From positions 1-50,040 of the forward strand of contig MUNG01000092.1 in the NCBI GenBank assembly GCA_002154585.1: a DNA stretch of 50,040 nt, given 5' to 3'. Below the pieces are notes generated by a model that saw only the letters and a program-made list of their open reading frames with translations, made no database searches and was not told where the DNA came from. The translations under genes were made by a program, and so were the position numbers. Below, in pieces: positions 1 through 50,040 of this stretch. Numbering within the stretch: the stretch's first letter is position 1; the number at the start of each line of letters is the position of its first letter. The DNA comes from Streptomyces pseudogriseolus (GTDB lineage Bacteria; Actinomycetota; Actinomycetes; Streptomycetales; Streptomycetaceae).

Positions 1-456
1 GCCCCGGCCGATCATCCACTTGTTGACCGGCGTGGTGACCAGCAGGGCGACGGCGAAACCGCCGAGCAGGGCGTACCAGAACAGCCCCTCGGACAGCTGG
101 GCGTCCATCGCCCCCGGGGTGAGCGCGATGACGGCGTTGTCGACCAGCTCCATCACCGCGATGGAGACGGTGTCGGCGGCCAGCGCGATCGTCACGGCGG
201 CCTTCAAGGACACCTCGGCGCGCACGACGGCGAAGAGGGTGAAGGAGTAGCCGAAGACGAACGCGAGCCCGATGGCCAGGACCATGGTCGGGACGTTGCC
301 CCACGCCAGGGACGTGCCGATGGCCATGCCGAGGATCTCGCCGACGGCACAGCCGAGCAGGCAGTGCAGCGTCGCCCGGACCGCCGTCGACCAGGTCGCG
401 CCGGGCGGCGCGCCGTGCCCGGCGCCGGTGTGGTGGTGATGTGTGGCGTGGTCCAT
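1..456 (-). CDS. DUF4396 domain membrane protein (3' end outside window)
   Basis: The reverse strand reads a His-rich start (MDHATHHHTGAGHG) followed by about four hydrophobic segments, including LLGCAVGEILGMAIG, VLAIGLAFVFGYSFTLF and a distal VNKWMIGRG, which I recognise as the DUF4396 family of small membrane proteins. Function is unknown; relatives often sit near metal or copper genes. I chose ATG 456 rather than the in-frame ATG at 465 because a GGGGG ribosome site lies at suitable spacing only for 456. The stop codon lies left of the window, so the gene is partial. A CsoR-like palindrome 64 bp upstream suggests control by a copper or persulfide sensor of the CsoR family. Confidence 0.8.
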   Translation of the reverse strand, partial: MDHATHHHHTGAGHGAPPGATWSTAVRATLHCLLGCAVGEILGMAIGTSLAWGNVPTMVLAIGLAFVFGYSFTLFAVVRAEVSLKAAVTIALAADTVSIAVMELVDNAVIALTPGAMDAQLSEGLFWYALLGGFAVALLVTTPVNKWMIGRG

Positions 457-519
457 GAACCTCATCCCCCTTCGCTGCGTCACGGGGACGGTGCCGTCCC
501 CACGCACACCCGGAACCAT

Positions 520-536
520 ATACCCCCCTGGGGTAT
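520..536. promoter_or_regulatory. CsoR/CstR-type operator
   Basis: ATACCCCCCTGGGGTAT is a perfect 7-3-7 inverted repeat upstream of the DUF4396 gene. It matches the ATACCC-N-GGGTAT form bound by CsoR-family repressors. Similar palindromes occur at 9170, 9235, 9272 and 15610, inside the island. No CsoR gene lies next to this copy, so the regulator would act in trans. Confidence 0.7.
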
Positions 537-570
537 TCCCGTCAGGTGTGATTCCTCTCCGTCGGGCTCG

Positions 571-1449
571 TCACCGGGCCAACAGGTCCCGGATCGCCGC
601 CGTCACCTCCTCGGGCGCCTCCTCGGCCATGAAGTGCCCGGCCTCGGTCAGCCGGTGGTCCAGGTCCGGCGCCCAGGCCCGCCACACCGCCGAGGCGTCG
701 TAGCCCAGCCGGGCGCCCCAGTCCTGCTGGAGGACCGTCACCGACATGGTGAGCCGGGTACCCGCGTCCAGGTCGGCCCGGTCGTGCTCGATGTCGACGG
801 TCGCGGAGGCCCGGTAGTCGGCGACGATCGACGGCACCGCCGCGCTGCTCGCCCGCAGGTACGCGGCCCGCACGTCCGGCGGCAGCGTGTCCGGTCCGCC
901 CGCCCAGGCGTCGAGGAACGACCCGAAGAAGGCGTCCGCGCTCCCCGCGATCATCGTCTCCGGAAGCCCGGGCGGCTGCGCCATCAGATACAGGTGGAAG
1001 GCGACCGCCGCGGAGACGCCGTGCAGCACGTCCCACATGTCCAGCGTCGGCACGACGTCGAGGATGCCGAGGTGGGTGACGGTCCCCGGGTGGTCGAGCC
1101 CGGCCCGGAAGGCGACGAGGGCTCCCCGGTCGTGCCCGACGAAGGCGAAACGGTCGTGACCGAGCGCGGCGGCCAGCGCCACGACGTCGGCCGCCATGGT
1201 GCGCTTGGCGTAGACGCCGGAGCTGTCGGCGGCCGGCTTGTCGCTGGCGCCGTAACCGCGCAGGTCGGGGCAGATCACGGTGTGCCGCTCGGCGAGCCGC
1301 TCGGCGACGTGCCGCCACATGAGGTGGGTCTGCGGGAACCCGTGCAGCAGCACGACGGGGCTGCCGTGCCCGCCGACGGCCGCCGCCAGCTCGACGCCGT
1401 CCACGCCGGGCAGCCGGAGGTACTCGAAGCCGGGAAGGGTGGGTGTCAT
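571..1449 (-). CDS. alpha/beta hydrolase, haloacetate dehalogenase/epoxide hydrolase type
   Basis: The 292-residue cytoplasmic protein has the oxyanion motif HGFPQ (residues 36-40), the strand motif DLRGYGASDKP, a nucleophile elbow GHDRGA with Asp107, and a C-terminal catalytic His272 in EAGHFMAEE. An Asp nucleophile in GHDRG is typical of haloacetate dehalogenases and soluble epoxide hydrolases rather than esterases, so substrates are probably halogenated acids or epoxides. It is divergent from the BTAD regulator that starts at 1599. Length is normal for the family. The exact substrate cannot be told from sequence. Confidence 0.88.
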   Translation of the reverse strand: MTPTLPGFEYLRLPGVDGVELAAAVGGHGSPVVLLHGFPQTHLMWRHVAERLAERHTVICPDLRGYGASDKPAADSSGVYAKRTMAADVVALAAALGHDRFAFVGHDRGALVAFRAGLDHPGTVTHLGILDVVPTLDMWDVLHGVSAAVAFHLYLMAQPPGLPETMIAGSADAFFGSFLDAWAGGPDTLPPDVRAAYLRASSAAVPSIVADYRASATVDIEHDRADLDAGTRLTMSVTVLQQDWGARLGYDASAVWRAWAPDLDHRLTEAGHFMAEEAPEEVTAAIRDLLAR

Positions 1450-1523
1450 GGGGTGGTGCGCCCTTTTCTTCGGGGGTGGTGGATACCGGAGCAGCGTGGG
1501 GCACGTCGATGAGCAACGGATCA

Positions 1524-1565
1524 GTACGCCCGACCGGGGGCTCGGTACGCCCGGCTCGGTACGCC
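1524..1565 (+). repeat. three GTACGCC direct repeats in a divergent promoter region
   Basis: GTACGCC occurs at 1524-1530, 1545-1551 and 1559-1565. The last two lie in longer copies of CTCGGTACGCC, 14 bp apart, and the first is 21 bp before the second. They lie between the divergent hydrolase (571-1449) and the BTAD regulator (1599-3539), so they may be binding sites for that regulator. This is inference; SARP repeats are usually spaced 11 or 22 bp. Confidence 0.4.
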
Positions 1566-1598
1566 GGAGTGGGGGCGCGCACCCGCAGGATGGACACC

Positions 1599-3539
1599 AT
1601 GCGCATCGACGTCCTCGGCGCCGTCCGGGCCTTCCGCGACGACGGCAGTCCCGTCCCCCTCGGCGGGCCCCGCCACCGTGAGGTCCTCGGGCGTCTCGTC
1701 GCCGCCGAGGGGCGGATGGTCACCACCGAGACGCTCGTCGACGACCTGTGGGCCGATCAGCCGCCGGCCCGCGCCGTCGGCGCCCTGCGCACGTTCGTCG
1801 CCGCGCTGCGCCGTGCCCTCGAACCCGGCCGGCCGCCCCGCACCCCGTCCGGCGTCCTGGTCACCGAGGGTCCCGGCTACGCCCTGCGCGTGCCGCGCGA
1901 GGACGTCGACGTGCACCGCTTCCAGGACGTCCTGGCCCGCGCCCGGCGCACCCCCGGCGAGGTGACCGCGCTCGGTGAGGCGCTCGCGGCCTGGCGTGGC
2001 CCCGCCTACGCCGACGTGACCGGCTCCGCCTGGGCGGAACGCGAGCGGGTCCGGCTGGAGGAGCTGCGGGCGGAGGCCGTCGAGCTGCGCGCCCGCCTCC
2101 TCCTCGACCGGGGCGAGGGCTCCGGCCTGGTCACCGACCTGCGCGAGCACGTCGCCGGGCACCCGTGGCGCGAGCCCGCCTGGACGCTCCTCGCCCGCGC
2201 CCTGCACCACGCGGGCCGTCGCGCCGACGCGCTGGAAACCCTCCGCCGCGCCCGTACGGCCCTGGCCGACCAGCTCGGACTCGACCCGGGCGCCGACCTG
2301 CTGCGCCTGGAGACCGACATCCTGGGCGGGGCGGCCCTGTCCGCCGCCCCGGCCGCCACCTGGACCGGCCCCGGCGTCCCGCTGGGCCCGCGCACCACCG
2401 TGGACCTGGCCCGCACCCTCGCCCTGGCGGGCGGCGACGCGCTGGTCCGCTCCCGCAGCGACCGCCTCGCCGCGATCACGGCGGCGGAACGCACCGGTGA
2501 CCTCGCCCTCACCGCCCGGATCATCGGCGCGTACGACGTGCCGGCCCTGTGGAGCCGGGCCGACGACCCCGCGCAGTCCCGGGCGGTCGTCGAGGCCGCC
2601 GTCCGTACCCTCGCCGCGCTCGGTCCCCACGCCCCCGCCGACCTGACCGTGCGCCTGCTGGCGACGGTCGCGGTCGAGAGCCGCAGCGCAGGACTCACCC
2701 CGCCGGAGCGTGACCGGGCCCGGGACGCGGCTCGCCAAGCGGAGGCGCTGGCCCGGGACCTGGGCGATCCCGCCCTGCTGGCGTTCGCCCTCAACGGGGT
2801 GTTCCTGCAGTCCTTCACGCGCCCCGGGCTCGCGGCGGCACGCGACCGCACCGGCGCCGAGATCCTCGACCTGGCCACCGCGCACGACCTGCCCGCCTTC
2901 GCCGTGCTGGGCCGTCTCGTACGCCTCCAGTCCGCCTCCGCCCTCGGCGACCTGGACACGGCGTCCGCGCACGCGGAGGCCGCCGAACGGCTCGCCGCCG
3001 CCACCGAGGCGCCCCTCGTGCCCCTCCTCACGGCGTGGTTCCGGGCCCGGGTCGCGGCGGCCCGCAGCACCGAGCCGGGCGGACCGTCCCCCGCCACGGT
3101 CGCCGCGCACTACCGCACCGCCGACGAGGCCCTCCGCACGGCGGGCATGCCGGGCCTGCACCGCGGACTGCTCCCGCTCGCGCTGCTGGGCCTGCGTCTG
3201 CTGCACGGCCGGCCCGCGCCCGCCGACCCCCGCCTGGACTGGGGCCCGTACCGCCCCTGGACGGAACCCCTCCTCCTGCTCGACCAGGGCCGCGAGGCCC
3301 AGGCCCGCACCGCGCTCACCGCGGCCCCCGCACCACCGCCCGACCACACCCAGGAGGCGCTGTGGTGCCTGACCGCCCGCGCCGCCGTTCGCCTGGGCGA
3401 CCAGGACACCGCGGCCCGCGCCGCGACGGCCCTCCGCGACGCGCGCACCGAACATGCGGGCGCCGCCTCCGGCCTGCTGACCCTGGGCCCGGTGGCGACG
3501 TACCTGGAGGAGGCGGAGAGGTGCGCGGACACGCGGTGA
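1599..3539 (+). CDS. BTAD/SARP-like transcriptional regulator without an NB-ARC domain
   Basis: The 646-residue protein begins MRIDVLGAVRAFRDDG. It has an OmpR/PhoB-type winged helix (about residues 10-85, with GGPRHREVLGRLV and VDDLW) and then a bacterial transcriptional activation domain (about 90-240, ending LRRARTALADQLGLDPG). The remaining 400 residues are Ala/Leu-rich helical repeats resembling TPRs. No P-loop is visible, unlike AfsR. I prefer ATG 1599 because AGGATGGA lies about 5 bases upstream; ATG 1590 is the alternative. It is flanked by two hydrolases and probably regulates one or both. Confidence 0.85.
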   Translation: MRIDVLGAVRAFRDDGSPVPLGGPRHREVLGRLVAAEGRMVTTETLVDDLWADQPPARAVGALRTFVAALRRALEPGRPPRTPSGVLVTEGPGYALRVPREDVDVHRFQDVLARARRTPGEVTALGEALAAWRGPAYADVTGSAWAERERVRLEELRAEAVELRARLLLDRGEGSGLVTDLREHVAGHPWREPAWTLLARALHHAGRRADALETLRRARTALADQLGLDPGADLLRLETDILGGAALSAAPAATWTGPGVPLGPRTTVDLARTLALAGGDALVRSRSDRLAAITAAERTGDLALTARIIGAYDVPALWSRADDPAQSRAVVEAAVRTLAALGPHAPADLTVRLLATVAVESRSAGLTPPERDRARDAARQAEALARDLGDPALLAFALNGVFLQSFTRPGLAAARDRTGAEILDLATAHDLPAFAVLGRLVRLQSASALGDLDTASAHAEAAERLAAATEAPLVPLLTAWFRARVAAARSTEPGGPSPATVAAHYRTADEALRTAGMPGLHRGLLPLALLGLRLLHGRPAPADPRLDWGPYRPWTEPLLLLDQGREAQARTALTAAPAPPPDHTQEALWCLTARAAVRLGDQDTAARAATALRDARTEHAGAASGLLTLGPVATYLEEAERCADTR

Positions 3540-3600
3540 CCCCGCCTCCGGCGGCACGCGGGCCGTTGCACGCGGCGGACCCGGCCGACAGGATGTCTCC

Positions 3601-4434
3601 GTGTCCGCACCGCCTTCGGCCTTCGACCGTGCCTACGAGGAACTCCGCGCCCGATGGCCCGAGTTCACGGAGGAGCGTGACGTGGCCACTCCGTACGGGC
3701 CCACCCGGGTGCATGTGCACGGCCCGGCGGACGGCAGCCCTCTCGTGCTGCTGCCGGGCGGCTCCGCGACCGGCCTGGTGTGGTTCGCCAACGCCCCGGC
3801 GCTCGGCCGGCGGTTCCGGGTGCACGCGGTGGACCTGCTGGGCGACGCCGGCCGCACCGAACGCCGGGGCACCCCGCTGAAGGGCGCCGACGACCTCACG
3901 GCCTGGCTGGACGCGTTGCTCGACGGACTCGGGCTGACCCGTACGCACCTGTGCGGCCACTCCTACGGCGCCTGGCTGGCCACCCGGTACGCCCTGCACG
4001 CACCGCAGCGGATCGACCGGCTGGCCCTGGTGGACCCCACCCAGGTGTTCGCGGGTTTCCGCCCCGGCTACCTCCTGCGGGCGCTGCCCTCCGTGCTCCG
4101 CCCGAGCGAGTCCCGCGCCCGCGCCTTCCTGTCCTGGGAGACGGGAGACCGCCCCCTGGACGAGACCTGGCAGCGCCTCTACGCCCTCGCCACCACTGTC
4201 CCCGGCCGCAAGCTGGTCGTCGGCGGACGCCCCCGGGCCGCCGAACTCCGCATGCCGGTGCTGGTCCTGCTCGCCGGGCACAGCCGCACGCACGACGCGG
4301 CCAAGGTCGCCGCGAAGGCCCGCCGGTCCCTGCCGCGGGCCGAGGTGACGATCCTCCCCGAAGCCACCCACCACTCGCTCCCGCTCGCCGAGCCGGAGAA
4401 GTTGAACGACCACCTGCTCCGTTTCCTCGGCTGA
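3601..4434 (+). CDS. alpha/beta hydrolase
   Basis: This 277-residue protein starts at GTG, behind an AGGATG-like ribosome site. It shows LVLLPGGSATG (oxyanion loop), DLLGDAGRTER, a serine nucleophile elbow GHSYGAW with Ser121, and a C-terminal His in HHSLPL (residues 257-258). Serine as nucleophile separates it from the Asp-type hydrolase at 571-1449. It follows the BTAD regulator by 61 bases in the same direction and may be co-transcribed with it. The substrate is unknown; esterase or lactonase activity is plausible. Confidence 0.85.
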   Translation: MSAPPSAFDRAYEELRARWPEFTEERDVATPYGPTRVHVHGPADGSPLVLLPGGSATGLVWFANAPALGRRFRVHAVDLLGDAGRTERRGTPLKGADDLTAWLDALLDGLGLTRTHLCGHSYGAWLATRYALHAPQRIDRLALVDPTQVFAGFRPGYLLRALPSVLRPSESRARAFLSWETGDRPLDETWQRLYALATTVPGRKLVVGGRPRAAELRMPVLVLLAGHSRTHDAAKVAAKARRSLPRAEVTILPEATHHSLPLAEPEKLNDHLLRFLG

Positions 4435-4457
4435 CCGTCACCTCGCGCCCGTATGCT
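4431..4457 (+). promoter_or_regulatory. putative leaderless promoter of the APH-family gene
   Basis: CTGACC (4431-4436), a 15-bp spacer and TATGCT (4452-4457) lie 7 bases before ATG 4465, and there is no ribosome site. This layout is typical of leaderless actinobacterial transcripts. The spacer is slightly short. Confidence 0.4.
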
Positions 4458-4464
4458 GCCCCGC

Positions 4465-5427
4465 ATGGGGGCCACGACCGAGGACGCGACCGAACACTCC
4501 TGGTCCGCGACCCGCGCCTGGGTGGAGAAGACCCTGTCCGCGGGGGAACGCATCGAGCGGGTGGACCGCCTGCGCGGCGGCTGGACCTCCGCGATGCGCG
4601 GCCTGCACATCACCGGCCCGGACGGTCCCCGCTCCCTGGTACTGCGCTCCTTCGTGAAGCCGTTCTTCGTACGGCACGCCGAGGGCCTGCTGAACCGCGA
4701 GGCGGACATCCTGCGCCTGCTCGCCGCCACGGACGTCCCGGCGGCCACGCTCGTCGCGGTGGACGCGACCGCCCGGCACTGCGACCACCCGTCCCTGCTG
4801 ATGACCCGGCTCCCGGGAGCCGTCCGCCTGCACGACGAGGGCGCGGGGATCCGGGCCGACGAGCTGGCCCGCCTCCTCGTCAGCGTCCACCGCCTCCGGG
4901 TGCCCGCGCCTCGCCGTCCGCGCCGGTACCAGGCGTGGGCCTCCCCGGACCACGTGACGCCGCCCGCGACCACCCGTCGCCCCGAACTGTGGCGCAGGGC
5001 CGCCGACGTGATCCGCCGTGAACCTCCGCCCTACGAGGGCCGCTTCCTGCACCGGGACTTCCACCCGGGCAACGTCCTCCTCACCGGCCCCGACGACGCC
5101 CCGCGGGTCAGCGGTGTCGTCGACTGGGTGGAGACGTCCTGGGGACCGGCCGACCTGGACGTCGCCCACTGCGCGACCGCCCTCGCCCTGCTGCACGGCG
5201 CCCCCGTCGGCATGGACTTCGCCGACCGCTACACCACCGCCGGCGGCACCCTCACCCCGGACCCCCGGTCCCACCTCTACTGGCGCTGCCTGGACACCCT
5301 GGGCTACGGCGACGCGGAGAAGGTCGCGGCCCCCTGGCGCGCCCTCGGCCGCACCGACCTGACCCCGGAGGTCCTCACCAGCCGCCTGGAGGACTACCTG
5401 GACGCCTTGTTCACCCGGTACGGCTGA
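4465..5427 (+). CDS. aminoglycoside phosphotransferase (APH) family protein
   Basis: The protein is about 320 residues. The kinase-like catalytic loop is LHRDFHPGNVLL with His196, Asp198 and Asn203, followed by the metal-binding GVVDWVE with Asp220. The N-lobe has LVLRSFVKPFF. This fold includes drug phosphotransferases, choline kinases and many enzymes of unknown substrate, so resistance should not be assumed. ATG 4453 lies in frame four codons upstream, but TATGCT there reads better as a -10 box for a leaderless ATG 4465. It stands alone after the hydrolase and is followed by genes on the other strand. Confidence 0.85.
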   Translation: MGATTEDATEHSWSATRAWVEKTLSAGERIERVDRLRGGWTSAMRGLHITGPDGPRSLVLRSFVKPFFVRHAEGLLNREADILRLLAATDVPAATLVAVDATARHCDHPSLLMTRLPGAVRLHDEGAGIRADELARLLVSVHRLRVPAPRRPRRYQAWASPDHVTPPATTRRPELWRRAADVIRREPPPYEGRFLHRDFHPGNVLLTGPDDAPRVSGVVDWVETSWGPADLDVAHCATALALLHGAPVGMDFADRYTTAGGTLTPDPRSHLYWRCLDTLGYGDAEKVAAPWRALGRTDLTPEVLTSRLEDYLDALFTRYG

Positions 5428-5439
5428 ATCAGGCCCACC

Positions 5440-5523
5440 TCAACACCCTCGGCTCACGGCCACACCGGGCGTTCTCGACGGGCCCCGTACGGCGATCAGG
5501 TCGACGAGGCTCGCGGTTGTCAT
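5440..5523 (-). CDS. 27-residue micro-ORF
   Basis: ATG 5523 is preceded by CAGGAG at good spacing on the reverse strand and opens MTTASLVDLIAVRG, ending at TGA 5440. It lies directly downstream of the DUF1330 gene (stop 5548) on the same strand. It may be the truncated 5' end of a lost gene or a real small peptide. I do not recognise it. Confidence 0.3.
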   Translation of the reverse strand: MTTASLVDLIAVRGPSRTPGVAVSRGC

Positions 5524-5547
5524 CGGCGACTCCTGTGTGGGGTTGCG

Positions 5548-5841
5548 TCAGTCGAGGCCCTCGACGATGCGGAAGTCGCGCTCCACGCCGTCGGCGAGGG
5601 CGGCCAGCGCCTCCTGGTAGGCCGCGCTCTCGCGTGCCGCGACGGCCTGCTCGAAGCTGTCGAACTCGACGAGGACCGTGCGTTCGGCGATGCCGGCGTC
5701 GTACGCCTTCACCCGGCCGCCGCGGACGAGGGTCCGGGCGCCCCAGGGGCGGAGGGCCGAACGGGCCAGTTCGTTGTAGGCGGCCAGCTTCTCGGGGTCC
5801 GCGATGGTGCGGTAGACGCTGACCCAGTAGCCCTTGGGCAT
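5548..5841 (-). CDS. DUF1330 domain protein
   Basis: The 97-residue protein begins MPKGYWVSVYRTIADPEK and contains ARTLVRGGRV, ERTVLVEF and a terminal DFRIVEGLD. These are hallmarks of DUF1330, a dimeric alpha-beta barrel (ferredoxin-like) family related to antibiotic biosynthesis monooxygenases. No catalytic role is established. It follows the MFS transporter gene on the same strand by about 30 bases, so it is probably the last main gene of the operon that begins with the AhpD-like gene at 7856 and is controlled by the HxlR repressor. Confidence 0.85.
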   Translation of the reverse strand: MPKGYWVSVYRTIADPEKLAAYNELARSALRPWGARTLVRGGRVKAYDAGIAERTVLVEFDSFEQAVAARESAAYQEALAALADGVERDFRIVEGLD

Positions 5842-5874
5842 GGAACCTCCAGTGTGGCAATGAGTGGATCCGAC

Positions 5875-7275
5875 TTACGGGTTGGTCCTGGACGGGCGGC
5901 GGCGGGCGAGAGCGAGGCTGGTCAGCGCCGTGATCGCCATGGCGCCGATGCCGGCCAGCGCCGCGGTGGTGTAGGCGCTGTCGTCCGGGACGAGGCGGCC
6001 GGGGCCGGTGCCCGCGGCGAGGGTCAGGCCGCCGGTGGCGCTGCCCAGGGAGTAACCGACGCTGCGGACGACGAAGTTGAAGCTCATGGCGCTCGAGGTC
6101 TCGCTCTTGGGTGTGACGGCCAGGATGACGCCGGGCATCGCGGCCGAGAAGCCGCCGACGCCGAAGCCGAGCACGCCCATCGCCACGAACAGTTCGGCCA
6201 GGTCCGACCGGGCCGCCGCGAACAGGGCGAACCCGCCGCCGACCACGACCGCGCTGCCGGCGAGGAGCAGGGGGTCGGCGATCCGTTTCCGAACCCGGGG
6301 TGTGAGCTTGCCGGCGACGAACCCGAGCACCGAGAAGGGGATGAGGACCAGCCCGGCGACGAAGGTCGTCAGCCCGAAGCCGTAGCCGGCGCCCTGCGGC
6401 GTCTGCGCGTACCGGGTGATGAGCGTGAGCAGGAGGTACATGCCGACACCGCCGACGAACGTGGCGAGGTTCGCCCCGGCGACCGCCGGGTGCCGCACCG
6501 CCCGTACGTCCACCAGGGGCGTCGTGCTGCGCAGCTCGACCACGGCCCAGACGCGGAGCAGTACCCCCGCGACGACGGCCAGGCCCGCCGCCACGGCGAG
6601 GTGCCGGCTCCACAGACTCCGTTCGCCGGCGAGGAACAGCACCAGGAACAGCGCGGCGGCCAGGACGGCCGCGCCTGCCACGTCCACGCGGGCGGAGCGG
6701 CCTTCGGGAGCTTCGGGTATGGAGCGCCACGCGGTCAGGAGGGCGGCGGCGGTGACGACCAGGCCGAGGCCGTACGCGGCCCGTACCCCGCCGAGTTCGG
6801 CGAGCAGTGCGGCCAGTGGGTAACCGACGCCGACCCCCATGATGGAGACCACCGAGATCAGGGCGATCACGGCCGCGCCGCGCTCCTCGGGGAGATGGTC
6901 CCGGGCCACGCCCATCATCAGCGCCGTCAGTCCCAGCCCGACGCCCTGGGCCGCCCTGCCGGCAAGCAGCCACGCGAACGGCAGCGGCAGCACGGTGAGC
7001 GCGCTGCCCGCGACGACGACCGCCAGCGTGACGAGGATCGTGGCCCGCCGGTGGGGGCCGGCGCCGAGCCGGCCCAGGACCGGCGTGGCGACGGCACCGC
7101 TGAGCAGCGCGACGGTCAGTGTCCACTGCGCGCTGCCCAGCGAGACGTGGAACGTGGTCGCCACGCTGGTGATGAGCGGTGCCCCGATGCTGCCGACCGC
7201 CGCCACGACCAGAGCGATGCACATCAGCGAGGGGACCAGCAGCCGCGCCTCGGAGCGCTCCCGGGCGCTGCTCAC
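5875..7275 (-). CDS. MFS transporter, DHA2-like (about 14 membrane segments)
   Basis: This is a 466-residue hydrophobic protein. It begins VSSARERSEARLLVPSLMC and has an MFS motif A variant (GRLGAGPHRRATI) after helix 2. The numerous helices and about 465 residues fit a DHA2 drug/proton antiporter. The GTG start at 7275 overlaps the stop of the upstream AhpD-like gene (7272-7274), so the two are translationally coupled. The reading frame stays open far upstream to 7932, but that extension lies over the AhpD-like gene and is not coding. It probably exports the compound sensed by the HxlR regulator at 7941. Confidence 0.85.
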   Translation of the reverse strand: MSSARERSEARLLVPSLMCIALVVAAVGSIGAPLITSVATTFHVSLGSAQWTLTVALLSGAVATPVLGRLGAGPHRRATILVTLAVVVAGSALTVLPLPFAWLLAGRAAQGVGLGLTALMMGVARDHLPEERGAAVIALISVVSIMGVGVGYPLAALLAELGGVRAAYGLGLVVTAAALLTAWRSIPEAPEGRSARVDVAGAAVLAAALFLVLFLAGERSLWSRHLAVAAGLAVVAGVLLRVWAVVELRSTTPLVDVRAVRHPAVAGANLATFVGGVGMYLLLTLITRYAQTPQGAGYGFGLTTFVAGLVLIPFSVLGFVAGKLTPRVRKRIADPLLLAGSAVVVGGGFALFAAARSDLAELFVAMGVLGFGVGGFSAAMPGVILAVTPKSETSSAMSFNFVVRSVGYSLGSATGGLTLAAGTGPGRLVPDDSAYTTAALAGIGAMAITALTSLALARRRPSRTNP

Positions 7276-7856
7276 CGGTCGGTCGTGGTCGTCGCGGGAA
7301 GGAGGCCGGCGAAGCGAGGCGCGCCGGGCTCGTACGGCAGGCGCGTGGCGCGCGCGGCGAAGCTGACGGCGTGGTACCAGCCGCACAGCAGCAGCAGATC
7401 GAGCAGCTGGAGCTCGTCGAAGACCGACGCGAGTCGTGTCCACAGCGCGTCGTCGATGTCGGAACGCTCGTGCAGCGCGTCCACGGCGAGGATGAGCAGC
7501 CGCTCCCGCTCGGCCGTCCAGCACGCGTCGGCGGGGCCGCCGTGCACCAGGGACGCCGCCTGCTCGCGCGTGAGCTCGACCCGCTCCGCGAACGTCATCA
7601 TGTGCACACCCCACTCGTACTCGCAGCCGCACAGCGCGCACGTCCGGTCGATGACGATCTCGCGCTCCCTCAGGGACAGGGTCAGCCGGCGGCCCAGCTC
7701 GTAGCGCCCCCACCCGTGCATCGCGCCGGCCATCGGGAGGTTCCTGGCGAACATCCGGAACAGACCGATCGGCGGCGCGTCCCCGGGCATCATGCGCGCG
7801 AGGAGCGTGCGGGCCTCGTCGGTGTACGGCGGTTGGAGCAGAGCTATGCGCGGCAT
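7272..7856 (-). CDS. carboxymuconolactone decarboxylase/AhpD-like protein
   Basis: The 194-residue protein has the redox motif RTCALCGCEYEWGVH (Cys73, Cys76, Cys78, His85), which fits the CxxC-x-H site of the AhpD/CMD superfamily. Such proteins reduce peroxides or act as thiol-dependent lyases. An extra Cys within the motif is unusual. The start ATG 7856 follows a GGGAGC site. It begins an operon with the MFS transporter and sits beside two GTTTCGGAWAACGAAAC palindromes, divergent from an HxlR regulator. HxlR proteins often sense quinones, aldehydes or electrophiles, consistent with a detoxification role. Confidence 0.82.
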   Translation of the reverse strand: MPRIALLQPPYTDEARTLLARMMPGDAPPIGLFRMFARNLPMAGAMHGWGRYELGRRLTLSLREREIVIDRTCALCGCEYEWGVHMMTFAERVELTREQAASLVHGGPADACWTAERERLLILAVDALHERSDIDDALWTRLASVFDELQLLDLLLLCGWYHAVSFAARATRLPYEPGAPRFAGLLPATTTTDR

Positions 7857-7875
7857 CGGAGCTCCCGTCGAGGTT

Positions 7876-7892
7876 GTTTCGGAAAACGAAAC
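7876..7892. promoter_or_regulatory. HxlR-type operator, copy 1
   Basis: GTTTCGGAAAACGAAAC is an inverted repeat (6-5-6) just upstream of the AhpD-like gene. It differs at one base from copy 2 at 7912-7928, and their centres are 36 bp apart. It probably binds the HxlR protein encoded at 7941. Confidence 0.72.
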
Positions 7893-7911
7893 GCGCATGC
7901 CGGATGCTAGT

Positions 7912-7928
7912 GTTTCGGATAACGAAAC
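7912..7928. promoter_or_regulatory. HxlR-type operator, copy 2
   Basis: GTTTCGGATAACGAAAC overlaps a TAGTGT -10-like box (7908-7913) of the HxlR gene, which predicts autorepression. It is the partner of the palindrome at 7876-7892. Confidence 0.72.
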
Positions 7929-7940
7929 ACAAGGAGGGTC

Positions 7941-8294
7941 ATGCCGACACCGCGCCCAGGAACACCGGTCCGTGGATCGACGACCGGCCGTCCGATCATG
8001 GCCGCGATGGACCTCTTCGGCCGCCGGTGGGCGCTGCGCATTCTCTGGGAGCTGCGTTCCGGACCGCTCGGTGCCCGCGCCCTGCTGGCCCGGTGCGAAG
8101 GACTGTCCTCCAGCGTCCTCTACCAGCGGCTCCGCGAACTCACGGCCAACGGGATCATCGCCGCCTCGGCCGACGGCTACGAGCTCACGCCCCTGGGCGC
8201 GGCACTCCGCGACGCCCTGCAACCGCTCGACGCATGGGCGACCACCTGGGCGGAGACGCAGGAGCGGAACGACCGGATTTCCGCGGAGGCGTAG
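7941..8294 (+). CDS. HxlR family transcriptional regulator
   Basis: This is a 117-residue winged-helix protein. MDLFGRRWALRILWEL, FRSG-like spacing, SSVLYQRLRELTANGII and YELTPLGAAL are the classic HxlR core. A strong AAGGAGG site precedes ATG 7941. There is no Cys in the N-terminal arm, so a thiol switch of the HypR or QorR kind is unlikely. It is divergent from the AhpD-like/MFS/DUF1330 operon, with two palindromes between them, and is probably its repressor and its own. Confidence 0.9.
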   Translation: MPTPRPGTPVRGSTTGRPIMAAMDLFGRRWALRILWELRSGPLGARALLARCEGLSSSVLYQRLRELTANGIIAASADGYELTPLGAALRDALQPLDAWATTWAETQERNDRISAEA

Positions 8295-8318
8295 GGGAGT
8301 TGGTGGTGGGAGGGAGAA

Positions 8319-8342
8319 GGGCGAGGCCCTGAGACCCCGCCC
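8319..8342 (-). terminator. hairpin terminator of the original 3' end of the island target gene
   Basis: GGGCGAGG, an 8-base loop and CCCCGCCC form a stem with one mismatch, without a U-tract, as is usual in Streptomyces. The same hairpin recurs at 33105-33128, behind the intact gene. This copy lies beside the left repeat and is probably the chromosome's original terminator. Confidence 0.55.
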
Positions 8343-8379
8343 CGCTCAGGGAACCTCAGCTCACGGCCACACCAAGCAG

Positions 8380-8436
8380 TACGGCTGATGCCCCGCCTCA
8401 TGCAGCCGGTGCGAGAAGTCCTGCCACTCGTGCAGC
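8380..8436. repeat. left island attachment repeat (57 bp, perfect)
   Basis: The 57 bases are identical to 33168-33224; weaker similarity extends the repeat to 8315-8436 versus 33101-33224. Read on the reverse strand, it encodes the same C-terminus ([13 protein letters not shown], then stop) as the conserved gene at 33149-33580. This is the pattern left when an element integrates into the 3' end of a gene and supplies a replacement end. Confidence 0.88.
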
Positions 8437-8736
8437 GATTGAACGCGGCGGTGCGCTGACCTGGCACTTCTGGGGAAAGTGTGCGTTGACCTGCGAAAAC
8501 TGCCTTCGGCACTTCTCACGGGTCAACGCCGTTTCCCAGGCTCATGTGCCCTGGATGTGCCCTCGGGCTGGACCGGCTGGCCCGTGTGCTCGCCGCGGAT
8601 CGAGGTCCCCGACGACCTCGTGGGGCTGGATGGCTGCGTCGACGGGATCCTGGTGCACCGGCTGCTGCGCCGACACGACGTGCTGCCCGGCACGAACGCC
8701 GATCGGACCGCCTCCCGGCCGCCGGACAGGGAGAGG
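8437..8736. other. island left end, no convincing intact gene
   Basis: The stretch has direct repeats GTGCGCTGACCTG (8451) / GTGCGTTGACCTG (8481) and GGCACTTCT (8463, 8508), then two ATGTGCCCT motifs. Around 8595-8730 one plus-strand frame reads protein-like (IEVPDDLVGLDGCVDG, then LVHRLLRRHDVLPG) but lacks a start with a ribosome site. It is possibly a gene remnant. Confidence 0.5.
8544..8563 (+). repeat. paired ATGTGCCCT motif, possible integrase arm site (left)
   Basis: ATGTGCCCT occurs at 8544-8552 and 8555-8563, with an 11-bp period. The same pair with the same period is found at 33052-33071 at the other end of the island. Tandem short motifs flanking an att core are typical arm-type sites of lambda-family integrases. 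Confidence 0.6.
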
Positions 8737-9132
8737 TCAGAGGGCGGCCAGGGCGTTGAGTGCGGCGTCGAGTCGGGCAGTGGCTTCGTCGGCGACGGGC
8801 TTGAGGGTGTCCAGACCGGTGAGGGTGACCATGGTGCCCGGGTCGAGAGCCTGGACGAGCATCTGGTCACCGTCGCGGCGTACGACCACGTTGCAGGGAA
8901 GCAGTAGGCCGATGGAGCGGTCGGCCTCCAGGGCCCGGTGCGCGAGCGGCGGGTTGCAGGCGCCCAGGATCAGGTAGTCCTCCATGTCGTGGTCGAGCTT
9001 CGCCTTGAGGGTGGCCGCCACGTCGATCTCCGTGAGGATGCCGAATCCCTGGTCGGCCAGGGCCTTGCGTACGGCAGTGACGGCGGTGTCGAAGTCGGTG
9101 GCGGCCAGGCGGACGGTGCGGTCGTAGGACAC
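8737..9132 (-). CDS. DUF302 domain protein
   Basis: The protein is about 131 residues. It has the DUF302 hallmarks: GFGILTEIDVAATLKAKL, ILGACNPPLAHRAL and IGLLLPCNVVVR. The two conserved Cys residues (GACN and LPCN) could bind metal or sulfur; the biochemical role is not established. GTG 9132 is preferred because GGGAG lies about 5 bases upstream; GTG 9138 is the alternative. It is the first gene of the island and is divergent from the MBL-rhodanese gene. Three CsoR/CstR-type palindromes lie between them, so it is probably part of a persulfide-induced set. Confidence 0.85.
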   Translation of the reverse strand: MSYDRTVRLAATDFDTAVTAVRKALADQGFGILTEIDVAATLKAKLDHDMEDYLILGACNPPLAHRALEADRSIGLLLPCNVVVRRDGDQMLVQALDPGTMVTLTGLDTLKPVADEATARLDAALNALAAL

Positions 9133-9169
9133 GGACACTCCCGGATGGTGCGGAACGATTGATTCCTCT

Positions 9170-9185
9170 ATACCCCGGCGGGTAC
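9170..9185. promoter_or_regulatory. CstR-type operator, upstream of DUF302 gene
   Basis: ATACCCCGGCGGGTAC is an imperfect palindrome of the ATACCC/GGGTAT class, 38 bases before the DUF302 start. It is the weakest of the three sites in this divergent region. Confidence 0.5.
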
Positions 9186-9234
9186 CCGCCGGGCGCGAGA
9201 CGACGCCTTGAGCGGGGTGGTTTCCATGCATGAA

Positions 9235-9250
9235 ATACCCCCCCAGGTAT
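9235..9250. promoter_or_regulatory. CstR-type operator, central in divergent region
   Basis: ATACCCCCCCAGGTAT lies where the -35 region of the MBL-rhodanese gene would be, given a TATGGT -10-like box at 9257-9262. Binding here should block transcription. Confidence 0.62.
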
Positions 9251-9271
9251 AGCTGTTATGGTGAGCGTCAG

Positions 9272-9287
9272 ATACCCCCCGGGGTAA
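9272..9287. promoter_or_regulatory. CstR-type operator near the MBL-rhodanese transcription start
   Basis: ATACCCCCCGGGGTAA is an almost perfect dyad 25 bases before GTG 9312 and just downstream of the -10-like box. Its centre is 37 bp from that of the site at 9235. Confidence 0.65.
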
Positions 9288-9311
9288 ACCGTCTGAGAGG
9301 AGTCGTGAGCC

Positions 9312-10676
9312 GTGTTCTTCGTTGACACCCTGGAGTTCGAGGGTCTGGGCAACCGGAGCTACCTGGCCGGGGGGCCCCATGCCGCGGTGGTCGTCGACCC
9401 GCCGCGCGACATCGACCAGGTCATCGCCGCGGCGGCCCACCGCGGGGTGCGTATCGCCTTCGTGGCCGAGACCCACGTACACAACGACTACGTCACCGGC
9501 GGCCTGGAGCTGGCCCGCGTCACCGGCGCCCAGTACCTGGTTCCGGCCGGGGCACAGGTGTCCTTCGACCGCACCCCTGTTGCCGACGGCGACACCGTGA
9601 CGGTGGACGAGGGCTTGGTGCTGAGGGCGATCGCCACTCCCGGGCACACCCCGCACCACACCTCCTACGCCCTCACCGAGGACGGACGCGGTGTGGCGGC
9701 GTTCACCGGAGGGTCGCTGCTCATCGGCACCGTCGGTCGCCCCGATCTGGTCGAGCCGCGACTGACCGAGCGACTGGCCCGAGCCCAGTACGCCTCCGCC
9801 CACCGCCTGGCCGACGAGCTGGACGACGAGGTGCCGGTGCTGCCCACCCACGGGTTCGGCAGCTTCTGTTCCTCATCCCAGGCCGAAGGGGACGCGACCA
9901 CGATCGGCAAGGAGCGCGAGACGAACGACGCGCTGACCCTGGACGTGGACACCTTTGTCGCCCGGATGCTCGACGGCCTGGACGACGTACCCGCCTACTA
10001 CGCGCACATGGGCCCGGCCAACGCCGCGGGCCCCGCACCGGTCGACCTCACCCCGCCCGCGCGTGCGGACGCGGAGGAGATCGCCTCCCGGCTGGCGGCG
10101 GGCGAGTGGGTGGTGGACCTGCGCAGCCGTATGGCCTTCGCCGAGGGGCACGTGGCCGGGTCGTTCAACTTCGAGGGTGCGGGCAAGCTCGCCACCTACC
10201 TGGCCTGGCTGATCCCGTGGGGCAAGCCGGTCAGCCTGCTGGCCGAGAGCCCGGAGCAGATCGCCGATGCGCAGCGGGAGCTTGCGCGGGTGGGCATCGA
10301 CCGTCCGGCCGCCGCCGCCACCGGCGACCCGGCCGGCTGGGTCCGTGAGGGTGAGCAGCTCGCTTCCTTCCCGCGTGCCCGTTTCGCCGATCTCGCCGAG
10401 GTCCGTGAGCGCGGCGACGAGGTGGTCGTGCTGGACGTGCGCCGGGACTCGGAGTGTGCGGGCGGCTACATCGAGGGCTCGGTCCACATCCCGATCCACG
10501 AGCTGCACGGCCGTATCGGCGAGGTGCCGGAGGGGACGGTGTGGGTGCACTGCGCCGGCGGGATGCGCGCGGCGATCGCCGCCTCCCTGCTGGATGCCGT
10601 CGGACGCGAGGTGGTCGCCGTCGACGACGGCTTCGACGCGGCGACGGATGTCGGGCTGTGCCTGGTCTCCGGCTGA
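9312..10676 (+). CDS. metallo-beta-lactamase fold/double rhodanese fusion, persulfide dioxygenase-like
   Basis: The 454-residue cytoplasmic protein has an MBL domain (about 1-235) with THVHNDY (His55, His57, Asp59) and TPGHTPHHTSY (His112). A first rhodanese-like domain (about 250-335) lacks an active Cys. A second (about 350-454) has the loop HCAGGMRA with Cys414. ETHE1-type enzymes oxidise glutathione or low-thiol persulfide to sulfite. Here the position of the usual Asp ligand in FTGD reads FTGG (residues 131-134), so dioxygenase activity is not certain. GTG 9312 follows GAGAGGAG. It leads the sulfur operon under CstR-like palindromes. Confidence 0.88.
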   Translation: MFFVDTLEFEGLGNRSYLAGGPHAAVVVDPPRDIDQVIAAAAHRGVRIAFVAETHVHNDYVTGGLELARVTGAQYLVPAGAQVSFDRTPVADGDTVTVDEGLVLRAIATPGHTPHHTSYALTEDGRGVAAFTGGSLLIGTVGRPDLVEPRLTERLARAQYASAHRLADELDDEVPVLPTHGFGSFCSSSQAEGDATTIGKERETNDALTLDVDTFVARMLDGLDDVPAYYAHMGPANAAGPAPVDLTPPARADAEEIASRLAAGEWVVDLRSRMAFAEGHVAGSFNFEGAGKLATYLAWLIPWGKPVSLLAESPEQIADAQRELARVGIDRPAAAATGDPAGWVREGEQLASFPRARFADLAEVRERGDEVVVLDVRRDSECAGGYIEGSVHIPIHELHGRIGEVPEGTVWVHCAGGMRAAIAASLLDAVGREVVAVDDGFDAATDVGLCLVSG

Positions 10677-10711
10677 TACAGACCGTTCCCTAGCAAGGAA
10701 GGAAGCGCGTG

Positions 10712-11077
10712 ATGTTCCTCTTTCGCCGAGCCGGGGCACGCGTCACGGTCGACGAGGCGCGCAGCCGCACCAGCGGCGATCAGCCCGACGCCGTCCTGCT
10801 GGACGTGCGTGAGAAGCCCGAATGGACCGCGGGCCACGCTCCGGGCGCCGTGCACGTACCGTTGACGAAACTGATCGCAGGCGCCACCCTGCCCGCCCAG
10901 GCGCAGGGGCGACCGCTGGTGGTGATCTGCCGCAGCGGGCACCGCTCCCAGCAGGCGGCCAAGCTCCTCGCCGAACGCGGAGCGCAGGCGGTGGACGTTG
11001 AAGGCGGCATGAACGCGTGGGCCGCTGCCGGGCACCCGGTCGTCGACGAACGCGGGAACAGCGGCCGGATAGCGTGA
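10712..11077 (+). CDS. single-domain rhodanese (sulfurtransferase)
   Basis: The 121-residue protein has the rhodanese signatures LLDVREKPEWTAGHAPGAVHVP and an active-site loop CRSGHRS with Cys73. A five-to-six-residue loop starting with Cys binds persulfide sulfur. There is no signal peptide, so it acts in the cytoplasm. The start is either ATG 10712 or GTG 10709, both served by AAGGAAGG. It lies 35 bases after the MBL-rhodanese gene, and its stop overlaps the GTG of the TauE gene, so it is within one operon. Confidence 0.9.
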   Translation: MFLFRRAGARVTVDEARSRTSGDQPDAVLLDVREKPEWTAGHAPGAVHVPLTKLIAGATLPAQAQGRPLVVICRSGHRSQQAAKLLAERGAQAVDVEGGMNAWAAAGHPVVDERGNSGRIA

Positions 11078-11817
11078 CCGTACTTGTTCTCGCCCTCATC
11101 GCCGGGGCCGTCGTCGGCCTGGCCCTTGGAGCCCTCGGCGGTGGCGGCAGCGTTCTTGCCGTGCCGGCGCTGATCTACCTGCTCGGCTTCACACCGGCCG
11201 CCGCCACCACCGCCAGTCTGATCATCGTCACCGCCACCTCCGTCACGGCCCTGTACGCCCACACCCGCGACGGGAACGTGGCATGGAAGACAGGGGCGCT
11301 GTTCGCCGCGGCGGGCATCGTCCCCGCCTTCCTCGCGGGGGCCGTCGCCGGGAGCCTGCCCGAAGCGGTACTGACGTCGGCGTTCGCGGTCATCGCCGCG
11401 CTGGCGGCCCTGCGCATGCTGCGCCCGTCCGCGTCCGAGCCGCTGGACCGGATCCGTCCCGGCAAGGCGGCCGGCGCCGGTGCCGGACTCGGTGCCGTGA
11501 CGGGCTTCCTGGGAGTCGGCGGGGGATTCCTCGCCGTGCCCGCCCTGGTGAGCGTCCTGGGACTGGCCATGCGGCGGGCGGTGGGCACCAGCCTGCTCGT
11601 CATCACGGTCAACTCACTCGCCGCGCTCGCCGCTCGCACCGGCACCGGTGGCGGGCTCCACTGGGAGATCATCGGGCCCTTCACCGGAGCCGCGATCCTC
11701 GGCGCCTGGGACGGCAAACGCCTCGCGACGAAGATCTCCGGCACCACCCTTCAGAAAATCTTCGCCGGCGTACTGCTGGCGGTGGCGGCATTCATGCTCG
11801 TCGACGTGATCGTCTGA
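11074..11817 (+). CDS. TauE/SafE (DUF81) family sulfite/sulfur-compound exporter
   Basis: This is a 247-residue membrane protein with about 7-8 helices and the paired TauE/SafE motifs: GALGGGGSVLAVPALIYLLG near the N-terminus and GFLGVGGGFLAVPALV in the second half. GTG 11074 overlaps the rhodanese stop (GTGA), which indicates translational coupling. In sulfide-oxidation operons such permeases are thought to export sulfite or thiosulfate, which fits a persulfide dioxygenase and rhodaneses upstream. The substrate is inferred from context. Confidence 0.88.
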   Translation: MTVLVLALIAGAVVGLALGALGGGGSVLAVPALIYLLGFTPAAATTASLIIVTATSVTALYAHTRDGNVAWKTGALFAAAGIVPAFLAGAVAGSLPEAVLTSAFAVIAALAALRMLRPSASEPLDRIRPGKAAGAGAGLGAVTGFLGVGGGFLAVPALVSVLGLAMRRAVGTSLLVITVNSLAALAARTGTGGGLHWEIIGPFTGAAILGAWDGKRLATKISGTTLQKIFAGVLLAVAAFMLVDVIV

Positions 11818-11954
11818 ACACGAAGGCCGTCAACAGCCCAGAAGCAGGGACCGGGAGGGCTTCTCCGGTCGGCGCGCATCTCAGGACCGCCTGCGGCCCG
11901 GCTCCCGTCAGATCAAGCTCCACCACAACTTCCGCACCCGTAAGGACATCTGCC

Positions 11955-12530
11955 ATGACCACACCCACGGCCCTCGCCACCGACGAGGCGCGCACCCGAC
12001 TGCACGAACTGACCGTCATCGACGTGCGTACCCCCGGCGAATACGCCGGCGGTCACCTCCCCGGCGCGCTCAACATCCCCCTCGACCAGATCCAGCGCGC
12101 GCTGCCCGACATCCGGCACGCCGCCGACCGCGGTGACGTCCTGGTCGTCTGCGCCTCGGGCGCCCGCTCCGAGAACGCCGGCAGGATCCTCGCCGAGAAC
12201 GGCGTCCGGGCCGCCACCTTGTCAGGAGGCACCGGCGCCTGGGCGGCCGACGGCCACGAGCTGCACCGCCCGCAGGGCGCCTCACGTGCCACCTGGGGCA
12301 TGGAACGGCAGGTGAGGCTCACGGCAGGAGCGATCGTGCTGCTCGGCCTGCTGCTCGGGCTCGTCGTCCACCCCGCCTTCCAGCTGCTCTCCGCCGGCAT
12401 CGCGGGCGGTCTGGTCTTCTCCGCCCTGACCAACACCTGCGGCATGGCCGCCCTGCTCGCCAAGCTGCCCCACAACCGTCCCCGCGCCGCCGACCTCGAC
12501 AACACGCTGGCCGCACTGCGCAACCGATGA
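11955..12530 (+). CDS. rhodanese-DUF2892 membrane protein (YgaP-like)
   Basis: The 191-residue protein has an N-terminal rhodanese domain (IDVRTPGEYAGGHLPGALN; active loop CASGARS with Cys66). A C-terminal DUF2892 part follows, with two hydrophobic helices (about 118-135 and 137-155) and NTCGMAALL. This matches the E. coli YgaP architecture, a membrane-anchored sulfurtransferase. AAGGAC lies about 9 bases before ATG 11955. It is separated by 137 bases from the TauE gene but reads in the same direction and ends at a strong terminator, so it is probably the last gene of the operon. Confidence 0.88.
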   Translation: MTTPTALATDEARTRLHELTVIDVRTPGEYAGGHLPGALNIPLDQIQRALPDIRHAADRGDVLVVCASGARSENAGRILAENGVRAATLSGGTGAWAADGHELHRPQGASRATWGMERQVRLTAGAIVLLGLLLGLVVHPAFQLLSAGIAGGLVFSALTNTCGMAALLAKLPHNRPRAADLDNTLAALRNR

Positions 12531-12540
12531 GCCACGCGAG

Positions 12541-12577
12541 AAAGGGGAGGGATCCTGAACCGGACCCCTCCCTTTTT
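12541..12577. terminator. bidirectional intrinsic terminator
   Basis: AAAGGGGAGGG (12541-12551) pairs with CCCTCCCTTTT, and TTTTT occupies 12573-12577. The A-tract on the other side makes it work in both directions, between the converging rhodanese-DUF2892 and ccdA genes. Confidence 0.85.
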
Positions 12578-12604
12578 GCCTGCCAGGCATGCGGCCAAAG
12601 CGCG

Positions 12605-13471
12605 CTACCCGTGCGCGGACGTCTCCTCTTCCGGTGACGGCTGCGGATCCCCCCTTCTCAACGTGCGAAGCAGCACCACCAGTGCCGCCAGCGCCGCCAC
12701 AGCGGCCGTGATCAGCACAATCAGCCGGTCGGACACCGCTGCGCCGAGGTCGGACAACCGCTCTTCCAGGGCGAACTCGGTATCGGTGCTCAACACCGAC
12801 GGCAGCGCGGACGTGCCGTCGAAGGCGAGGAAAGCCGCACCGAGCGCGATGAACAGCACGCCGCCGACGACCGAGGTGCTGTGCAGGGCCACCGGACCCA
12901 CCCGGAAGACCCGCCCTCGCAGCCAGCGCTTGCGGCCCAGATCGAAACGGTCCCACAACAACGCCAGCACGAACATCGGAACCGCCATCCCCAAGGCGTA
13001 GACGGCGAGCAGCATCCCGCCGTGCAGAGGGTCGCCGTCCACGGCCGCCACGGTCAGGATGCCTCCGAGGATCGGCCCCGCACAGAACCCCGCCAGCCCG
13101 TACACCGCGCCCAGCGCGAACACCGACAGCACCGAGCCCGAACGGCGTCCGCCCGCGGCCTGCGCCATCCGGCGGGAGCCGAAGCCCAACCCGGCGATCT
13201 GGGCCACGCCCAGCGCAATGACCGTCCATCCGCCCGCTGTCACCAGGGTGTCCCGATGTCCATAGAAGAGCCGGCTGGCGAACGAGCCGGCCACGCCGAG
13301 CGGCACGAGTGTCGTGCACAGACCGAGGTAGAAAAGGCCGGTGCACGCCACCAGTCGGGTGCGACTGGTGAAGGAGTAGGCGAAGAAGGCAGGCAGCAAC
13401 AGTGCGCTGCACGGGCTGAGCAGAGCGAGCAGACCGCCGAGGAACGCCACCGCCAGTCCGGCCTCGCTCAT
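12605..13471 (-). CDS. CcdA/DsbD-type transmembrane thiol reductase (island copy)
   Basis: This is a 288-residue protein with about 6-7 helices. The paired motifs SPCSALLLPAFFAY (Cys21) and GLAGFCAGPILGG carry the two membrane cysteines that shuttle electrons from cytoplasmic thioredoxin to the outside. ATG 13471 overlaps the stop of the DsbA-like gene upstream (ATGA), so the two are coupled. A separate chromosomal ccdA is at 38281. This one has an unusually long C-terminal tail (helix plus charged end). It probably reduces the neighbouring DsbA-like and CPVC proteins. Confidence 0.87.
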   Translation of the reverse strand: MSEAGLAVAFLGGLLALLSPCSALLLPAFFAYSFTSRTRLVACTGLFYLGLCTTLVPLGVAGSFASRLFYGHRDTLVTAGGWTVIALGVAQIAGLGFGSRRMAQAAGGRRSGSVLSVFALGAVYGLAGFCAGPILGGILTVAAVDGDPLHGGMLLAVYALGMAVPMFVLALLWDRFDLGRKRWLRGRVFRVGPVALHSTSVVGGVLFIALGAAFLAFDGTSALPSVLSTDTEFALEERLSDLGAAVSDRLIVLITAAVAALAALVVLLRTLRRGDPQPSPEEETSAHG

Positions 13472-14217
13472 CGCCCGGCCGCCTTCGCCGCGGCCTCGAC
13501 GGCTTCCTTGAAGGTGGCCGTGGGCTGGGCCCCCAGGATCGGCCGGCCGTTGACCAGAAACGCCGGAGTGCTGGTCACACCGAGGTTGTAGCCCTCCTCC
13601 TGGTCCTTCTGCACGGCGCTGCGGGCCTTGCCGGATGCCATGTCCGCCTGGAACCGTTCGATGTCGGTGATTCCGGCCTCACGGGCCATGTCGATGAGGT
13701 TCTCGGCGCTGAACTCACCGGCGTTGCGTTCGCGCGGCTTGCTGTAGGCGACGTCGTGGAACTCCCAGAACTTCTTCTGCTGCCCGGCCGCCCAGCCGGC
13801 GAGCGCGGCCTGTTCCGACTCCTCGCCGAAGACGGGAAAGTTGCGCCATTCGATGCGCAGGACGCCCTTGTCGACGTACGAGCGCAGCAGTTCGGGTTCG
13901 GTCTTGCGGGCGAACCGGCCACAGAACGGGCACTGGAAGTCGGAGTACTCGATCATCACCACCGGGGCGTCCGCCCGTCCGACGGCCATGGCATCGGAGG
14001 GATCGCGGCGAGCAAGAGCGTGCAGGCTCTCGTCGGCGGGCGCCGGGGCGGCGGACTCGCTGACGACGGCGGATTCGCCCGCTGCCTCGTTGCGGCCCCC
14101 GGAGCCGTCCAGCGTGAGGGCGAAGGCCCCGGCCACCGCGGCGGTGGCGAGGACCGCGGCGGCCGCGATGGCGCGCCTGCGGGTGCGGCGGGACGAAGAC
14201 GGTGTGGATGCAGTCAT
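13468..14217 (-). CDS. DsbA-like thioredoxin-fold protein, membrane anchored
   Basis: The 249-residue protein has Arg-rich residues 10-15 and a hydrophobic anchor (about 16-35). A linker leads to a DsbA-type fold with EYSDFQCPFCGRFARK (Cys96, Cys99) and the cis-Pro loop VTSTPAFLVNGRPI. The CPFC site is typical of actinobacterial extracytoplasmic disulfide oxidoreductases (thioredoxin_4 family). It is coupled to the CcdA gene downstream, which suggests the CcdA protein keeps it reduced. Its location should be the outer face of the membrane. Confidence 0.9.
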   Translation of the reverse strand: MTASTPSSSRRTRRRAIAAAAVLATAAVAGAFALTLDGSGGRNEAAGESAVVSESAAPAPADESLHALARRDPSDAMAVGRADAPVVMIEYSDFQCPFCGRFARKTEPELLRSYVDKGVLRIEWRNFPVFGEESEQAALAGWAAGQQKKFWEFHDVAYSKPRERNAGEFSAENLIDMAREAGITDIERFQADMASGKARSAVQKDQEEGYNLGVTSTPAFLVNGRPILGAQPTATFKEAVEAAAKAAGR

Positions 14218-14263
14218 GGAACACCTCAGATGTGAGGGAGAAGGGGCAGAACCGGGCCGCAGA

Positions 14264-14758
14264 TCAGGCAGAAGCCGTGACCGGGCACGCGGTCTGGGAG
14301 GACAGGCGGCGCAGCGCGGCTTCCGCCAGCAGTCCCGCCGACACGACAGCCAGCAGTGGCTGCAGGGGAGCCCAGTAGCTCAAGGCTCCGGAAGCTCCGA
14401 GGAGCAAGAGGACAAGCTTGTTGCAGACCGGGCAGCCGACGGCGAAGAAGGACAGCGCGCCGCCGACCACTCCCAGACGGCCGCCGTTGTGGGTCTTGGG
14501 CCCCGAGGGGGCAGCGGGTTGACGCACATAGGTGGTCAGGACGATGCCTGCCAGTACGGCCGTGACGGCGAGAGCCGGGTAGTTCCACCACTGCACGGGG
14601 ACCGACCGGCCGAACAGCGGATTGGGCACCACGTCGGTGGGGGCGCCGACCAGGATCGCTGTGGCCAGGGCACCGAGGCCCGCCACAGTCCACTGCCGGG
14701 TCCGCCAACCACGCAGTGCTGCACCCGCCCGACTCCATGAGCGCGGGGAAGAAGGCAT
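14264..14758 (-). CDS. membrane protein with a CPVC motif
   Basis: The 164-residue protein has about four hydrophobic segments. The motif FFAVGCPVCNKLVLLLLG places Cys109 and Cys112 at the start of the third segment, so a redox or metal-binding role is likely. I chose ATG 14758, with GGAGC upstream; the open frame continues to 14998 without support. It is the first gene of the operon that continues with DsbA-like and CcdA genes, 46 bases apart. I do not recognise a named family; the context suggests extracytoplasmic thiol chemistry. Confidence 0.7.
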   Translation of the reverse strand: MPSSPRSWSRAGAALRGWRTRQWTVAGLGALATAILVGAPTDVVPNPLFGRSVPVQWWNYPALAVTAVLAGIVLTTYVRQPAAPSGPKTHNGGRLGVVGGALSFFAVGCPVCNKLVLLLLGASGALSYWAPLQPLLAVVSAGLLAEAALRRLSSQTACPVTASA

Positions 14759-14808
14759 GCTGAAAAGCTCCGTTTCCAAGGATTCAGGGACACGACCAAC
14801 AGGCCGGT

Positions 14809-15192
14809 CTAAATCCGCAGAACGGAGTGAAGTGTCGTTGGCGGCGGTGGAGCCGGGCCGCCCGACAGCATCCCGGAGAGCTGTGAATGGGATGGCGTAG
14901 AGGCAGTATGAAGGGCTGCGGGACCGGGGCACGAAACCGTCGGCGCCACACTTTCTGCTCGCTGCGCGCTGTGATCGACGAGCACCTTCTTGCCGCATGG
15001 CGCCGCCGTCCCGCCGGACCCCTCAGAGGCGGTAGGTGCATGCACATGCTGCGCGGCGGACGGGGGCGTGCCGGGCCCGCCACGCTCCGCGTGTCCAAAG
15101 ACGCACAACAGCGCCACCACGGCTACGAGCAGAGCCAGCACACCGCGGAAGCCGACGTGTGTCGGCCTCGGTGCCACTGCTCGCTTCATCAT
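14809..15192 (-). CDS. small secreted protein, DUF6153-like
   Basis: The 127-residue protein has a basic N-terminus and one hydrophobic segment (GVLALLVAVVALLCVFGHA, about 18-36). A His/Pro/Cys-containing exported part follows, ending LHSVLRI. The end resembles the ELQLLRI ending of the DUF6153 protein at 16560, which suggests a shared family. The ribosome site before ATG 15192 is weak. It lies just upstream of the CPVC-DsbA-CcdA operon on the same strand. The function is unknown; exported metal or thiol binding is a guess. Confidence 0.6.
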   Translation of the reverse strand: MMKRAVAPRPTHVGFRGVLALLVAVVALLCVFGHAERGGPGTPPSAAQHVHAPTASEGSGGTAAPCGKKVLVDHSAQRAESVAPTVSCPGPAALHTASTPSHSQLSGMLSGGPAPPPPTTLHSVLRI

Positions 15193-15310
15193 CGATCCCG
15201 CGTCCGCTCGGAGACTCAGCCACCATAGGACACCCGCACGGCTCCGTACCCTCGCCGGGCCGGGCGGGCGGAGACTCAGGCGGGTGAGCCGGATGCCGCG
15301 CTACCCAAGC

Positions 15311-15679
<369 letters not shown>

Positions 15680-15797
15680 TCACTGGTGATCAGGCCAACG
15701 CCCGCCTGTACGGCCGGCCGGTGAGGCCGGAAGGACGTGAGGGTGGGGGGCGGTGCGGGTGGACGCCTCGGCGTCCGCCCCGCACCGACGTGAGCGA

Positions 15798-16439
15798 TCA
15801 GCCCTTGCCGAGCAGTCCGTTCATCTGCTCGATCTCCGCGCTCTGTGAACTGATGATCTCGCCGGCCATCTTGGTGGCCGGTCCGTAGGCGCCATCGGCC
15901 TGCTCGGTCTTCGCCATCTCGACCGCGCCCTCGTGATGCTTGATCATCATCTGCATGAAGGCGGTGTCGAACGCCTTGCCCGAGGTGTTCTCGAGTTCGG
16001 TCATCTCCTCGGCCGTCATCATGCCGCCCATGTCATGCATGGAGTGGTCCATGGCACCCTCGGCGGGCACTTCCTCGCCCCAGGAGGTCAGCCACCCGGA
16101 GAGCGTCTTGATCTCCGGGTCCTGGGCCTTCTTGATGTCTGCGGCGAGCTTTTTCACCTCGGCCGACTGCGCGCGGTCGGGCGCGAGGTCGGCCATTTCG
16201 ACGGCCTGGCGGTGGTGGGGGATCATCCCCTTCGCGAAGGCGACGTCGGCGGCGTTGTGCTGCCCCTGCGACGACGATGCCGACGCCGGGGCGGACGAGG
16301 AGGTGGTGGCGTTGTGGCCGTTGTGTCCGGCCGGGCTGTCGCCGTCGCCGTTGCCGCCGCAGGCGGCCAGGACGAGTGCTGCCGCACCCGCGGCAGCAAC
16401 GGCGGCGGTACGGCGGACGAGGGAACGCTTGCGGATCAT
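15798..16439 (-). CDS. DUF305 lipoprotein
   Basis: The 213-residue protein has a lipoprotein signal (MIRKRSLVRR, hydrophobic stretch, LAAC with Cys27) and two DUF305 repeats, each with a double His (GMIPHHRQAVEMA and MMIKHHEGAVEMA). A Met/His-rich DHSMHDMGGMM lies between them. DUF305 is a ferritin-like four-helix fold, and many members lie in copper or metal clusters. The paired HH and Met-rich loop suggest copper binding outside the membrane. It is on the same strand as the DUF6153 gene 120 bases upstream. Confidence 0.9.
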   Translation of the reverse strand: MIRKRSLVRRTAAVAAAGAAALVLAACGGNGDGDSPAGHNGHNATTSSSAPASASSSQGQHNAADVAFAKGMIPHHRQAVEMADLAPDRAQSAEVKKLAADIKKAQDPEIKTLSGWLTSWGEEVPAEGAMDHSMHDMGGMMTAEEMTELENTSGKAFDTAFMQMMIKHHEGAVEMAKTEQADGAYGPATKMAGEIISSQSAEIEQMNGLLGKG

Positions 16440-16559
16440 GGTGGTGCAACTCCTTGGCGCGCCGTCGTCGGCGCGCGGTGGGAAGAGATGTCAGGGCGTG
16501 CTGAAGCACGGCACCCGTCACCGGAAGACACCGGCTACAGGAGTACCGAGCGAGCCGCT

Positions 16560-16970
16560 CTATATCCGCAGGAGTTGCAGTTCGGAAAGATCGGGTGGGG
16601 CCCGGCCGTCATGCGGTGACCTGGAGAACGTCGCAGCGGGCGCAGGGGCGGGCGCCGCGTCCGGCAGGGCGCCGGTCAGAGCGGGCGGCGTGTACGCCGA
16701 ACCCGTGCCGGCAGCCGCACATGTCCCGTCGGCGTGATCGAGATGGCTCGACCCGCCATCCCTGTGCGTACATCCCCCGTCCGCGTGCGGAACGCCGTCC
16801 GCCGCGGCCATCACCATGTCGTGGCCTGCGCCCTTCTGCGCAGCCGACGCCGCCCCGGGGGCGAGGCCATGCATGCCCAGCACGCCGGCCAGCACCGCCA
16901 TCACCAGCAGCACGAACAGCCGCCCGGCAGGGCGGCTGCTTGATTGGGGGCTCCTGGTCACGGCACCCAT
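16560..16970 (-). CDS. DUF6153 family secreted protein
   Basis: The 136-residue protein has one N-terminal hydrophobic segment (LFVLLVMAVLAGVLGMHGLA) and a His/Asp/Cys region (HADGGCTHRDGGSSHLDHADGTC). It has the characteristic end PPDLSELQLLRI, which I recognise as DUF6153, common in Streptomyces beside DUF305. ATG 16970 is preceded by GAGGGG at 8 bases. The His/Cys cluster suggests metal binding outside the membrane. It probably forms a transcription unit with the DUF305 gene. No function is established. Confidence 0.78.
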   Translation of the reverse strand: MGAVTRSPQSSSRPAGRLFVLLVMAVLAGVLGMHGLAPGAASAAQKGAGHDMVMAAADGVPHADGGCTHRDGGSSHLDHADGTCAAAGTGSAYTPPALTGALPDAAPAPAPAATFSRSPHDGRAPPDLSELQLLRI

Positions 16971-17046
16971 CGTACGGGCCCCTCGTGTAAGCGGCAGGTG
17001 TGACGGCGCGATCGGGGGGCTGTCCCTGCCGGCGTCTCCGGGCACG

Positions 17047-17069
17047 CCCCTCGCCCAGGTGGCGAGGGG
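17047..17069. repeat. perfect hairpin in the intergenic region 16971-17245
   Basis: CCCCTCGCC-CAGGT-GGCGAGGGG is a 9-5-9 inverted repeat between two divergent secreted-protein genes. It has no U-tract. A second dyad, CCGATC-CGGT-GATCGG, follows at 17076-17091. They may be operators or a relic terminator. Confidence 0.5.
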
Positions 17070-17245
17070 ACTCACCCGATCCGGTGATCGGCAGCACTCG
17101 TATGTGCCGTGAAGCCGAGGCCGCCTTGAGCCACATATGCAGACGTCCCAGCCGCGCCAGACCTGGAGAGCGCGTCACCAGGACCTCAGTGTGGCCGGTC
17201 GGCATGCAACGACCGCACGCACACAAGCCGTTACATTCCGTATTG

Positions 17246-17686
17246 ATGTCTGTCTGGTCGGTACTGCCGTGTACTCGGCCCGTGGCGCGCACCGCGGCGC
17301 CGCTGGTCGTGCTGCTTGCTGTGCTGGTGCATCTGCTGGCCTGCGCGCATGGACCGGCCACGACCGGGATGGCACGGGCAGAAACCGCTCACAGCGCAGG
17401 AGCGTTCCGTGGGCACGCACCGGAACCGGCCGACGCGGAGACCGCACTGCTGCAGAGCGCGCCGACGCATGATCACCAGCCGCAGTGTTGTGATCTGGAC
17501 GAACCCACGGTGCAGCCCTCGCGCGACATTCCCCTTGCCGATGGCCCAGCCCTCCATGTCCTCCGCGTTGAACACCCCTGCACCCAGCCGTCGGCCCCAC
17601 GGGCCGGCGAGCACCCATCGGCCCGCCGGCCAAGTAGCTCGTCCACGGGGCATACGCGGTCCCGTCTCGGCGTGTGGCGGACCTGA
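17246..17686 (+). CDS. putative exported Cys/His-rich protein
   Basis: The 146-residue protein opens MSVWSVLPCTRPVARTAAPL and has one hydrophobic segment (LVVLLAVLVHLLACAHG). An exported part follows with THDHQPQCCDLDEP and a Ser/Arg-rich tail. The CC pair and the His residues hint at metal or thiol binding. There is no clear ribosome site; TACATT at 17232-17237 may be a -10 box for a leaderless ATG 17246. It lies upstream of the cysteine-synthase-like gene, in the same direction. I do not recognise the family, and the opposite strand has no convincing gene. Confidence 0.55.
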   Translation: MSVWSVLPCTRPVARTAAPLVVLLAVLVHLLACAHGPATTGMARAETAHSAGAFRGHAPEPADAETALLQSAPTHDHQPQCCDLDEPTVQPSRDIPLADGPALHVLRVEHPCTQPSAPRAGEHPSARRPSSSSTGHTRSRLGVWRT

Positions 17687-17800
17687 TCGACCAAGTCCCG
17701 CGGCCCTTCGCCCGGCTGCGGCCCACCAGTCGATCACCTCCACCTCCCTCTACAAGCGGCCTGTCGCTATTCACGGCGCCGGCCGCCGGAGAACCACGCC

Positions 17801-18952
17801 ATGAAACACCTGACCTGCACGTCTGTCCTGGCTGCGCCGACGCAGCCGCTCCCCGAAGCCAAGCGCCCGACGTACACTCCCGCCGGCCTGGTCGGCAACA
17901 CACCCGTCCTCCACATCGGAGCTCCCTTCACCACCCCGGGGCGCGGCTTCTGGGCCAAGATCGAGGGCCACAACCCGGGCGGCATCAAGGACCGCACCGC
18001 ACTGCACATGGTGCGAGCCGCCCGCGAGCGCGGACAGCTCCTGCCCGGCGCCCGCATCGTCGAGTCCTCCTCCGGCACGCTCGGTCTCGGCCTGGCTCTC
18101 GCCGGCGCGACCTACGGTCATCCGGTCACCGTCGTCACCGATCCGGGCATGGAGCCCTTGATGACGGGACTCCTCACGGCATACGGGGCCGTCGTGGACG
18201 TCGTCGACACCCCGCTCGCCTGTGGAGGCTGGCAGGGCGCACGTCGTCAGCGCGTCGAAGAACTCCTCGCTGTCCATCCCGACGCCTGGTGCCCTGATCA
18301 GTACAACAACCCGGAGAACGTGGCCGCGTATGCTCCGCTCGCCCACGAACTCGTCGCCCAGCTCGCCCGGATCGACACGCTTGTCGTGTCCGTCGGCACG
18401 GGCGGCCACTCCGCCGGGATCGCCTCCGTACTGCGTGGGTTCTTCCCCCGCCTGCGGGTCGTGGGGGTGGACACCTGCGGCTCGACCATCTTCGGACAGC
18501 CCGCGGCACCCCGTCTGATGCGGGGTCTGGGCAGCAGCATCCATCCGCGCAACGTCGCCTACGACCTGTTCGACGAGGTCCACTGGGTCGCCGCGCCGGA
18601 AGCGGTGTGGTCGGCACGCAGGCTGGCCCGTGACCACTACGCCACCGGGGGCTGGAGCGTCGGCGCGGTCGCGCTCGTCGCCCGGTGGGCGGCGCACACC
18701 CTGCCGGCCGAGAACCGGATCGTCGCGATCTTCCCCGACGGCCCGCAGCGCTACGTCGGCACGGTCTTCGACGACGCCTACTGCCGTGAGCACGGCCTGC
18801 TCGACGACCCATCCGCCGGCGAACCCGAGGAAGTCGTCCGTCCGGAGGACCGGGTGGTGACCCGCTGGACGCGCTGCACCCACGTCACCGATCCCCTGGC
18901 TCCCGCCGGCGCACAGGATGTGGGAGACAGGACGGTAGGAGTCGCGCGATGA
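17801..18952 (+). CDS. PLP-dependent cysteine-synthase-like enzyme
   Basis: The 383-residue fold-type II PLP enzyme has the lysine motif [13 protein letters not shown] (Lys63), the substrate loop ESSSGTLG and the phosphate loop VGTGGHSAG. The Lys motif is one residue shorter than the usual NPxGSxKDR, lacking the Ser, so it may not be a standard O-acetylserine sulfhydrylase. The tail after about residue 330 is extended. GGAGA precedes ATG 17801. The stop overlaps the ATG of an MFS transporter (ATGA), which suggests the product is exported. In this context it may capture sulfide or persulfide sulfur into a thiol amino acid. Confidence 0.85.
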
Positions 18953-20205
18953 AGCACCTGTGGCAGCAGTCCCGCTCGTTCCCCGCCCCGATCCGGCTCT
19001 TGATGGCCAACCAGTTCGCCATCAACCTCGCCTTCTACATGCTGATGCCCTACCTGGCGGCTCACCTGGCCGGCGGGCTCGGGCTGGCGGCCTGGGCCGT
19101 CGGACTCGTCCTGGGCGTCCGCAACTTCTCCCAGCAGGGCATGTTCCTCATCGGAGGCACGATCGCCGACCGTTACGGCTACAAGGCCCCGATCATGGCG
19201 GGCTGCCTGCTCCGCACCGTCGGCTTCGGCATGCTCGGCTGGGTCGACAACCTGCCCGCCCTTTTCGCTGCTTCGGCGGCCACCGGCTTCGCAGGTGCCC
19301 TGTTCAATCCCGCCGTACGCGCCTACCTCGCGGCCGAGGCCGGCGAGCGGCGGGTGGACGCCTTCGCGACCTTCAACGTCTACTACCAGGCCGGCATGCT
19401 TCTCGGCCCCCTGGTGGGCCTGGCTCTGCTGGCCGCCGACTTCCGGCTCGTCTGCACGGTCGCAGCCGCGATCTTCACCCTGCTGACCGTCCTGCAGTGG
19501 TGTGCCCTGCCCGCCCGCCGTGGCGACGTCCCCGGCGCCACGCCGGGCAACGTCCTGACGCAGTGGCGCACGGTCGTGGCCAACCGGCCCTTTCTCCTCT
19601 TCGCCCTCGCGATGATCGGCTCCTACGTCCTCACCTTCCAGGTCTACCTGGCGCTGCCTCTGGCTGCGGCCGACGTCCTCGGTGCGCAGGGCACCTGGGC
19701 GACCAGCGGACTCTTCGTCATCTCCGCCGCGGTCGCCGTGATCGGGCAACTCCGGCTCACTGGCTGGGCGAAGCGACGCTGGACCCCCGCTCAGGCCCTC
19801 GTCCGCGGACTCACCGCCATGGGAATGGCCTTCGTGCCGCTCGCACTCGCACCACCCGAAGCTCCCGCCGCCGTACTCACCGCACTGGTCCTGGCCGTGG
19901 CTCTCCTGGCCGTCGGCGGCGTCATCGTTTATCCGTTCGAAATGGACACCGTCGTCACGCTCTCGGGCAACCGGCTCGTGGCAACCCACTACGGGCTGTA
20001 CAACACCGTTTCGGGCCTCGGCATCACCCTCGGCAACCTCGTCACCGGAGTCTTGTGGGACTTCGCCGCCCGCGCGGACGCCTTCTGGCTGACGTGGTGT
20101 TTCCTGGCCGCGACCGGACTGGCCTGCGCGGCGTCCGTCGCCGCCCTGGAACGTAGCGGGCGCCTGATCGCGCGGACAGCGGAGGCGCCGCTTGCCCCCG
20201 CATGA
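18949..20205 (+). CDS. MFS transporter (12 membrane segments)
   Basis: The 418-residue protein has about 12 hydrophobic segments and an MFS motif A variant [13 protein letters not shown] between helices 2 and 3. It resembles MdtH-type exporters. It is translationally coupled to the cysteine-synthase-like gene by a 4-base overlap, so the likely cargo is that enzyme's product or a related thiol metabolite. This assignment comes from context only. It is followed by 316 bases without a clear gene before the Nuo-like operon. Confidence 0.85.
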
Positions 20206-20521
20206 CGCGCCGGCACACCCGCGGGGCACCGATGGACTCGGTCGCCTCGCGGGGCGTGCGCGCGTCGGGCACCGTGGCTGTAGCACTCGACACCGGGTGA
20301 CTGGGCGTGCCGACTGCCGTCTCCGGGTCTACGCCCTGTTGCGACTCGTGCCCCTCGGGACTGCGTATGCCTCCCCGGGGTACCCCCACGCTTCCGGCAC
20401 GGGCGGGAACGGAGCGGCAGATGTGTACGACGCCGAGTGCGCGCGGGAGAGCGCCTGCCAACGGGCGTCCCGGCGCGCGGATGACGGGGCGTGAGACGGG
20501 CCTCCCGGGTGGTGGCATCCG
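20206..20521. other. intergenic region upstream of the Nuo-like operon
   Basis: No gene with a credible start or family resemblance was found here. Short frames on both strands have poor codon character. It should hold the promoter of the eight-gene Nuo-like operon, but I saw no clear -35/-10 pair and no CstR-type palindrome. Confidence 0.5.
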
Positions 20522-20872
20522 GTGAGCGGCTTCACTGCCGCACTGTCCTTGCTGGGCCTGGCTCTTCTGGCGGTGGCCGGAGCGTACGGAGCGGCCTGGG
20601 CGCTGCGGATCTCCTCCGATCCGCTGCCCGCTCAGCCGTTCGGGTCGGGACTGGAGCCGGCGGAACACGCGGTCAGCCGTTTCCACGTGCGCTGGTACAC
20701 GGTGACGATGCTCTTCCTCGCCTTCGACATGGAGATGGTCTTCATGTACCCGTGGACGCTCGTGATCTCCGCGATGGGGCCCAGCGCGGTGATCGAGATG
20801 TTCGTCTTCCTTGCCGTCCTGCTCACCGGTGTGGTCTACGCATGGCGGGAAGGAGCGCTGCGGTGGGCCTGA
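20522..20872 (+). CDS. nuoA: NuoA-like subunit (complex-I-type)
   Basis: The 116-residue protein has three membrane helices. The NuoA core RFHVRWYTVTMLFLAFDMEMVFMYPW with Asp69 and Glu71 is clear. The usual loop YECG, whose Cys marks active/deactive transitions in complex I, is replaced by FGSGLEP (residues 40-46), so the Cys is missing. GTG 20522 starts the gene. It opens an eight-gene operon in which most neighbours overlap. NuoA normally sits at the junction of the membrane arm and quinone site with NuoH, J and K. Confidence 0.88.
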   Translation: MSGFTAALSLLGLALLAVAGAYGAAWALRISSDPLPAQPFGSGLEPAEHAVSRFHVRWYTVTMLFLAFDMEMVFMYPWTLVISAMGPSAVIEMFVFLAVLLTGVVYAWREGALRWA

Positions 20873-22176
20873 CCGCCGTACTGATCCGCGCGGCGGCCCT
20901 GCGGCCACGGGTCCTGCTGGTGACCATGCCGGGCGGTACCGGGGTGCGCCTCGCCGCCGAGACGGAGCTGCGGTCGCGGGACTGGCCGTCGGCGCCGACC
21001 CCGGCTGGAGCCGACCTGATGCTGGTGGCAGGTCCGGACTGCTCCCGGCTCGGCCCGGCGCTGGACAGGCTGTGGCAGGACATGCCCCGGCCGTGTGTGC
21101 GCGTGCGGGCGGTGACGGCGGACGAAGTGGCGCCGGTTCTCGACGCCGGTCGCACCCGGCTCGGTGCACCGGGCGGAGAGCCCGGCGAGCCCGACGGCAG
21201 CGTGGGGATGAACGGGCACGGATCCGCTGAGCCAGAGTCAGCGGGAAGGCCGGACGGAGAACCCGCGCGGGCCCATCGGGAGGAGCAGACAGAGGGAGAG
21301 CACGACGTTCGCGGCGTCACGGGTCACGAGGAAGGCGAGCACGACCATGACGGTCATCCCGGTCACGGTCATGGCGACATGGAGATGCCGGGCGGACTGG
21401 CCATGGCTGAGCCGGGGGAGGACCGCGACGGTCTGACGCTGGACCGCCTGCACGTGGCGTTGGGCCCGTTTCTGGCCGACTGGCCCGCCGGGCTGACCAT
21501 CCGTGTGGTGCTTCAGGGCGACGTCATCCAACGGGCCGACCTCGACGAGCCGGCGGTCGGCAGGCCGGGCGACCCCTTCTGGAGCCGGCCGTGGATCCGA
21601 GCCGCCTCGGGTGAGCCGGTGGGCGTGGGGGAGGCCGCTCGGCTGCGGGCGGCGGCGCACCTGGACAGTCTGGGCCGACTGCTGTCGGTGGCGGGCTGGC
21701 CCGCCGAGGCGGTGACGGCCCGGCGACTGCGCGACGATCTGCTGGACGGGGCGCCCGCCTCCGCGGTCCTGCCACGCGTGGAGCGCTTCGCCCGGCGGGT
21801 CGGTCGGTCACGGACCCTGTACTGGCTGACGCGAGGCATCGGCCCGCTCAGCGCGGTCGACGCCCGGGCCGCCGGTGTCACCGGCCCCGCCGTACGGGCG
21901 GCAGGCGGAGACGTACCGGCCCGCTACCGACAGTGGCTCACCGATGCCGTGGGCGACGTACGGCGGATGAACGCGACTGCCCGCCTCGATCCGGTGGCGC
22001 AGGAGAGCCCGCGCGGCCGGTGGGACGCCGAACGCCCGCCGTCGGCCGCCCTGGCGACGCTGCTTCCCCGCCTGCTGGTGGGAGCCGAGTTGGGCGCGGC
22101 CCGTCTCGTCGTCGCCAGCCTCGACCCGGACCCGGACGAACTCGCCGTCGGCCGGCTGGAGGCGGCCGGTGGCTGA
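20863..22176 (+). CDS. His-rich chimeric protein with NuoB-like and NuoD-like remnants
   Basis: This 437-residue protein starts at GTG 20863, inside nuoA, with AAGGAG 7 bases upstream. Residues 45-80 (GADLMLVAGPDCSRLGPALDRLWQDMPRP) resemble a NuoB strand but lack the CC and other Fe-S cysteines. Residues 155-171 are His-rich (HDHDGHPGHGHGD). Residues 170-225 (GDMEMPGGLAMA, LHVALGPFLADWPAGL, LQGDVIQ) resemble NuoD, yet no HRGxEK motif exists. The C-terminal 200 residues are helical and unassigned. It is probably a connector replacing the peripheral arm and may bind metal through the His tract. Confidence 0.7.
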   Translation: MGLTAVLIRAAALRPRVLLVTMPGGTGVRLAAETELRSRDWPSAPTPAGADLMLVAGPDCSRLGPALDRLWQDMPRPCVRVRAVTADEVAPVLDAGRTRLGAPGGEPGEPDGSVGMNGHGSAEPESAGRPDGEPARAHREEQTEGEHDVRGVTGHEEGEHDHDGHPGHGHGDMEMPGGLAMAEPGEDRDGLTLDRLHVALGPFLADWPAGLTIRVVLQGDVIQRADLDEPAVGRPGDPFWSRPWIRAASGEPVGVGEAARLRAAAHLDSLGRLLSVAGWPAEAVTARRLRDDLLDGAPASAVLPRVERFARRVGRSRTLYWLTRGIGPLSAVDARAAGVTGPAVRAAGGDVPARYRQWLTDAVGDVRRMNATARLDPVAQESPRGRWDAERPPSAALATLLPRLLVGAELGAARLVVASLDPDPDELAVGRLEAAGG

Positions 22177-23098
22177 GACGGGGACGTGGTGGGCGCTGCT
22201 GGTCGCGCCGGCGATGCTGCTCGGCTTCGCGGCGGCGGCCTTGGCAGCCGACGCGGCACTGGATGCCCGGAACGCGGGCCGCCCGATCACCGTCAGCACC
22301 GTCGTTCGGCCGTTTCTCGCCGTGCCGCGTGCGGTGTTGGCGCAGCCCCGGCGGTTGCCTGCGTCGGACCGGTTGCTGTGGCGGGCGGGCGTGATCACCG
22401 TGCCGGTGGCCGCGGTGCTGTCCACGCTGGTCATCCCCTTCGGGGACCACGTTGTCGCCGACCTGTCGGTCGGAGTGGTGTGGTTCAACGCCATGGAGGT
22501 GCTGACCTGGGCCGGGCTGTGGTTGGCCGGCTGGGGTCCGAACGCCGCGTTCTCCCTGGTCGGCGGCTACCGCTTCCTCGCCCAGGGCCTGGCCTACGAG
22601 CTGCCGCTGATGTTCGCGCTGATCTCGGCGGCCACGGGCGCCCAGTCCCTGCGGGTGACCGACATCGCCGGCGCCCAGCACGGCCTGTGGTACGCGGTGT
22701 GGATGCCGTTCGCCTTCGTCGTCTATCTGGCGGGCGTGCTGGCCTTCAGCTTTCTGGGCCCGTTCGCGTATCCGGCCGGACGCGACGTCGCCGAGGGCGT
22801 ACTGGGGGAGACGAGCGGGGTGGACCGGCTGCTGCTGGAGGCCGGACGGTGGCTGTGGCTGGCGGCGGGGGCGGCGATGGCGGTGCCGCTGTTCCTGGGC
22901 GGCGGCGCCGGGCCGGGGCTGCCGCCGTGGGCGTGGTCATTGGTCAAGACGCTGCTCGTACTGGCGGCTCTGGTGTGGACGCTGCGGCGGCTGCCCATGG
23001 TGCGCGCCGACCGGTACGTGGAACTGGCCTGGGTGGTGCTCCTCCCCCTGTCCGTCCTTCAGACCCTGGTCCCGGCCTTGACCGATCTCAGCCTCTAG
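22169..23098 (+). CDS. nuoH: NuoH-like subunit
   Basis: The 309-residue protein has about eight membrane helices. The NuoH fingerprint is AGWGPNAAFSLVGGYRFLAQGLAYELPLMFALI, around residues 120-150 (given here in parts: AGWGPNAAFS and AQGLAYELPL). Glu in YELP is the conserved quinone-tunnel residue. GTG 22169 overlaps the stop of the preceding chimera gene. Canonical NuoH lies below the quinone site and transmits the redox signal into the pumps. Here no quinone-reducing NuoB/D or NuoI is encoded, so the input is unknown. Confidence 0.85.
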   Translation: MAETGTWWALLVAPAMLLGFAAAALAADAALDARNAGRPITVSTVVRPFLAVPRAVLAQPRRLPASDRLLWRAGVITVPVAAVLSTLVIPFGDHVVADLSVGVVWFNAMEVLTWAGLWLAGWGPNAAFSLVGGYRFLAQGLAYELPLMFALISAATGAQSLRVTDIAGAQHGLWYAVWMPFAFVVYLAGVLAFSFLGPFAYPAGRDVAEGVLGETSGVDRLLLEAGRWLWLAAGAAMAVPLFLGGGAGPGLPPWAWSLVKTLLVLAALVWTLRRLPMVRADRYVELAWVVLLPLSVLQTLVPALTDLSL

Positions 23099-23112
23099 GA
23101 AAGGAGCGCGGC

Positions 23113-23682
23113 ATGGACACGACGGGCATGGTGCTGCTGTGGGTACTGGGCGTGCTTGCCCTCGTCGGCGGTGTCCTGGTGTTCACCCTGAACTCCATGG
23201 CCCGGGTCACCTTCGCGCTCCTGGGCTCCCTGGTGTGCGTCGGCGGGGTCGTGGCCGTGCTACGGCTGCCGTATCTCGGCGTGGTGATCGTGCTGATGAT
23301 GGTCATGGAGATGGTGATCATGGCGGTGTTCATGATCGCGTACATGATGAACCCGGCCGGTCTGATGCCGATGTCGATGCTGCACAACAAACGCGGCTCA
23401 CTGGTCGTCAGCGGTCTCGTGTTCGCCGCTCTGGTCGCAGGGATCTTCCTGGTTCCGTGGCCCGATCGCACGGGAGCGCGGCCCAGGGACACCACGTTCC
23501 AGGTCGGCATGTCGTTGATGGGCGACCAGATGCTGACCATGGTCACCCTTGGATTCGTTCTCCTGGCCACCATGGTGGGCGCCACCGTCCTCGCCACCCA
23601 CCGCGGACGGTACGACCGCTTCGGCGACGACCTCGACCAGCGGCCCGCGAACGACCCGGCCGACGGGGGAGTGGGCCGATGA
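23113..23682 (+). CDS. nuoJ: NuoJ-like subunit, methionine-rich
   Basis: The 189-residue protein has about five helices. Position in the operon and the helix pattern fit NuoJ. The usual VQVIVYAGAVMVLFLF segment is replaced by a Met-rich stretch: residues 62-89 contain 11 Met, including LMMVMEMVIMAVFM and YMMNPAGLMPMSM. A membrane Glu66 is present there. GGAGCG precedes ATG 23113. Such a Met cluster is unusual for complex I and could reflect metal handling or simply hydrophobic drift. Confidence 0.8.
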   Translation: MDTTGMVLLWVLGVLALVGGVLVFTLNSMARVTFALLGSLVCVGGVVAVLRLPYLGVVIVLMMVMEMVIMAVFMIAYMMNPAGLMPMSMLHNKRGSLVVSGLVFAALVAGIFLVPWPDRTGARPRDTTFQVGMSLMGDQMLTMVTLGFVLLATMVGATVLATHRGRYDRFGDDLDQRPANDPADGGVGR

Positions 23683-23984
23683 CGTTCGAACTCCTCCTGG
23701 TCCTCGCCGCCGGTCTGTTCTCCACCGGCCTGTTCGGTGCCCTCTCCCAGCAGTCCATCGTGATGATCATGATGGGCGTCGAGCTGATGATCGGCGGGGT
23801 CATCGTCGCCGCCGCCGACTTCTGGTACTTCCTCGCCCCCGCTGCCGGCAGTGGCCAGGTGGTGATCGTGACGGCTGTGGTGGCGATGGCCGTGGAGATG
23901 GCCATGGGCTTCGCCGTCACCACCGCGATCTACCGCGCCCGGCAGGTCGACATGACCGACATGGCCGAGGACCTGAAGGGATGA
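23679..23984 (+). CDS. nuoK: NuoK-like subunit
   Basis: This is a 101-residue protein with three helices, exactly the normal NuoK length. The two conserved membrane glutamates are present: Glu35 in MMGVELMIGG and Glu73 in AMAVEMAMGF. These residues form the E-channel proton path. ATG 23679 overlaps the nuoJ stop (ATGA). Retention of both Glu residues suggests that this part of the pump works. Confidence 0.88.
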   Translation: MTFELLLVLAAGLFSTGLFGALSQQSIVMIMMGVELMIGGVIVAAADFWYFLAPAAGSGQVVIVTAVVAMAVEMAMGFAVTTAIYRARQVDMTDMAEDLKG

Positions 23985-25852
23985 GCACGGTGCTCTGGCT
24001 GCTGATCGCTCTCCCCATCGGGGCGGGAGCGGTGCTCGCCCTGACGGGACCCCGCCGCAACCGACTGGTCCCCGCCGGCGCTGCTACGGTCGCCGCGGTC
24101 ACGCTCGGTGCCGCGATCGCCGCCGCGGTGACCCGTCCGGCCGCGAGCGCGCCGCTGTTCGCCGGGATGGAGGCGGGGCTGGCGGTGGACGGCCTGTCCG
24201 CCGTGATGGTGGTGACCGTCGCCGCGGTCACCCTCGCCGTCCTGGTCTTCGCGACGGGAGAGTTCGCCGCAGACGAGAACCGGGGACGGTTCTTCGGGCT
24301 GATGCTGCTCTTTGCCGGCGCCGTGCTCGTGACCGTCACCGCGACCACCCTGCCGCTCCTGCTGATGGCCTGGGAGGTGATGGGCGCCGCCAGCTGGGCC
24401 CTGATCGGCTACTGGTGGCAGCGGCCCGAACGTGCGGAAGCCGCCGACGTCGCGTTCCTCACCACCCGCGCCGCCGACCTCGGCCTGTACCTGGCGGCCG
24501 GCGCCGCCGTGGCCGGCGGGGTCGGCTCCCTGCGCCTCGACGCCCTGCCGCACGCCGCGTCGCCGTGGCTGCACGTCGTATCCGCGGGCATCGTCGTGGC
24601 CGCCCTGGGGAAATCCGCACAACTTCCTTTCTCCTTCTGGCTTTCGCGTGCCATGCAGGGCCCGAGCCCGGTGTCCGCACTGCTCCACTCGGCGACCATG
24701 GTCGCAGCCGGCGCCTACCTGCTGCTGCGGCTGGTCCCGCTGCTGGACACCACGGAATGGGCCGGTCCGGTGGTCGCCTGGGCCGGCGCGGTCACCGCCC
24801 TGGCCCTGGGCCTGGTCGCGGTCGCCCAGACCGACCTCAAGCAGCTCCTCGCGGCCTCCACCTCTGCTCAGATCGGCTTCATGGTGCTGGCCGCGGGCAG
24901 CGGCGGCGTCGCCGCGGGCACCACGCAACTGGTCGCACACGCCGCCACCAAGTCGGGTCTGTTCCTCGCCGCCGGGGCGTGGCTGACAGCGCTGGGCACC
25001 AAACAACTCCCGGCGCTGCGCGGTGCGGCCCGCACTCACCGGCTGGTCGGTGCGGCCTTCACTGCTGGCGCGCTCACTCTGGCCGGGCTGCCGCCCCTGT
25101 CCCTGTGGGCGGCCAAGGACGAGGTCCTTGCCGCCGCCCGCACCGGGGGAACCGGGCTGTACGCGGTGGGCCTCGCGGCAGCCGCCGTCGCCGCCGTCTA
25201 CAGCATCAAAGCCGTCTGGTACGTCACCCGTCCCCTCCCGGAGAGTCCGCAGGCCCGATATGACACCGAGCAGCGCGGCACCCGCGGCGTCGCCCGTACG
25301 GCATCGGCTCCCCTCCTCGCCCTCACCCTTGCCGCGGCGGTGCTGGGCGTGCTGGCCCTGCCGGGACCGGCGTCCTGGCTGAGGGGGCTGGTCGGCGCCC
25401 GGGGCGAGCCATCCCCCGCCCCGTGGGAGCTCGGGCTGTCCGCCGGCGTGGCGTTCGCCTCCGCCGGCCTGGCCTGGTGGTGCGCGTCCCGCCCGGCGCC
25501 CGTACCGCGCGCCGCCGCACGTGCGGCTCACGGGTGGCTGTACCTGGAGCAGGCCGCGCGAACCGTCGTGGCGCGTCCGGTGCTGGGCCTGGCCCGGACG
25601 CTGGCCGCCTTCGACGACCGCGTCGTCGACGGCGCCGTACGGCAGACCGCCCGCGGCGGCCTTGTGACGGCCCGGCTCGCGCGCCGCCTGGACGACGGCG
25701 GAATCGACGGCGCCGTCCGGGCGGTCGCCGCGAGTGCGCGGCGCCTGGGCCACTGGGCGCGCCGCCCGCAGACCGGACTGCTGCATCAGTACTACGCCCA
25801 GGCCGTCGTCGGCTTCCTCGTGTTCGTCCTGATCATCCTGTTGGTGAGGTAA
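23981..25852 (+). CDS. nuoL: NuoL-like antiporter-type subunit
   Basis: The 623-residue protein has about 14-16 helices. The proton-path residues are retained: Glu132 in LLMAWEVMGAASWALIGYW and Lys211 in GKSAQLPFSFWLSRAM, followed by GPSPVSALLHSATMV. A C-terminal amphipathic stretch (about 520-600) and a last hydrophobic helix (VVGFLVFVLIILLV) match the NuoL lateral helix. ATG 23981 overlaps the nuoK stop. NuoL/Mrp-type subunits pump protons or Na+. Presence of the lateral helix argues for a true multi-subunit arm rather than a lone antiporter. Confidence 0.9.
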   Translation: MSTVLWLLIALPIGAGAVLALTGPRRNRLVPAGAATVAAVTLGAAIAAAVTRPAASAPLFAGMEAGLAVDGLSAVMVVTVAAVTLAVLVFATGEFAADENRGRFFGLMLLFAGAVLVTVTATTLPLLLMAWEVMGAASWALIGYWWQRPERAEAADVAFLTTRAADLGLYLAAGAAVAGGVGSLRLDALPHAASPWLHVVSAGIVVAALGKSAQLPFSFWLSRAMQGPSPVSALLHSATMVAAGAYLLLRLVPLLDTTEWAGPVVAWAGAVTALALGLVAVAQTDLKQLLAASTSAQIGFMVLAAGSGGVAAGTTQLVAHAATKSGLFLAAGAWLTALGTKQLPALRGAARTHRLVGAAFTAGALTLAGLPPLSLWAAKDEVLAAARTGGTGLYAVGLAAAAVAAVYSIKAVWYVTRPLPESPQARYDTEQRGTRGVARTASAPLLALTLAAAVLGVLALPGPASWLRGLVGARGEPSPAPWELGLSAGVAFASAGLAWWCASRPAPVPRAAARAAHGWLYLEQAARTVVARPVLGLARTLAAFDDRVVDGAVRQTARGGLVTARLARRLDDGGIDGAVRAVAASARRLGHWARRPQTGLLHQYYAQAVVGFLVFVLIILLVR

Positions 25853-25857
25853 CCCCT

Positions 25858-27363
25858 GTGCTGAGCGTCGTCACGTTCTTGCCGCTGCTGGCGTGCGCGG
25901 TGCTTCCGCTCCTGCCGCGCACGCTCCCCGACCGGGCGTACGTCTGGCTGTGGATCGCCACGTCCGCCGCCGACCTTGCCCTGGTCATCGCCCTGTGGGT
26001 CGGTTACGACACCCGTGGCGGGATGCAGTACGAGCAGCGGGCGCGCTGGATCCCGAGTGCCGGCGTCGGCTATCACGTGGGCGTCGACGGCCTGTCCCTC
26101 CCCCTGGTCGCCCTGACCTGCCTGCTCTTCCTGGCCGTCGCCGTCCACTCCCTGCGCGAGAAGCGGCGGGTGCGCTCCTACGTCTGTCTCTTTCTTTTCC
26201 TCCAGTCCGTCAGCATCGGCCTGTTCGTCGCCCTTGACCTCATCCTCTTCTTCGTCTTCTTCGACCTCTCCATCGTCGGCATGTTCTTCGTCATCGCGGG
26301 CTGGGGACACGGCGAACGCGCCCGCGCCGCGGCGCTGAGGTTCTTCCTCTACACCTTCATCGGCTCCCTCGCCCTCCTGCTCGGCTTCATCGGGCTCTGC
26401 CTGGCAGCCGAACCGCACACCTTCGACATCGTCGACCTCACCCGTGTCAACCCACTGGCCGGACACGGGTTGTACGCCGGTCTGGTACTCCTGGCCATTG
26501 GGGTAGGACTGGCGGTCAAGACCCCGACCGTGCCGTTCCACACCTGGCTGCCGCCCGCGCACACCGACGCACCGGCCGCCGGCTCGGCGATCCTCGCCGG
26601 AGTCCTGCTGAAGATGGGCACATACGGTTTCGTACGCATCGCCATGCCGCTGTTGCCCGGCAGTTGGCGCCACTACGCCCTCGTCATCGTGGTCGTCGGC
26701 GCCGTGTCCGTCGTCTACGGAGCGCTGGTGGCGCTGGCGCAGACGGACTTCAAACGCATGATCGCCTACACGTCGGTCAACCACATGGGGTACATCGTCC
26801 TCGCGGTCGGCGCCGCCGGGACGCTCGCCGGTACCGACGCCCAGGCCCGCTCCCTCGCGGTGACCGGAGCGGTCACCCAGATGGTCAGCCATGGCCTGAT
26901 CACCGGAGCCCTGTTCCTGCTCAGCGGCGTGCTCTACGACCGAGGCCGGACGTACGAGATGGACGCCTACTCCGGTCTGGCGGCCCACACTCCGCGGTTC
27001 GCGGCAGTCACCGCTGTCGCCGCGTTCGCCAGTCTCGGCATTCCCGGCTTCTCCGGCTTCATCGCCGAGTTCCAGATCTTCACCGGCAGCCTGGCCTCCC
27101 AGGCCGTCGCCACCGCCCTCGCCGTGACCGGCATCCTGATCACCGCGGCCCTCTTCCTGATCGCACTGCGGCGCATGTTCCTCGGCCCCGCGCGCCTGCC
27201 CGAGACCATTCCCGCCGGCGGCATCCGGGACCTCAGAACCACCGAGGCGCTGTCCACGGTGCCGCTGCTGGCGGTCGCCCTGGTGATCGGTGTCGCACCG
27301 CGCTGGCTGCTGGACGTGATCGAGCCGGCCGGGCGCACCCTGACCGGCCTGGTGGCACGGTGA
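25858..27363 (+). CDS. nuoM: NuoM-like antiporter-type subunit
   Basis: The 501-residue protein has about 14 helices. Lys221 in VKTPTVPFHTWLPPAHTDAP and the helix AGVLLKMGTYGFVR are conserved. The pump glutamate usually found in VFFE is Asp136 here (FFVFFDLSIVGMFF), a conservative but notable change. GTG 25858 starts the gene 6 bases after nuoL, with GGTGAGG upstream. The stop overlaps nuoN. In complex I, NuoM is a middle pump of the membrane arm. Confidence 0.9.
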   Translation: MLSVVTFLPLLACAVLPLLPRTLPDRAYVWLWIATSAADLALVIALWVGYDTRGGMQYEQRARWIPSAGVGYHVGVDGLSLPLVALTCLLFLAVAVHSLREKRRVRSYVCLFLFLQSVSIGLFVALDLILFFVFFDLSIVGMFFVIAGWGHGERARAAALRFFLYTFIGSLALLLGFIGLCLAAEPHTFDIVDLTRVNPLAGHGLYAGLVLLAIGVGLAVKTPTVPFHTWLPPAHTDAPAAGSAILAGVLLKMGTYGFVRIAMPLLPGSWRHYALVIVVVGAVSVVYGALVALAQTDFKRMIAYTSVNHMGYIVLAVGAAGTLAGTDAQARSLAVTGAVTQMVSHGLITGALFLLSGVLYDRGRTYEMDAYSGLAAHTPRFAAVTAVAAFASLGIPGFSGFIAEFQIFTGSLASQAVATALAVTGILITAALFLIALRRMFLGPARLPETIPAGGIRDLRTTEALSTVPLLAVALVIGVAPRWLLDVIEPAGRTLTGLVAR

Positions 27364-28781
27364 ACGAGAACCTGGCCGCACTCGTCCCCGAACTCGCTCT
27401 CCTCGGCGCCGCCGTCATCGGCCTTCTCGCCGGCTCATGGCTCCCCCGACGCCGTCAGTGGATCGTCGCCGCCCTCGCAGCCGTAGCTTGTGCGACGGGA
27501 CTGGTGGCCACCGCTGTCACCATGGCGACGGACCGGGAACAGACCGTCTTCTCCGCCGCGTTCGCCGTCGACACCGCGACCGGCGTCGGCCGGCTCATCG
27601 TCCTCACAGCCCTGCTGCTGGTCATCGGCATGTCCGTGGAAACCGTGAGGAATCACGCACGCGAGGCCGAGTACTGGGTACTGCTCCTGATGACCGGCGC
27701 GGGCACACTCGCCCTCGTCGGCGCGAACGACCTGCTGATGCTGTTCGCCGCCTACCTACTGGCCAGCGTTCCTGCCTACGCACTCGCCGGTTTTGCGAAG
27801 GACGCCCTCGGCACCGAAGCGGCCCTGAAGTACTACCTGATGGGCGCCCTGCTGGGCATCACCATGCTCGCCGGCACCGGGCTCCTGTACGCCGCCGGTC
27901 ACGCCACCCACTACGGCAGGCTCGCCACGACCCTGCCCTCCGCCCCCTACGGACTCGTAGCCGTCGGACTCGTCGGTGTCCTGGCCGGCCTACTCTTCAA
28001 GATCGGCGGGGTGCCGGCCCACTTCTGGGTGCCCGACGTCACCGACGGAGCTCCGGCACCCGTCGCCGCGTACGTCACCACGCTGCCCAAAGTCGGCGGT
28101 CTGATCGCCGGTTACCGACTGCTGCACCAGGCACTCGCCGACAGCGACGTCAACTGGTCGCTACTGATCGCGATCCTTGCCGCGGTCACCATGACCTTGG
28201 GGAACCTCGGGGCGTTCTTCCAGACCTCGGTCAAACGCCTGCTCGCCTACTCCACGATCAGCCAGGTCGGGTACCTCCTGATGGCGTTGGCCGTCACCAC
28301 CCGCAGCGACCTCGCCCAGCGGAGTCTGCTGCTCTACCTGGCCGCCTACTCCCTCACCAACCTCGGCGCCTTCGCCGTAGTCACGGCACTCCCTCAGGCC
28401 CGCGCTCTGGATGACTACCGTGGCCTCGCCCGCCGCCACCCCGGCCTCGCGGCCGTGCTAGTCGTCTGTCTGCTGGGCCTGGTCGGCACGCCGCCCACCG
28501 GCGTCTTCCTCGGCAAGCTGGAGATCTTCAGCGCGACCATCGACGGCGGCTACACCTGGCTCGCCGCCCTGGCGGTCGCCAACACCGTAGCGTCGCTCTT
28601 CTACTACCTGCGCTGGCTCGGCCCGCTGTTCCTCACCACCGACACGGCAGCCGTCGACTCGCCTGAGGGCTGGGGAGGCTGGTCTGCCGTCACCGCTCAC
28701 CTGGCAGGCGTCCTCTCCCTCACGCTCGGCATTGCCGGCCAAGCCGTTCTCACCGTTGCCGAGGGCCCGCTGCTGTCGTGA
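27360..28781 (+). CDS. nuoN: NuoN-like antiporter-type subunit
   Basis: The 473-residue protein has about 14 helices. It contains LFKIGGVPAHFWVPDVTDGAP (proton-path Lys), LPKVGGLIAGYRLL, TSVKRLLAYSTISQVGYLLM and GTPPTGVFLGKLEIF, all NuoN hallmarks. GTG 27360 overlaps the nuoM stop. It ends the Nuo-like operon, and no gene for NuoC, E, F, G or I follows. The next gene, 105 bases on, converges from the opposite strand. Confidence 0.9.
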   Translation: MNENLAALVPELALLGAAVIGLLAGSWLPRRRQWIVAALAAVACATGLVATAVTMATDREQTVFSAAFAVDTATGVGRLIVLTALLLVIGMSVETVRNHAREAEYWVLLLMTGAGTLALVGANDLLMLFAAYLLASVPAYALAGFAKDALGTEAALKYYLMGALLGITMLAGTGLLYAAGHATHYGRLATTLPSAPYGLVAVGLVGVLAGLLFKIGGVPAHFWVPDVTDGAPAPVAAYVTTLPKVGGLIAGYRLLHQALADSDVNWSLLIAILAAVTMTLGNLGAFFQTSVKRLLAYSTISQVGYLLMALAVTTRSDLAQRSLLLYLAAYSLTNLGAFAVVTALPQARALDDYRGLARRHPGLAAVLVVCLLGLVGTPPTGVFLGKLEIFSATIDGGYTWLAALAVANTVASLFYYLRWLGPLFLTTDTAAVDSPEGWGGWSAVTAHLAGVLSLTLGIAGQAVLTVAEGPLLS

Positions 28782-28885
28782 AGTACGGCACGCCGTCGAG
28801 CTGGCAAGACCAGAAGGTCCGCGATGATCACGGTCAGATCCCCTGCGACCATGTGCCCCGGACGGGGCCGCTTGCGTCTGGGGTG

Positions 28886-29818
28886 TCAGTGACGGTGGGC
28901 GAGTTCGAGGAACTCGTGGAGGTCGTGGGCAGCTTCCAGTGCGCAGAGGCTGGTGGCCGCGAGGAGTGCGGTGGCGGCGATGAGCAGCAGGGGCGGGCTC
29001 TGGGGTGGCGGTGCGAGGAGGGCGGCCACGCGGCGGGGCACGATGCCGGGGCTGGTGCGCCGGTTCAGGATGCCGAGTGCGGCGGTGGGGGTGCGGCGCC
29101 GGGTACGGCTGCGTTTGGCGGCGACGGCGGCTTTGGCGACGGTTTCGGCGACGGCGCGTCGGTTGCCGGTGCGGGCGGCGGCGTGTTCGTCGGCCCAGCG
29201 TTCGACGCAGTAGGCGACGGCGGTGGCCAGGGGGCGCAGCAGGGGGTTGGCGGCGGCGGAGAGCTGGGCGAGGAAGACGAACGCGTAGTGGTGGTGACGC
29301 AGGTGGGCGTGTTCGTGGGCGAGGAGGATGTCGTGCCCGGTGGGGTCGAGGGCGTCGAGCATGCCGTGCGAGATGACAATGCGGCCGGGCAGGCCCGGCA
29401 TCGCGTAGGCGTCGGCGCCCGGGTCGTCGGTGATGACGACGGGGTCGGGTCCGGGCAGGCAGGCGGCTTCCAGGGCCGCGGCCCACAGGGCTCCGGCTCT
29501 GCGTGTGGCCAGCCGGACGGCGGCGACGACCGCGAGGGCGAGTAGGACGGCACCGGCGAGGGCGGCCGGCCACGCTGCTGGATCCTGGCGGGCGATCACG
29601 TCGGGTGAGTAGCCCTTGAGGGAGACGACGAGCGGGATGCGGACCAGTCCTGCCAGAGCAAGCAGCCCCAGCACGACGGTGCTGGAGGCGGCCAGGACGA
29701 GTCCTGCGGTGGTGAGCAGCCAGGTCGCCAGCCTCGGCTCCAGGCGGCGGGCCAGCGGGCCCGCGCTCAGGCCGGCCAGGACGGGGAAGAGCAGCGGCAG
29801 GTAGACGGCCAGATGCAT
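28886..29818 (-). CDS. M56 family membrane metallopeptidase (BlaR1/MecR1-like sensor domain)
   Basis: The 310-residue protein has about four or five hydrophobic segments. The zinc motif HEHAH (His168, Glu169, His172) is preceded by GHDILLA and followed by a third ligand region ERWADEHAA. M56 proteases such as BlaR1 cleave or inactivate their BlaI partner when a cell-wall signal is sensed. There is no C-terminal penicillin-binding domain, so the ligand is not a simple BlaR1 beta-lactam. It lies 16 bases after the BlaI-type gene on the same strand. Confidence 0.87.
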   Translation of the reverse strand: MHLAVYLPLLFPVLAGLSAGPLARRLEPRLATWLLTTAGLVLAASSTVVLGLLALAGLVRIPLVVSLKGYSPDVIARQDPAAWPAALAGAVLLALAVVAAVRLATRRAGALWAAALEAACLPGPDPVVITDDPGADAYAMPGLPGRIVISHGMLDALDPTGHDILLAHEHAHLRHHHYAFVFLAQLSAAANPLLRPLATAVAYCVERWADEHAAARTGNRRAVAETVAKAAVAAKRSRTRRRTPTAALGILNRRTSPGIVPRRVAALLAPPPQSPPLLLIAATALLAATSLCALEAAHDLHEFLELAHRH

Positions 29819-29834
29819 CGCTGGGACCGGCCTT

Positions 29835-30221
29835 CTACTCGTCGGAGTCCAGCAGACGGCGCAGCAGGTCCTCGTCGTCGTCGGACAGCTCGTTCACGAA
29901 GCGGGTCAGCACCGACTTACGGTCGCTGCCGCCCTCCAGGACCTGGTGCATGTGCCTGGCGGTGAGTCCGGGCTCGTCCGTGACGGGCGTGTACGCGTAG
30001 CTGCGGCCCCGGGGGGTGCGTTCCAGCACGCCGCGGCCGTGGAGCCGGGCAAGGGTGGTGGCCACCGTGGTGTGGGCCAGGGATGCGGCCAGGCGTTCGG
30101 CCACCTCACCCGGGGTGAGGGCCGATCCGGAGGTTTGCAGCAGGGCGAGGATCTCAGCCTCCAGGACTCCGTTGGCCCGTCGCTTTCCGCCGAGGCCCGG
30201 CACTCGTTCGTCAGCGCCCAC
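29835..30221 (-). CDS. BlaI/MecI/CopY family repressor
   Basis: The 128-residue protein has a winged-helix N-terminal part: NGVLEAEILALLQ, LTPGEVAERL, LAHTTVATTLARLHGRGVLERTPRGRSYAYTP. A helical dimerisation tail ends EDLLRRLLDSDE. GTG 30221 follows GGAAGGA. It is paired with the M56 protease downstream and divergent from PAP2-uppP. A 40-bp perfect palindrome 32 bases upstream of its start should be its operator, giving control of both its own operon and PAP2-uppP. Confidence 0.9.
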   Translation of the reverse strand: MGADERVPGLGGKRRANGVLEAEILALLQTSGSALTPGEVAERLAASLAHTTVATTLARLHGRGVLERTPRGRSYAYTPVTDEPGLTARHMHQVLEGGSDRKSVLTRFVNELSDDDEDLLRRLLDSDE

Positions 30222-30252
30222 GGACGTCCTTCCTTGCGCGTCCTCTACAGTC

Positions 30253-30292
30253 GACACTGTATCTTCTATTCGCGAATAGAAGATACAGTGTC
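30253..30292. promoter_or_regulatory. 40-bp perfect palindrome, probable BlaI operator
   Basis: The left arm GACACTGTATCTTCTATTCG is followed directly by its exact reverse complement, with no spacer. It contains the ACTGTA/TACAGT dyad expected of BlaI-family sites, and an inner TTCTATTCG/CGAATAGAA dyad. It is AT-rich against the local background and lies midway between the divergent BlaI and PAP2 genes. Confidence 0.85.
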
Positions 30293-30354
30293 CGTCCATC
30301 GTCCCATGACCCTTGGCAGGGTTGCCGCGGTGGCCTGTGCAGACAGGATGCCTC

Positions 30355-31056
30355 ATGTCTTCTCCCGGTGCGATGGACGCCCGCACCACGGATCCGCCGT
30401 GGTGGCCGGCCGCCGGGGTGGCGCTGATGTGTACGGCGCTGCTCGTGGCGCTCGTCGCGGTCACCGCCTCGGCGCACGGGGCGCCGGTCGGCGTGGATTG
30501 GGCCATGCACGACTGGGCGCTGGGCAGCCGCCCGCCGTGGGCGGTTCATGTGGCGGTGGGTGTCACCGTGGCCGGCAGCGGGGTGCCGGCCTACGCCCTG
30601 GCGGCGCTGGCCGGGGCTTGGGCGTTCGGCCCCGGCCGGTGGCGCGGGGCGCTGTTCGGGACGCTGGCGCTGGTGTCGGCGCAGCTGCCGCGCATCCTTC
30701 TGGCCGAACTGGTGGCGCGGCCGAGGCCGCCGGCCAGGGACTGGGCGTGGTCGGCGAGCGGGTACGCGATGCCCTCCGGCCACACCACCACGTCGATGGC
30801 CGTCGCCGTCCTGCTCACCGTCGCCGTGCGCCGTGGCGCCCCGGGCCGGTGGCGTCCCGTGCTGTCGGCGGTGCCGGTGGTGTGGGCGGTGGCGGTGGGT
30901 CTCAGCCGTGTCTGTCTCGGCATGCACTGGCCCACGGACGTGCTGGCCGGGTGGCTGCTCGCCGCCGCGTGGGCCGGGCTCGCCGGGGTGTTCCTCGTCC
31001 TTTGCCGCCGCCGGGAGGCCGGCGCAATCCAAGCAAGTGAAGGTGACAGTACGTGA
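30355..31056 (+). CDS. PAP2 family lipid phosphatase
   Basis: The 233-residue protein has about six helices. The PAP2 signature is present in order: LVARPRPPARDW, YAMPSGHTTTS, and SRVCLGMHWPTDVLAGW with the catalytic His. Such enzymes dephosphorylate undecaprenyl pyrophosphate or phosphatidyl phosphates at the outer face. ATG 30355 follows a weak CAGG site. The stop overlaps uppP, so both undecaprenyl-pyrophosphatase types are made together under the BlaI-type operator. Confidence 0.9.
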   Translation: MSSPGAMDARTTDPPWWPAAGVALMCTALLVALVAVTASAHGAPVGVDWAMHDWALGSRPPWAVHVAVGVTVAGSGVPAYALAALAGAWAFGPGRWRGALFGTLALVSAQLPRILLAELVARPRPPARDWAWSASGYAMPSGHTTTSMAVAVLLTVAVRRGAPGRWRPVLSAVPVVWAVAVGLSRVCLGMHWPTDVLAGWLLAAAWAGLAGVFLVLCRRREAGAIQASEGDST

Positions 31057-31889
31057 GTGCGATCAGTGTGGGACAGGCCGCGATCCTGGGCGTGGTGGAA
31101 GGGGTGACCGAGTTCCTGCCGGTTTCCTCCACCGGCCATCTCAAGATCACCGAGGGGCTGATGGGCATCGAGGTGGACGACAAGTCCGTCGTCGCCTTCA
31201 CCGCGGTCATTCAGGTCGGAGCCATCGCCGCAGTCCTCGTCTACTTCTTCAAGGACATCGTGCGGATCGTCTCCGCCTGGTTCCGGGGGCTGGCCGACCG
31301 GGAGGAGCGCTACCACCATGATTACAAGTTCGCCTGGTGGGTCATCTGCGCCACCGTCCCCATCGTGGTGGTGGGTCTCGCGGCGAAGCCGTTGATCGAG
31401 GGGCCGCTGGCCTCCTTGTGGGTGGTGGCCGGATCACTGATCGTCGGCAGTGGGCTGATGTGGGCGGCCGACCAGATGGGCCGTCACAAGCGTGGTATGG
31501 ACGACACCGGTTTCAAGGACGCCATGCTGGTGGGCTCCTCGCAGATCCTGGCCCTGCTCTTTCCCGGCTTCTCCCGCTCCGGCGCGACCATGTCCACCGG
31601 GCTCATCCTCGATCTCGACCGTGTGGCCGCCACCCGGCTCTCGTTCTTCCTCGGCATCCCCGCCCTGACCGGTGCGGGGCTGTACGAGCTCAAGGACGCC
31701 CTCGGTGCCGGCGTGGCCACCGCGCCGCTGCTCGTCGGCACCGTCGTCTCGTTCGTCGTCGCCTACGCCTCGATCGCCTGGCTTCTGAAGTTCGTCGCCA
31801 AGCACTCCTTCAACGCCTTCGTCCTCTACCGGATTATCATCGGCGTCCTCCTGTTCGGCCTCCTGTCCACGGGCGTCCTCAACGCCTGA
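31053..31889 (+). CDS. uppP: undecaprenyl-diphosphatase UppP (BacA)
   Basis: This is a 278-residue membrane protein. The two BacA motifs are clear: GVVEGVTEFLPVSSTGHL near the N-terminus and LLFPGFSRSGATMSTGLI. The enzyme removes a phosphate from C55-PP to recycle the cell-wall lipid carrier, and extra copies raise bacitracin tolerance. GTG 31053 overlaps the PAP2 stop. It is the last cargo gene of the island; the integrase remnant begins about 40-70 bases after it. Confidence 0.95.
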   Translation: MSAISVGQAAILGVVEGVTEFLPVSSTGHLKITEGLMGIEVDDKSVVAFTAVIQVGAIAAVLVYFFKDIVRIVSAWFRGLADREERYHHDYKFAWWVICATVPIVVVGLAAKPLIEGPLASLWVVAGSLIVGSGLMWAADQMGRHKRGMDDTGFKDAMLVGSSQILALLFPGFSRSGATMSTGLILDLDRVAATRLSFFLGIPALTGAGLYELKDALGAGVATAPLLVGTVVSFVVAYASIAWLLKFVAKHSFNAFVLYRIIIGVLLFGLLSTGVLNA

Positions 31890-31929
31890 CGGACACGCCG
31901 GCTCGTGGCGGCCGGTACAGGCCGCCGCC

Positions 31930-33081
31930 TCCCTCACCGCACGCCCCGCCCCACCCCTTCCTCAGCCTGGACAGGAGTCCGGCAGCTACGTCGTTCCCGC
32001 AGAGACGAAGCAGACGCTCGGCGCCTACGCCCAGAAGTGGCTCGACGCGAACTCGGTAGGCCCGACCACGGCCCTCCGCTACGAGGCCACCGTCCGCAAC
32101 CACATCGTCGCCCACCTCGGCCGGCGCGAGCTGCGGTCCTTGAACAAGCCTTCGGTCATTCAGGGCTGGATTCGCGCGCTGCAGGACGGCGGCTTCGAGG
32201 TGTCGACGATCGAGGGCATCTTCGACATCCTCTCCAGCATCCTGGGCATGGCCGTGGAGGACGGGCTGCTGCCGAAGAACCCGTGCAAGTCGAAGTCGGT
32301 CAAGCTGCCGACCGCGACCAAGAAGAAGATCGTCCCTTGGTCCCTGGAGCGTGTGCGTGCCGTCATCGCCGGGCTGCCCGAGCGCTTCCAGGCAGGCGGC
32401 AAGCTCGCCTTCGGGTGCGGCCTGCGCCAGGGGGAGGTCTTCGGATGCGCCGTCGAGGACATCGACTTCAGGGGCGGCTGGATCCACGTCAACCGCCAGG
32501 TGCGGCTCGTCGGCACGAAGCCGGTTTTCGCTCTGCCCAAGGGCAACCGGATCCGGTCAGTGCCGCTGTCGGCGCAGCTGGCCACTGCCCTCAAGGGCCA
32601 CATGAGGCGATTCCCGCCCACGGCGGTCACGCTGCCCTGGGCGAAGCCCGACGGCGAGCCCAAGAGCTTCCGGCTGCTTTTCGTCGACGAGAAGGGCCGA
32701 GCGTACAACCGCAGCGTCTTCAACATGGGCGCCTGGAAGCGAGCCCTGGTCGCCGCCGGCGTGATCCCTCCCCGCGAGCGCGGGGCTAGGTACCTTCAGG
32801 CGGCTCCTGAGGACGGCATGCACGCCCTCCGTCACGCGTATGCCTCCGTGCTCTTGGACGCGGGGGAGAGCATCAAGGCGCTCTCCGAGTACCTTGGCCA
32901 CTCGGACCCGGGCTTCACGCTGCGGACGTACACACACCTGCTGCCGTCCAGCGAGAGCCGGACCCGCAAGGCGATAGACGACGCCTTCACCGGCGCGGAG
33001 CCGTCGGAAACCGGAGAGCCCCAGGGCACATCACCACCCCCAGCAAAACCAATGTGCCCTCAATGTGCCCTGGCCGCCTGA
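31930..33081 (+). pseudogene. int: 5'-truncated tyrosine recombinase (integrase)
   Basis: The frame starts without any ATG or GTG; the first TTG is at 32140 and the first ATG at 32248. The readable protein begins near SGSYVVPAETKQTLGAYAQKWL, a SAM-like core-binding domain, so the N-terminal arm-binding domain (normally about 60 residues) is missing. The catalytic domain is intact: GLRQGEVFG (Arg), HALRHAYAS (His, Arg), GHSDPGF and the nucleophile in LRTYTHLLP. It ends inside the paired ATGTGCCCT motif, 68 bases before the stop codon of the target gene. A deletion next to uppP probably removed the 5' end. Confidence 0.82.
33052..33071 (+). repeat. paired ATGTGCCCT motif, possible integrase arm site (right)
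   Basis: ATGTGCCCT occurs at 33052-33060 and 33063-33071 (11-bp period), inside the last codons of the integrase frame. An inverted AGGGCACAT lies at 33023-33031. It matches the pair at 8544-8563 in sequence and period. Confidence 0.6.
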
Positions 33082-33104
33082 CGGCCACTCCCCGGCACGC
33101 AGAA

Positions 33105-33128
33105 GGGCGAGGCCCGAAGACCCCGCCC
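33105..33128 (-). terminator. hairpin terminator behind the island target gene (element-borne copy)
   Basis: GGGCGAGG, an 8-base loop and CCCCGCCC form the same stem as at 8319-8342. It follows the stop of the conserved gene at 33149 and was probably brought in with the attachment site. Confidence 0.55.
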
Positions 33129-33148
33129 GACTCCTACAAAACCCCAGC

Positions 33149-33580
33149 TCAGGGCCACACCAAGCAATACGGCTGATGCCCCGCCTCATGCAGCCGGTGC
33201 GAGAAGTCCTGCCACTCGTGCAGCAGTTGGTACACGTTGAACGCGTCGCGCGGGCCGCCGCGGTCCGGGACCGTCGACCAGATGAAGGCCGCCGCGCCGA
33301 CCGCCTCCTCGCCTATGTCGCGGAGCGGATCCACCACCGTCATGGGCAGCTTCACGACCGCGTAGTCCGGGTGCAGGACGACCAGTTCGAGCGGCGGGAC
33401 CTTGTGCAGGGGCACGCCCTCGATGCCCGTGAGGACCATCGCGGCCATGGTCTCGGGCTTGATCTTGGTGAACATGCCGCCCATGCCCAGCTCGTCCCCG
33501 CCGAGCTCCTCGGGGCGCATGGAGATCGGGACGCGGGCCGCGGTGGCGCCGTCCGGCGCACCGAAGTACTTGTACGTCAC
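33149..33580 (-). CDS. conserved hypothetical protein, integration target of the island
   Basis: The 143-residue cytoplasmic protein opens [11 protein letters not shown] and contains [34 protein letters not shown] and ends [13 protein letters not shown] recognise it as a protein conserved in Streptomyces next to hemL, with no assigned function. GTG 33580 is the most likely start; the frame extends to 33943 without family support. Its last 57 coding bases are duplicated at 8380-8436, so the island integrated here without destroying the gene. Confidence 0.8.
33168..33224. repeat. right island attachment repeat (57 bp, perfect)
   Basis: This is identical to 8380-8436. It is the last part of the coding sequence of the conserved gene 33149-33580, which stays intact because the incoming copy restores its 3' end. 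Confidence 0.88.
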
Positions 33581-34086
33581 CCCCACCCGACCACCATTCC
33601 TGCTCCCCGCCCCGCTCAGCGGGCCGATCCGCTCCGGCTCGCCGTGCGCACGACGTATCTGATCCGATTCCTCCGCTTCGCGTCGGTGCCTTCCCCGCCG
33701 GGCACGTCGAGGACCCAGGTCATCGGTCCCCTCGCCCAGTCCGCCACCGCGATGCATATCTCCACCCGACTGCTTTTCTAGGACGCGTGGCCCCCGCCGC
33801 GCAACCCGATCATCGTGACAGTGACCTCCCCCACGGCCGCCCGCCGAAACGTGCGGTGAAACATCCGTCCGCGACATCTTCGCGGCCCGCGGCCGCCCCG
33901 GCCGTACGGGATGTGTGCACCACGGGTCAGTTTCGCAGATCACGGCCGCTCCGGGACCCGGATCACGGCCCTGATCGGGGCGGGGATGCCGCGGCGCGCC
34001 CCTGGCCTACCCTGAAACGAGTCACAGCAGCCGCAGCCCGGCGAGAAAACCCGGGACGTCGGAAAAGGTCGGAGAAGTCGCAGGTC
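33581..34086. other. intergenic region upstream of hemL
   Basis: About 500 bases lie between divergent genes. No credible gene was seen. GATCACGGCC is repeated at 33938 and 33961 (23 bp apart), which could be an operator. TACCCT at 34008-34013 is a possible -10 box for hemL. Confidence 0.4.
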
Positions 34087-35403
34087 ATGAGCGAACTGCC
34101 ATATTCGTACGAAGCCCCAGCCTCGCAGGCGCTGTTCGATCGTGCCGCGGCCGTCACTCCCGGTGGTGTGAACTCACCGGTGCGTGCCTTCCGCGCCGTC
34201 GGCGGCACGCCCCGGTTCATGGTCTCCGGCAGCGGGCCCTACCTGACCGACTCCGACGGGCGCGAGTACGTCGACCTGGTGTGCTCCTGGGGGCCGATGA
34301 TCCTCGGGCACGCGCACCCCGAGGTGATCGCCGCCGTGCAGGAGGCCGTCGCGCGCGGCACCTCCTTCGGCACGCCCGGTGAGGGCGAGGTCGCGCTCGC
34401 CGAGGAGATGACCGCCCGGATCGAGCCGCTGGAGCAGGTGCGGCTGGTGTCCAGCGGCACCGAGGCCACCATGTCGGCGATCCGGCTCGCCCGCGGCTTC
34501 ACGCAGCGCACCAAGGTGGTCAAGTTCGCCGGCTGCTACCACGGCCACGTCGACTCGCTGCTCGCCTCCGCCGGCTCCGGTGTCGCCACATTCGCGCTGC
34601 CGGACACCCCCGGTGTGACCGGCGCGCAGGCCGGCGACACCATCGTGCTGCCGTACAACGACCTGGACGCCGTGCACGCCGCGTTCGCCGCGCACCCGGG
34701 CGAGATCGCCTGCGTGATCACCGAGGCGTCCCCGGGCAACATGGGCGTCGTCCCGCCGCTGCCCGGCTTCAACCAGGGCCTGAAGGACGCGTGCGCGGCG
34801 AACGGCGCGCTGTACATCTCCGACGAGGTGATGACCGGCTTCCGTACGAGCCGCGCCGGCTGGTACGGCGTCGACGGCGTCCGGCCCGACCTGATGACCT
34901 TCGGCAAGGTGATGGGCGGCGGCTTCCCGGCCGCGGCGTTCGGCGGGCGCGCCGACGTCATGGCGCACCTCGCCCCGGCCGGCCCCGTCTACCAGGCGGG
35001 CACCCTCTCCGGGAACCCGGTCGCCACCGCCGCCGGGCTCGCCCAGCTGCGGCTGCTCGACGACGCCGCGTACGAGACGGTGGACGCGGTCTCCGCGCAG
35101 ATCCGGTCGCTCGTCACCGAGGCGCTGACCAAGGAGGGCGTCGCGCACACGCTGCAGAACGCCTCCAACATGTTCTCCGTCTTCTTCACGGAGAACCCGG
35201 TGCGTGACTACGAGGACGCCAAGAAGCAGGAGTCCTTCCGCTTCACCGCGTTCTTCCACTCGATGCTGGCGAACGGCGTCTACCTGCCGCCGTCGTCCTT
35301 CGAGTCCTGGTTCGTGTCCACGGCCCACGACGAGCGGGCCGTCCAGCGCATCGCCGACGCCCTCCCGGCGGCGGCCCGAGCAGCGGCGGAGGCCACCGCG
35401 TGA
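34087..35403 (+). CDS. hemL: glutamate-1-semialdehyde 2,1-aminomutase
   Basis: This 438-residue PLP enzyme forms 5-aminolevulinate in C5-pathway heme synthesis. The motifs [30 protein letters not shown] and the PLP lysine loop [17 protein letters not shown] (Lys274) are typical and identify HemL rather than another class III aminotransferase. ATG 34087 starts [11 protein letters not shown]; the frame is open upstream but without family support. The stop overlaps the following phosphatase gene. Length matches the family. Confidence 0.97.
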
Positions 35404-36110
35404 GCGTCGAGAACAAGCCCGGGCACGACAGGAGCCCCGAGGACGTCACCGTCGTCCACCTGATGCGGCACGGCGAGGTGGAGAACCCGGACGGCGTCCT
35501 CTACGGCCGCCTCCCCGGCTACCACCTCTCCGAGCTGGGCCGCCGTATGGCCGACCGGGTCGCCGAGCACCTGGCGTCCCGGGACGTCGTGCACGTCGGC
35601 GCCTCCCCGCTGGAGCGGGCGCAGGAGACGGCCGAGCCGATCGCCAAGGCGCACGGCCTGGACATCGCCACCGACCGGCGGCTCGTCGAGGCGGAGAACG
35701 TCTTCCAGGGCAAGACCTTCGGCATCGGCGACGGCGCGCTGCGCCGCCCGGCCAACTGGAAGCACGTCGTCAACCCGTTCAAGCCGTCCTGGGGCGAGCC
35801 GTACGTCGACCAGGTGGTGCGCATGATGGGCGCGCTGGAGGCGGCGAAGGACGCGGCGCGCGGGCACGAGGCGGTGCTGGTCAGCCACCAGCTGCCGATC
35901 TGGATCGTGCGGTCGTACGTGGAGAAGCGCCGGCTGTGGCACGACCCGCGCCGCCGCCAGTGCACCCTGGCCTCGCTGACCACGTTCACGTTCCGCGGCG
36001 ACAGCATCGTCTCCGTGGGCTACAGCGAGCCCGCCCTCGACCTGGTGCCCGCGCATCTGCGGGCGGGCGCCAAGCCGGCGAAGGGCGGCGGCAAGGCCTA
36101 CGGCGCGTGA
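35400..36110 (+). CDS. histidine phosphatase family protein (phosphoglycerate-mutase-like)
   Basis: The 236-residue protein has the signature [15 protein letters not shown] with the catalytic His, [29 protein letters not shown] and the second catalytic site [13 protein letters not shown] 35400 overlaps the hemL stop. The substrate is unknown; it is found behind hemL in Streptomyces from memory. A hairpin without a U-tract follows at 36119. Confidence 0.92.
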
Positions 36111-36118
36111 CGCCCGCG

Positions 36119-36140
36119 TGAGGGCGGTGCGCCGCCCTCA
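36119..36140. terminator. hairpin, probable terminator of the hemL operon
   Basis: TGAGGGCGG-TGCG-CCGCCCTCA is a perfect 9-4-9 stem-loop, 9 bases after the phosphatase stop. There is no U-tract. Confidence 0.65.
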
Positions 36141-36188
36141 TCGAAATTCCTTGCGAAACCTCCGCATTCAACGGGAACCTCCTGCTTC

Positions 36189-36227
36189 GTCATGTCCTCT
36201 GACTGGGTGACCACTCAGGGACATGAC
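36189..36227. repeat. inverted repeat before the deacetylase-like gene
   Basis: GTCATGTCC (36189-36197) pairs with GGACATGAC (36219-36227) around a 21-base centre. The right arm lies just before the ribosome site of the gene at 36241, so it could be an operator or a leader hairpin. Confidence 0.5.
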
Positions 36228-36240
36228 GAAGGGGGACGCC

Positions 36241-37542
36241 ATGCGCGCTCTCTCCCGCAGGGGAATGCTCGGGCTCGGCGCGGGGGCCGCGGCCGCAGTC
36301 TCCCTGGCCGGCTGCGGCGGCCACACAGGCTCGGACGGATCGACCCCCTCCGGCGGTTCCCGCCCCGGGGCCGGCGACCGTCCCGGGTCGCCCGAGCCGA
36401 AGCCGAGCGCGACGGTCCGGCCGATCGGCGACGGCTCCACCTCCTTCACCGGCCGGCAGCCCCACCAGCCCGAGCGTCCCGTGCCGCTGGAGCCGGGTCA
36501 GACGCCCCCGCAGTTCGTGGTGTTCTCCTGGGACGGCGCCGGCGAGGTCGGCAACGGGCTGTTCCCGCGCTTCCTGGACCTCGCCAAGGAGCACGGCGCG
36601 TCCATGACGTTCTTCCTCTCGGGCATCTACCTGCTCCCGGAGTCGAAGAAGCGGCTCTACGACCCGCCGGGCAACCCGCGCGGCGCCTCCGACATCGGCT
36701 ACCTCACCGACGCGCACATCAAGGACACGCTGAAGAACCTGCGCCGCGCCTGGCTCGAGGGCCACGAGATCGGCACCCACTTCAACGGGCACTTCTGCGC
36801 CGGTTCGGGCAGCGTCGGCAACTGGACGTCACGGCAGTGGCGCAGCGAGATCGAGCAGGCCAAGTCGTTCGTGAAGGAGTGGCGGACCAACTCCGGGTGG
36901 ACCGACGTGGAGTCCCTGCCGTTCGACTACGACAAGGAGCTGACCGGCGGCCGTACGCCCTGTCTGCTGGGGCAGGACCAGCTGCTGCCGGCCGCCCGTG
37001 AGCTGGGCTGGCGCTACGACGCGTCCTCGCCCGGCGGGCGCCAGGTCTGGCCCTCCAAGAAGCAGGGCATATGGGACCTTCCGCTCCAGCAGATACCGTT
37101 CCCCGGACACTCCTTCGAGGTCCTCTCGATGGACTACAACATGCTCGCCAACCAGTCGGTCAACTCCACCAACGCCCCGGCGCACAACTACCCGGGCTGG
37201 CGACGGCAGTCGGCACAGGCATATATATCCGGCTTCCAGCGGGCATACGAGACGAACCGGGCGCCCTTCTTCGTCGGCAACCACTTCGAGCAGTGGAACG
37301 GCGGCATCTACATGGACGCCGTGGAGCAGGCCCTCACACACATCGCGCGCGAGAAGGAGAAGGGCGGGGACGTGAGGATCGTCTCCTTCCGGCAGTTCTG
37401 CGACTGGCTCGACGTGCAGAAGCCCGAGATGCTCGACCGGCTGCGCACCCTGGACGTCGGCCAGGAACCCACCGGCGGCTGGCAGGCGTTCACCCGCGAC
37501 CTCGCCGGCGCCACGCCCACGGGGGCCGCCGACCCCGCCTGA
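36241..37542 (+). CDS. exported polysaccharide-deacetylase-like lipoprotein
   Basis: The 433-residue protein has a twin-Arg-like lipoprotein signal (LSRRGMLGLGAG, hydrophobic stretch, LAGC). The NodB-type fold is suggested by VVFSWDGAGEVGN (metal Asp), GASMTFFLSGIYLL and GHEIGTHFNGHFC (HxxxH). AAGGGGG supports ATG 36241 over ATG 36223. The usual TFDDG motif is modified to FSWDGAG, so the substrate may differ from chitin or peptidoglycan. It acts at the outer membrane face; its neighbours are cytochrome c maturation genes. Confidence 0.82.
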   Translation: MRALSRRGMLGLGAGAAAAVSLAGCGGHTGSDGSTPSGGSRPGAGDRPGSPEPKPSATVRPIGDGSTSFTGRQPHQPERPVPLEPGQTPPQFVVFSWDGAGEVGNGLFPRFLDLAKEHGASMTFFLSGIYLLPESKKRLYDPPGNPRGASDIGYLTDAHIKDTLKNLRRAWLEGHEIGTHFNGHFCAGSGSVGNWTSRQWRSEIEQAKSFVKEWRTNSGWTDVESLPFDYDKELTGGRTPCLLGQDQLLPAARELGWRYDASSPGGRQVWPSKKQGIWDLPLQQIPFPGHSFEVLSMDYNMLANQSVNSTNAPAHNYPGWRRQSAQAYISGFQRAYETNRAPFFVGNHFEQWNGGIYMDAVEQALTHIAREKEKGGDVRIVSFRQFCDWLDVQKPEMLDRLRTLDVGQEPTGGWQAFTRDLAGATPTGAADPA

Positions 37543-37619
37543 GATGCGGTTCTCCGGCCGCGCCGGAGCCCACGGGGGGGTGCGCAAGATCCCCAGAACG
37601 GGCATGCGAAACTTTTCAC

Positions 37620-38279
37620 ATGAGTGCCGCCAGCCGCGCCCCCCAGCGCTCGAACCGAGCCGCGCAGAGCCCGTACCGCGCCGCCCGTGCCGTGCGCGCC
37701 CGCCGCCGTGCCGCCCTGGCCGCCGGCGCCGCCGCGGCCGCACTGCTCCTGACCGCGTGCGGTTCCGGGGGCACCTCCGGCGGTGGCGGCGACACCGGCT
37801 TCGTCACCGGCACCGACGGCATCTCCACGGTCCCCGCGGGCAAGCGCGTCGCCGCGCCCGACCTGTCCGGCGAGACCCTCGAGGGCGAGCAGCTCGACGT
37901 CGGCGACTTCAAGGGCAAGGTCGTCGTCCTCAACGTCTGGGGCTCCTGGTGCAACCCGTGCCGCGCGGAGGCCAAGTACTTCGCCAAGGTGTCCCAGGAG
38001 TACGCGGGCAAGGACGTTCAGTTCGTCGGCATCAACACCCGCGACGGCAGCACCACCGCCGCGCTCGCCTTCGAGAAGGACTTCGGCATCACCTACCCGA
38101 GCCTGTACGACCCCACGGGCAAGCTGATGCTCCGCTTCGAGAAGGGCACGCTCAACCCGCAGGCCATCCCCTCCACCCTGGTGCTGGACCGGGAGGGCCG
38201 GGTCGCCGCCCGCTCGCTGACCGCCCTCGACGAGGAACGGCTGCGCAAGATGCTCGAACCGGTCGTCGCGGAGAAGTGA
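37620..38279 (+). CDS. resA: ResA/TlpA-like thioredoxin lipoprotein
   Basis: The 219-residue protein has a lipoprotein signal (RRAALAAGAAAAALLLTAC, Cys47) and a thioredoxin fold with WGSWCNPCRAEAKYF (Cys111, Cys114) and the cis-Pro loop AIPSTLVLD. It reduces apocytochrome c heme-binding cysteines outside the cell, supplied by CcdA. It is followed directly by ccdA, resB and ccsB, forming the system II cytochrome c maturation operon. No clear ribosome site precedes ATG 37620. Confidence 0.92.
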   Translation: MSAASRAPQRSNRAAQSPYRAARAVRARRRAALAAGAAAAALLLTACGSGGTSGGGGDTGFVTGTDGISTVPAGKRVAAPDLSGETLEGEQLDVGDFKGKVVVLNVWGSWCNPCRAEAKYFAKVSQEYAGKDVQFVGINTRDGSTTAALAFEKDFGITYPSLYDPTGKLMLRFEKGTLNPQAIPSTLVLDREGRVAARSLTALDEERLRKMLEPVVAEK

Positions 38280-38280
38280 C

Positions 38281-39054
38281 GTGACGGCCCTGCACACGCT
38301 CGCCGCGGAGACGGGCTACAACGGCACGGTGCTCAACGGCGCCCTGCTGGTGGCCCTGCCCATCGCCGTGCTCGGCGGGCTGGTCTCCTTCTTCTCGCCC
38401 TGCGTCCTGCCGCTCGTCCCCGGCTACCTCTCCTACGTCACCGGCGTCTCCGGCACCGACCTGGCCGAGGCCCGGCGCGGCCGCATGGTCGCCGGCGCCT
38501 CCCTGTTCGTCCTCGGTTTCACCGTCGTGTTCGTCTCGGGCGGCGCCTTCTTCGGCTACTTCGGGCAGACGCTCCAGGAGCAGTCGGGCGTGCTGTCGAA
38601 GGTGCTCGGCGTCTTCATGATCCTCATGGGCGTCTTCTTCATGGGCCTGATGCCCTGGCTCACCCAGCGGGAGTTCCGCTTCCACAAGCGGCCGGCGACC
38701 GGTCTGATCGGCGCGCCCGTGCTCGGCGCCCTCTTCGGCATCGGCTGGACCCCCTGCATCGGGCCCACCCTCGCCTCCGTCCTCACCCTGTCCGCGCAGC
38801 AGGAGAGCGCCGGACGGGGCGCCGTGCTGACCGTCGCGTACTGTCTGGGACTGGGCGTGCCCTTCGTGCTCGCCGCCGTGGCCTTCCGCAAGGCGCTCGG
38901 CGCCTTCGGCTGGGTCAAGCGGCACTACGCCTGGGTGATGCGCATCGGCGGCACGATGATGATCGTGACCGGCGTGCTCCTGCTGACCGGCGCGTGGGAC
39001 ACCCTCGTGGCGGAGATGCAGACCTGGTCCAACGGCTTCACGGTGGGGATCTGA
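38281..39054 (+). CDS. ccdA: cytochrome c biogenesis thiol reductase CcdA
   Basis: This is a 257-residue membrane protein with six or more helices. SFFSPCVLPLVPGYLSYV and GIGWTPCIGPTLASVL carry the two redox cysteines. GGAGAAG lies 5 bases before GTG 38281. It passes electrons from cytoplasmic thioredoxin to ResA. Unlike the island CcdA (12605-13471), it keeps the standard Pro-Cys motifs in both halves and is in the resABC operon. Confidence 0.95.
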   Translation: MTALHTLAAETGYNGTVLNGALLVALPIAVLGGLVSFFSPCVLPLVPGYLSYVTGVSGTDLAEARRGRMVAGASLFVLGFTVVFVSGGAFFGYFGQTLQEQSGVLSKVLGVFMILMGVFFMGLMPWLTQREFRFHKRPATGLIGAPVLGALFGIGWTPCIGPTLASVLTLSAQQESAGRGAVLTVAYCLGLGVPFVLAAVAFRKALGAFGWVKRHYAWVMRIGGTMMIVTGVLLLTGAWDTLVAEMQTWSNGFTVGI

Positions 39055-39058
39055 CCCG

Positions 39059-40891
39059 ATGAGCGACACCACGACGGACGACACCACCAAGACCGGCGAC
39101 GACCAGGACCTCGGCGCGGCCGGCTCCCAGCTGTCCACCGCCCCCGTGGAGGACGCCCCCACGGCGAACCTGCCCGCCCTCGGCGTGATCGGCTGGGCCC
39201 GCTGGTTCTGGCGGCAGCTCACCTCCATGCGGGTGGCGCTGCTGCTCCTGCTGCTGCTGTCGCTCGCCGCGATCCCCGGCTCGCTCATCCCGCAGACCGG
39301 CGTCGACGAGACGCGGGTCGCCGACTTCCGCGAACGGCACGACGTCCTCGCGCCCGTCTACGACAAGCTCGGGCTGTTCCACGTGTACAGCTCGGTGTGG
39401 TTCTCCGCGATCTACATCCTGCTGTTCGTCTCCCTCATCGGCTGCATCGTGCCCCGCACCTGGCAGTTCGTCGGCCAGCTGCGCGGCCGCCCGCCGGGCG
39501 CGCCCCGCCGGCTGACCCGGCTGCCCGCGCACACCACCTGGCGCACCTCGGCCGGCCCCGAGGAGGTCCGCGAGGCCGCCCTCGCGCTGCTGAAGAAGCG
39601 CCGCTTCCGCGCCCATGTCGTCGGGAACGCCGTCGCCGCCGAGAAGGGCTACCTGCGCGAGCTCGGCAACCTGGCGTTCCATCTCGCGCTGATCGTGATG
39701 CTGATCGCGTTCGCCTGGGGCCAGCTGTTCAAGTCCGAGGGCAACAAGATCGTCGTCGAGGGCGACGGCTTCTCCAACACGCTCACCCAGTACGACGACT
39801 TCAAGTCCGGCAACCTCTTCACCAACGACGACCTGGTGCCGTTCAGCTTCGACGTCAAGGAGTTCACCGGCACCTACGAGCGCTCCGGCCCCAACCGGGG
39901 CACCCCCCGCACGTACGAGACCGAGGTGACCTACACCGAGGGCGCGGACGGCGAGGAGAAGCGGACCGTCATCAAGGTGAACAAGCCGCTGGAGATCGGC
40001 GACGCCAAGGTCTACCTCGTCAGCCACGGCTACGCGCCCGTGGTGACCGTCCGCGACGGCAAGGGCCGGATCGTCTACCGGGACGCCGTGCCGCTGCTGC
40101 CGCTGGACAACAACGTCACCTCCAACGGCGTCGTCAAGGTCCTCGACGGCTACCGCAACCCGCAGGGCAAGAAGGAGCAGCTCGGCTTCCAGGCCTTCTT
40201 CGTGCCGACCTTCGGCGGGTCCGCGAGCGGCACGATGCTCTCCCAGTTCCCGGCGCTGGACTATCCGGTGCTCGCGCTCAACGCCTACCACGGCGACCTG
40301 AAGGCCGACTCCGGCATTCCGCAGAGCGTGTACCAGATGGACAAGTCGAAGATGAAGGAGTTCAAGGACGCCGACGGACAGCTGCTGAAGAAGCTGCTCA
40401 CCCCCGGCGAGACCATGAAGCTCCCCGGCGGCGCCGGCTCGATCACCTTCGAGAAGGACGTCAAGGAGTGGGCCGGCTTCCAGGTCGTCCAGGAGCCGGG
40501 CGGCGGCTGGGCGCTCGGCGGCGCCCTCGCCGCGATCGGCGGCCTGGCCGCCTCCCTGTTCGTGCAGCGGCGCCGCGTGTGGGTGCGCGCGGTGCGCGGT
40601 GACGACGGGGTGACCGTCGTGGAGATGGCGGGCCTCGGCCGCAGCGAGTCCGCGAAGGTGCCCGAGGAGCTCGGCGACCTCGCCGGGATCCTCTACGAGC
40701 GCGCGCCGGGCGTGGCGGAGCCCGACCCGGACGGCGCACCGGAGCCCGACGGCACACCGAAGCCGGAGGGCACGCCCCCCGAAGACCCCGGAACGTCCAG
40801 CGGACCCGGAACCAGCGACACCTCCGACACCCCCGACCCCACCGACCCCGACCCTCACGCCGTGCCTGCCGAAGGGGCTGAGCAGCAGTGA
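39059..40891 (+). CDS. resB: cytochrome c biogenesis protein ResB
   Basis: The 610-residue protein has four membrane helices: ARWFWRQLTSMRVALLLLLL, a second near VWFSAIYILLFVSLIGCIV, a third near LAFHLALIVMLIAFAWG and a last one near residues 480-505. A large extracytoplasmic domain lies between the third and fourth. With CcsB it delivers heme to apocytochrome c. The C-terminus has a Pro/Glu/Asp-rich low-complexity tail (from about residue 555), common in Streptomyces. The stop overlaps ccsB. Confidence 0.94.
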   Translation: MSDTTTDDTTKTGDDQDLGAAGSQLSTAPVEDAPTANLPALGVIGWARWFWRQLTSMRVALLLLLLLSLAAIPGSLIPQTGVDETRVADFRERHDVLAPVYDKLGLFHVYSSVWFSAIYILLFVSLIGCIVPRTWQFVGQLRGRPPGAPRRLTRLPAHTTWRTSAGPEEVREAALALLKKRRFRAHVVGNAVAAEKGYLRELGNLAFHLALIVMLIAFAWGQLFKSEGNKIVVEGDGFSNTLTQYDDFKSGNLFTNDDLVPFSFDVKEFTGTYERSGPNRGTPRTYETEVTYTEGADGEEKRTVIKVNKPLEIGDAKVYLVSHGYAPVVTVRDGKGRIVYRDAVPLLPLDNNVTSNGVVKVLDGYRNPQGKKEQLGFQAFFVPTFGGSASGTMLSQFPALDYPVLALNAYHGDLKADSGIPQSVYQMDKSKMKEFKDADGQLLKKLLTPGETMKLPGGAGSITFEKDVKEWAGFQVVQEPGGGWALGGALAAIGGLAASLFVQRRRVWVRAVRGDDGVTVVEMAGLGRSESAKVPEELGDLAGILYERAPGVAEPDPDGAPEPDGTPKPEGTPPEDPGTSSGPGTSDTSDTPDPTDPDPHAVPAEGAEQQ

Positions 40892-42000
40892 CTCTCGCCG
40901 CCGCGACCAACGAGAACCTCGCGGAGATCAGCAACGTGCTGATCTACTCCGCGATGGCGGTCTACACCCTCGCTTTCTTCGCGTACATCGCCGAGTGGCT
41001 CTTCGGCAGCCGCAGCAAGGTCGCCCGCACGGCGGCCGCGCTCACCCCGAAGGCGGCCGCCGCGGGGACGGCGCCCGCCGTCACCGTGCGGCAGGGCGGC
41101 GGCACCGCCGTGCTGGAGCGGCCCAAGGTCACCGTCCGCGCCGCGTCCGGCTCGCGTGACGTGCCCGACGGGCCCGGGGCGCACGGCGGCGACGAGCAGG
41201 GCGACCTCTACGGGCGTATCGCCATCTCGCTCACCGTGCTCGCGTTCGCGCTGTCCTTCGGCGGGGTGCTGACCCGCGCGCTGTCCGTGGAACGGGCGCC
41301 GTGGGGCAACATGTACGAGTTCAACATCACCTTCTCCACCACCGCGGTGGGCGTGTACCTCCTGCTGCTGGCGCTGAAGAAGAACGTGCGCTGGCTGGGC
41401 CTGTTCCTCACCACGTCGGTCCTCCTCGACCTCGGTCTCGCCGTCACTGTCCTGTACACCGCCAGCGACCAGCTGGTTCCCGCCCTGCACTCGTACTGGC
41501 TGTACATCCACGTCTCCACGGCGATCCTGTGCGGCGCGGTGTTCTACGTCGGCGCGTTCACGACGGTCATGTACCTCTTCAAGGACTCGTACGAGAACAA
41601 GCTGGCCGGCGGCGGCAAGCCCGGCAGCTTCGCGACGTCCTTCCTGGAGCGCCTGCCCTCGGCGGCCTCGCTGGACAAGTTCGCCTACCGCGTCAACGCC
41701 GCCGTGTTCCCGCTGTGGACGTTCACGATCATCGCGGGCGCCATCTGGGCCGGCGACGCCTGGGGCCGCTACTGGGGCTGGGACCCCAAGGAGACCTGGT
41801 CCTTCATCACCTGGGTCGCCTACGCCGGCTACCTGCACGCCCGAGCCACCGCCGGCTGGAAGGGCCGCAAGGCCGCCTACCTGGCCCTGCTCGCCTTCGC
41901 CTGCTGGCTGTTCAACTACTACGGCGTCAACATCTTCGTCAACGGCAAGCACTCCTACGCCGACGTCGGCCTCGGCGTGCTCCGGTCGGCCGGCTTCTGA
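40888..42000 (+). CDS. ccsB: cytochrome c synthase subunit CcsB/ResC
   Basis: This is a 370-residue membrane protein of the heme-handling family. The WWD signature reads GRYWGWDPKETWSFITWVAY, and conserved His residues occur in LYIHVSTAIL and YLHARATAGW. An insertion rich in Ala/Val/Arg follows the first helix (about 45-105), as in other actinobacteria. GTG 40888 overlaps the resB stop. It is the last gene of the operon, and a perfect 15-bp stem terminator follows. Confidence 0.95.
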   Translation: MTLAAATNENLAEISNVLIYSAMAVYTLAFFAYIAEWLFGSRSKVARTAAALTPKAAAAGTAPAVTVRQGGGTAVLERPKVTVRAASGSRDVPDGPGAHGGDEQGDLYGRIAISLTVLAFALSFGGVLTRALSVERAPWGNMYEFNITFSTTAVGVYLLLLALKKNVRWLGLFLTTSVLLDLGLAVTVLYTASDQLVPALHSYWLYIHVSTAILCGAVFYVGAFTTVMYLFKDSYENKLAGGGKPGSFATSFLERLPSAASLDKFAYRVNAAVFPLWTFTIIAGAIWAGDAWGRYWGWDPKETWSFITWVAYAGYLHARATAGWKGRKAAYLALLAFACWLFNYYGVNIFVNGKHSYADVGLGVLRSAGF

Positions 42001-42021
42001 CCGCCCCCGCCACACACCACA

Positions 42022-42060
42022 CGGAGGCCGCCCCGGACACCGGTCCCGGGGCGGCCTCCG
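42022..42060. terminator. strong hairpin terminator after ccsB
   Basis: CGGAGGCCGCCCCGG (42022-42036) pairs perfectly with CCGGGGCGGCCTCCG (42046-42060) around a 9-base loop. There is no U-tract. Confidence 0.85.
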
Positions 42061-42182
42061 CCGCGTTCACTCCCCGATGTCCTCGTCCCACAGCCCGGGG
42101 TCCGGGCGAGCTGCCTCTCCACGGTTGCGGACCACCGTCCGTTCGGCTGACGGTGTTTCACCATATGTGTACACAGCGTCAC

Positions 42183-42212
42183 TTGGGGCTGCCGGGCGTG
42201 ACGATGTAGCGT
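42183..42212 (+). promoter_or_regulatory. putative leaderless promoter of the Ser/Thr kinase gene
   Basis: TTGGGG (42183-42188), an 18-bp spacer and TAGCGT (42207-42212) end 7 bases before GTG 42220. No ribosome site precedes that GTG, so the transcript probably starts at the start codon. Confidence 0.55.
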
Positions 42213-42219
42213 CCCGTCC

Positions 42220-44118
42220 GTGGTCGACGACGGGCCGCGAGTGGTCGGGGTGACAGGTGGAACGGGGACAGAGTTGAGCGGGGAAGACGTGACCGGCCTC
42301 ACGGGGAGCGGGGCCGAGCCGTTGCAGGACGACGACCCGCGCGGGATCGGGCCGATCCCGCTGCTCGGGCGTCTCGGGGCCGGCGGCATGGGCCGGGTGT
42401 ATCTCGGCGTCCACGAGGGCCGCTACGCGGCGGTCAAGCAGGTGCTGCCCTCGGTCGCCGGGGAGGACCGGGACTTCCTGCGCCGCTTCGGGCACGAGCT
42501 GGACAACCTCTCCCGGCTCCCCGACGAGGCCACCGCCCCGCTGCTCGCCGGTGACCGGGACGCCCGCCCGCCGTGGTTCGCCACCGCCTACGTGCCCGGC
42601 ATCACCCTGCGCGAGGCCGTCGACCTGCACGGCCCCCTGCCGCCCGAGGCGCTGTGGCTGCTGCTGCGCGAAGCCGCCGCGGGGCTGGCGGCGGTGCATG
42701 CGCTGGACATGGTGCACCGCGACCTGAAGCCGTCCAACGTGATGCTGACCCTGGACGGCCTCACCCTCATCGACTTCGGCGTGGCCCGCGCCGCCGACCA
42801 GAGCCAGCTCACCAGGACCGGCATGGTCGTGGGCACGCCCGCCTACATGTCGCCCGAACAGGCCTCCGGCAAGCGGGCGTCGAGCGGCGTCGTCGACGTC
42901 TTCGCGCTGGGCTCCGTGATCGCCTACGCCGCCTCCGGCCGGCCGCCCTTCGGCGACGACTCGGGGCACGCCGTGCTCTACCGCATCGTGCACGAGGAGC
43001 CTGACCTGGGCCCGCTGCGGGAGCTGGACCCCACGCTGGCCGACGTCGTCGCGTCCTGCCTCGACAAGGACCACGAGGGCCGCCCCACCGCCGCGGAACT
43101 GGTCGAGGCGGCCTCCGGACGCGGCCCGTCCGGAACGCCCCTGTGGCCGTCGGTCGTCAGTGAGCGGCTGGCCGAGCGCGCCGCCTTCGCCGCCCGCACC
43201 CCGGATCCGCAGGACCTCCCGCCGACCGTCGGCGAGACGAAGGAGGGGGAGGAACCCGCCGGTGAGGAACCGAACGGTGACAACAAGGCCGGTGAGAAGG
43301 CCGGTGGGGAGAAGAAGGAGCTGCCCGCTCGCAAGGACCGCCGGCGGCGCATCCTGCCCGTCGTCGTGCCGGTCGTGGTCGTCGTGACCGGCGGCACCCT
43401 CGCCTTCCAGCTCCTCCCGTACGTCACCGACTCGGGCGACGCCGCGGGAGGTCCCACCCCCTCCGCGTCCGTGACCGTCTCCGCCGACGTCACGCCGTCC
43501 GCGACCGCCGGGCGGGCGCAACCGTCCCCGTCCGGCAGCCCGTCCGCCTCGAAGGAGCCGAAGGACGACGCGAAGGAGGGGGAGAAGGACTCCGGGGGCG
43601 CGAACGCGGGCGCCGGTTCCCGTGCGGACGCGGGGGACGGCGGCGCGGACACGCGGCCCGGCCCGGGCGGCGGCGACACCGGCGCCGGCGGGGGCGGCGA
43701 CGAAGGCGGCGGATCCGGCGGCGGGGATTCCGCCCCGGGCGGCGGAGGCTCGGGAGGCGGCGGCGCGCCCCTGCGGAACGGCTACAGCGGACGGTGTCTC
43801 GTCGGGTCCGGCAACGCCGGCTACGGCGGCGTCTCCGCGGGCGACTGCGCCTCCCCGGCGGCCCGGTGGAGCCTGGAGGGCGCCTCGGGCGGGACGTACC
43901 GGATCGTCCACACGCAGACCGGCAACTGCCTGAGCGCCTACGGCTCGATGCACACGGGCGTCTGCGGCGCGGACAGCGCCCAGGAATGGCGTCTCGGTTC
44001 CGGCGGCACCGTGATCCTCGCCGCGTCCGGCCAGTGTCTGGAGCACTCCAGGCCGAGCGGCCTGATCATGAAGCGGGTGTGCGAGGGCACGGCGTCCCAG
44101 AGCTGGTCGCGGACGTAG
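42220..44118 (+). CDS. membrane Ser/Thr protein kinase with extracellular ricin-type lectin domain
   Basis: The 632-residue protein has a kinase domain (about 45-290) with RLGAGGMGRVYLG, Lys73, HRDLKPSNV (Asp168), DFGVA (Asp185) and GTPAYMSPEQ. An acidic juxtamembrane part leads to one helix (about 384-402). A Pro/Ser/Gly-rich linker (about 410-520) leads to a C-terminal beta-trefoil-like domain (NGYSGRCLVGSG, GNCLSAYGS, SGQCLEHS, ASQSWS). It has no PASTA repeats. Ricin-type lectins bind sugars, so it may sense cell-surface or external glycans. It is monocistronic, behind a leaderless promoter. Confidence 0.9.
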   Translation: MVDDGPRVVGVTGGTGTELSGEDVTGLTGSGAEPLQDDDPRGIGPIPLLGRLGAGGMGRVYLGVHEGRYAAVKQVLPSVAGEDRDFLRRFGHELDNLSRLPDEATAPLLAGDRDARPPWFATAYVPGITLREAVDLHGPLPPEALWLLLREAAAGLAAVHALDMVHRDLKPSNVMLTLDGLTLIDFGVARAADQSQLTRTGMVVGTPAYMSPEQASGKRASSGVVDVFALGSVIAYAASGRPPFGDDSGHAVLYRIVHEEPDLGPLRELDPTLADVVASCLDKDHEGRPTAAELVEAASGRGPSGTPLWPSVVSERLAERAAFAARTPDPQDLPPTVGETKEGEEPAGEEPNGDNKAGEKAGGEKKELPARKDRRRRILPVVVPVVVVVTGGTLAFQLLPYVTDSGDAAGGPTPSASVTVSADVTPSATAGRAQPSPSGSPSASKEPKDDAKEGEKDSGGANAGAGSRADAGDGGADTRPGPGGGDTGAGGGGDEGGGSGGGDSAPGGGGSGGGGAPLRNGYSGRCLVGSGNAGYGGVSAGDCASPAARWSLEGASGGTYRIVHTQTGNCLSAYGSMHTGVCGADSAQEWRLGSGGTVILAASGQCLEHSRPSGLIMKRVCEGTASQSWSRT

Positions 44119-44142
44119 CTCGGCGTCGCGAGCCCGGCGGCC

Positions 44143-44469
44143 TCAGTCGGTCCTGGGGTCCTCGTCCGGGTCGCGGTCCTTCTCCCGCTTCGTGTCCTCG
44201 TCGAGGGACTTCAGGAAGTCGGGGTTGTCGTCCGGGGCGACCCACTGCTGCCGACCGCCGCCCCGGCTCCAGGCGGAGCCGCCCGCGGGCTGCCGCTTCT
44301 TGCCGGCGATCAGCCACGAGATCGAGCCGACCAGCGGGAAGAGCAGGACGAGGATCGCCCACAGGGGCTTCGGCATGTGCCGGATGTCGTCGTCCTTGGT
44401 GCTGATGCAGTCGATGAACGCGTAGACGCTGAGGGCCAGTGGCACGAGGAACATCAGCACCCGAAGCAT
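44143..44469 (-). CDS. PLDc_N domain small membrane protein
   Basis: The 108-residue protein has two helices ([20 protein letters not shown] and [21 protein letters not shown]) separated by a short loop. This is the phospholipase D nuclease N-terminal (PLDc_N) pattern, and no phospholipase domain is present. A charged tail follows ([15 protein letters not shown]). Its function is unknown. It converges with the kinase gene and is divergent from the mqnL-type gene. Confidence 0.85.
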
Positions 44470-44534
44470 GACCTCTCCAGCGGAAGCGGTGGGCGGTACG
44501 AGTCCAGCGTAGCCGCTCGGGGATACTGGACCCC

Positions 44535-45992
44535 ATGGCTTACGACGATCTTCGCTCCCTGCTCAGGGCGCTGGAGCGCGAGGGCGACCTCAAGCGCATC
44601 AAGGCCGAGGTCGACCCGTATCTGGAGGTCGGTGAGATCGTCGACCGGGTGAACAAGGCCGGCGGTCCGGCGCTGCTCTTCGAGAACGTGCGCGGCTCGA
44701 GCATGCCCCTCGCGATGAACGTGTACGGCACCGACCGCCGCCTGCTCAAGGCGCTGGGCCTGAAGTCGTACGCGGAGATCTCCGAGAAGATCGGCGGGCT
44801 GCTGAAGCCGGAGCTGCCGCACGGGTTCGTCGGGGTGCGCGAGGCGTTCGGGAAGCTCGGCGCGATGACGCACGTGCCGCCGAAGAAGGTGAAGTCCTCC
44901 GACGCGCCCGTGCACGAGGTCGTCCTCACCGGCGACGACGTGGACCTGGAGCAGCTTCCGGCGCTGTTCACCTGGCCCAAGGACGGCGGCTCCTTCTTCA
45001 ACCTGGGGCTCACCCACACCAAGGACCCGGTCAGCGGCGTCCGCAACCTCGGTCTGTACCGCCTCCAGCGCCACGACCGGCGCACCATCGGCATGCACTG
45101 GCAGATCCACAAGGACAGCCGCAACCACTACCAGGTGGCGGCCCGCCGCGGTGAGCGCCTGCCGGTCGCCATCGCCTTCGGCTGCCCGCCGGCCGTGACG
45201 TACGCCTCCACCGCGCCGCTGCCGGGCGACATCGACGAGTACCTGTTCGCCGGGTTCCTCCAGGGCAAGCGGATCGAGATGGTCGACTGCAAGACCGTTC
45301 CGCTCCAGGTGCCGGCGCAGGCGGAGGTCGTGATCGAGGGCTGGCTGGAGCCCGGCGAGATGCTCCCCGAGGGCCCGTTCGGCGACCACACCGGCTTCTA
45401 CACGCCGCAGGAACCGTTCCCCGCCCTGACGATCGACTGCGTGACGATGCGGAAGCGTCCGCTGCTCCAGTCGATCGTGGTCGGCCGGCCGCCGACCGAG
45501 GACGGCCCGCTGGGCCGGGCGACGGAACGCTTCTTCCTCCCGCTCCTCAAGATCATCGTCCCGGACATCGTGGACTACCACCTCCCCGAGGCCGGCGGCT
45601 TCCACAACTGCGCGATCGTCTCGATCGACAAGAAGTACCCGAAGCACGCGCAGAAGGTCATGCACGCCATCTGGGGCGCGCACATGATGTCGCTGACCAA
45701 GCTGATCGTGGTCGTCGACTCCGACTGCGACGTCCACGACCTGCACGAGGTCGCCTGGCGGGCCCTCGGCAACACCGACTACGCGCGTGACCTGTCGGTC
45801 GTCGAAGGCCCCGTCGACCACCTCGACCACGCCTCCTACCAGCAGTTCTGGGGCGGCAAGGCGGGCATCGACGCGACGCGGAAGTGGCCCGAGGAGGGGT
45901 ACACGCGCGACGGCGGCTGGCCCGACATGGTCGAGTCCGACCCGGACACGGCCGCGCTCGTCGACCGCCGCTGGAAGGAGTACGGACTGTGA
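44535..45992 (+). CDS. mqnL: UbiD-type decarboxylase of the futalosine menaquinone pathway
   Basis: This is a 485-residue UbiD-family enzyme that uses prenylated FMN. It contains the motifs [39 protein letters not shown] and the terminal [11 protein letters not shown]-like region ([10 protein letters not shown]). With UbiA- and UbiX-type genes close by and mqnE nearby, it should decarboxylate dihydroxy-6-naphthoate derivatives rather than a ubiquinone precursor, since actinobacteria make menaquinone. The stop overlaps the prenyltransferase gene. Confidence 0.92.
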
Positions 45993-46894
45993 CCTCGGCC
46001 TCCGCCGCCCTCCCGCAGCAGCCGGGACGCACCAAGGCCTTCCTGCGCCTGGTGATGATCGAGCACTCGGTCTTCGCCCTGCCCTTCGCCTACATCGCCG
46101 CGCTCACGGCCATGTACGAGTGGGACGAGAACATCCACTGGGGCCGGCTGCTCCTGGTGACCGTCGCCATGGTCGGCCTGCGCACCTTCGCGATGGCCGC
46201 CAACCGCATCATCGACCGCGAGATCGACGCCCGTAACCCGCGCACCGCGCACCGCGAACTGGTCACCGGCGCCATGTCGGTCAAGCACGCCTGGACCGGC
46301 GCGCTGATCGCCCTCGCCGTCTTCCTCGGCGCGGCCGCCCTGCTGAACCCTCTGTGCCTGGCCCTGGCCCCCGTCGCGGTGATCCCGATGGTGGTCTATC
46401 CGTACGGCAAGCGGTTCACCGACTTCCCGCAGGCCATCCTCGGTCTCGCCCAGGCGATGGGCCCGGTCGGCGGCTGGCTGGCGATCACCGGCTCCTGGTC
46501 CTGGGAGGCGGTCGTCCTCGGCCTCGCGGTCGGCGTCTGGATCGGCGGCTTCGACCTGATCTACGCCTGCCAGGACGTCGAGACCGACCGCGAGATCGGC
46601 GTGAAGTCCGTCCCGGCCCGCTTCGGCATCCCGGCCGCGATCTGGGGCGCCCGCGCCTGCCACGCCGTCACGACGGCCCTGTTCGCCTGGTACGCGCTCC
46701 TCACCGACGCCGGCGCCTTCTTCTGGCTCGGCCTGCTCATCGTGGCCGCCGCCTTCGTCTACGAACACACGATCGTCCGCCCGAACGACCTGACCCGCCT
46801 CAACCGCGCGTTCTTCAGCGTCAACGGCTTCATCGGCATCGCCCTGTTCGTCTGCGCGCTGCTCGACCTGCTGGTGCGCGGGCTGACGGTGTAA
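45989..46894 (+). CDS. mqnP: UbiA-type prenyltransferase of the futalosine pathway
   Basis: The 301-residue protein has about eight or nine helices. The two Asp-rich motifs, NRIIDREIDARNPRT and DVETDREIG, bind prenyl diphosphate through Mg2+. GTG 45989 overlaps the UbiD-type stop, so both are coupled. In this context it attaches the polyprenyl chain to the 1,4-dihydroxy-6-naphthoate-derived head group. About 420 bases without a convincing gene follow. Confidence 0.93.
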   Translation: MTSASAALPQQPGRTKAFLRLVMIEHSVFALPFAYIAALTAMYEWDENIHWGRLLLVTVAMVGLRTFAMAANRIIDREIDARNPRTAHRELVTGAMSVKHAWTGALIALAVFLGAAALLNPLCLALAPVAVIPMVVYPYGKRFTDFPQAILGLAQAMGPVGGWLAITGSWSWEAVVLGLAVGVWIGGFDLIYACQDVETDREIGVKSVPARFGIPAAIWGARACHAVTTALFAWYALLTDAGAFFWLGLLIVAAAFVYEHTIVRPNDLTRLNRAFFSVNGFIGIALFVCALLDLLVRGLTV

Positions 46895-47312
46895 GAGCGC
46901 CGGTGCGCGGCGACGCGGACACGGGGAGTGGGCCGAATCCGTGTGCGGAACGTCAGGTCGTTCCCACGCCGGCCGGACGGTGCTTGCGGGGCGGAACGGT
47001 TTGGTAGGACCACGTTGCTGCGGGCTGTCGCCCTGGCCTGGCGGGGCCGAGCACCGCGCACCGACGGGTACCGGCCGAGTTGCACCGGGACCGGCGGGAG
47101 TCTCCCAAGCAGCGTGCCGCTGGAAAAGGGAGAACATGCCGTCCGCCGCACGGAGACGGCGCTCTCGGGGAGCAACGGCCTGGACGCCCAAGGCGGTGAC
47201 GTGTTCGCCCCCGGAGGCATGTGGGACGCCCGGCCGAGCGGCCGGCTACTGGCGGGCCACGGAGCGTTCAGGCGGCTCTCGGGAGGCGACGACCGCCGGT
47301 CCGGCCGCGGGC
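46895..47312. other. 418-base gap without a convincing gene
   Basis: The stretch lies between mqnP and the RHH antitoxin-like gene. One plus-strand frame starts at ATG 47136 behind AAAAGGGAG but runs antisense through the RHH gene and has no family character. No clear hairpin or operator was seen. Confidence 0.5.
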
Positions 47313-47513
47313 TCAGCCCTGGGGCTCCTGCGGCTTGGCGTCGACCTCGCGAAGGCCCTGGTCCTTGAGTTCGGTGCGGGCCTCGGTGCGGTGGCCGCGG
47401 GCGATGTAGTCCCGCACGACCACCTCGATCGCGTCCTGGGGCGAGCCGACCCCCGCCAGGACCATCACTTCCACCACCAGTTCGGCGTCGAGACTGATGT
47501 TGACCTTGGCCAC
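47313..47513 (-). CDS. ribbon-helix-helix VapB-like (DUF2191) protein, orphan
   Basis: The 66-residue protein opens VAKVNISLDAELVVEVMVLAG, then AIEVVVRDYIARGHRTEA. This is the DUF2191/VapB antitoxin pattern: a short beta strand and two helices that bind DNA as a dimer. GTG 47513 follows GAGGGGGG. No PIN-domain toxin or other partner lies on either side, so it may be a solitary regulator kept among the menaquinone genes. Confidence 0.75.
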   Translation of the reverse strand: MAKVNISLDAELVVEVMVLAGVGSPQDAIEVVVRDYIARGHRTEARTELKDQGLREVDAKPQEPQG

Positions 47514-47614
47514 CGTTCCCCCCTCGTCCCGTGTCGCCCCGCACTCTAGCCACCCGGCCGCCGGGTTCGAAGGCCTCCGGCCGGTCCTGAGCGCGGACGC
47601 CTGCCGTCCGCCGG

Positions 47615-47620
47615 TAGGCT
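47615..47620 (+). promoter_or_regulatory. -10 box of a leaderless promoter for the UbiX-type gene
   Basis: TAGGCT ends 6 bases before GTG 47627, and no ribosome site is present. A -35 element is unclear. Confidence 0.45.
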
Positions 47621-47626
47621 CGAGTT

Positions 47627-48301
47627 GTGAACGCAGGAGAAACGCGGCGCAAGCCTTGGATCGTGGGGGTGTCCGGGGCGTCCGGGACGCCCTACGCAGC
47701 CGCTGTGCTGCGTGCGCTGCTGGCGGCGGGCGAGAGCGTCGACCTCGTCGTCAGCCGGGCCTCCCGGCTGACCCTGCTGGACGAGACCGGCATCGCCTTC
47801 CGGGACGCCCACTGGCGCGACGACCTGCGGGAATGGCTGTCCCGGGGGGCGGACGGCAAGCCGGACACCTTCTCCGTCGACCTCGACGGCGTACGGCACT
47901 GGGCCGCCGGTGACCTCGCGGCCGGGCCGTCCTCGGGGTCGTATCCGAGCAAGGGCATGCTGATCGTGCCCGCCTCCACGGCCTGTGTGGCCGGGGTGGC
48001 GCTCGGGCTGTCCAAGGACCTGTTGCAGCGGGCGGCGAGCGTCACCCTGAAGGAGGGGCGCACGCTGGTCGTGGCCGTACGGGAGACCCCGCTGAACGGC
48101 CAGACCCTGCGGCACCTGGTGACGCTGGACGACGCGGGCGCGACCGTGGTGCCCGCCTCGCCGGCCTTCTACGCGGGCGCGACGCACATCCAGGACCTGG
48201 TGGACTTCGTCGCGGGACGCGTACTCGACGCGGCGGGTGTCGAGCACCGGCTCTACCGCCGCTGGAAGGGCGAACTCGGCGGCGGATCCCGCCCCGACTG
48301 A
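47627..48301 (+). CDS. mqnM: UbiX-type flavin prenyltransferase
   Basis: The 224-residue protein has the flavoprotein motifs VGVSGASGTPYAAAVLRAL, LIVPASTACVAGVALGLS and VAVRETPLNGQTLRHLV. UbiX makes prenylated FMN, the cofactor that the UbiD-type enzyme at 44535 needs. This pair is in the same pathway although it is separated by 1.6 kb and an opposite-strand RHH gene. An acidic insertion lies near residues 75-105. GTG 47627 is probably leaderless. Confidence 0.92.
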   Translation: MNAGETRRKPWIVGVSGASGTPYAAAVLRALLAAGESVDLVVSRASRLTLLDETGIAFRDAHWRDDLREWLSRGADGKPDTFSVDLDGVRHWAAGDLAAGPSSGSYPSKGMLIVPASTACVAGVALGLSKDLLQRAASVTLKEGRTLVVAVRETPLNGQTLRHLVTLDDAGATVVPASPAFYAGATHIQDLVDFVAGRVLDAAGVEHRLYRRWKGELGGGSRPD

Positions 48302-48364
48302 GCGCTTCGGCGCATTCCAGCACGTGCAGAACTTCAGATCTCTTCAGTGGAAGGCATCGATTCG

Positions 48365-48823
48365 ATGGACGCGGTGGACAGGCAGCTCATCCAGGCCCTG
48401 AGGGAGAACGGCCGGGCCTCCTACGCGGAGCTGGGGCGCCTCGTCGGTCTGTCGGGACCCAGCGTCACCGACCGCATCAACCGGCTGGAGGCGGCCGGCG
48501 TCATCACCGGCTACCGCGCCACGGTGGACTCCGCCTCGCTCGGCCTCGGCGTCATCGCCCTCATCGGCATCTCCCTCTCCGACGCCGCCGACCACGAGGA
48601 CGTGGCGCAGCGGCTGAAGGACCTCCAGGAGATCGAGGACTGCTGGTTCATCGCCGGCGACGACTCGTTCATGCTCAAGGTGCGCGCCACCGACGTGGAC
48701 GGCCTGGAGAGGATCATCCGCCGGCTGTCCGGCACCAAGGGCGTCTCCCGTACGCGTACCACGATCGTGCTCTCCACCAAGTGGGAGAACCGCGTCGGTG
48801 AGCTGCCCGAAGAGGTCGGCTGA
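48365..48823 (+). CDS. Lrp/AsnC family regulator
   Basis: The 152-residue protein has a helix-turn-helix (MDAVDRQLIQALRENGRA, YAELGRLVGLSGPSVTDRINRL) followed by an AsnC/RAM domain (LGVIALIGISL, CWFIAGDDSFMLKV, GVSRTRTTIVLST). ATG 48365 is likely, with GGAAGG about 11 bases upstream; GTG 48347 in frame is the alternative. It sits between mqnM and mqnE and may respond to amino acids linked to menaquinone or aromatic metabolism. A CTTCAG repeat precedes it. Confidence 0.9.
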   Translation: MDAVDRQLIQALRENGRASYAELGRLVGLSGPSVTDRINRLEAAGVITGYRATVDSASLGLGVIALIGISLSDAADHEDVAQRLKDLQEIEDCWFIAGDDSFMLKVRATDVDGLERIIRRLSGTKGVSRTRTTIVLSTKWENRVGELPEEVG

Positions 48824-48872
48824 CCGGGGCGTACGGTGGAGCGGGTCTGTCTTCTGGGAAAGAGGTAACGGC

Positions 48873-50040
48873 ATGGACGTCGGGCTCAAGCGCGAGCTGG
48901 AGGAGAAGGTCCGCTCCGGTGAGCGGCTGACCCGCGAGGACGGCATCGCGCTGTACGAGTCGGACGACCTGGCGTGGCTCGGCGGGCTCGTCCACGAGGT
49001 GCGGACGCGGCTCAACGGCGACGTCGTCCACTTCAACGTCAACCGTCACCTCAACATGACCAACGTGTGCACCGCGTCGTGCGCGTACTGCTCCTTCCAG
49101 CGCAAGCCGGGCGAGAAGGACGCGTACACGATGCGCATCGAGGAGGCGGTGAAGCTCGCCGAGGAGATGCGCTCGGAGAACCTCACCGAGCTGCACATCG
49201 TCAACGGCCTGCACCCGAACCTGCCGTGGCGCTACTACCCGCGGTCGCTGCGCGAGCTGAAGGCGGCGCTGCCGGAGGTCTCGCTGAAGGCGTTCACCGC
49301 CACCGAGATCCACCACTTCGAGACGATCTCGGGACTCAGCGCGAGCGAGATCCTCGACGAGCTCATCGACGCCGGGCTGGAGTCCCTGACGGGCGGCGGC
49401 GCGGAGATCTTCGACTGGGAGGTCCGGCAGCACATCGTGGACCACCGCACCCACTGGGAGGACTGGTCCCGCATCCACCGCCTGGCGCACGAGAAGGGTC
49501 TGAAGACCCCGTGCACCATGCTGTACGGCCACATCGAGGAGCCTCGTCACCGGGTCGACCACGTGCTGCGGCTGCGTGAACTCCAGGACGAGACCGGCGG
49601 TTTCCAGGTCTTCATCCCGCTGCGGTACCAGCACGACTTCGTCGACATGAAGGACGGCAAGGTCCGCAACCGGCTCCAGGCGCGGACGCAGATGGCGACC
49701 GGCGCGGAGGCGCTGAAGACGTTCGCGGTGTCGCGGCTGTTGTTCGACAACGTGCCGCACGTGAAGGTGTTCTGGGTCATGCACGGCGTGCAGACGGCGC
49801 AGCTGGCGCTGCAGCACGGGGCGGACGACATGGACGGGTCGGTCGTCGAGTACAAGATCACGCATGACGCGGACAATTTCGGCACGCCGAACAAGCTGAC
49901 GCGAGAGGATCTGCTGGATCTCATCCGCGACGCGGGGTTCCGGCCGGTGGAGCGGAACACACGGTACGAGATCATCCGCGAGTACGAGGGTCCGGACCCG
50001 GCGCGCCGGGTCCGGACCCTCGTACTCGCGGATGATCTCG
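48873..50040 (+). CDS. mqnE: aminofutalosine synthase MqnE (3' end not resolved)
   Basis: This radical SAM enzyme joins 3-[(1-carboxyvinyl)oxy]benzoate and SAM to make aminofutalosine. The cluster motif CTASCAYCSF has Cys66, Cys70 and Cys73, and the family blocks HIVNGLHPNLPWRYY and SGGGAEIF-like SLTGGGAEIFDWEVR are present. AGAGG precedes ATG 48873. From about residue 378 (after PDPARR) the frame enters the fold-back palindrome at the window end, so the last codons are probably not real and the true stop is missing. Confidence 0.95.
   Translation, partial: MDVGLKRELEEKVRSGERLTREDGIALYESDDLAWLGGLVHEVRTRLNGDVVHFNVNRHLNMTNVCTASCAYCSFQRKPGEKDAYTMRIEEAVKLAEEMRSENLTELHIVNGLHPNLPWRYYPRSLRELKAALPEVSLKAFTATEIHHFETISGLSASEILDELIDAGLESLTGGGAEIFDWEVRQHIVDHRTHWEDWSRIHRLAHEKGLKTPCTMLYGHIEEPRHRVDHVLRLRELQDETGGFQVFIPLRYQHDFVDMKDGKVRNRLQARTQMATGAEALKTFAVSRLLFDNVPHVKVFWVMHGVQTAQLALQHGADDMDGSVVEYKITHDADNFGTPNKLTREDLLDLIRDAGFRPVERNTRYEIIREYEGPDPARRVRTLVLADDL
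49967..50040. repeat. 74-bp perfect palindrome at the window end
   Basis: The 35-base arm 49967-50001 is exactly the reverse complement of 50006-50040, around CGCG. The left arm codes for the conserved MqnE end, so the right arm is probably a fold-back artefact or contig-end mis-assembly. Confidence 0.9.

Follow-up and report, generated by a model that had tools for sequence, protein, structure and literature searches.

A complex I-like operon without an electron-input module in Streptomyces pseudogriseolus: a candidate proton-driven Cu(I) transporter

Introduction

What can the membrane arm of respiratory complex I do when it is encoded without the module that feeds it electrons? The question is raised by an operon in the window, by which we mean the whole 50,040-nucleotide stretch of S. 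pseudogriseolus DNA analysed here. Below we describe its genes, the residues that its family has lost and gained, and its genomic neighbours, and weigh what the encoded complex might do.

Results

Gene content of the operon

Positions 20522-28781 hold an operon of eight plus-strand genes, overlapping or closely spaced, in the order nuoA, chimera, nuoHJKLMN (Table 1). Pfam assigns A, H, J, K, L, M and N, so that by homology the membrane arm of complex I is present; together with the profile matches of the second gene, this confirms the eight-gene operon proposed in an earlier sequence-only reading. The absence of an electron-input module, reported there as well, held up in our scan: among 45 distinct window ORFs, none carries an Fe-S or NADH domain (subunits C, E, F, G and I included), the scan having passed over some long ORFs, e.g. 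1-570, 11017-11817 and 48618-50039. NCBIfam, scanned with A, the chimera, H, J and K, gave equivalog scores under the cut-off (NuoJ 34.8 against 174, NuoH 117 against 305, NuoA 81.7 against 163); NuoK is below the cut-off in all six models, and the chimera falls into no family. Pairwise dN/dS between the window operon and three relatives is 0-0.42, in agreement with the earlier view that selection persists.

Table 1 Features of the operon and its surroundings in the window
Feature	Position	Strand	Evidence
DUF305 gene (CopM family) with MDHSMHDMGGMM	15798..16439	-	PF03713 E 4.4e-51; nearest copper-type neighbour
NuoA	20522..20872	+	PF00507 E 9.9e-28
NuoB-NuoD fusion (chimera)	20863..22176	+	Profile matches to NuoB/NuoD structures; AF2 model; Foldseek
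NuoB-like domain, chimera residues 1-104	20863..21174	+	Profile, AF2 model
His/Met-rich linker, chimera residues 105-181	21175..21405	+	pLDDT <50 at 105-176
Truncated NuoD-like domain, chimera residues 182-430	21406..22152	+	Profile, AF2 model, Foldseek
NuoH	22169..23098	+	PF00146 E 5.8e-41; loop comparison
NuoJ	23113..23682	+	PF00499 E 4.7e-13
Met ladder coding stretch, NuoJ residues 62-91	23296..23385	+	Met counts across 61 sequences
NuoK	23679..23984	+	Pfam; both channel Glu kept
NuoL	23981..25852	+	Pfam; channel Glu, Lys, His kept
NuoM	25858..27363	+	Pfam; Glu144 = Asp, remaining channel residues kept
NuoN	27360..28781	+	Pfam; Glu133 lost, channel Lys kept
M56 peptidase and BlaI/CopY-type repressor, adjoining nuoN	28886..30506	-	Context; role unproven

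The second gene is a NuoB-NuoD chimera

Judged by profile matches and a predicted structure, the second gene is a truncated NuoB joined to a truncated NuoD via a His/Met-rich linker (start GTG at 20863; an ATG at 20842 is a possible alternative). Pfam gives a weak Complex1_49kDa match (E 0.003-0.004), and a profile built from 18 relatives hits solved chains of NuoB (E 2.4e-8) and NuoD/NuoCD (E 2e-5). In Foldseek, the AF2 model (pLDDT 80.7, pTM 0.79) matches the complex I chain 6yj4_D (E 1.4e-7, TM 0.39). The linker is disordered in the model and ends in MEMPGGLAMA; its length and number of His differ between relatives, and some family members (e.g. L036, L047 and L052) have a poor His-rich segment or none.

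Fe-S cysteines are not conserved in the chimera: no Cys column reaches 60% or more among the 18 relatives, and the window protein has two Cys in total, against the four N2 cluster cysteines of NuoB. With presumed ligand positions, the Cys-Cys position reads Pro-Gly in the alignment, and the His and Tyr of the NuoD Q-site, at what we take to be their positions, look lost as well. Neither the identity of the chimera nor its His/Met linker had been noticed in the sequence-only reading, and the same is true of the NuoJ methionine ladder, the copper context and the published accounts of such operons described below.

Lost quinone residues, kept pump residues and a methionine ladder

In NuoH, the quinone loop (ExxRxPFD; canonical E-T-N-R-A-P-F-D) has become F-S-F-L-G-P-F-A, and none of the 59 sequences has the Glu or the Arg in the respective column. 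The pump residues, labelled in what we take to be E. coli numbering, have largely persisted: Glu81 of NuoA is kept in 59/59 and Asp79 in 55/59, Glu36 of NuoK in 59/59 and Glu72 in 56/59 (Asp in the other three), and each of the six NuoL channel residues compared in 59/59. In NuoM, Glu144 is replaced by Asp in 57/59 and the other channel residues are kept; NuoN has lost Glu133 in 59/59 and kept its channel Lys. The earlier statement that pump residues are mostly kept is borne out.

The most conspicuous gain lies in NuoJ, where M29, M62, M63, E66, M67, M70, M74, M78, M79, M87, M89, H91 and M140 are invariant in 61/61 sequences. Residues 57-91 contain 10-13 Met in each of the 61, against 1-3 in each of 32 canonical NuoJ, and the pattern of ladder, Glu and His was found in 61/61 family members versus 0/32 ordinary NuoJ, a comparison in which 30 canonical loci were drawn from the best PF00499 matches and which is therefore biased to ordinary NuoJ. 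NuoA has invariant His55, Met72 and Met75 and a nearly invariant His49, a gain judged against two canonical NuoA. On an ideal helix, NuoJ Met 63, 67, 70, 74 and 78 share one face; the predicted NuoJ structure (pLDDT 53) is too poor to position the ladder. Five of the 61 NuoJ have a His-rich tail, three of them together with a His-poor chimera linker and two with both segments. Met-rich helices might also be suited to a different metal or have a different role.

Distribution and other nuo sets in the genome

Homologues of the operon are spread over Actinobacteria, Halomonas and Alphaproteobacteria, and are present in 27 of the 394 sampled genomes of the class. Some are plasmid-borne (25 matches in 23 records, of which 17 were examined), from sources that include soil, river sediment and sputum, and most plasmid records examined annotate the operon as NADH-quinone oxidoreductase subunits. 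The sequence-only reading had allowed for simple gene loss in a genome devoid of the normal nuo operon; the same genome has an ordinary one on contig C290 (A, B, D, G, H, I, J, plus L, M and N by similarity), so the window operon is not merely a complex I with lost genes. The second nuo cluster of S. coelicolor that it mentioned, nuo2 (SCO4599-4608), seems, from the available parts of its description (PMC9239103), to be a different cluster, whose likely counterpart in the present genome is scattered over contigs C53, C400 and C231.

Copper genes accumulate around the operon

Neighbours were counted up to 10 kb from each of 39 operons, which come from 37 whole genomes (G285 left out). Three families, DUF305/CopM, multicopper oxidase and CsoR, are enriched 25-36 times over expectation. 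Near the operon lie 15 of 103 DUF305 genes (0.46 expected; 11 strong matches and four partial ones with E 1e-7 to 1e-9, after three rows, one second gene piece and two weak, had been dropped) and 8 of 49 multicopper oxidase genes (0.22 expected; matches weaker than about 2e-20 excluded). For the CsoR family the count is 10 of 95 (0.40 expected), against 2 of 148 (0.61 expected, P 0.12) for the control family of CDF Zn/Cd transporters, which is not enriched, the near genes of both families having been chosen by eye from lists and their distances computed afterwards. The pattern C-x24-H-x3-C, which we take to mark Cu-type members, is present in 9 of the 12 CsoR-family neighbours that the motif picked out. 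Of 26 non-Streptomyces genome loci, 15 have one or more copper families nearby, compared with 2 of 38 random loci, and on alphaproteobacterial plasmids cueR and a metal P-type ATPase stand near the operon or its truncated copy. Counts over 73 loci were made after removal of 11 duplicate or truncated loci. Within Streptomyces, 30 of 39 loci are without a copper-family gene within about 9 kb; copper genes thus accompany the family overall, but not most Streptomyces copies.

In the window, DUF305 is the sole copper family near the operon. It occurs in 293/394 class genomes and 23/27 operon carriers, and its presence or absence does not discriminate because it is common anyway. A CsoR-like gene of the window was discarded as a copper regulator: it does not have the His of Cu-type members and resembles CstR, and its best NCBIfam match, the copper sensor RicR, is far below the cut-off. 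Copper genes and the operon both lie on mobile islands, which could account for part of the linkage measured against random loci. The neighbourhood as a whole argues strongly for a link between the operon family and copper, for which the literature searched, with partial coverage, yielded no precedent. Sulfur oxidation, to which, as one option, the operon had earlier been proposed to couple, was rejected as a general partner: rhodanese genes resembling the ones at 9-12.5 kb turn up at three further loci of those compared (L065, L131 and L142), whereas copper genes recur often. The ion-driven transporter, another option offered there, agrees with the explanation that we prefer.

Discussion

A proposed proton-driven route for Cu(I)

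The gene content, residue patterns and neighbours suggest that the operon may be a redox-dead complex I derivative of bacterial copper resistance, in which the proton motive force moves Cu(I), probably outward, and we regard the case for this as almost evenly balanced. The antiporter-like subunits N, M and L and the A-J-K region would still conduct protons, while the Fe-S module would be gone and a NuoB-NuoD cap without cofactors would have taken the place of the quinone site. The copper, most probably Cu(I) from the cytosol, would be gathered by a His/Met-rich segment (the chimera linker or, in some lineages, the His-rich NuoJ tail) and passed to the NuoJ methionine ladder, next to which the Met and His that NuoA has gained would lie. 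Downhill proton flow via N-M-L would then drive Cu(I) across the membrane, to exit probably toward DUF305/CopM-like proteins and multicopper oxidase. It is from the residues and neighbours that we infer copper binding, transport, direction and coupling.

With somewhat more reserve, we propose that this could be the first known complex I derivative taken off electrons, a pump driven by the proton motive force with a copper path along the NuoJ ladder. As part of the Cu(I)-pump reading, and just as tentatively, the ladder would occupy the very position at which, in complex I, quinone chemistry is coupled to proton pumping. If true, an operon that is present in 27 of the class genomes and has so far been read as a marine adaptation would be reassigned to copper handling, and would offer a natural experiment on a central open question, how the A-H-J-K region of complex I couples to three proton channels; with the driver replaced and the channels kept, ligand-gated coupling would become testable without quinone or Fe-S chemistry.

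Competing explanations

In the published reading, the operon encodes a pump for marine or osmotic adaptation, which either pumps protons or exchanges Na+ or K+ for H+ and helps to maintain ion gradients in salt water. Its occurrence in marine isolates (Penn and Jensen 2012, PMC3314556; Kocuria flava S43, PMC6002675; Streptomyces SM17/SM18, PMC6676996) speaks for this, as do the conserved pump subunits, the K+ channel gene that stands before nuoA in Acuticoccus, and a nearby ion-channel gene in Martelella. We nevertheless consider it quite unlikely, since the available parts of these three accounts name no driving reaction, the operon also resides on the plasmids of soil, river-sediment and sputum origin and, as PMC6676996 reports, in S. 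albidoflavus SM254, which comes from mine fluid rich in copper, and the Met ladder and copper genes are left unexplained. The copper evidence for our preferred explanation speaks likewise for an ion channel gated by copper, or a proton module with a protective role, in which copper on ladder and linker would gate proton flow and aid energy metabolism under copper stress without being moved itself; arguably, a sensor would hardly need at least 10 Met in one stretch and three antiporter subunits, and we hold this version to be unlikely.

Copper in the chimera or NuoJ might instead replace the Fe-S clusters, with menaquinone taking up electrons from Cu(I) of the cytosol and protons being pumped. 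The retained NuoB/NuoD positions and copper-type ligands are compatible with such a cupro-quinone oxidoreductase, but the missing Glu and Arg of the NuoH loop (59/59), the apparent loss of the NuoD Q-site His and Tyr at their presumed positions, and the disordered linker of variable length make it very improbable. We give equally little credence to the same machine serving a soft or transition metal other than copper (Ag(I), Zn or Ni): His-rich stretches bind Zn and Ni too and Met sites accept Ag(I), yet many neighbours are copper-named (cueR, Cu-type CsoR, multicopper oxidase, CopB, CopM family; some P-type ATPases are only 'heavy metal') and the Zn/Cd CDF family is not enriched. Least probable of all is that the operon is a relic in decay, or encodes an extra membrane arm completed by NuoB/C/D/E/F/G/I from other complex I sets. 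Other sets do exist in the genome, and hybrid assembly has been suggested for S. coelicolor nuo2 in the available parts of PMC9239103; against this, the operon has its own NuoB-NuoD cap and a rewritten quinone loop, and its invariant new residues span phyla. The relic was rejected on the low dN/dS.

Comparison with known systems

A 'partial NDH-1 operon', nuoA-hypothetical-nuoHJKLMN, has been described from Salinispora, Kocuria and sponge Streptomyces (PMC3314556, PMC6002675, PMC6676996). In these descriptions, as far as available, the order A-hypothetical-H-J-K-L-M-N and the subunits are the same as here, and the window operon very probably belongs to the same family. The available parts leave the hypothetical gene unidentified, do not mention copper neighbours or a Met ladder, and interpret the function as osmotic or marine adaptation.

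With respiratory complex I (NDH-1, including 11-subunit forms), the operon shares homologous A, H, J, K, L, M and N, traces of B/D and most pump residues. It differs in having no conserved Fe-S cysteines and no C/E/F/G/I found alongside, in the loss of the NuoH loop and NuoN Glu133, and in a rewritten NuoJ helix 3. Antiporter-like subunits are also common to Mrp antiporters, MBH, MBS and formate hydrogenlyase, and chains of MBS and formate hydrogenlyase (6u8y_L, 7z0s_E) are similar to the model of the chimera. Mrp is defined by MrpE/F/G and is without NuoH and NuoA; here, none of MrpE/F/G was found among the window ORFs scanned and NuoH and NuoA are present, which sets the operon apart from an Mrp Na+/H+ antiporter. 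MBH, MBS and formate hydrogenlyase retain metal clusters. To our knowledge, no complex I relative of the Mrp, MBH, MBS or formate hydrogenlyase type is a copper system. The likeness to CusA, a proton-driven copper efflux system, and to Ctr1, a Met-lined copper channel, is one of working only and not of homology: a Met ligand pathway in both and, in CusA, the proton drive.

An additional, redox-dead nuo set

The operon encodes a real, conserved, often mobile, redox-dead derivative of complex I. Its eight coupled genes (A, a chimera, H, J, K, L, M and N), proposed by the sequence-only reading, are borne out as ORFs that overlap or are separated by at most 14 bases, seven of them with Pfam matches. 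GC content is 71% across the window. The nearest relative of the chimera is 93% identical, and all 33 named loci in that search were Streptomyces. Of the Nuo membrane-arm subunits, NuoA, NuoH, NuoJ and NuoK of the window were compared with the NCBIfam models of their ordinary counterparts, and none reached any of the cut-offs.

Coordinates of the operon and of neighbouring genes in the window
Feature	Position	Strand	Identified by
Eight-gene operon	20522-28781	+	
nuoA	20522-20872	+	Pfam
chimera (NuoB-NuoD)	20863-22176	+	profile/structure matches
nuoH	22169-23098	+	Pfam
nuoJ	23113-23682	+	Pfam
nuoK	23679-23984	+	Pfam
nuoL	23981-25852	+	Pfam
nuoM	25858-27363	+	Pfam
nuoN	27360-28781	+	Pfam
PLP enzyme, then MFS transporter	17801-20205		
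Persulfide-type cluster (rhodaneses, CsoR-family repressor)	9312-12530; 15311-15670		
CcdA/DsbD-like and DsbA-like pair	12605-14217	-	

The genome contains three NuoH genes. The sequence-only reading had allowed that the normal nuo operon might be absent; an ordinary one was found on contig C290, with A, B, D, G, H, I and J (Pfam) and L, M and N (similarity to those of the window). Additional NuoH, J and L on C53, NuoB on C400 and NuoD on C231 probably correspond to nuo2 of S. coelicolor, split by fragmented assembly. The operon in the window is distinct from both and brings the number of sets to three.

Counting chimera-profile matches at E <= 1e-10 as carriers, we found 27/394 genomes (16/137 genera) in the class and 23/296 genomes (19/198 genera) in the phylum. 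Twelve of the 23 phylum carriers, with weaker matches, belong to one deep family; of two loci examined there, L158 has all eight genes and L157 has A, H, J, K, L, M and N, with the chimera found by profile only. Plasmid carriers comprised 17 records; a Halomonas-protein query gave 8 records, two common to both, its matches including Roseivivax, Acuticoccus and Martelella. Wherever all eight genes matched, their order was always A-BD-H-J-K-L-M-N (BD, chimera).

Chimera and linker

A profile built from 18 chimera relatives matched solved NuoB (2fug chain 6, E 2.4e-8) at profile positions 44-82 and NuoD/NuoCD chains (7q5y_B, E 2e-5) at 280-357. The AlphaFold2 model (27-row alignment; pLDDT 80.7, pTM 0.79) folds into two domains, between which residues 105-176 form a disordered linker. 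Its top Foldseek match was complex I chain 6yj4_D (E 1.4e-7), and further matches included MBS and formate hydrogenlyase chains; TM-scores reached only about 0.4, a modest value that fits a protein made of two domains and truncated. Since the window chimera has only two Cys and no alignment column reaches 60% Cys across the 18 relatives, the known mode of binding Fe-S cluster N2 is not available to it. What we take to be the Cys-Cys ligand position of NuoB is Pro-Gly in the chimera alignment.

The His- and Met-rich linker is nearly absent in some members and extends to long HGEHGEH-type runs in others, and in many actinobacterial members an MxMPGGLxMA-like conserved stretch closes it. Some members (L036, L047, L052) have few linker His. 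A His-rich C-terminal NuoJ tail (at least 8 His within the last 60 residues) occurs in 5/61 loci, accompanying a His-poor linker in L150, L202 and L203 and a His-rich one in L053 and L123; in Halomonas L060 the linker is His-free and the NuoJ tail shorter, with 7 His. The metal-binding-looking segment thus changes subunit between lineages. Among the Alphaproteobacteria, NuoJ of L202 (13805-14707) and NuoJ of L203 (13874-14584) each have a long tail of this kind.

Pump residues, quinone loop and new ligands

The claim that pump residues are mostly kept held over 59 sequences, taken from 58 loci plus the window (E. coli residue numbering). Conserved in 59/59 were NuoK Glu36, NuoL Glu144, Lys229, His254, His338, Lys342 and Lys399, and NuoM Lys234, Lys265, His322, His348 and Glu407; NuoK Glu72 was kept in 56, with Asp in the other three, and at the NuoM Glu144 position 57 sequences had Asp, the other 2 keeping Glu. 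NuoN Glu133 was replaced throughout (Leu 56, Val 2, Phe 1); NuoN Lys217 was kept in 54/59 and Lys247 and Lys395 in all. NuoA retained Asp79 in 55/59 and Glu81 in 59/59. In the NuoH loop E-T-N-R-A-P-F-D, Glu and Arg were replaced in 59/59, mostly by F-S-F-[W/L]-G-P-F. Pairwise dN/dS between the window operon and three Streptomyces relatives was 0-0.42, low for J, M and K (0.05-0.22) and highest for the chimera (0.37-0.42).

Adding Roseivivax L202 and Acuticoccus L203, with similar sequences all retained, gave 61 NuoJ sequences, in which M29, M62, M63, E66, M67, M70, M74, M78, M79, P81, L84, M87, M89, H91 and M140 were invariant. A second set (n = 28, window and Streptomyces loci) had the same residues, Thr at 63 in L050 being the sole exception. 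This ladder was absent from 32 canonical NuoJ (30 from the phylum, two from the window's genome), where column 63 is Tyr and column 70 Leu in 32/32, column 66 is Ala/Ser, and stray Met occurs at columns 78, 89 and 140 only. Residues 57-91 contain 10-13 Met in 61/61, versus 1-3 in 32/32 canonical sequences. On an ideal-helix projection Met 63, 67, 70, 74 and 78 span at most 80 degrees; the NuoJ structure model was poor (pLDDT 53) and does not give the ladder's position.

NuoA acquired His55, Met72 and Met75 (61/61) and His49 (59/61) relative to two canonical copies; NuoH acquired Met148 (56/61) and NuoL a C-terminal His602 (60/61). In NuoM and NuoN, every Met or His conserved at 90% or more also occurs among the few canonical copies compared. 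NuoK Met29, 31, 32 and 70 occur in 61/61, counted within the operon family. The A/J region couples the quinone site of complex I to the pumps. As the gains lie mainly in NuoJ and NuoA, the new soft-metal ligands cluster in this coupling region.

Copper genes near the operon

Around 39 operons in 37 whole genomes, genes within 10 kb exceeded uniform expectation for DUF305 (15/103, 0.46 expected), multicopper oxidase (8/49, 0.22) and the CsoR family (10/95, 0.40); control CDF Zn/Cd transporters were not enriched (2/148 versus 0.61, P 0.12). Clustering of flanking ORFs with no families preselected (73 loci, 38 controls) was led by DUF305 (16 loci, 0 controls), multicopper oxidase (13, 0) and P-type ATPase (11, 2). 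Two of the ten near CsoR-family genes (window, L131) are CstR-like, and 9/12 motif-bearing neighbours over all loci carry the Cu-type CsoR pattern. A seed search for eight copper families found at least one flanking 15/26 non-Streptomyces genome loci (L131 only through its CstR-like gene), 6/8 non-Streptomyces plasmid loci, a count biased because most seeds came from these, and 9/39 Streptomyces loci versus 2/38 random loci. CopM is reported to bind Cu(I) and to confer copper resistance in Synechocystis (PMC4335983); it is probably a DUF305 protein, as term counts in that paper support.

Of 17 plasmid loci examined by annotation or seed search, 13 had copper-type genes within 12 kb, about 10 of them independent because three pairs have a common island. 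Halomonas KO116 and V. sulfidaeris carry CopD, multicopper oxidase and CopB; M. paragordonae a copper-translocating ATPase; M. avium and M. intracellulare an HMA protein and a P-type ATPase labelled only "heavy metal". The others are Curtobacterium, Arthrobacter, two Pseudonocardia, Ornithinimicrobium, Roseivivax (cueR directly 3' of nuoN), Acuticoccus and Martelella, where cueR, an ion-channel gene and DUF305 lie directly upstream of nuoA and a transposase truncates the operon within the chimera. Rhodococcus oxybenzonivorans is ambiguous (CopY/BlaI-type and M56 genes only). No copper-type gene lay within 12 kb in Gordonia, R. pyridinivorans or Streptomyces NBC_00080, the last carrying just nuoA and a partial chimera.

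Against this association, Streptomyces copies mostly lack copper neighbours, and the window is marked by DUF305 only. In Streptomyces alone, 0/17 multicopper oxidase genes and 3/26 DUF305 genes (0.06 expected) lay within 10 kb. DUF305 presence fails to predict the operon (23/27 carriers versus 293/394 genomes). Mobile islands gather metal genes, and the linkage statistics use uniform and random-locus expectation, not island-matched loci. We consider a link to copper likely. Proton-driven Cu(I) export is the best single mechanism, a tentative prediction with slightly less than even chances.

Other neighbouring genes

The window PLP enzyme is closest to SbnA (2,3-diaminopropionate synthesis), scoring under the cut-off; the PLP-MFS pair, immediately 5' of the operon here and also upstream in seven other Streptomyces loci (L026-L028, L034, L053, L159, L161), might synthesize or export a metal-binding metabolite. 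One window rhodanese has a weak metallo-beta-lactamase match, and the CsoR-family repressor (C-x24-G-x3-C) looks like CstR. The CcdA/DsbD-DsbA pair recurs near L142, and CcdA alone near L064, L129, L136 and L145. An F510_1955 family annotated as glycosylhydrolase, in 10/73 operon loci versus 1/38 controls and beside DUF305 in L064, L145, L146, L159, L026 and others, is perhaps a further copper-associated protein. Four genomes (G437, G216, G080, G440) have, in the vicinity of nuoA, short matches to DUF305 that cover profile positions 1 to about 67 and are possibly a small copper-binding partner; in G437 and G216 the match precedes the chimera by about 0.6 kb.

Comparison with earlier reports

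Among the papers listed by our literature searches, none was seen to connect the operon with copper. Term searches of three papers on copper-resistant bacteria (PMC8478169, PMC9948745, PMC9436591) gave no match for NADH, nuo, quinone or DUF305, and one of the pMAH135 plasmid paper (PMC4324632) gave none for NADH, nuo, copper or P-type. A partial NDH-1 operon of seven genes, encoding the membrane part, was presented as a marine adaptation by Penn and Jensen (2012; PMC3314556), and such operons were later reported in Kocuria flava (PMC6002675) and sponge Streptomyces, there as nuoA, a hypothetical protein and nuoHJKLMN (PMC6676996). The latter text also lists S. albidoflavus SM254, an isolate from copper-rich mine fluid, as having the operon.
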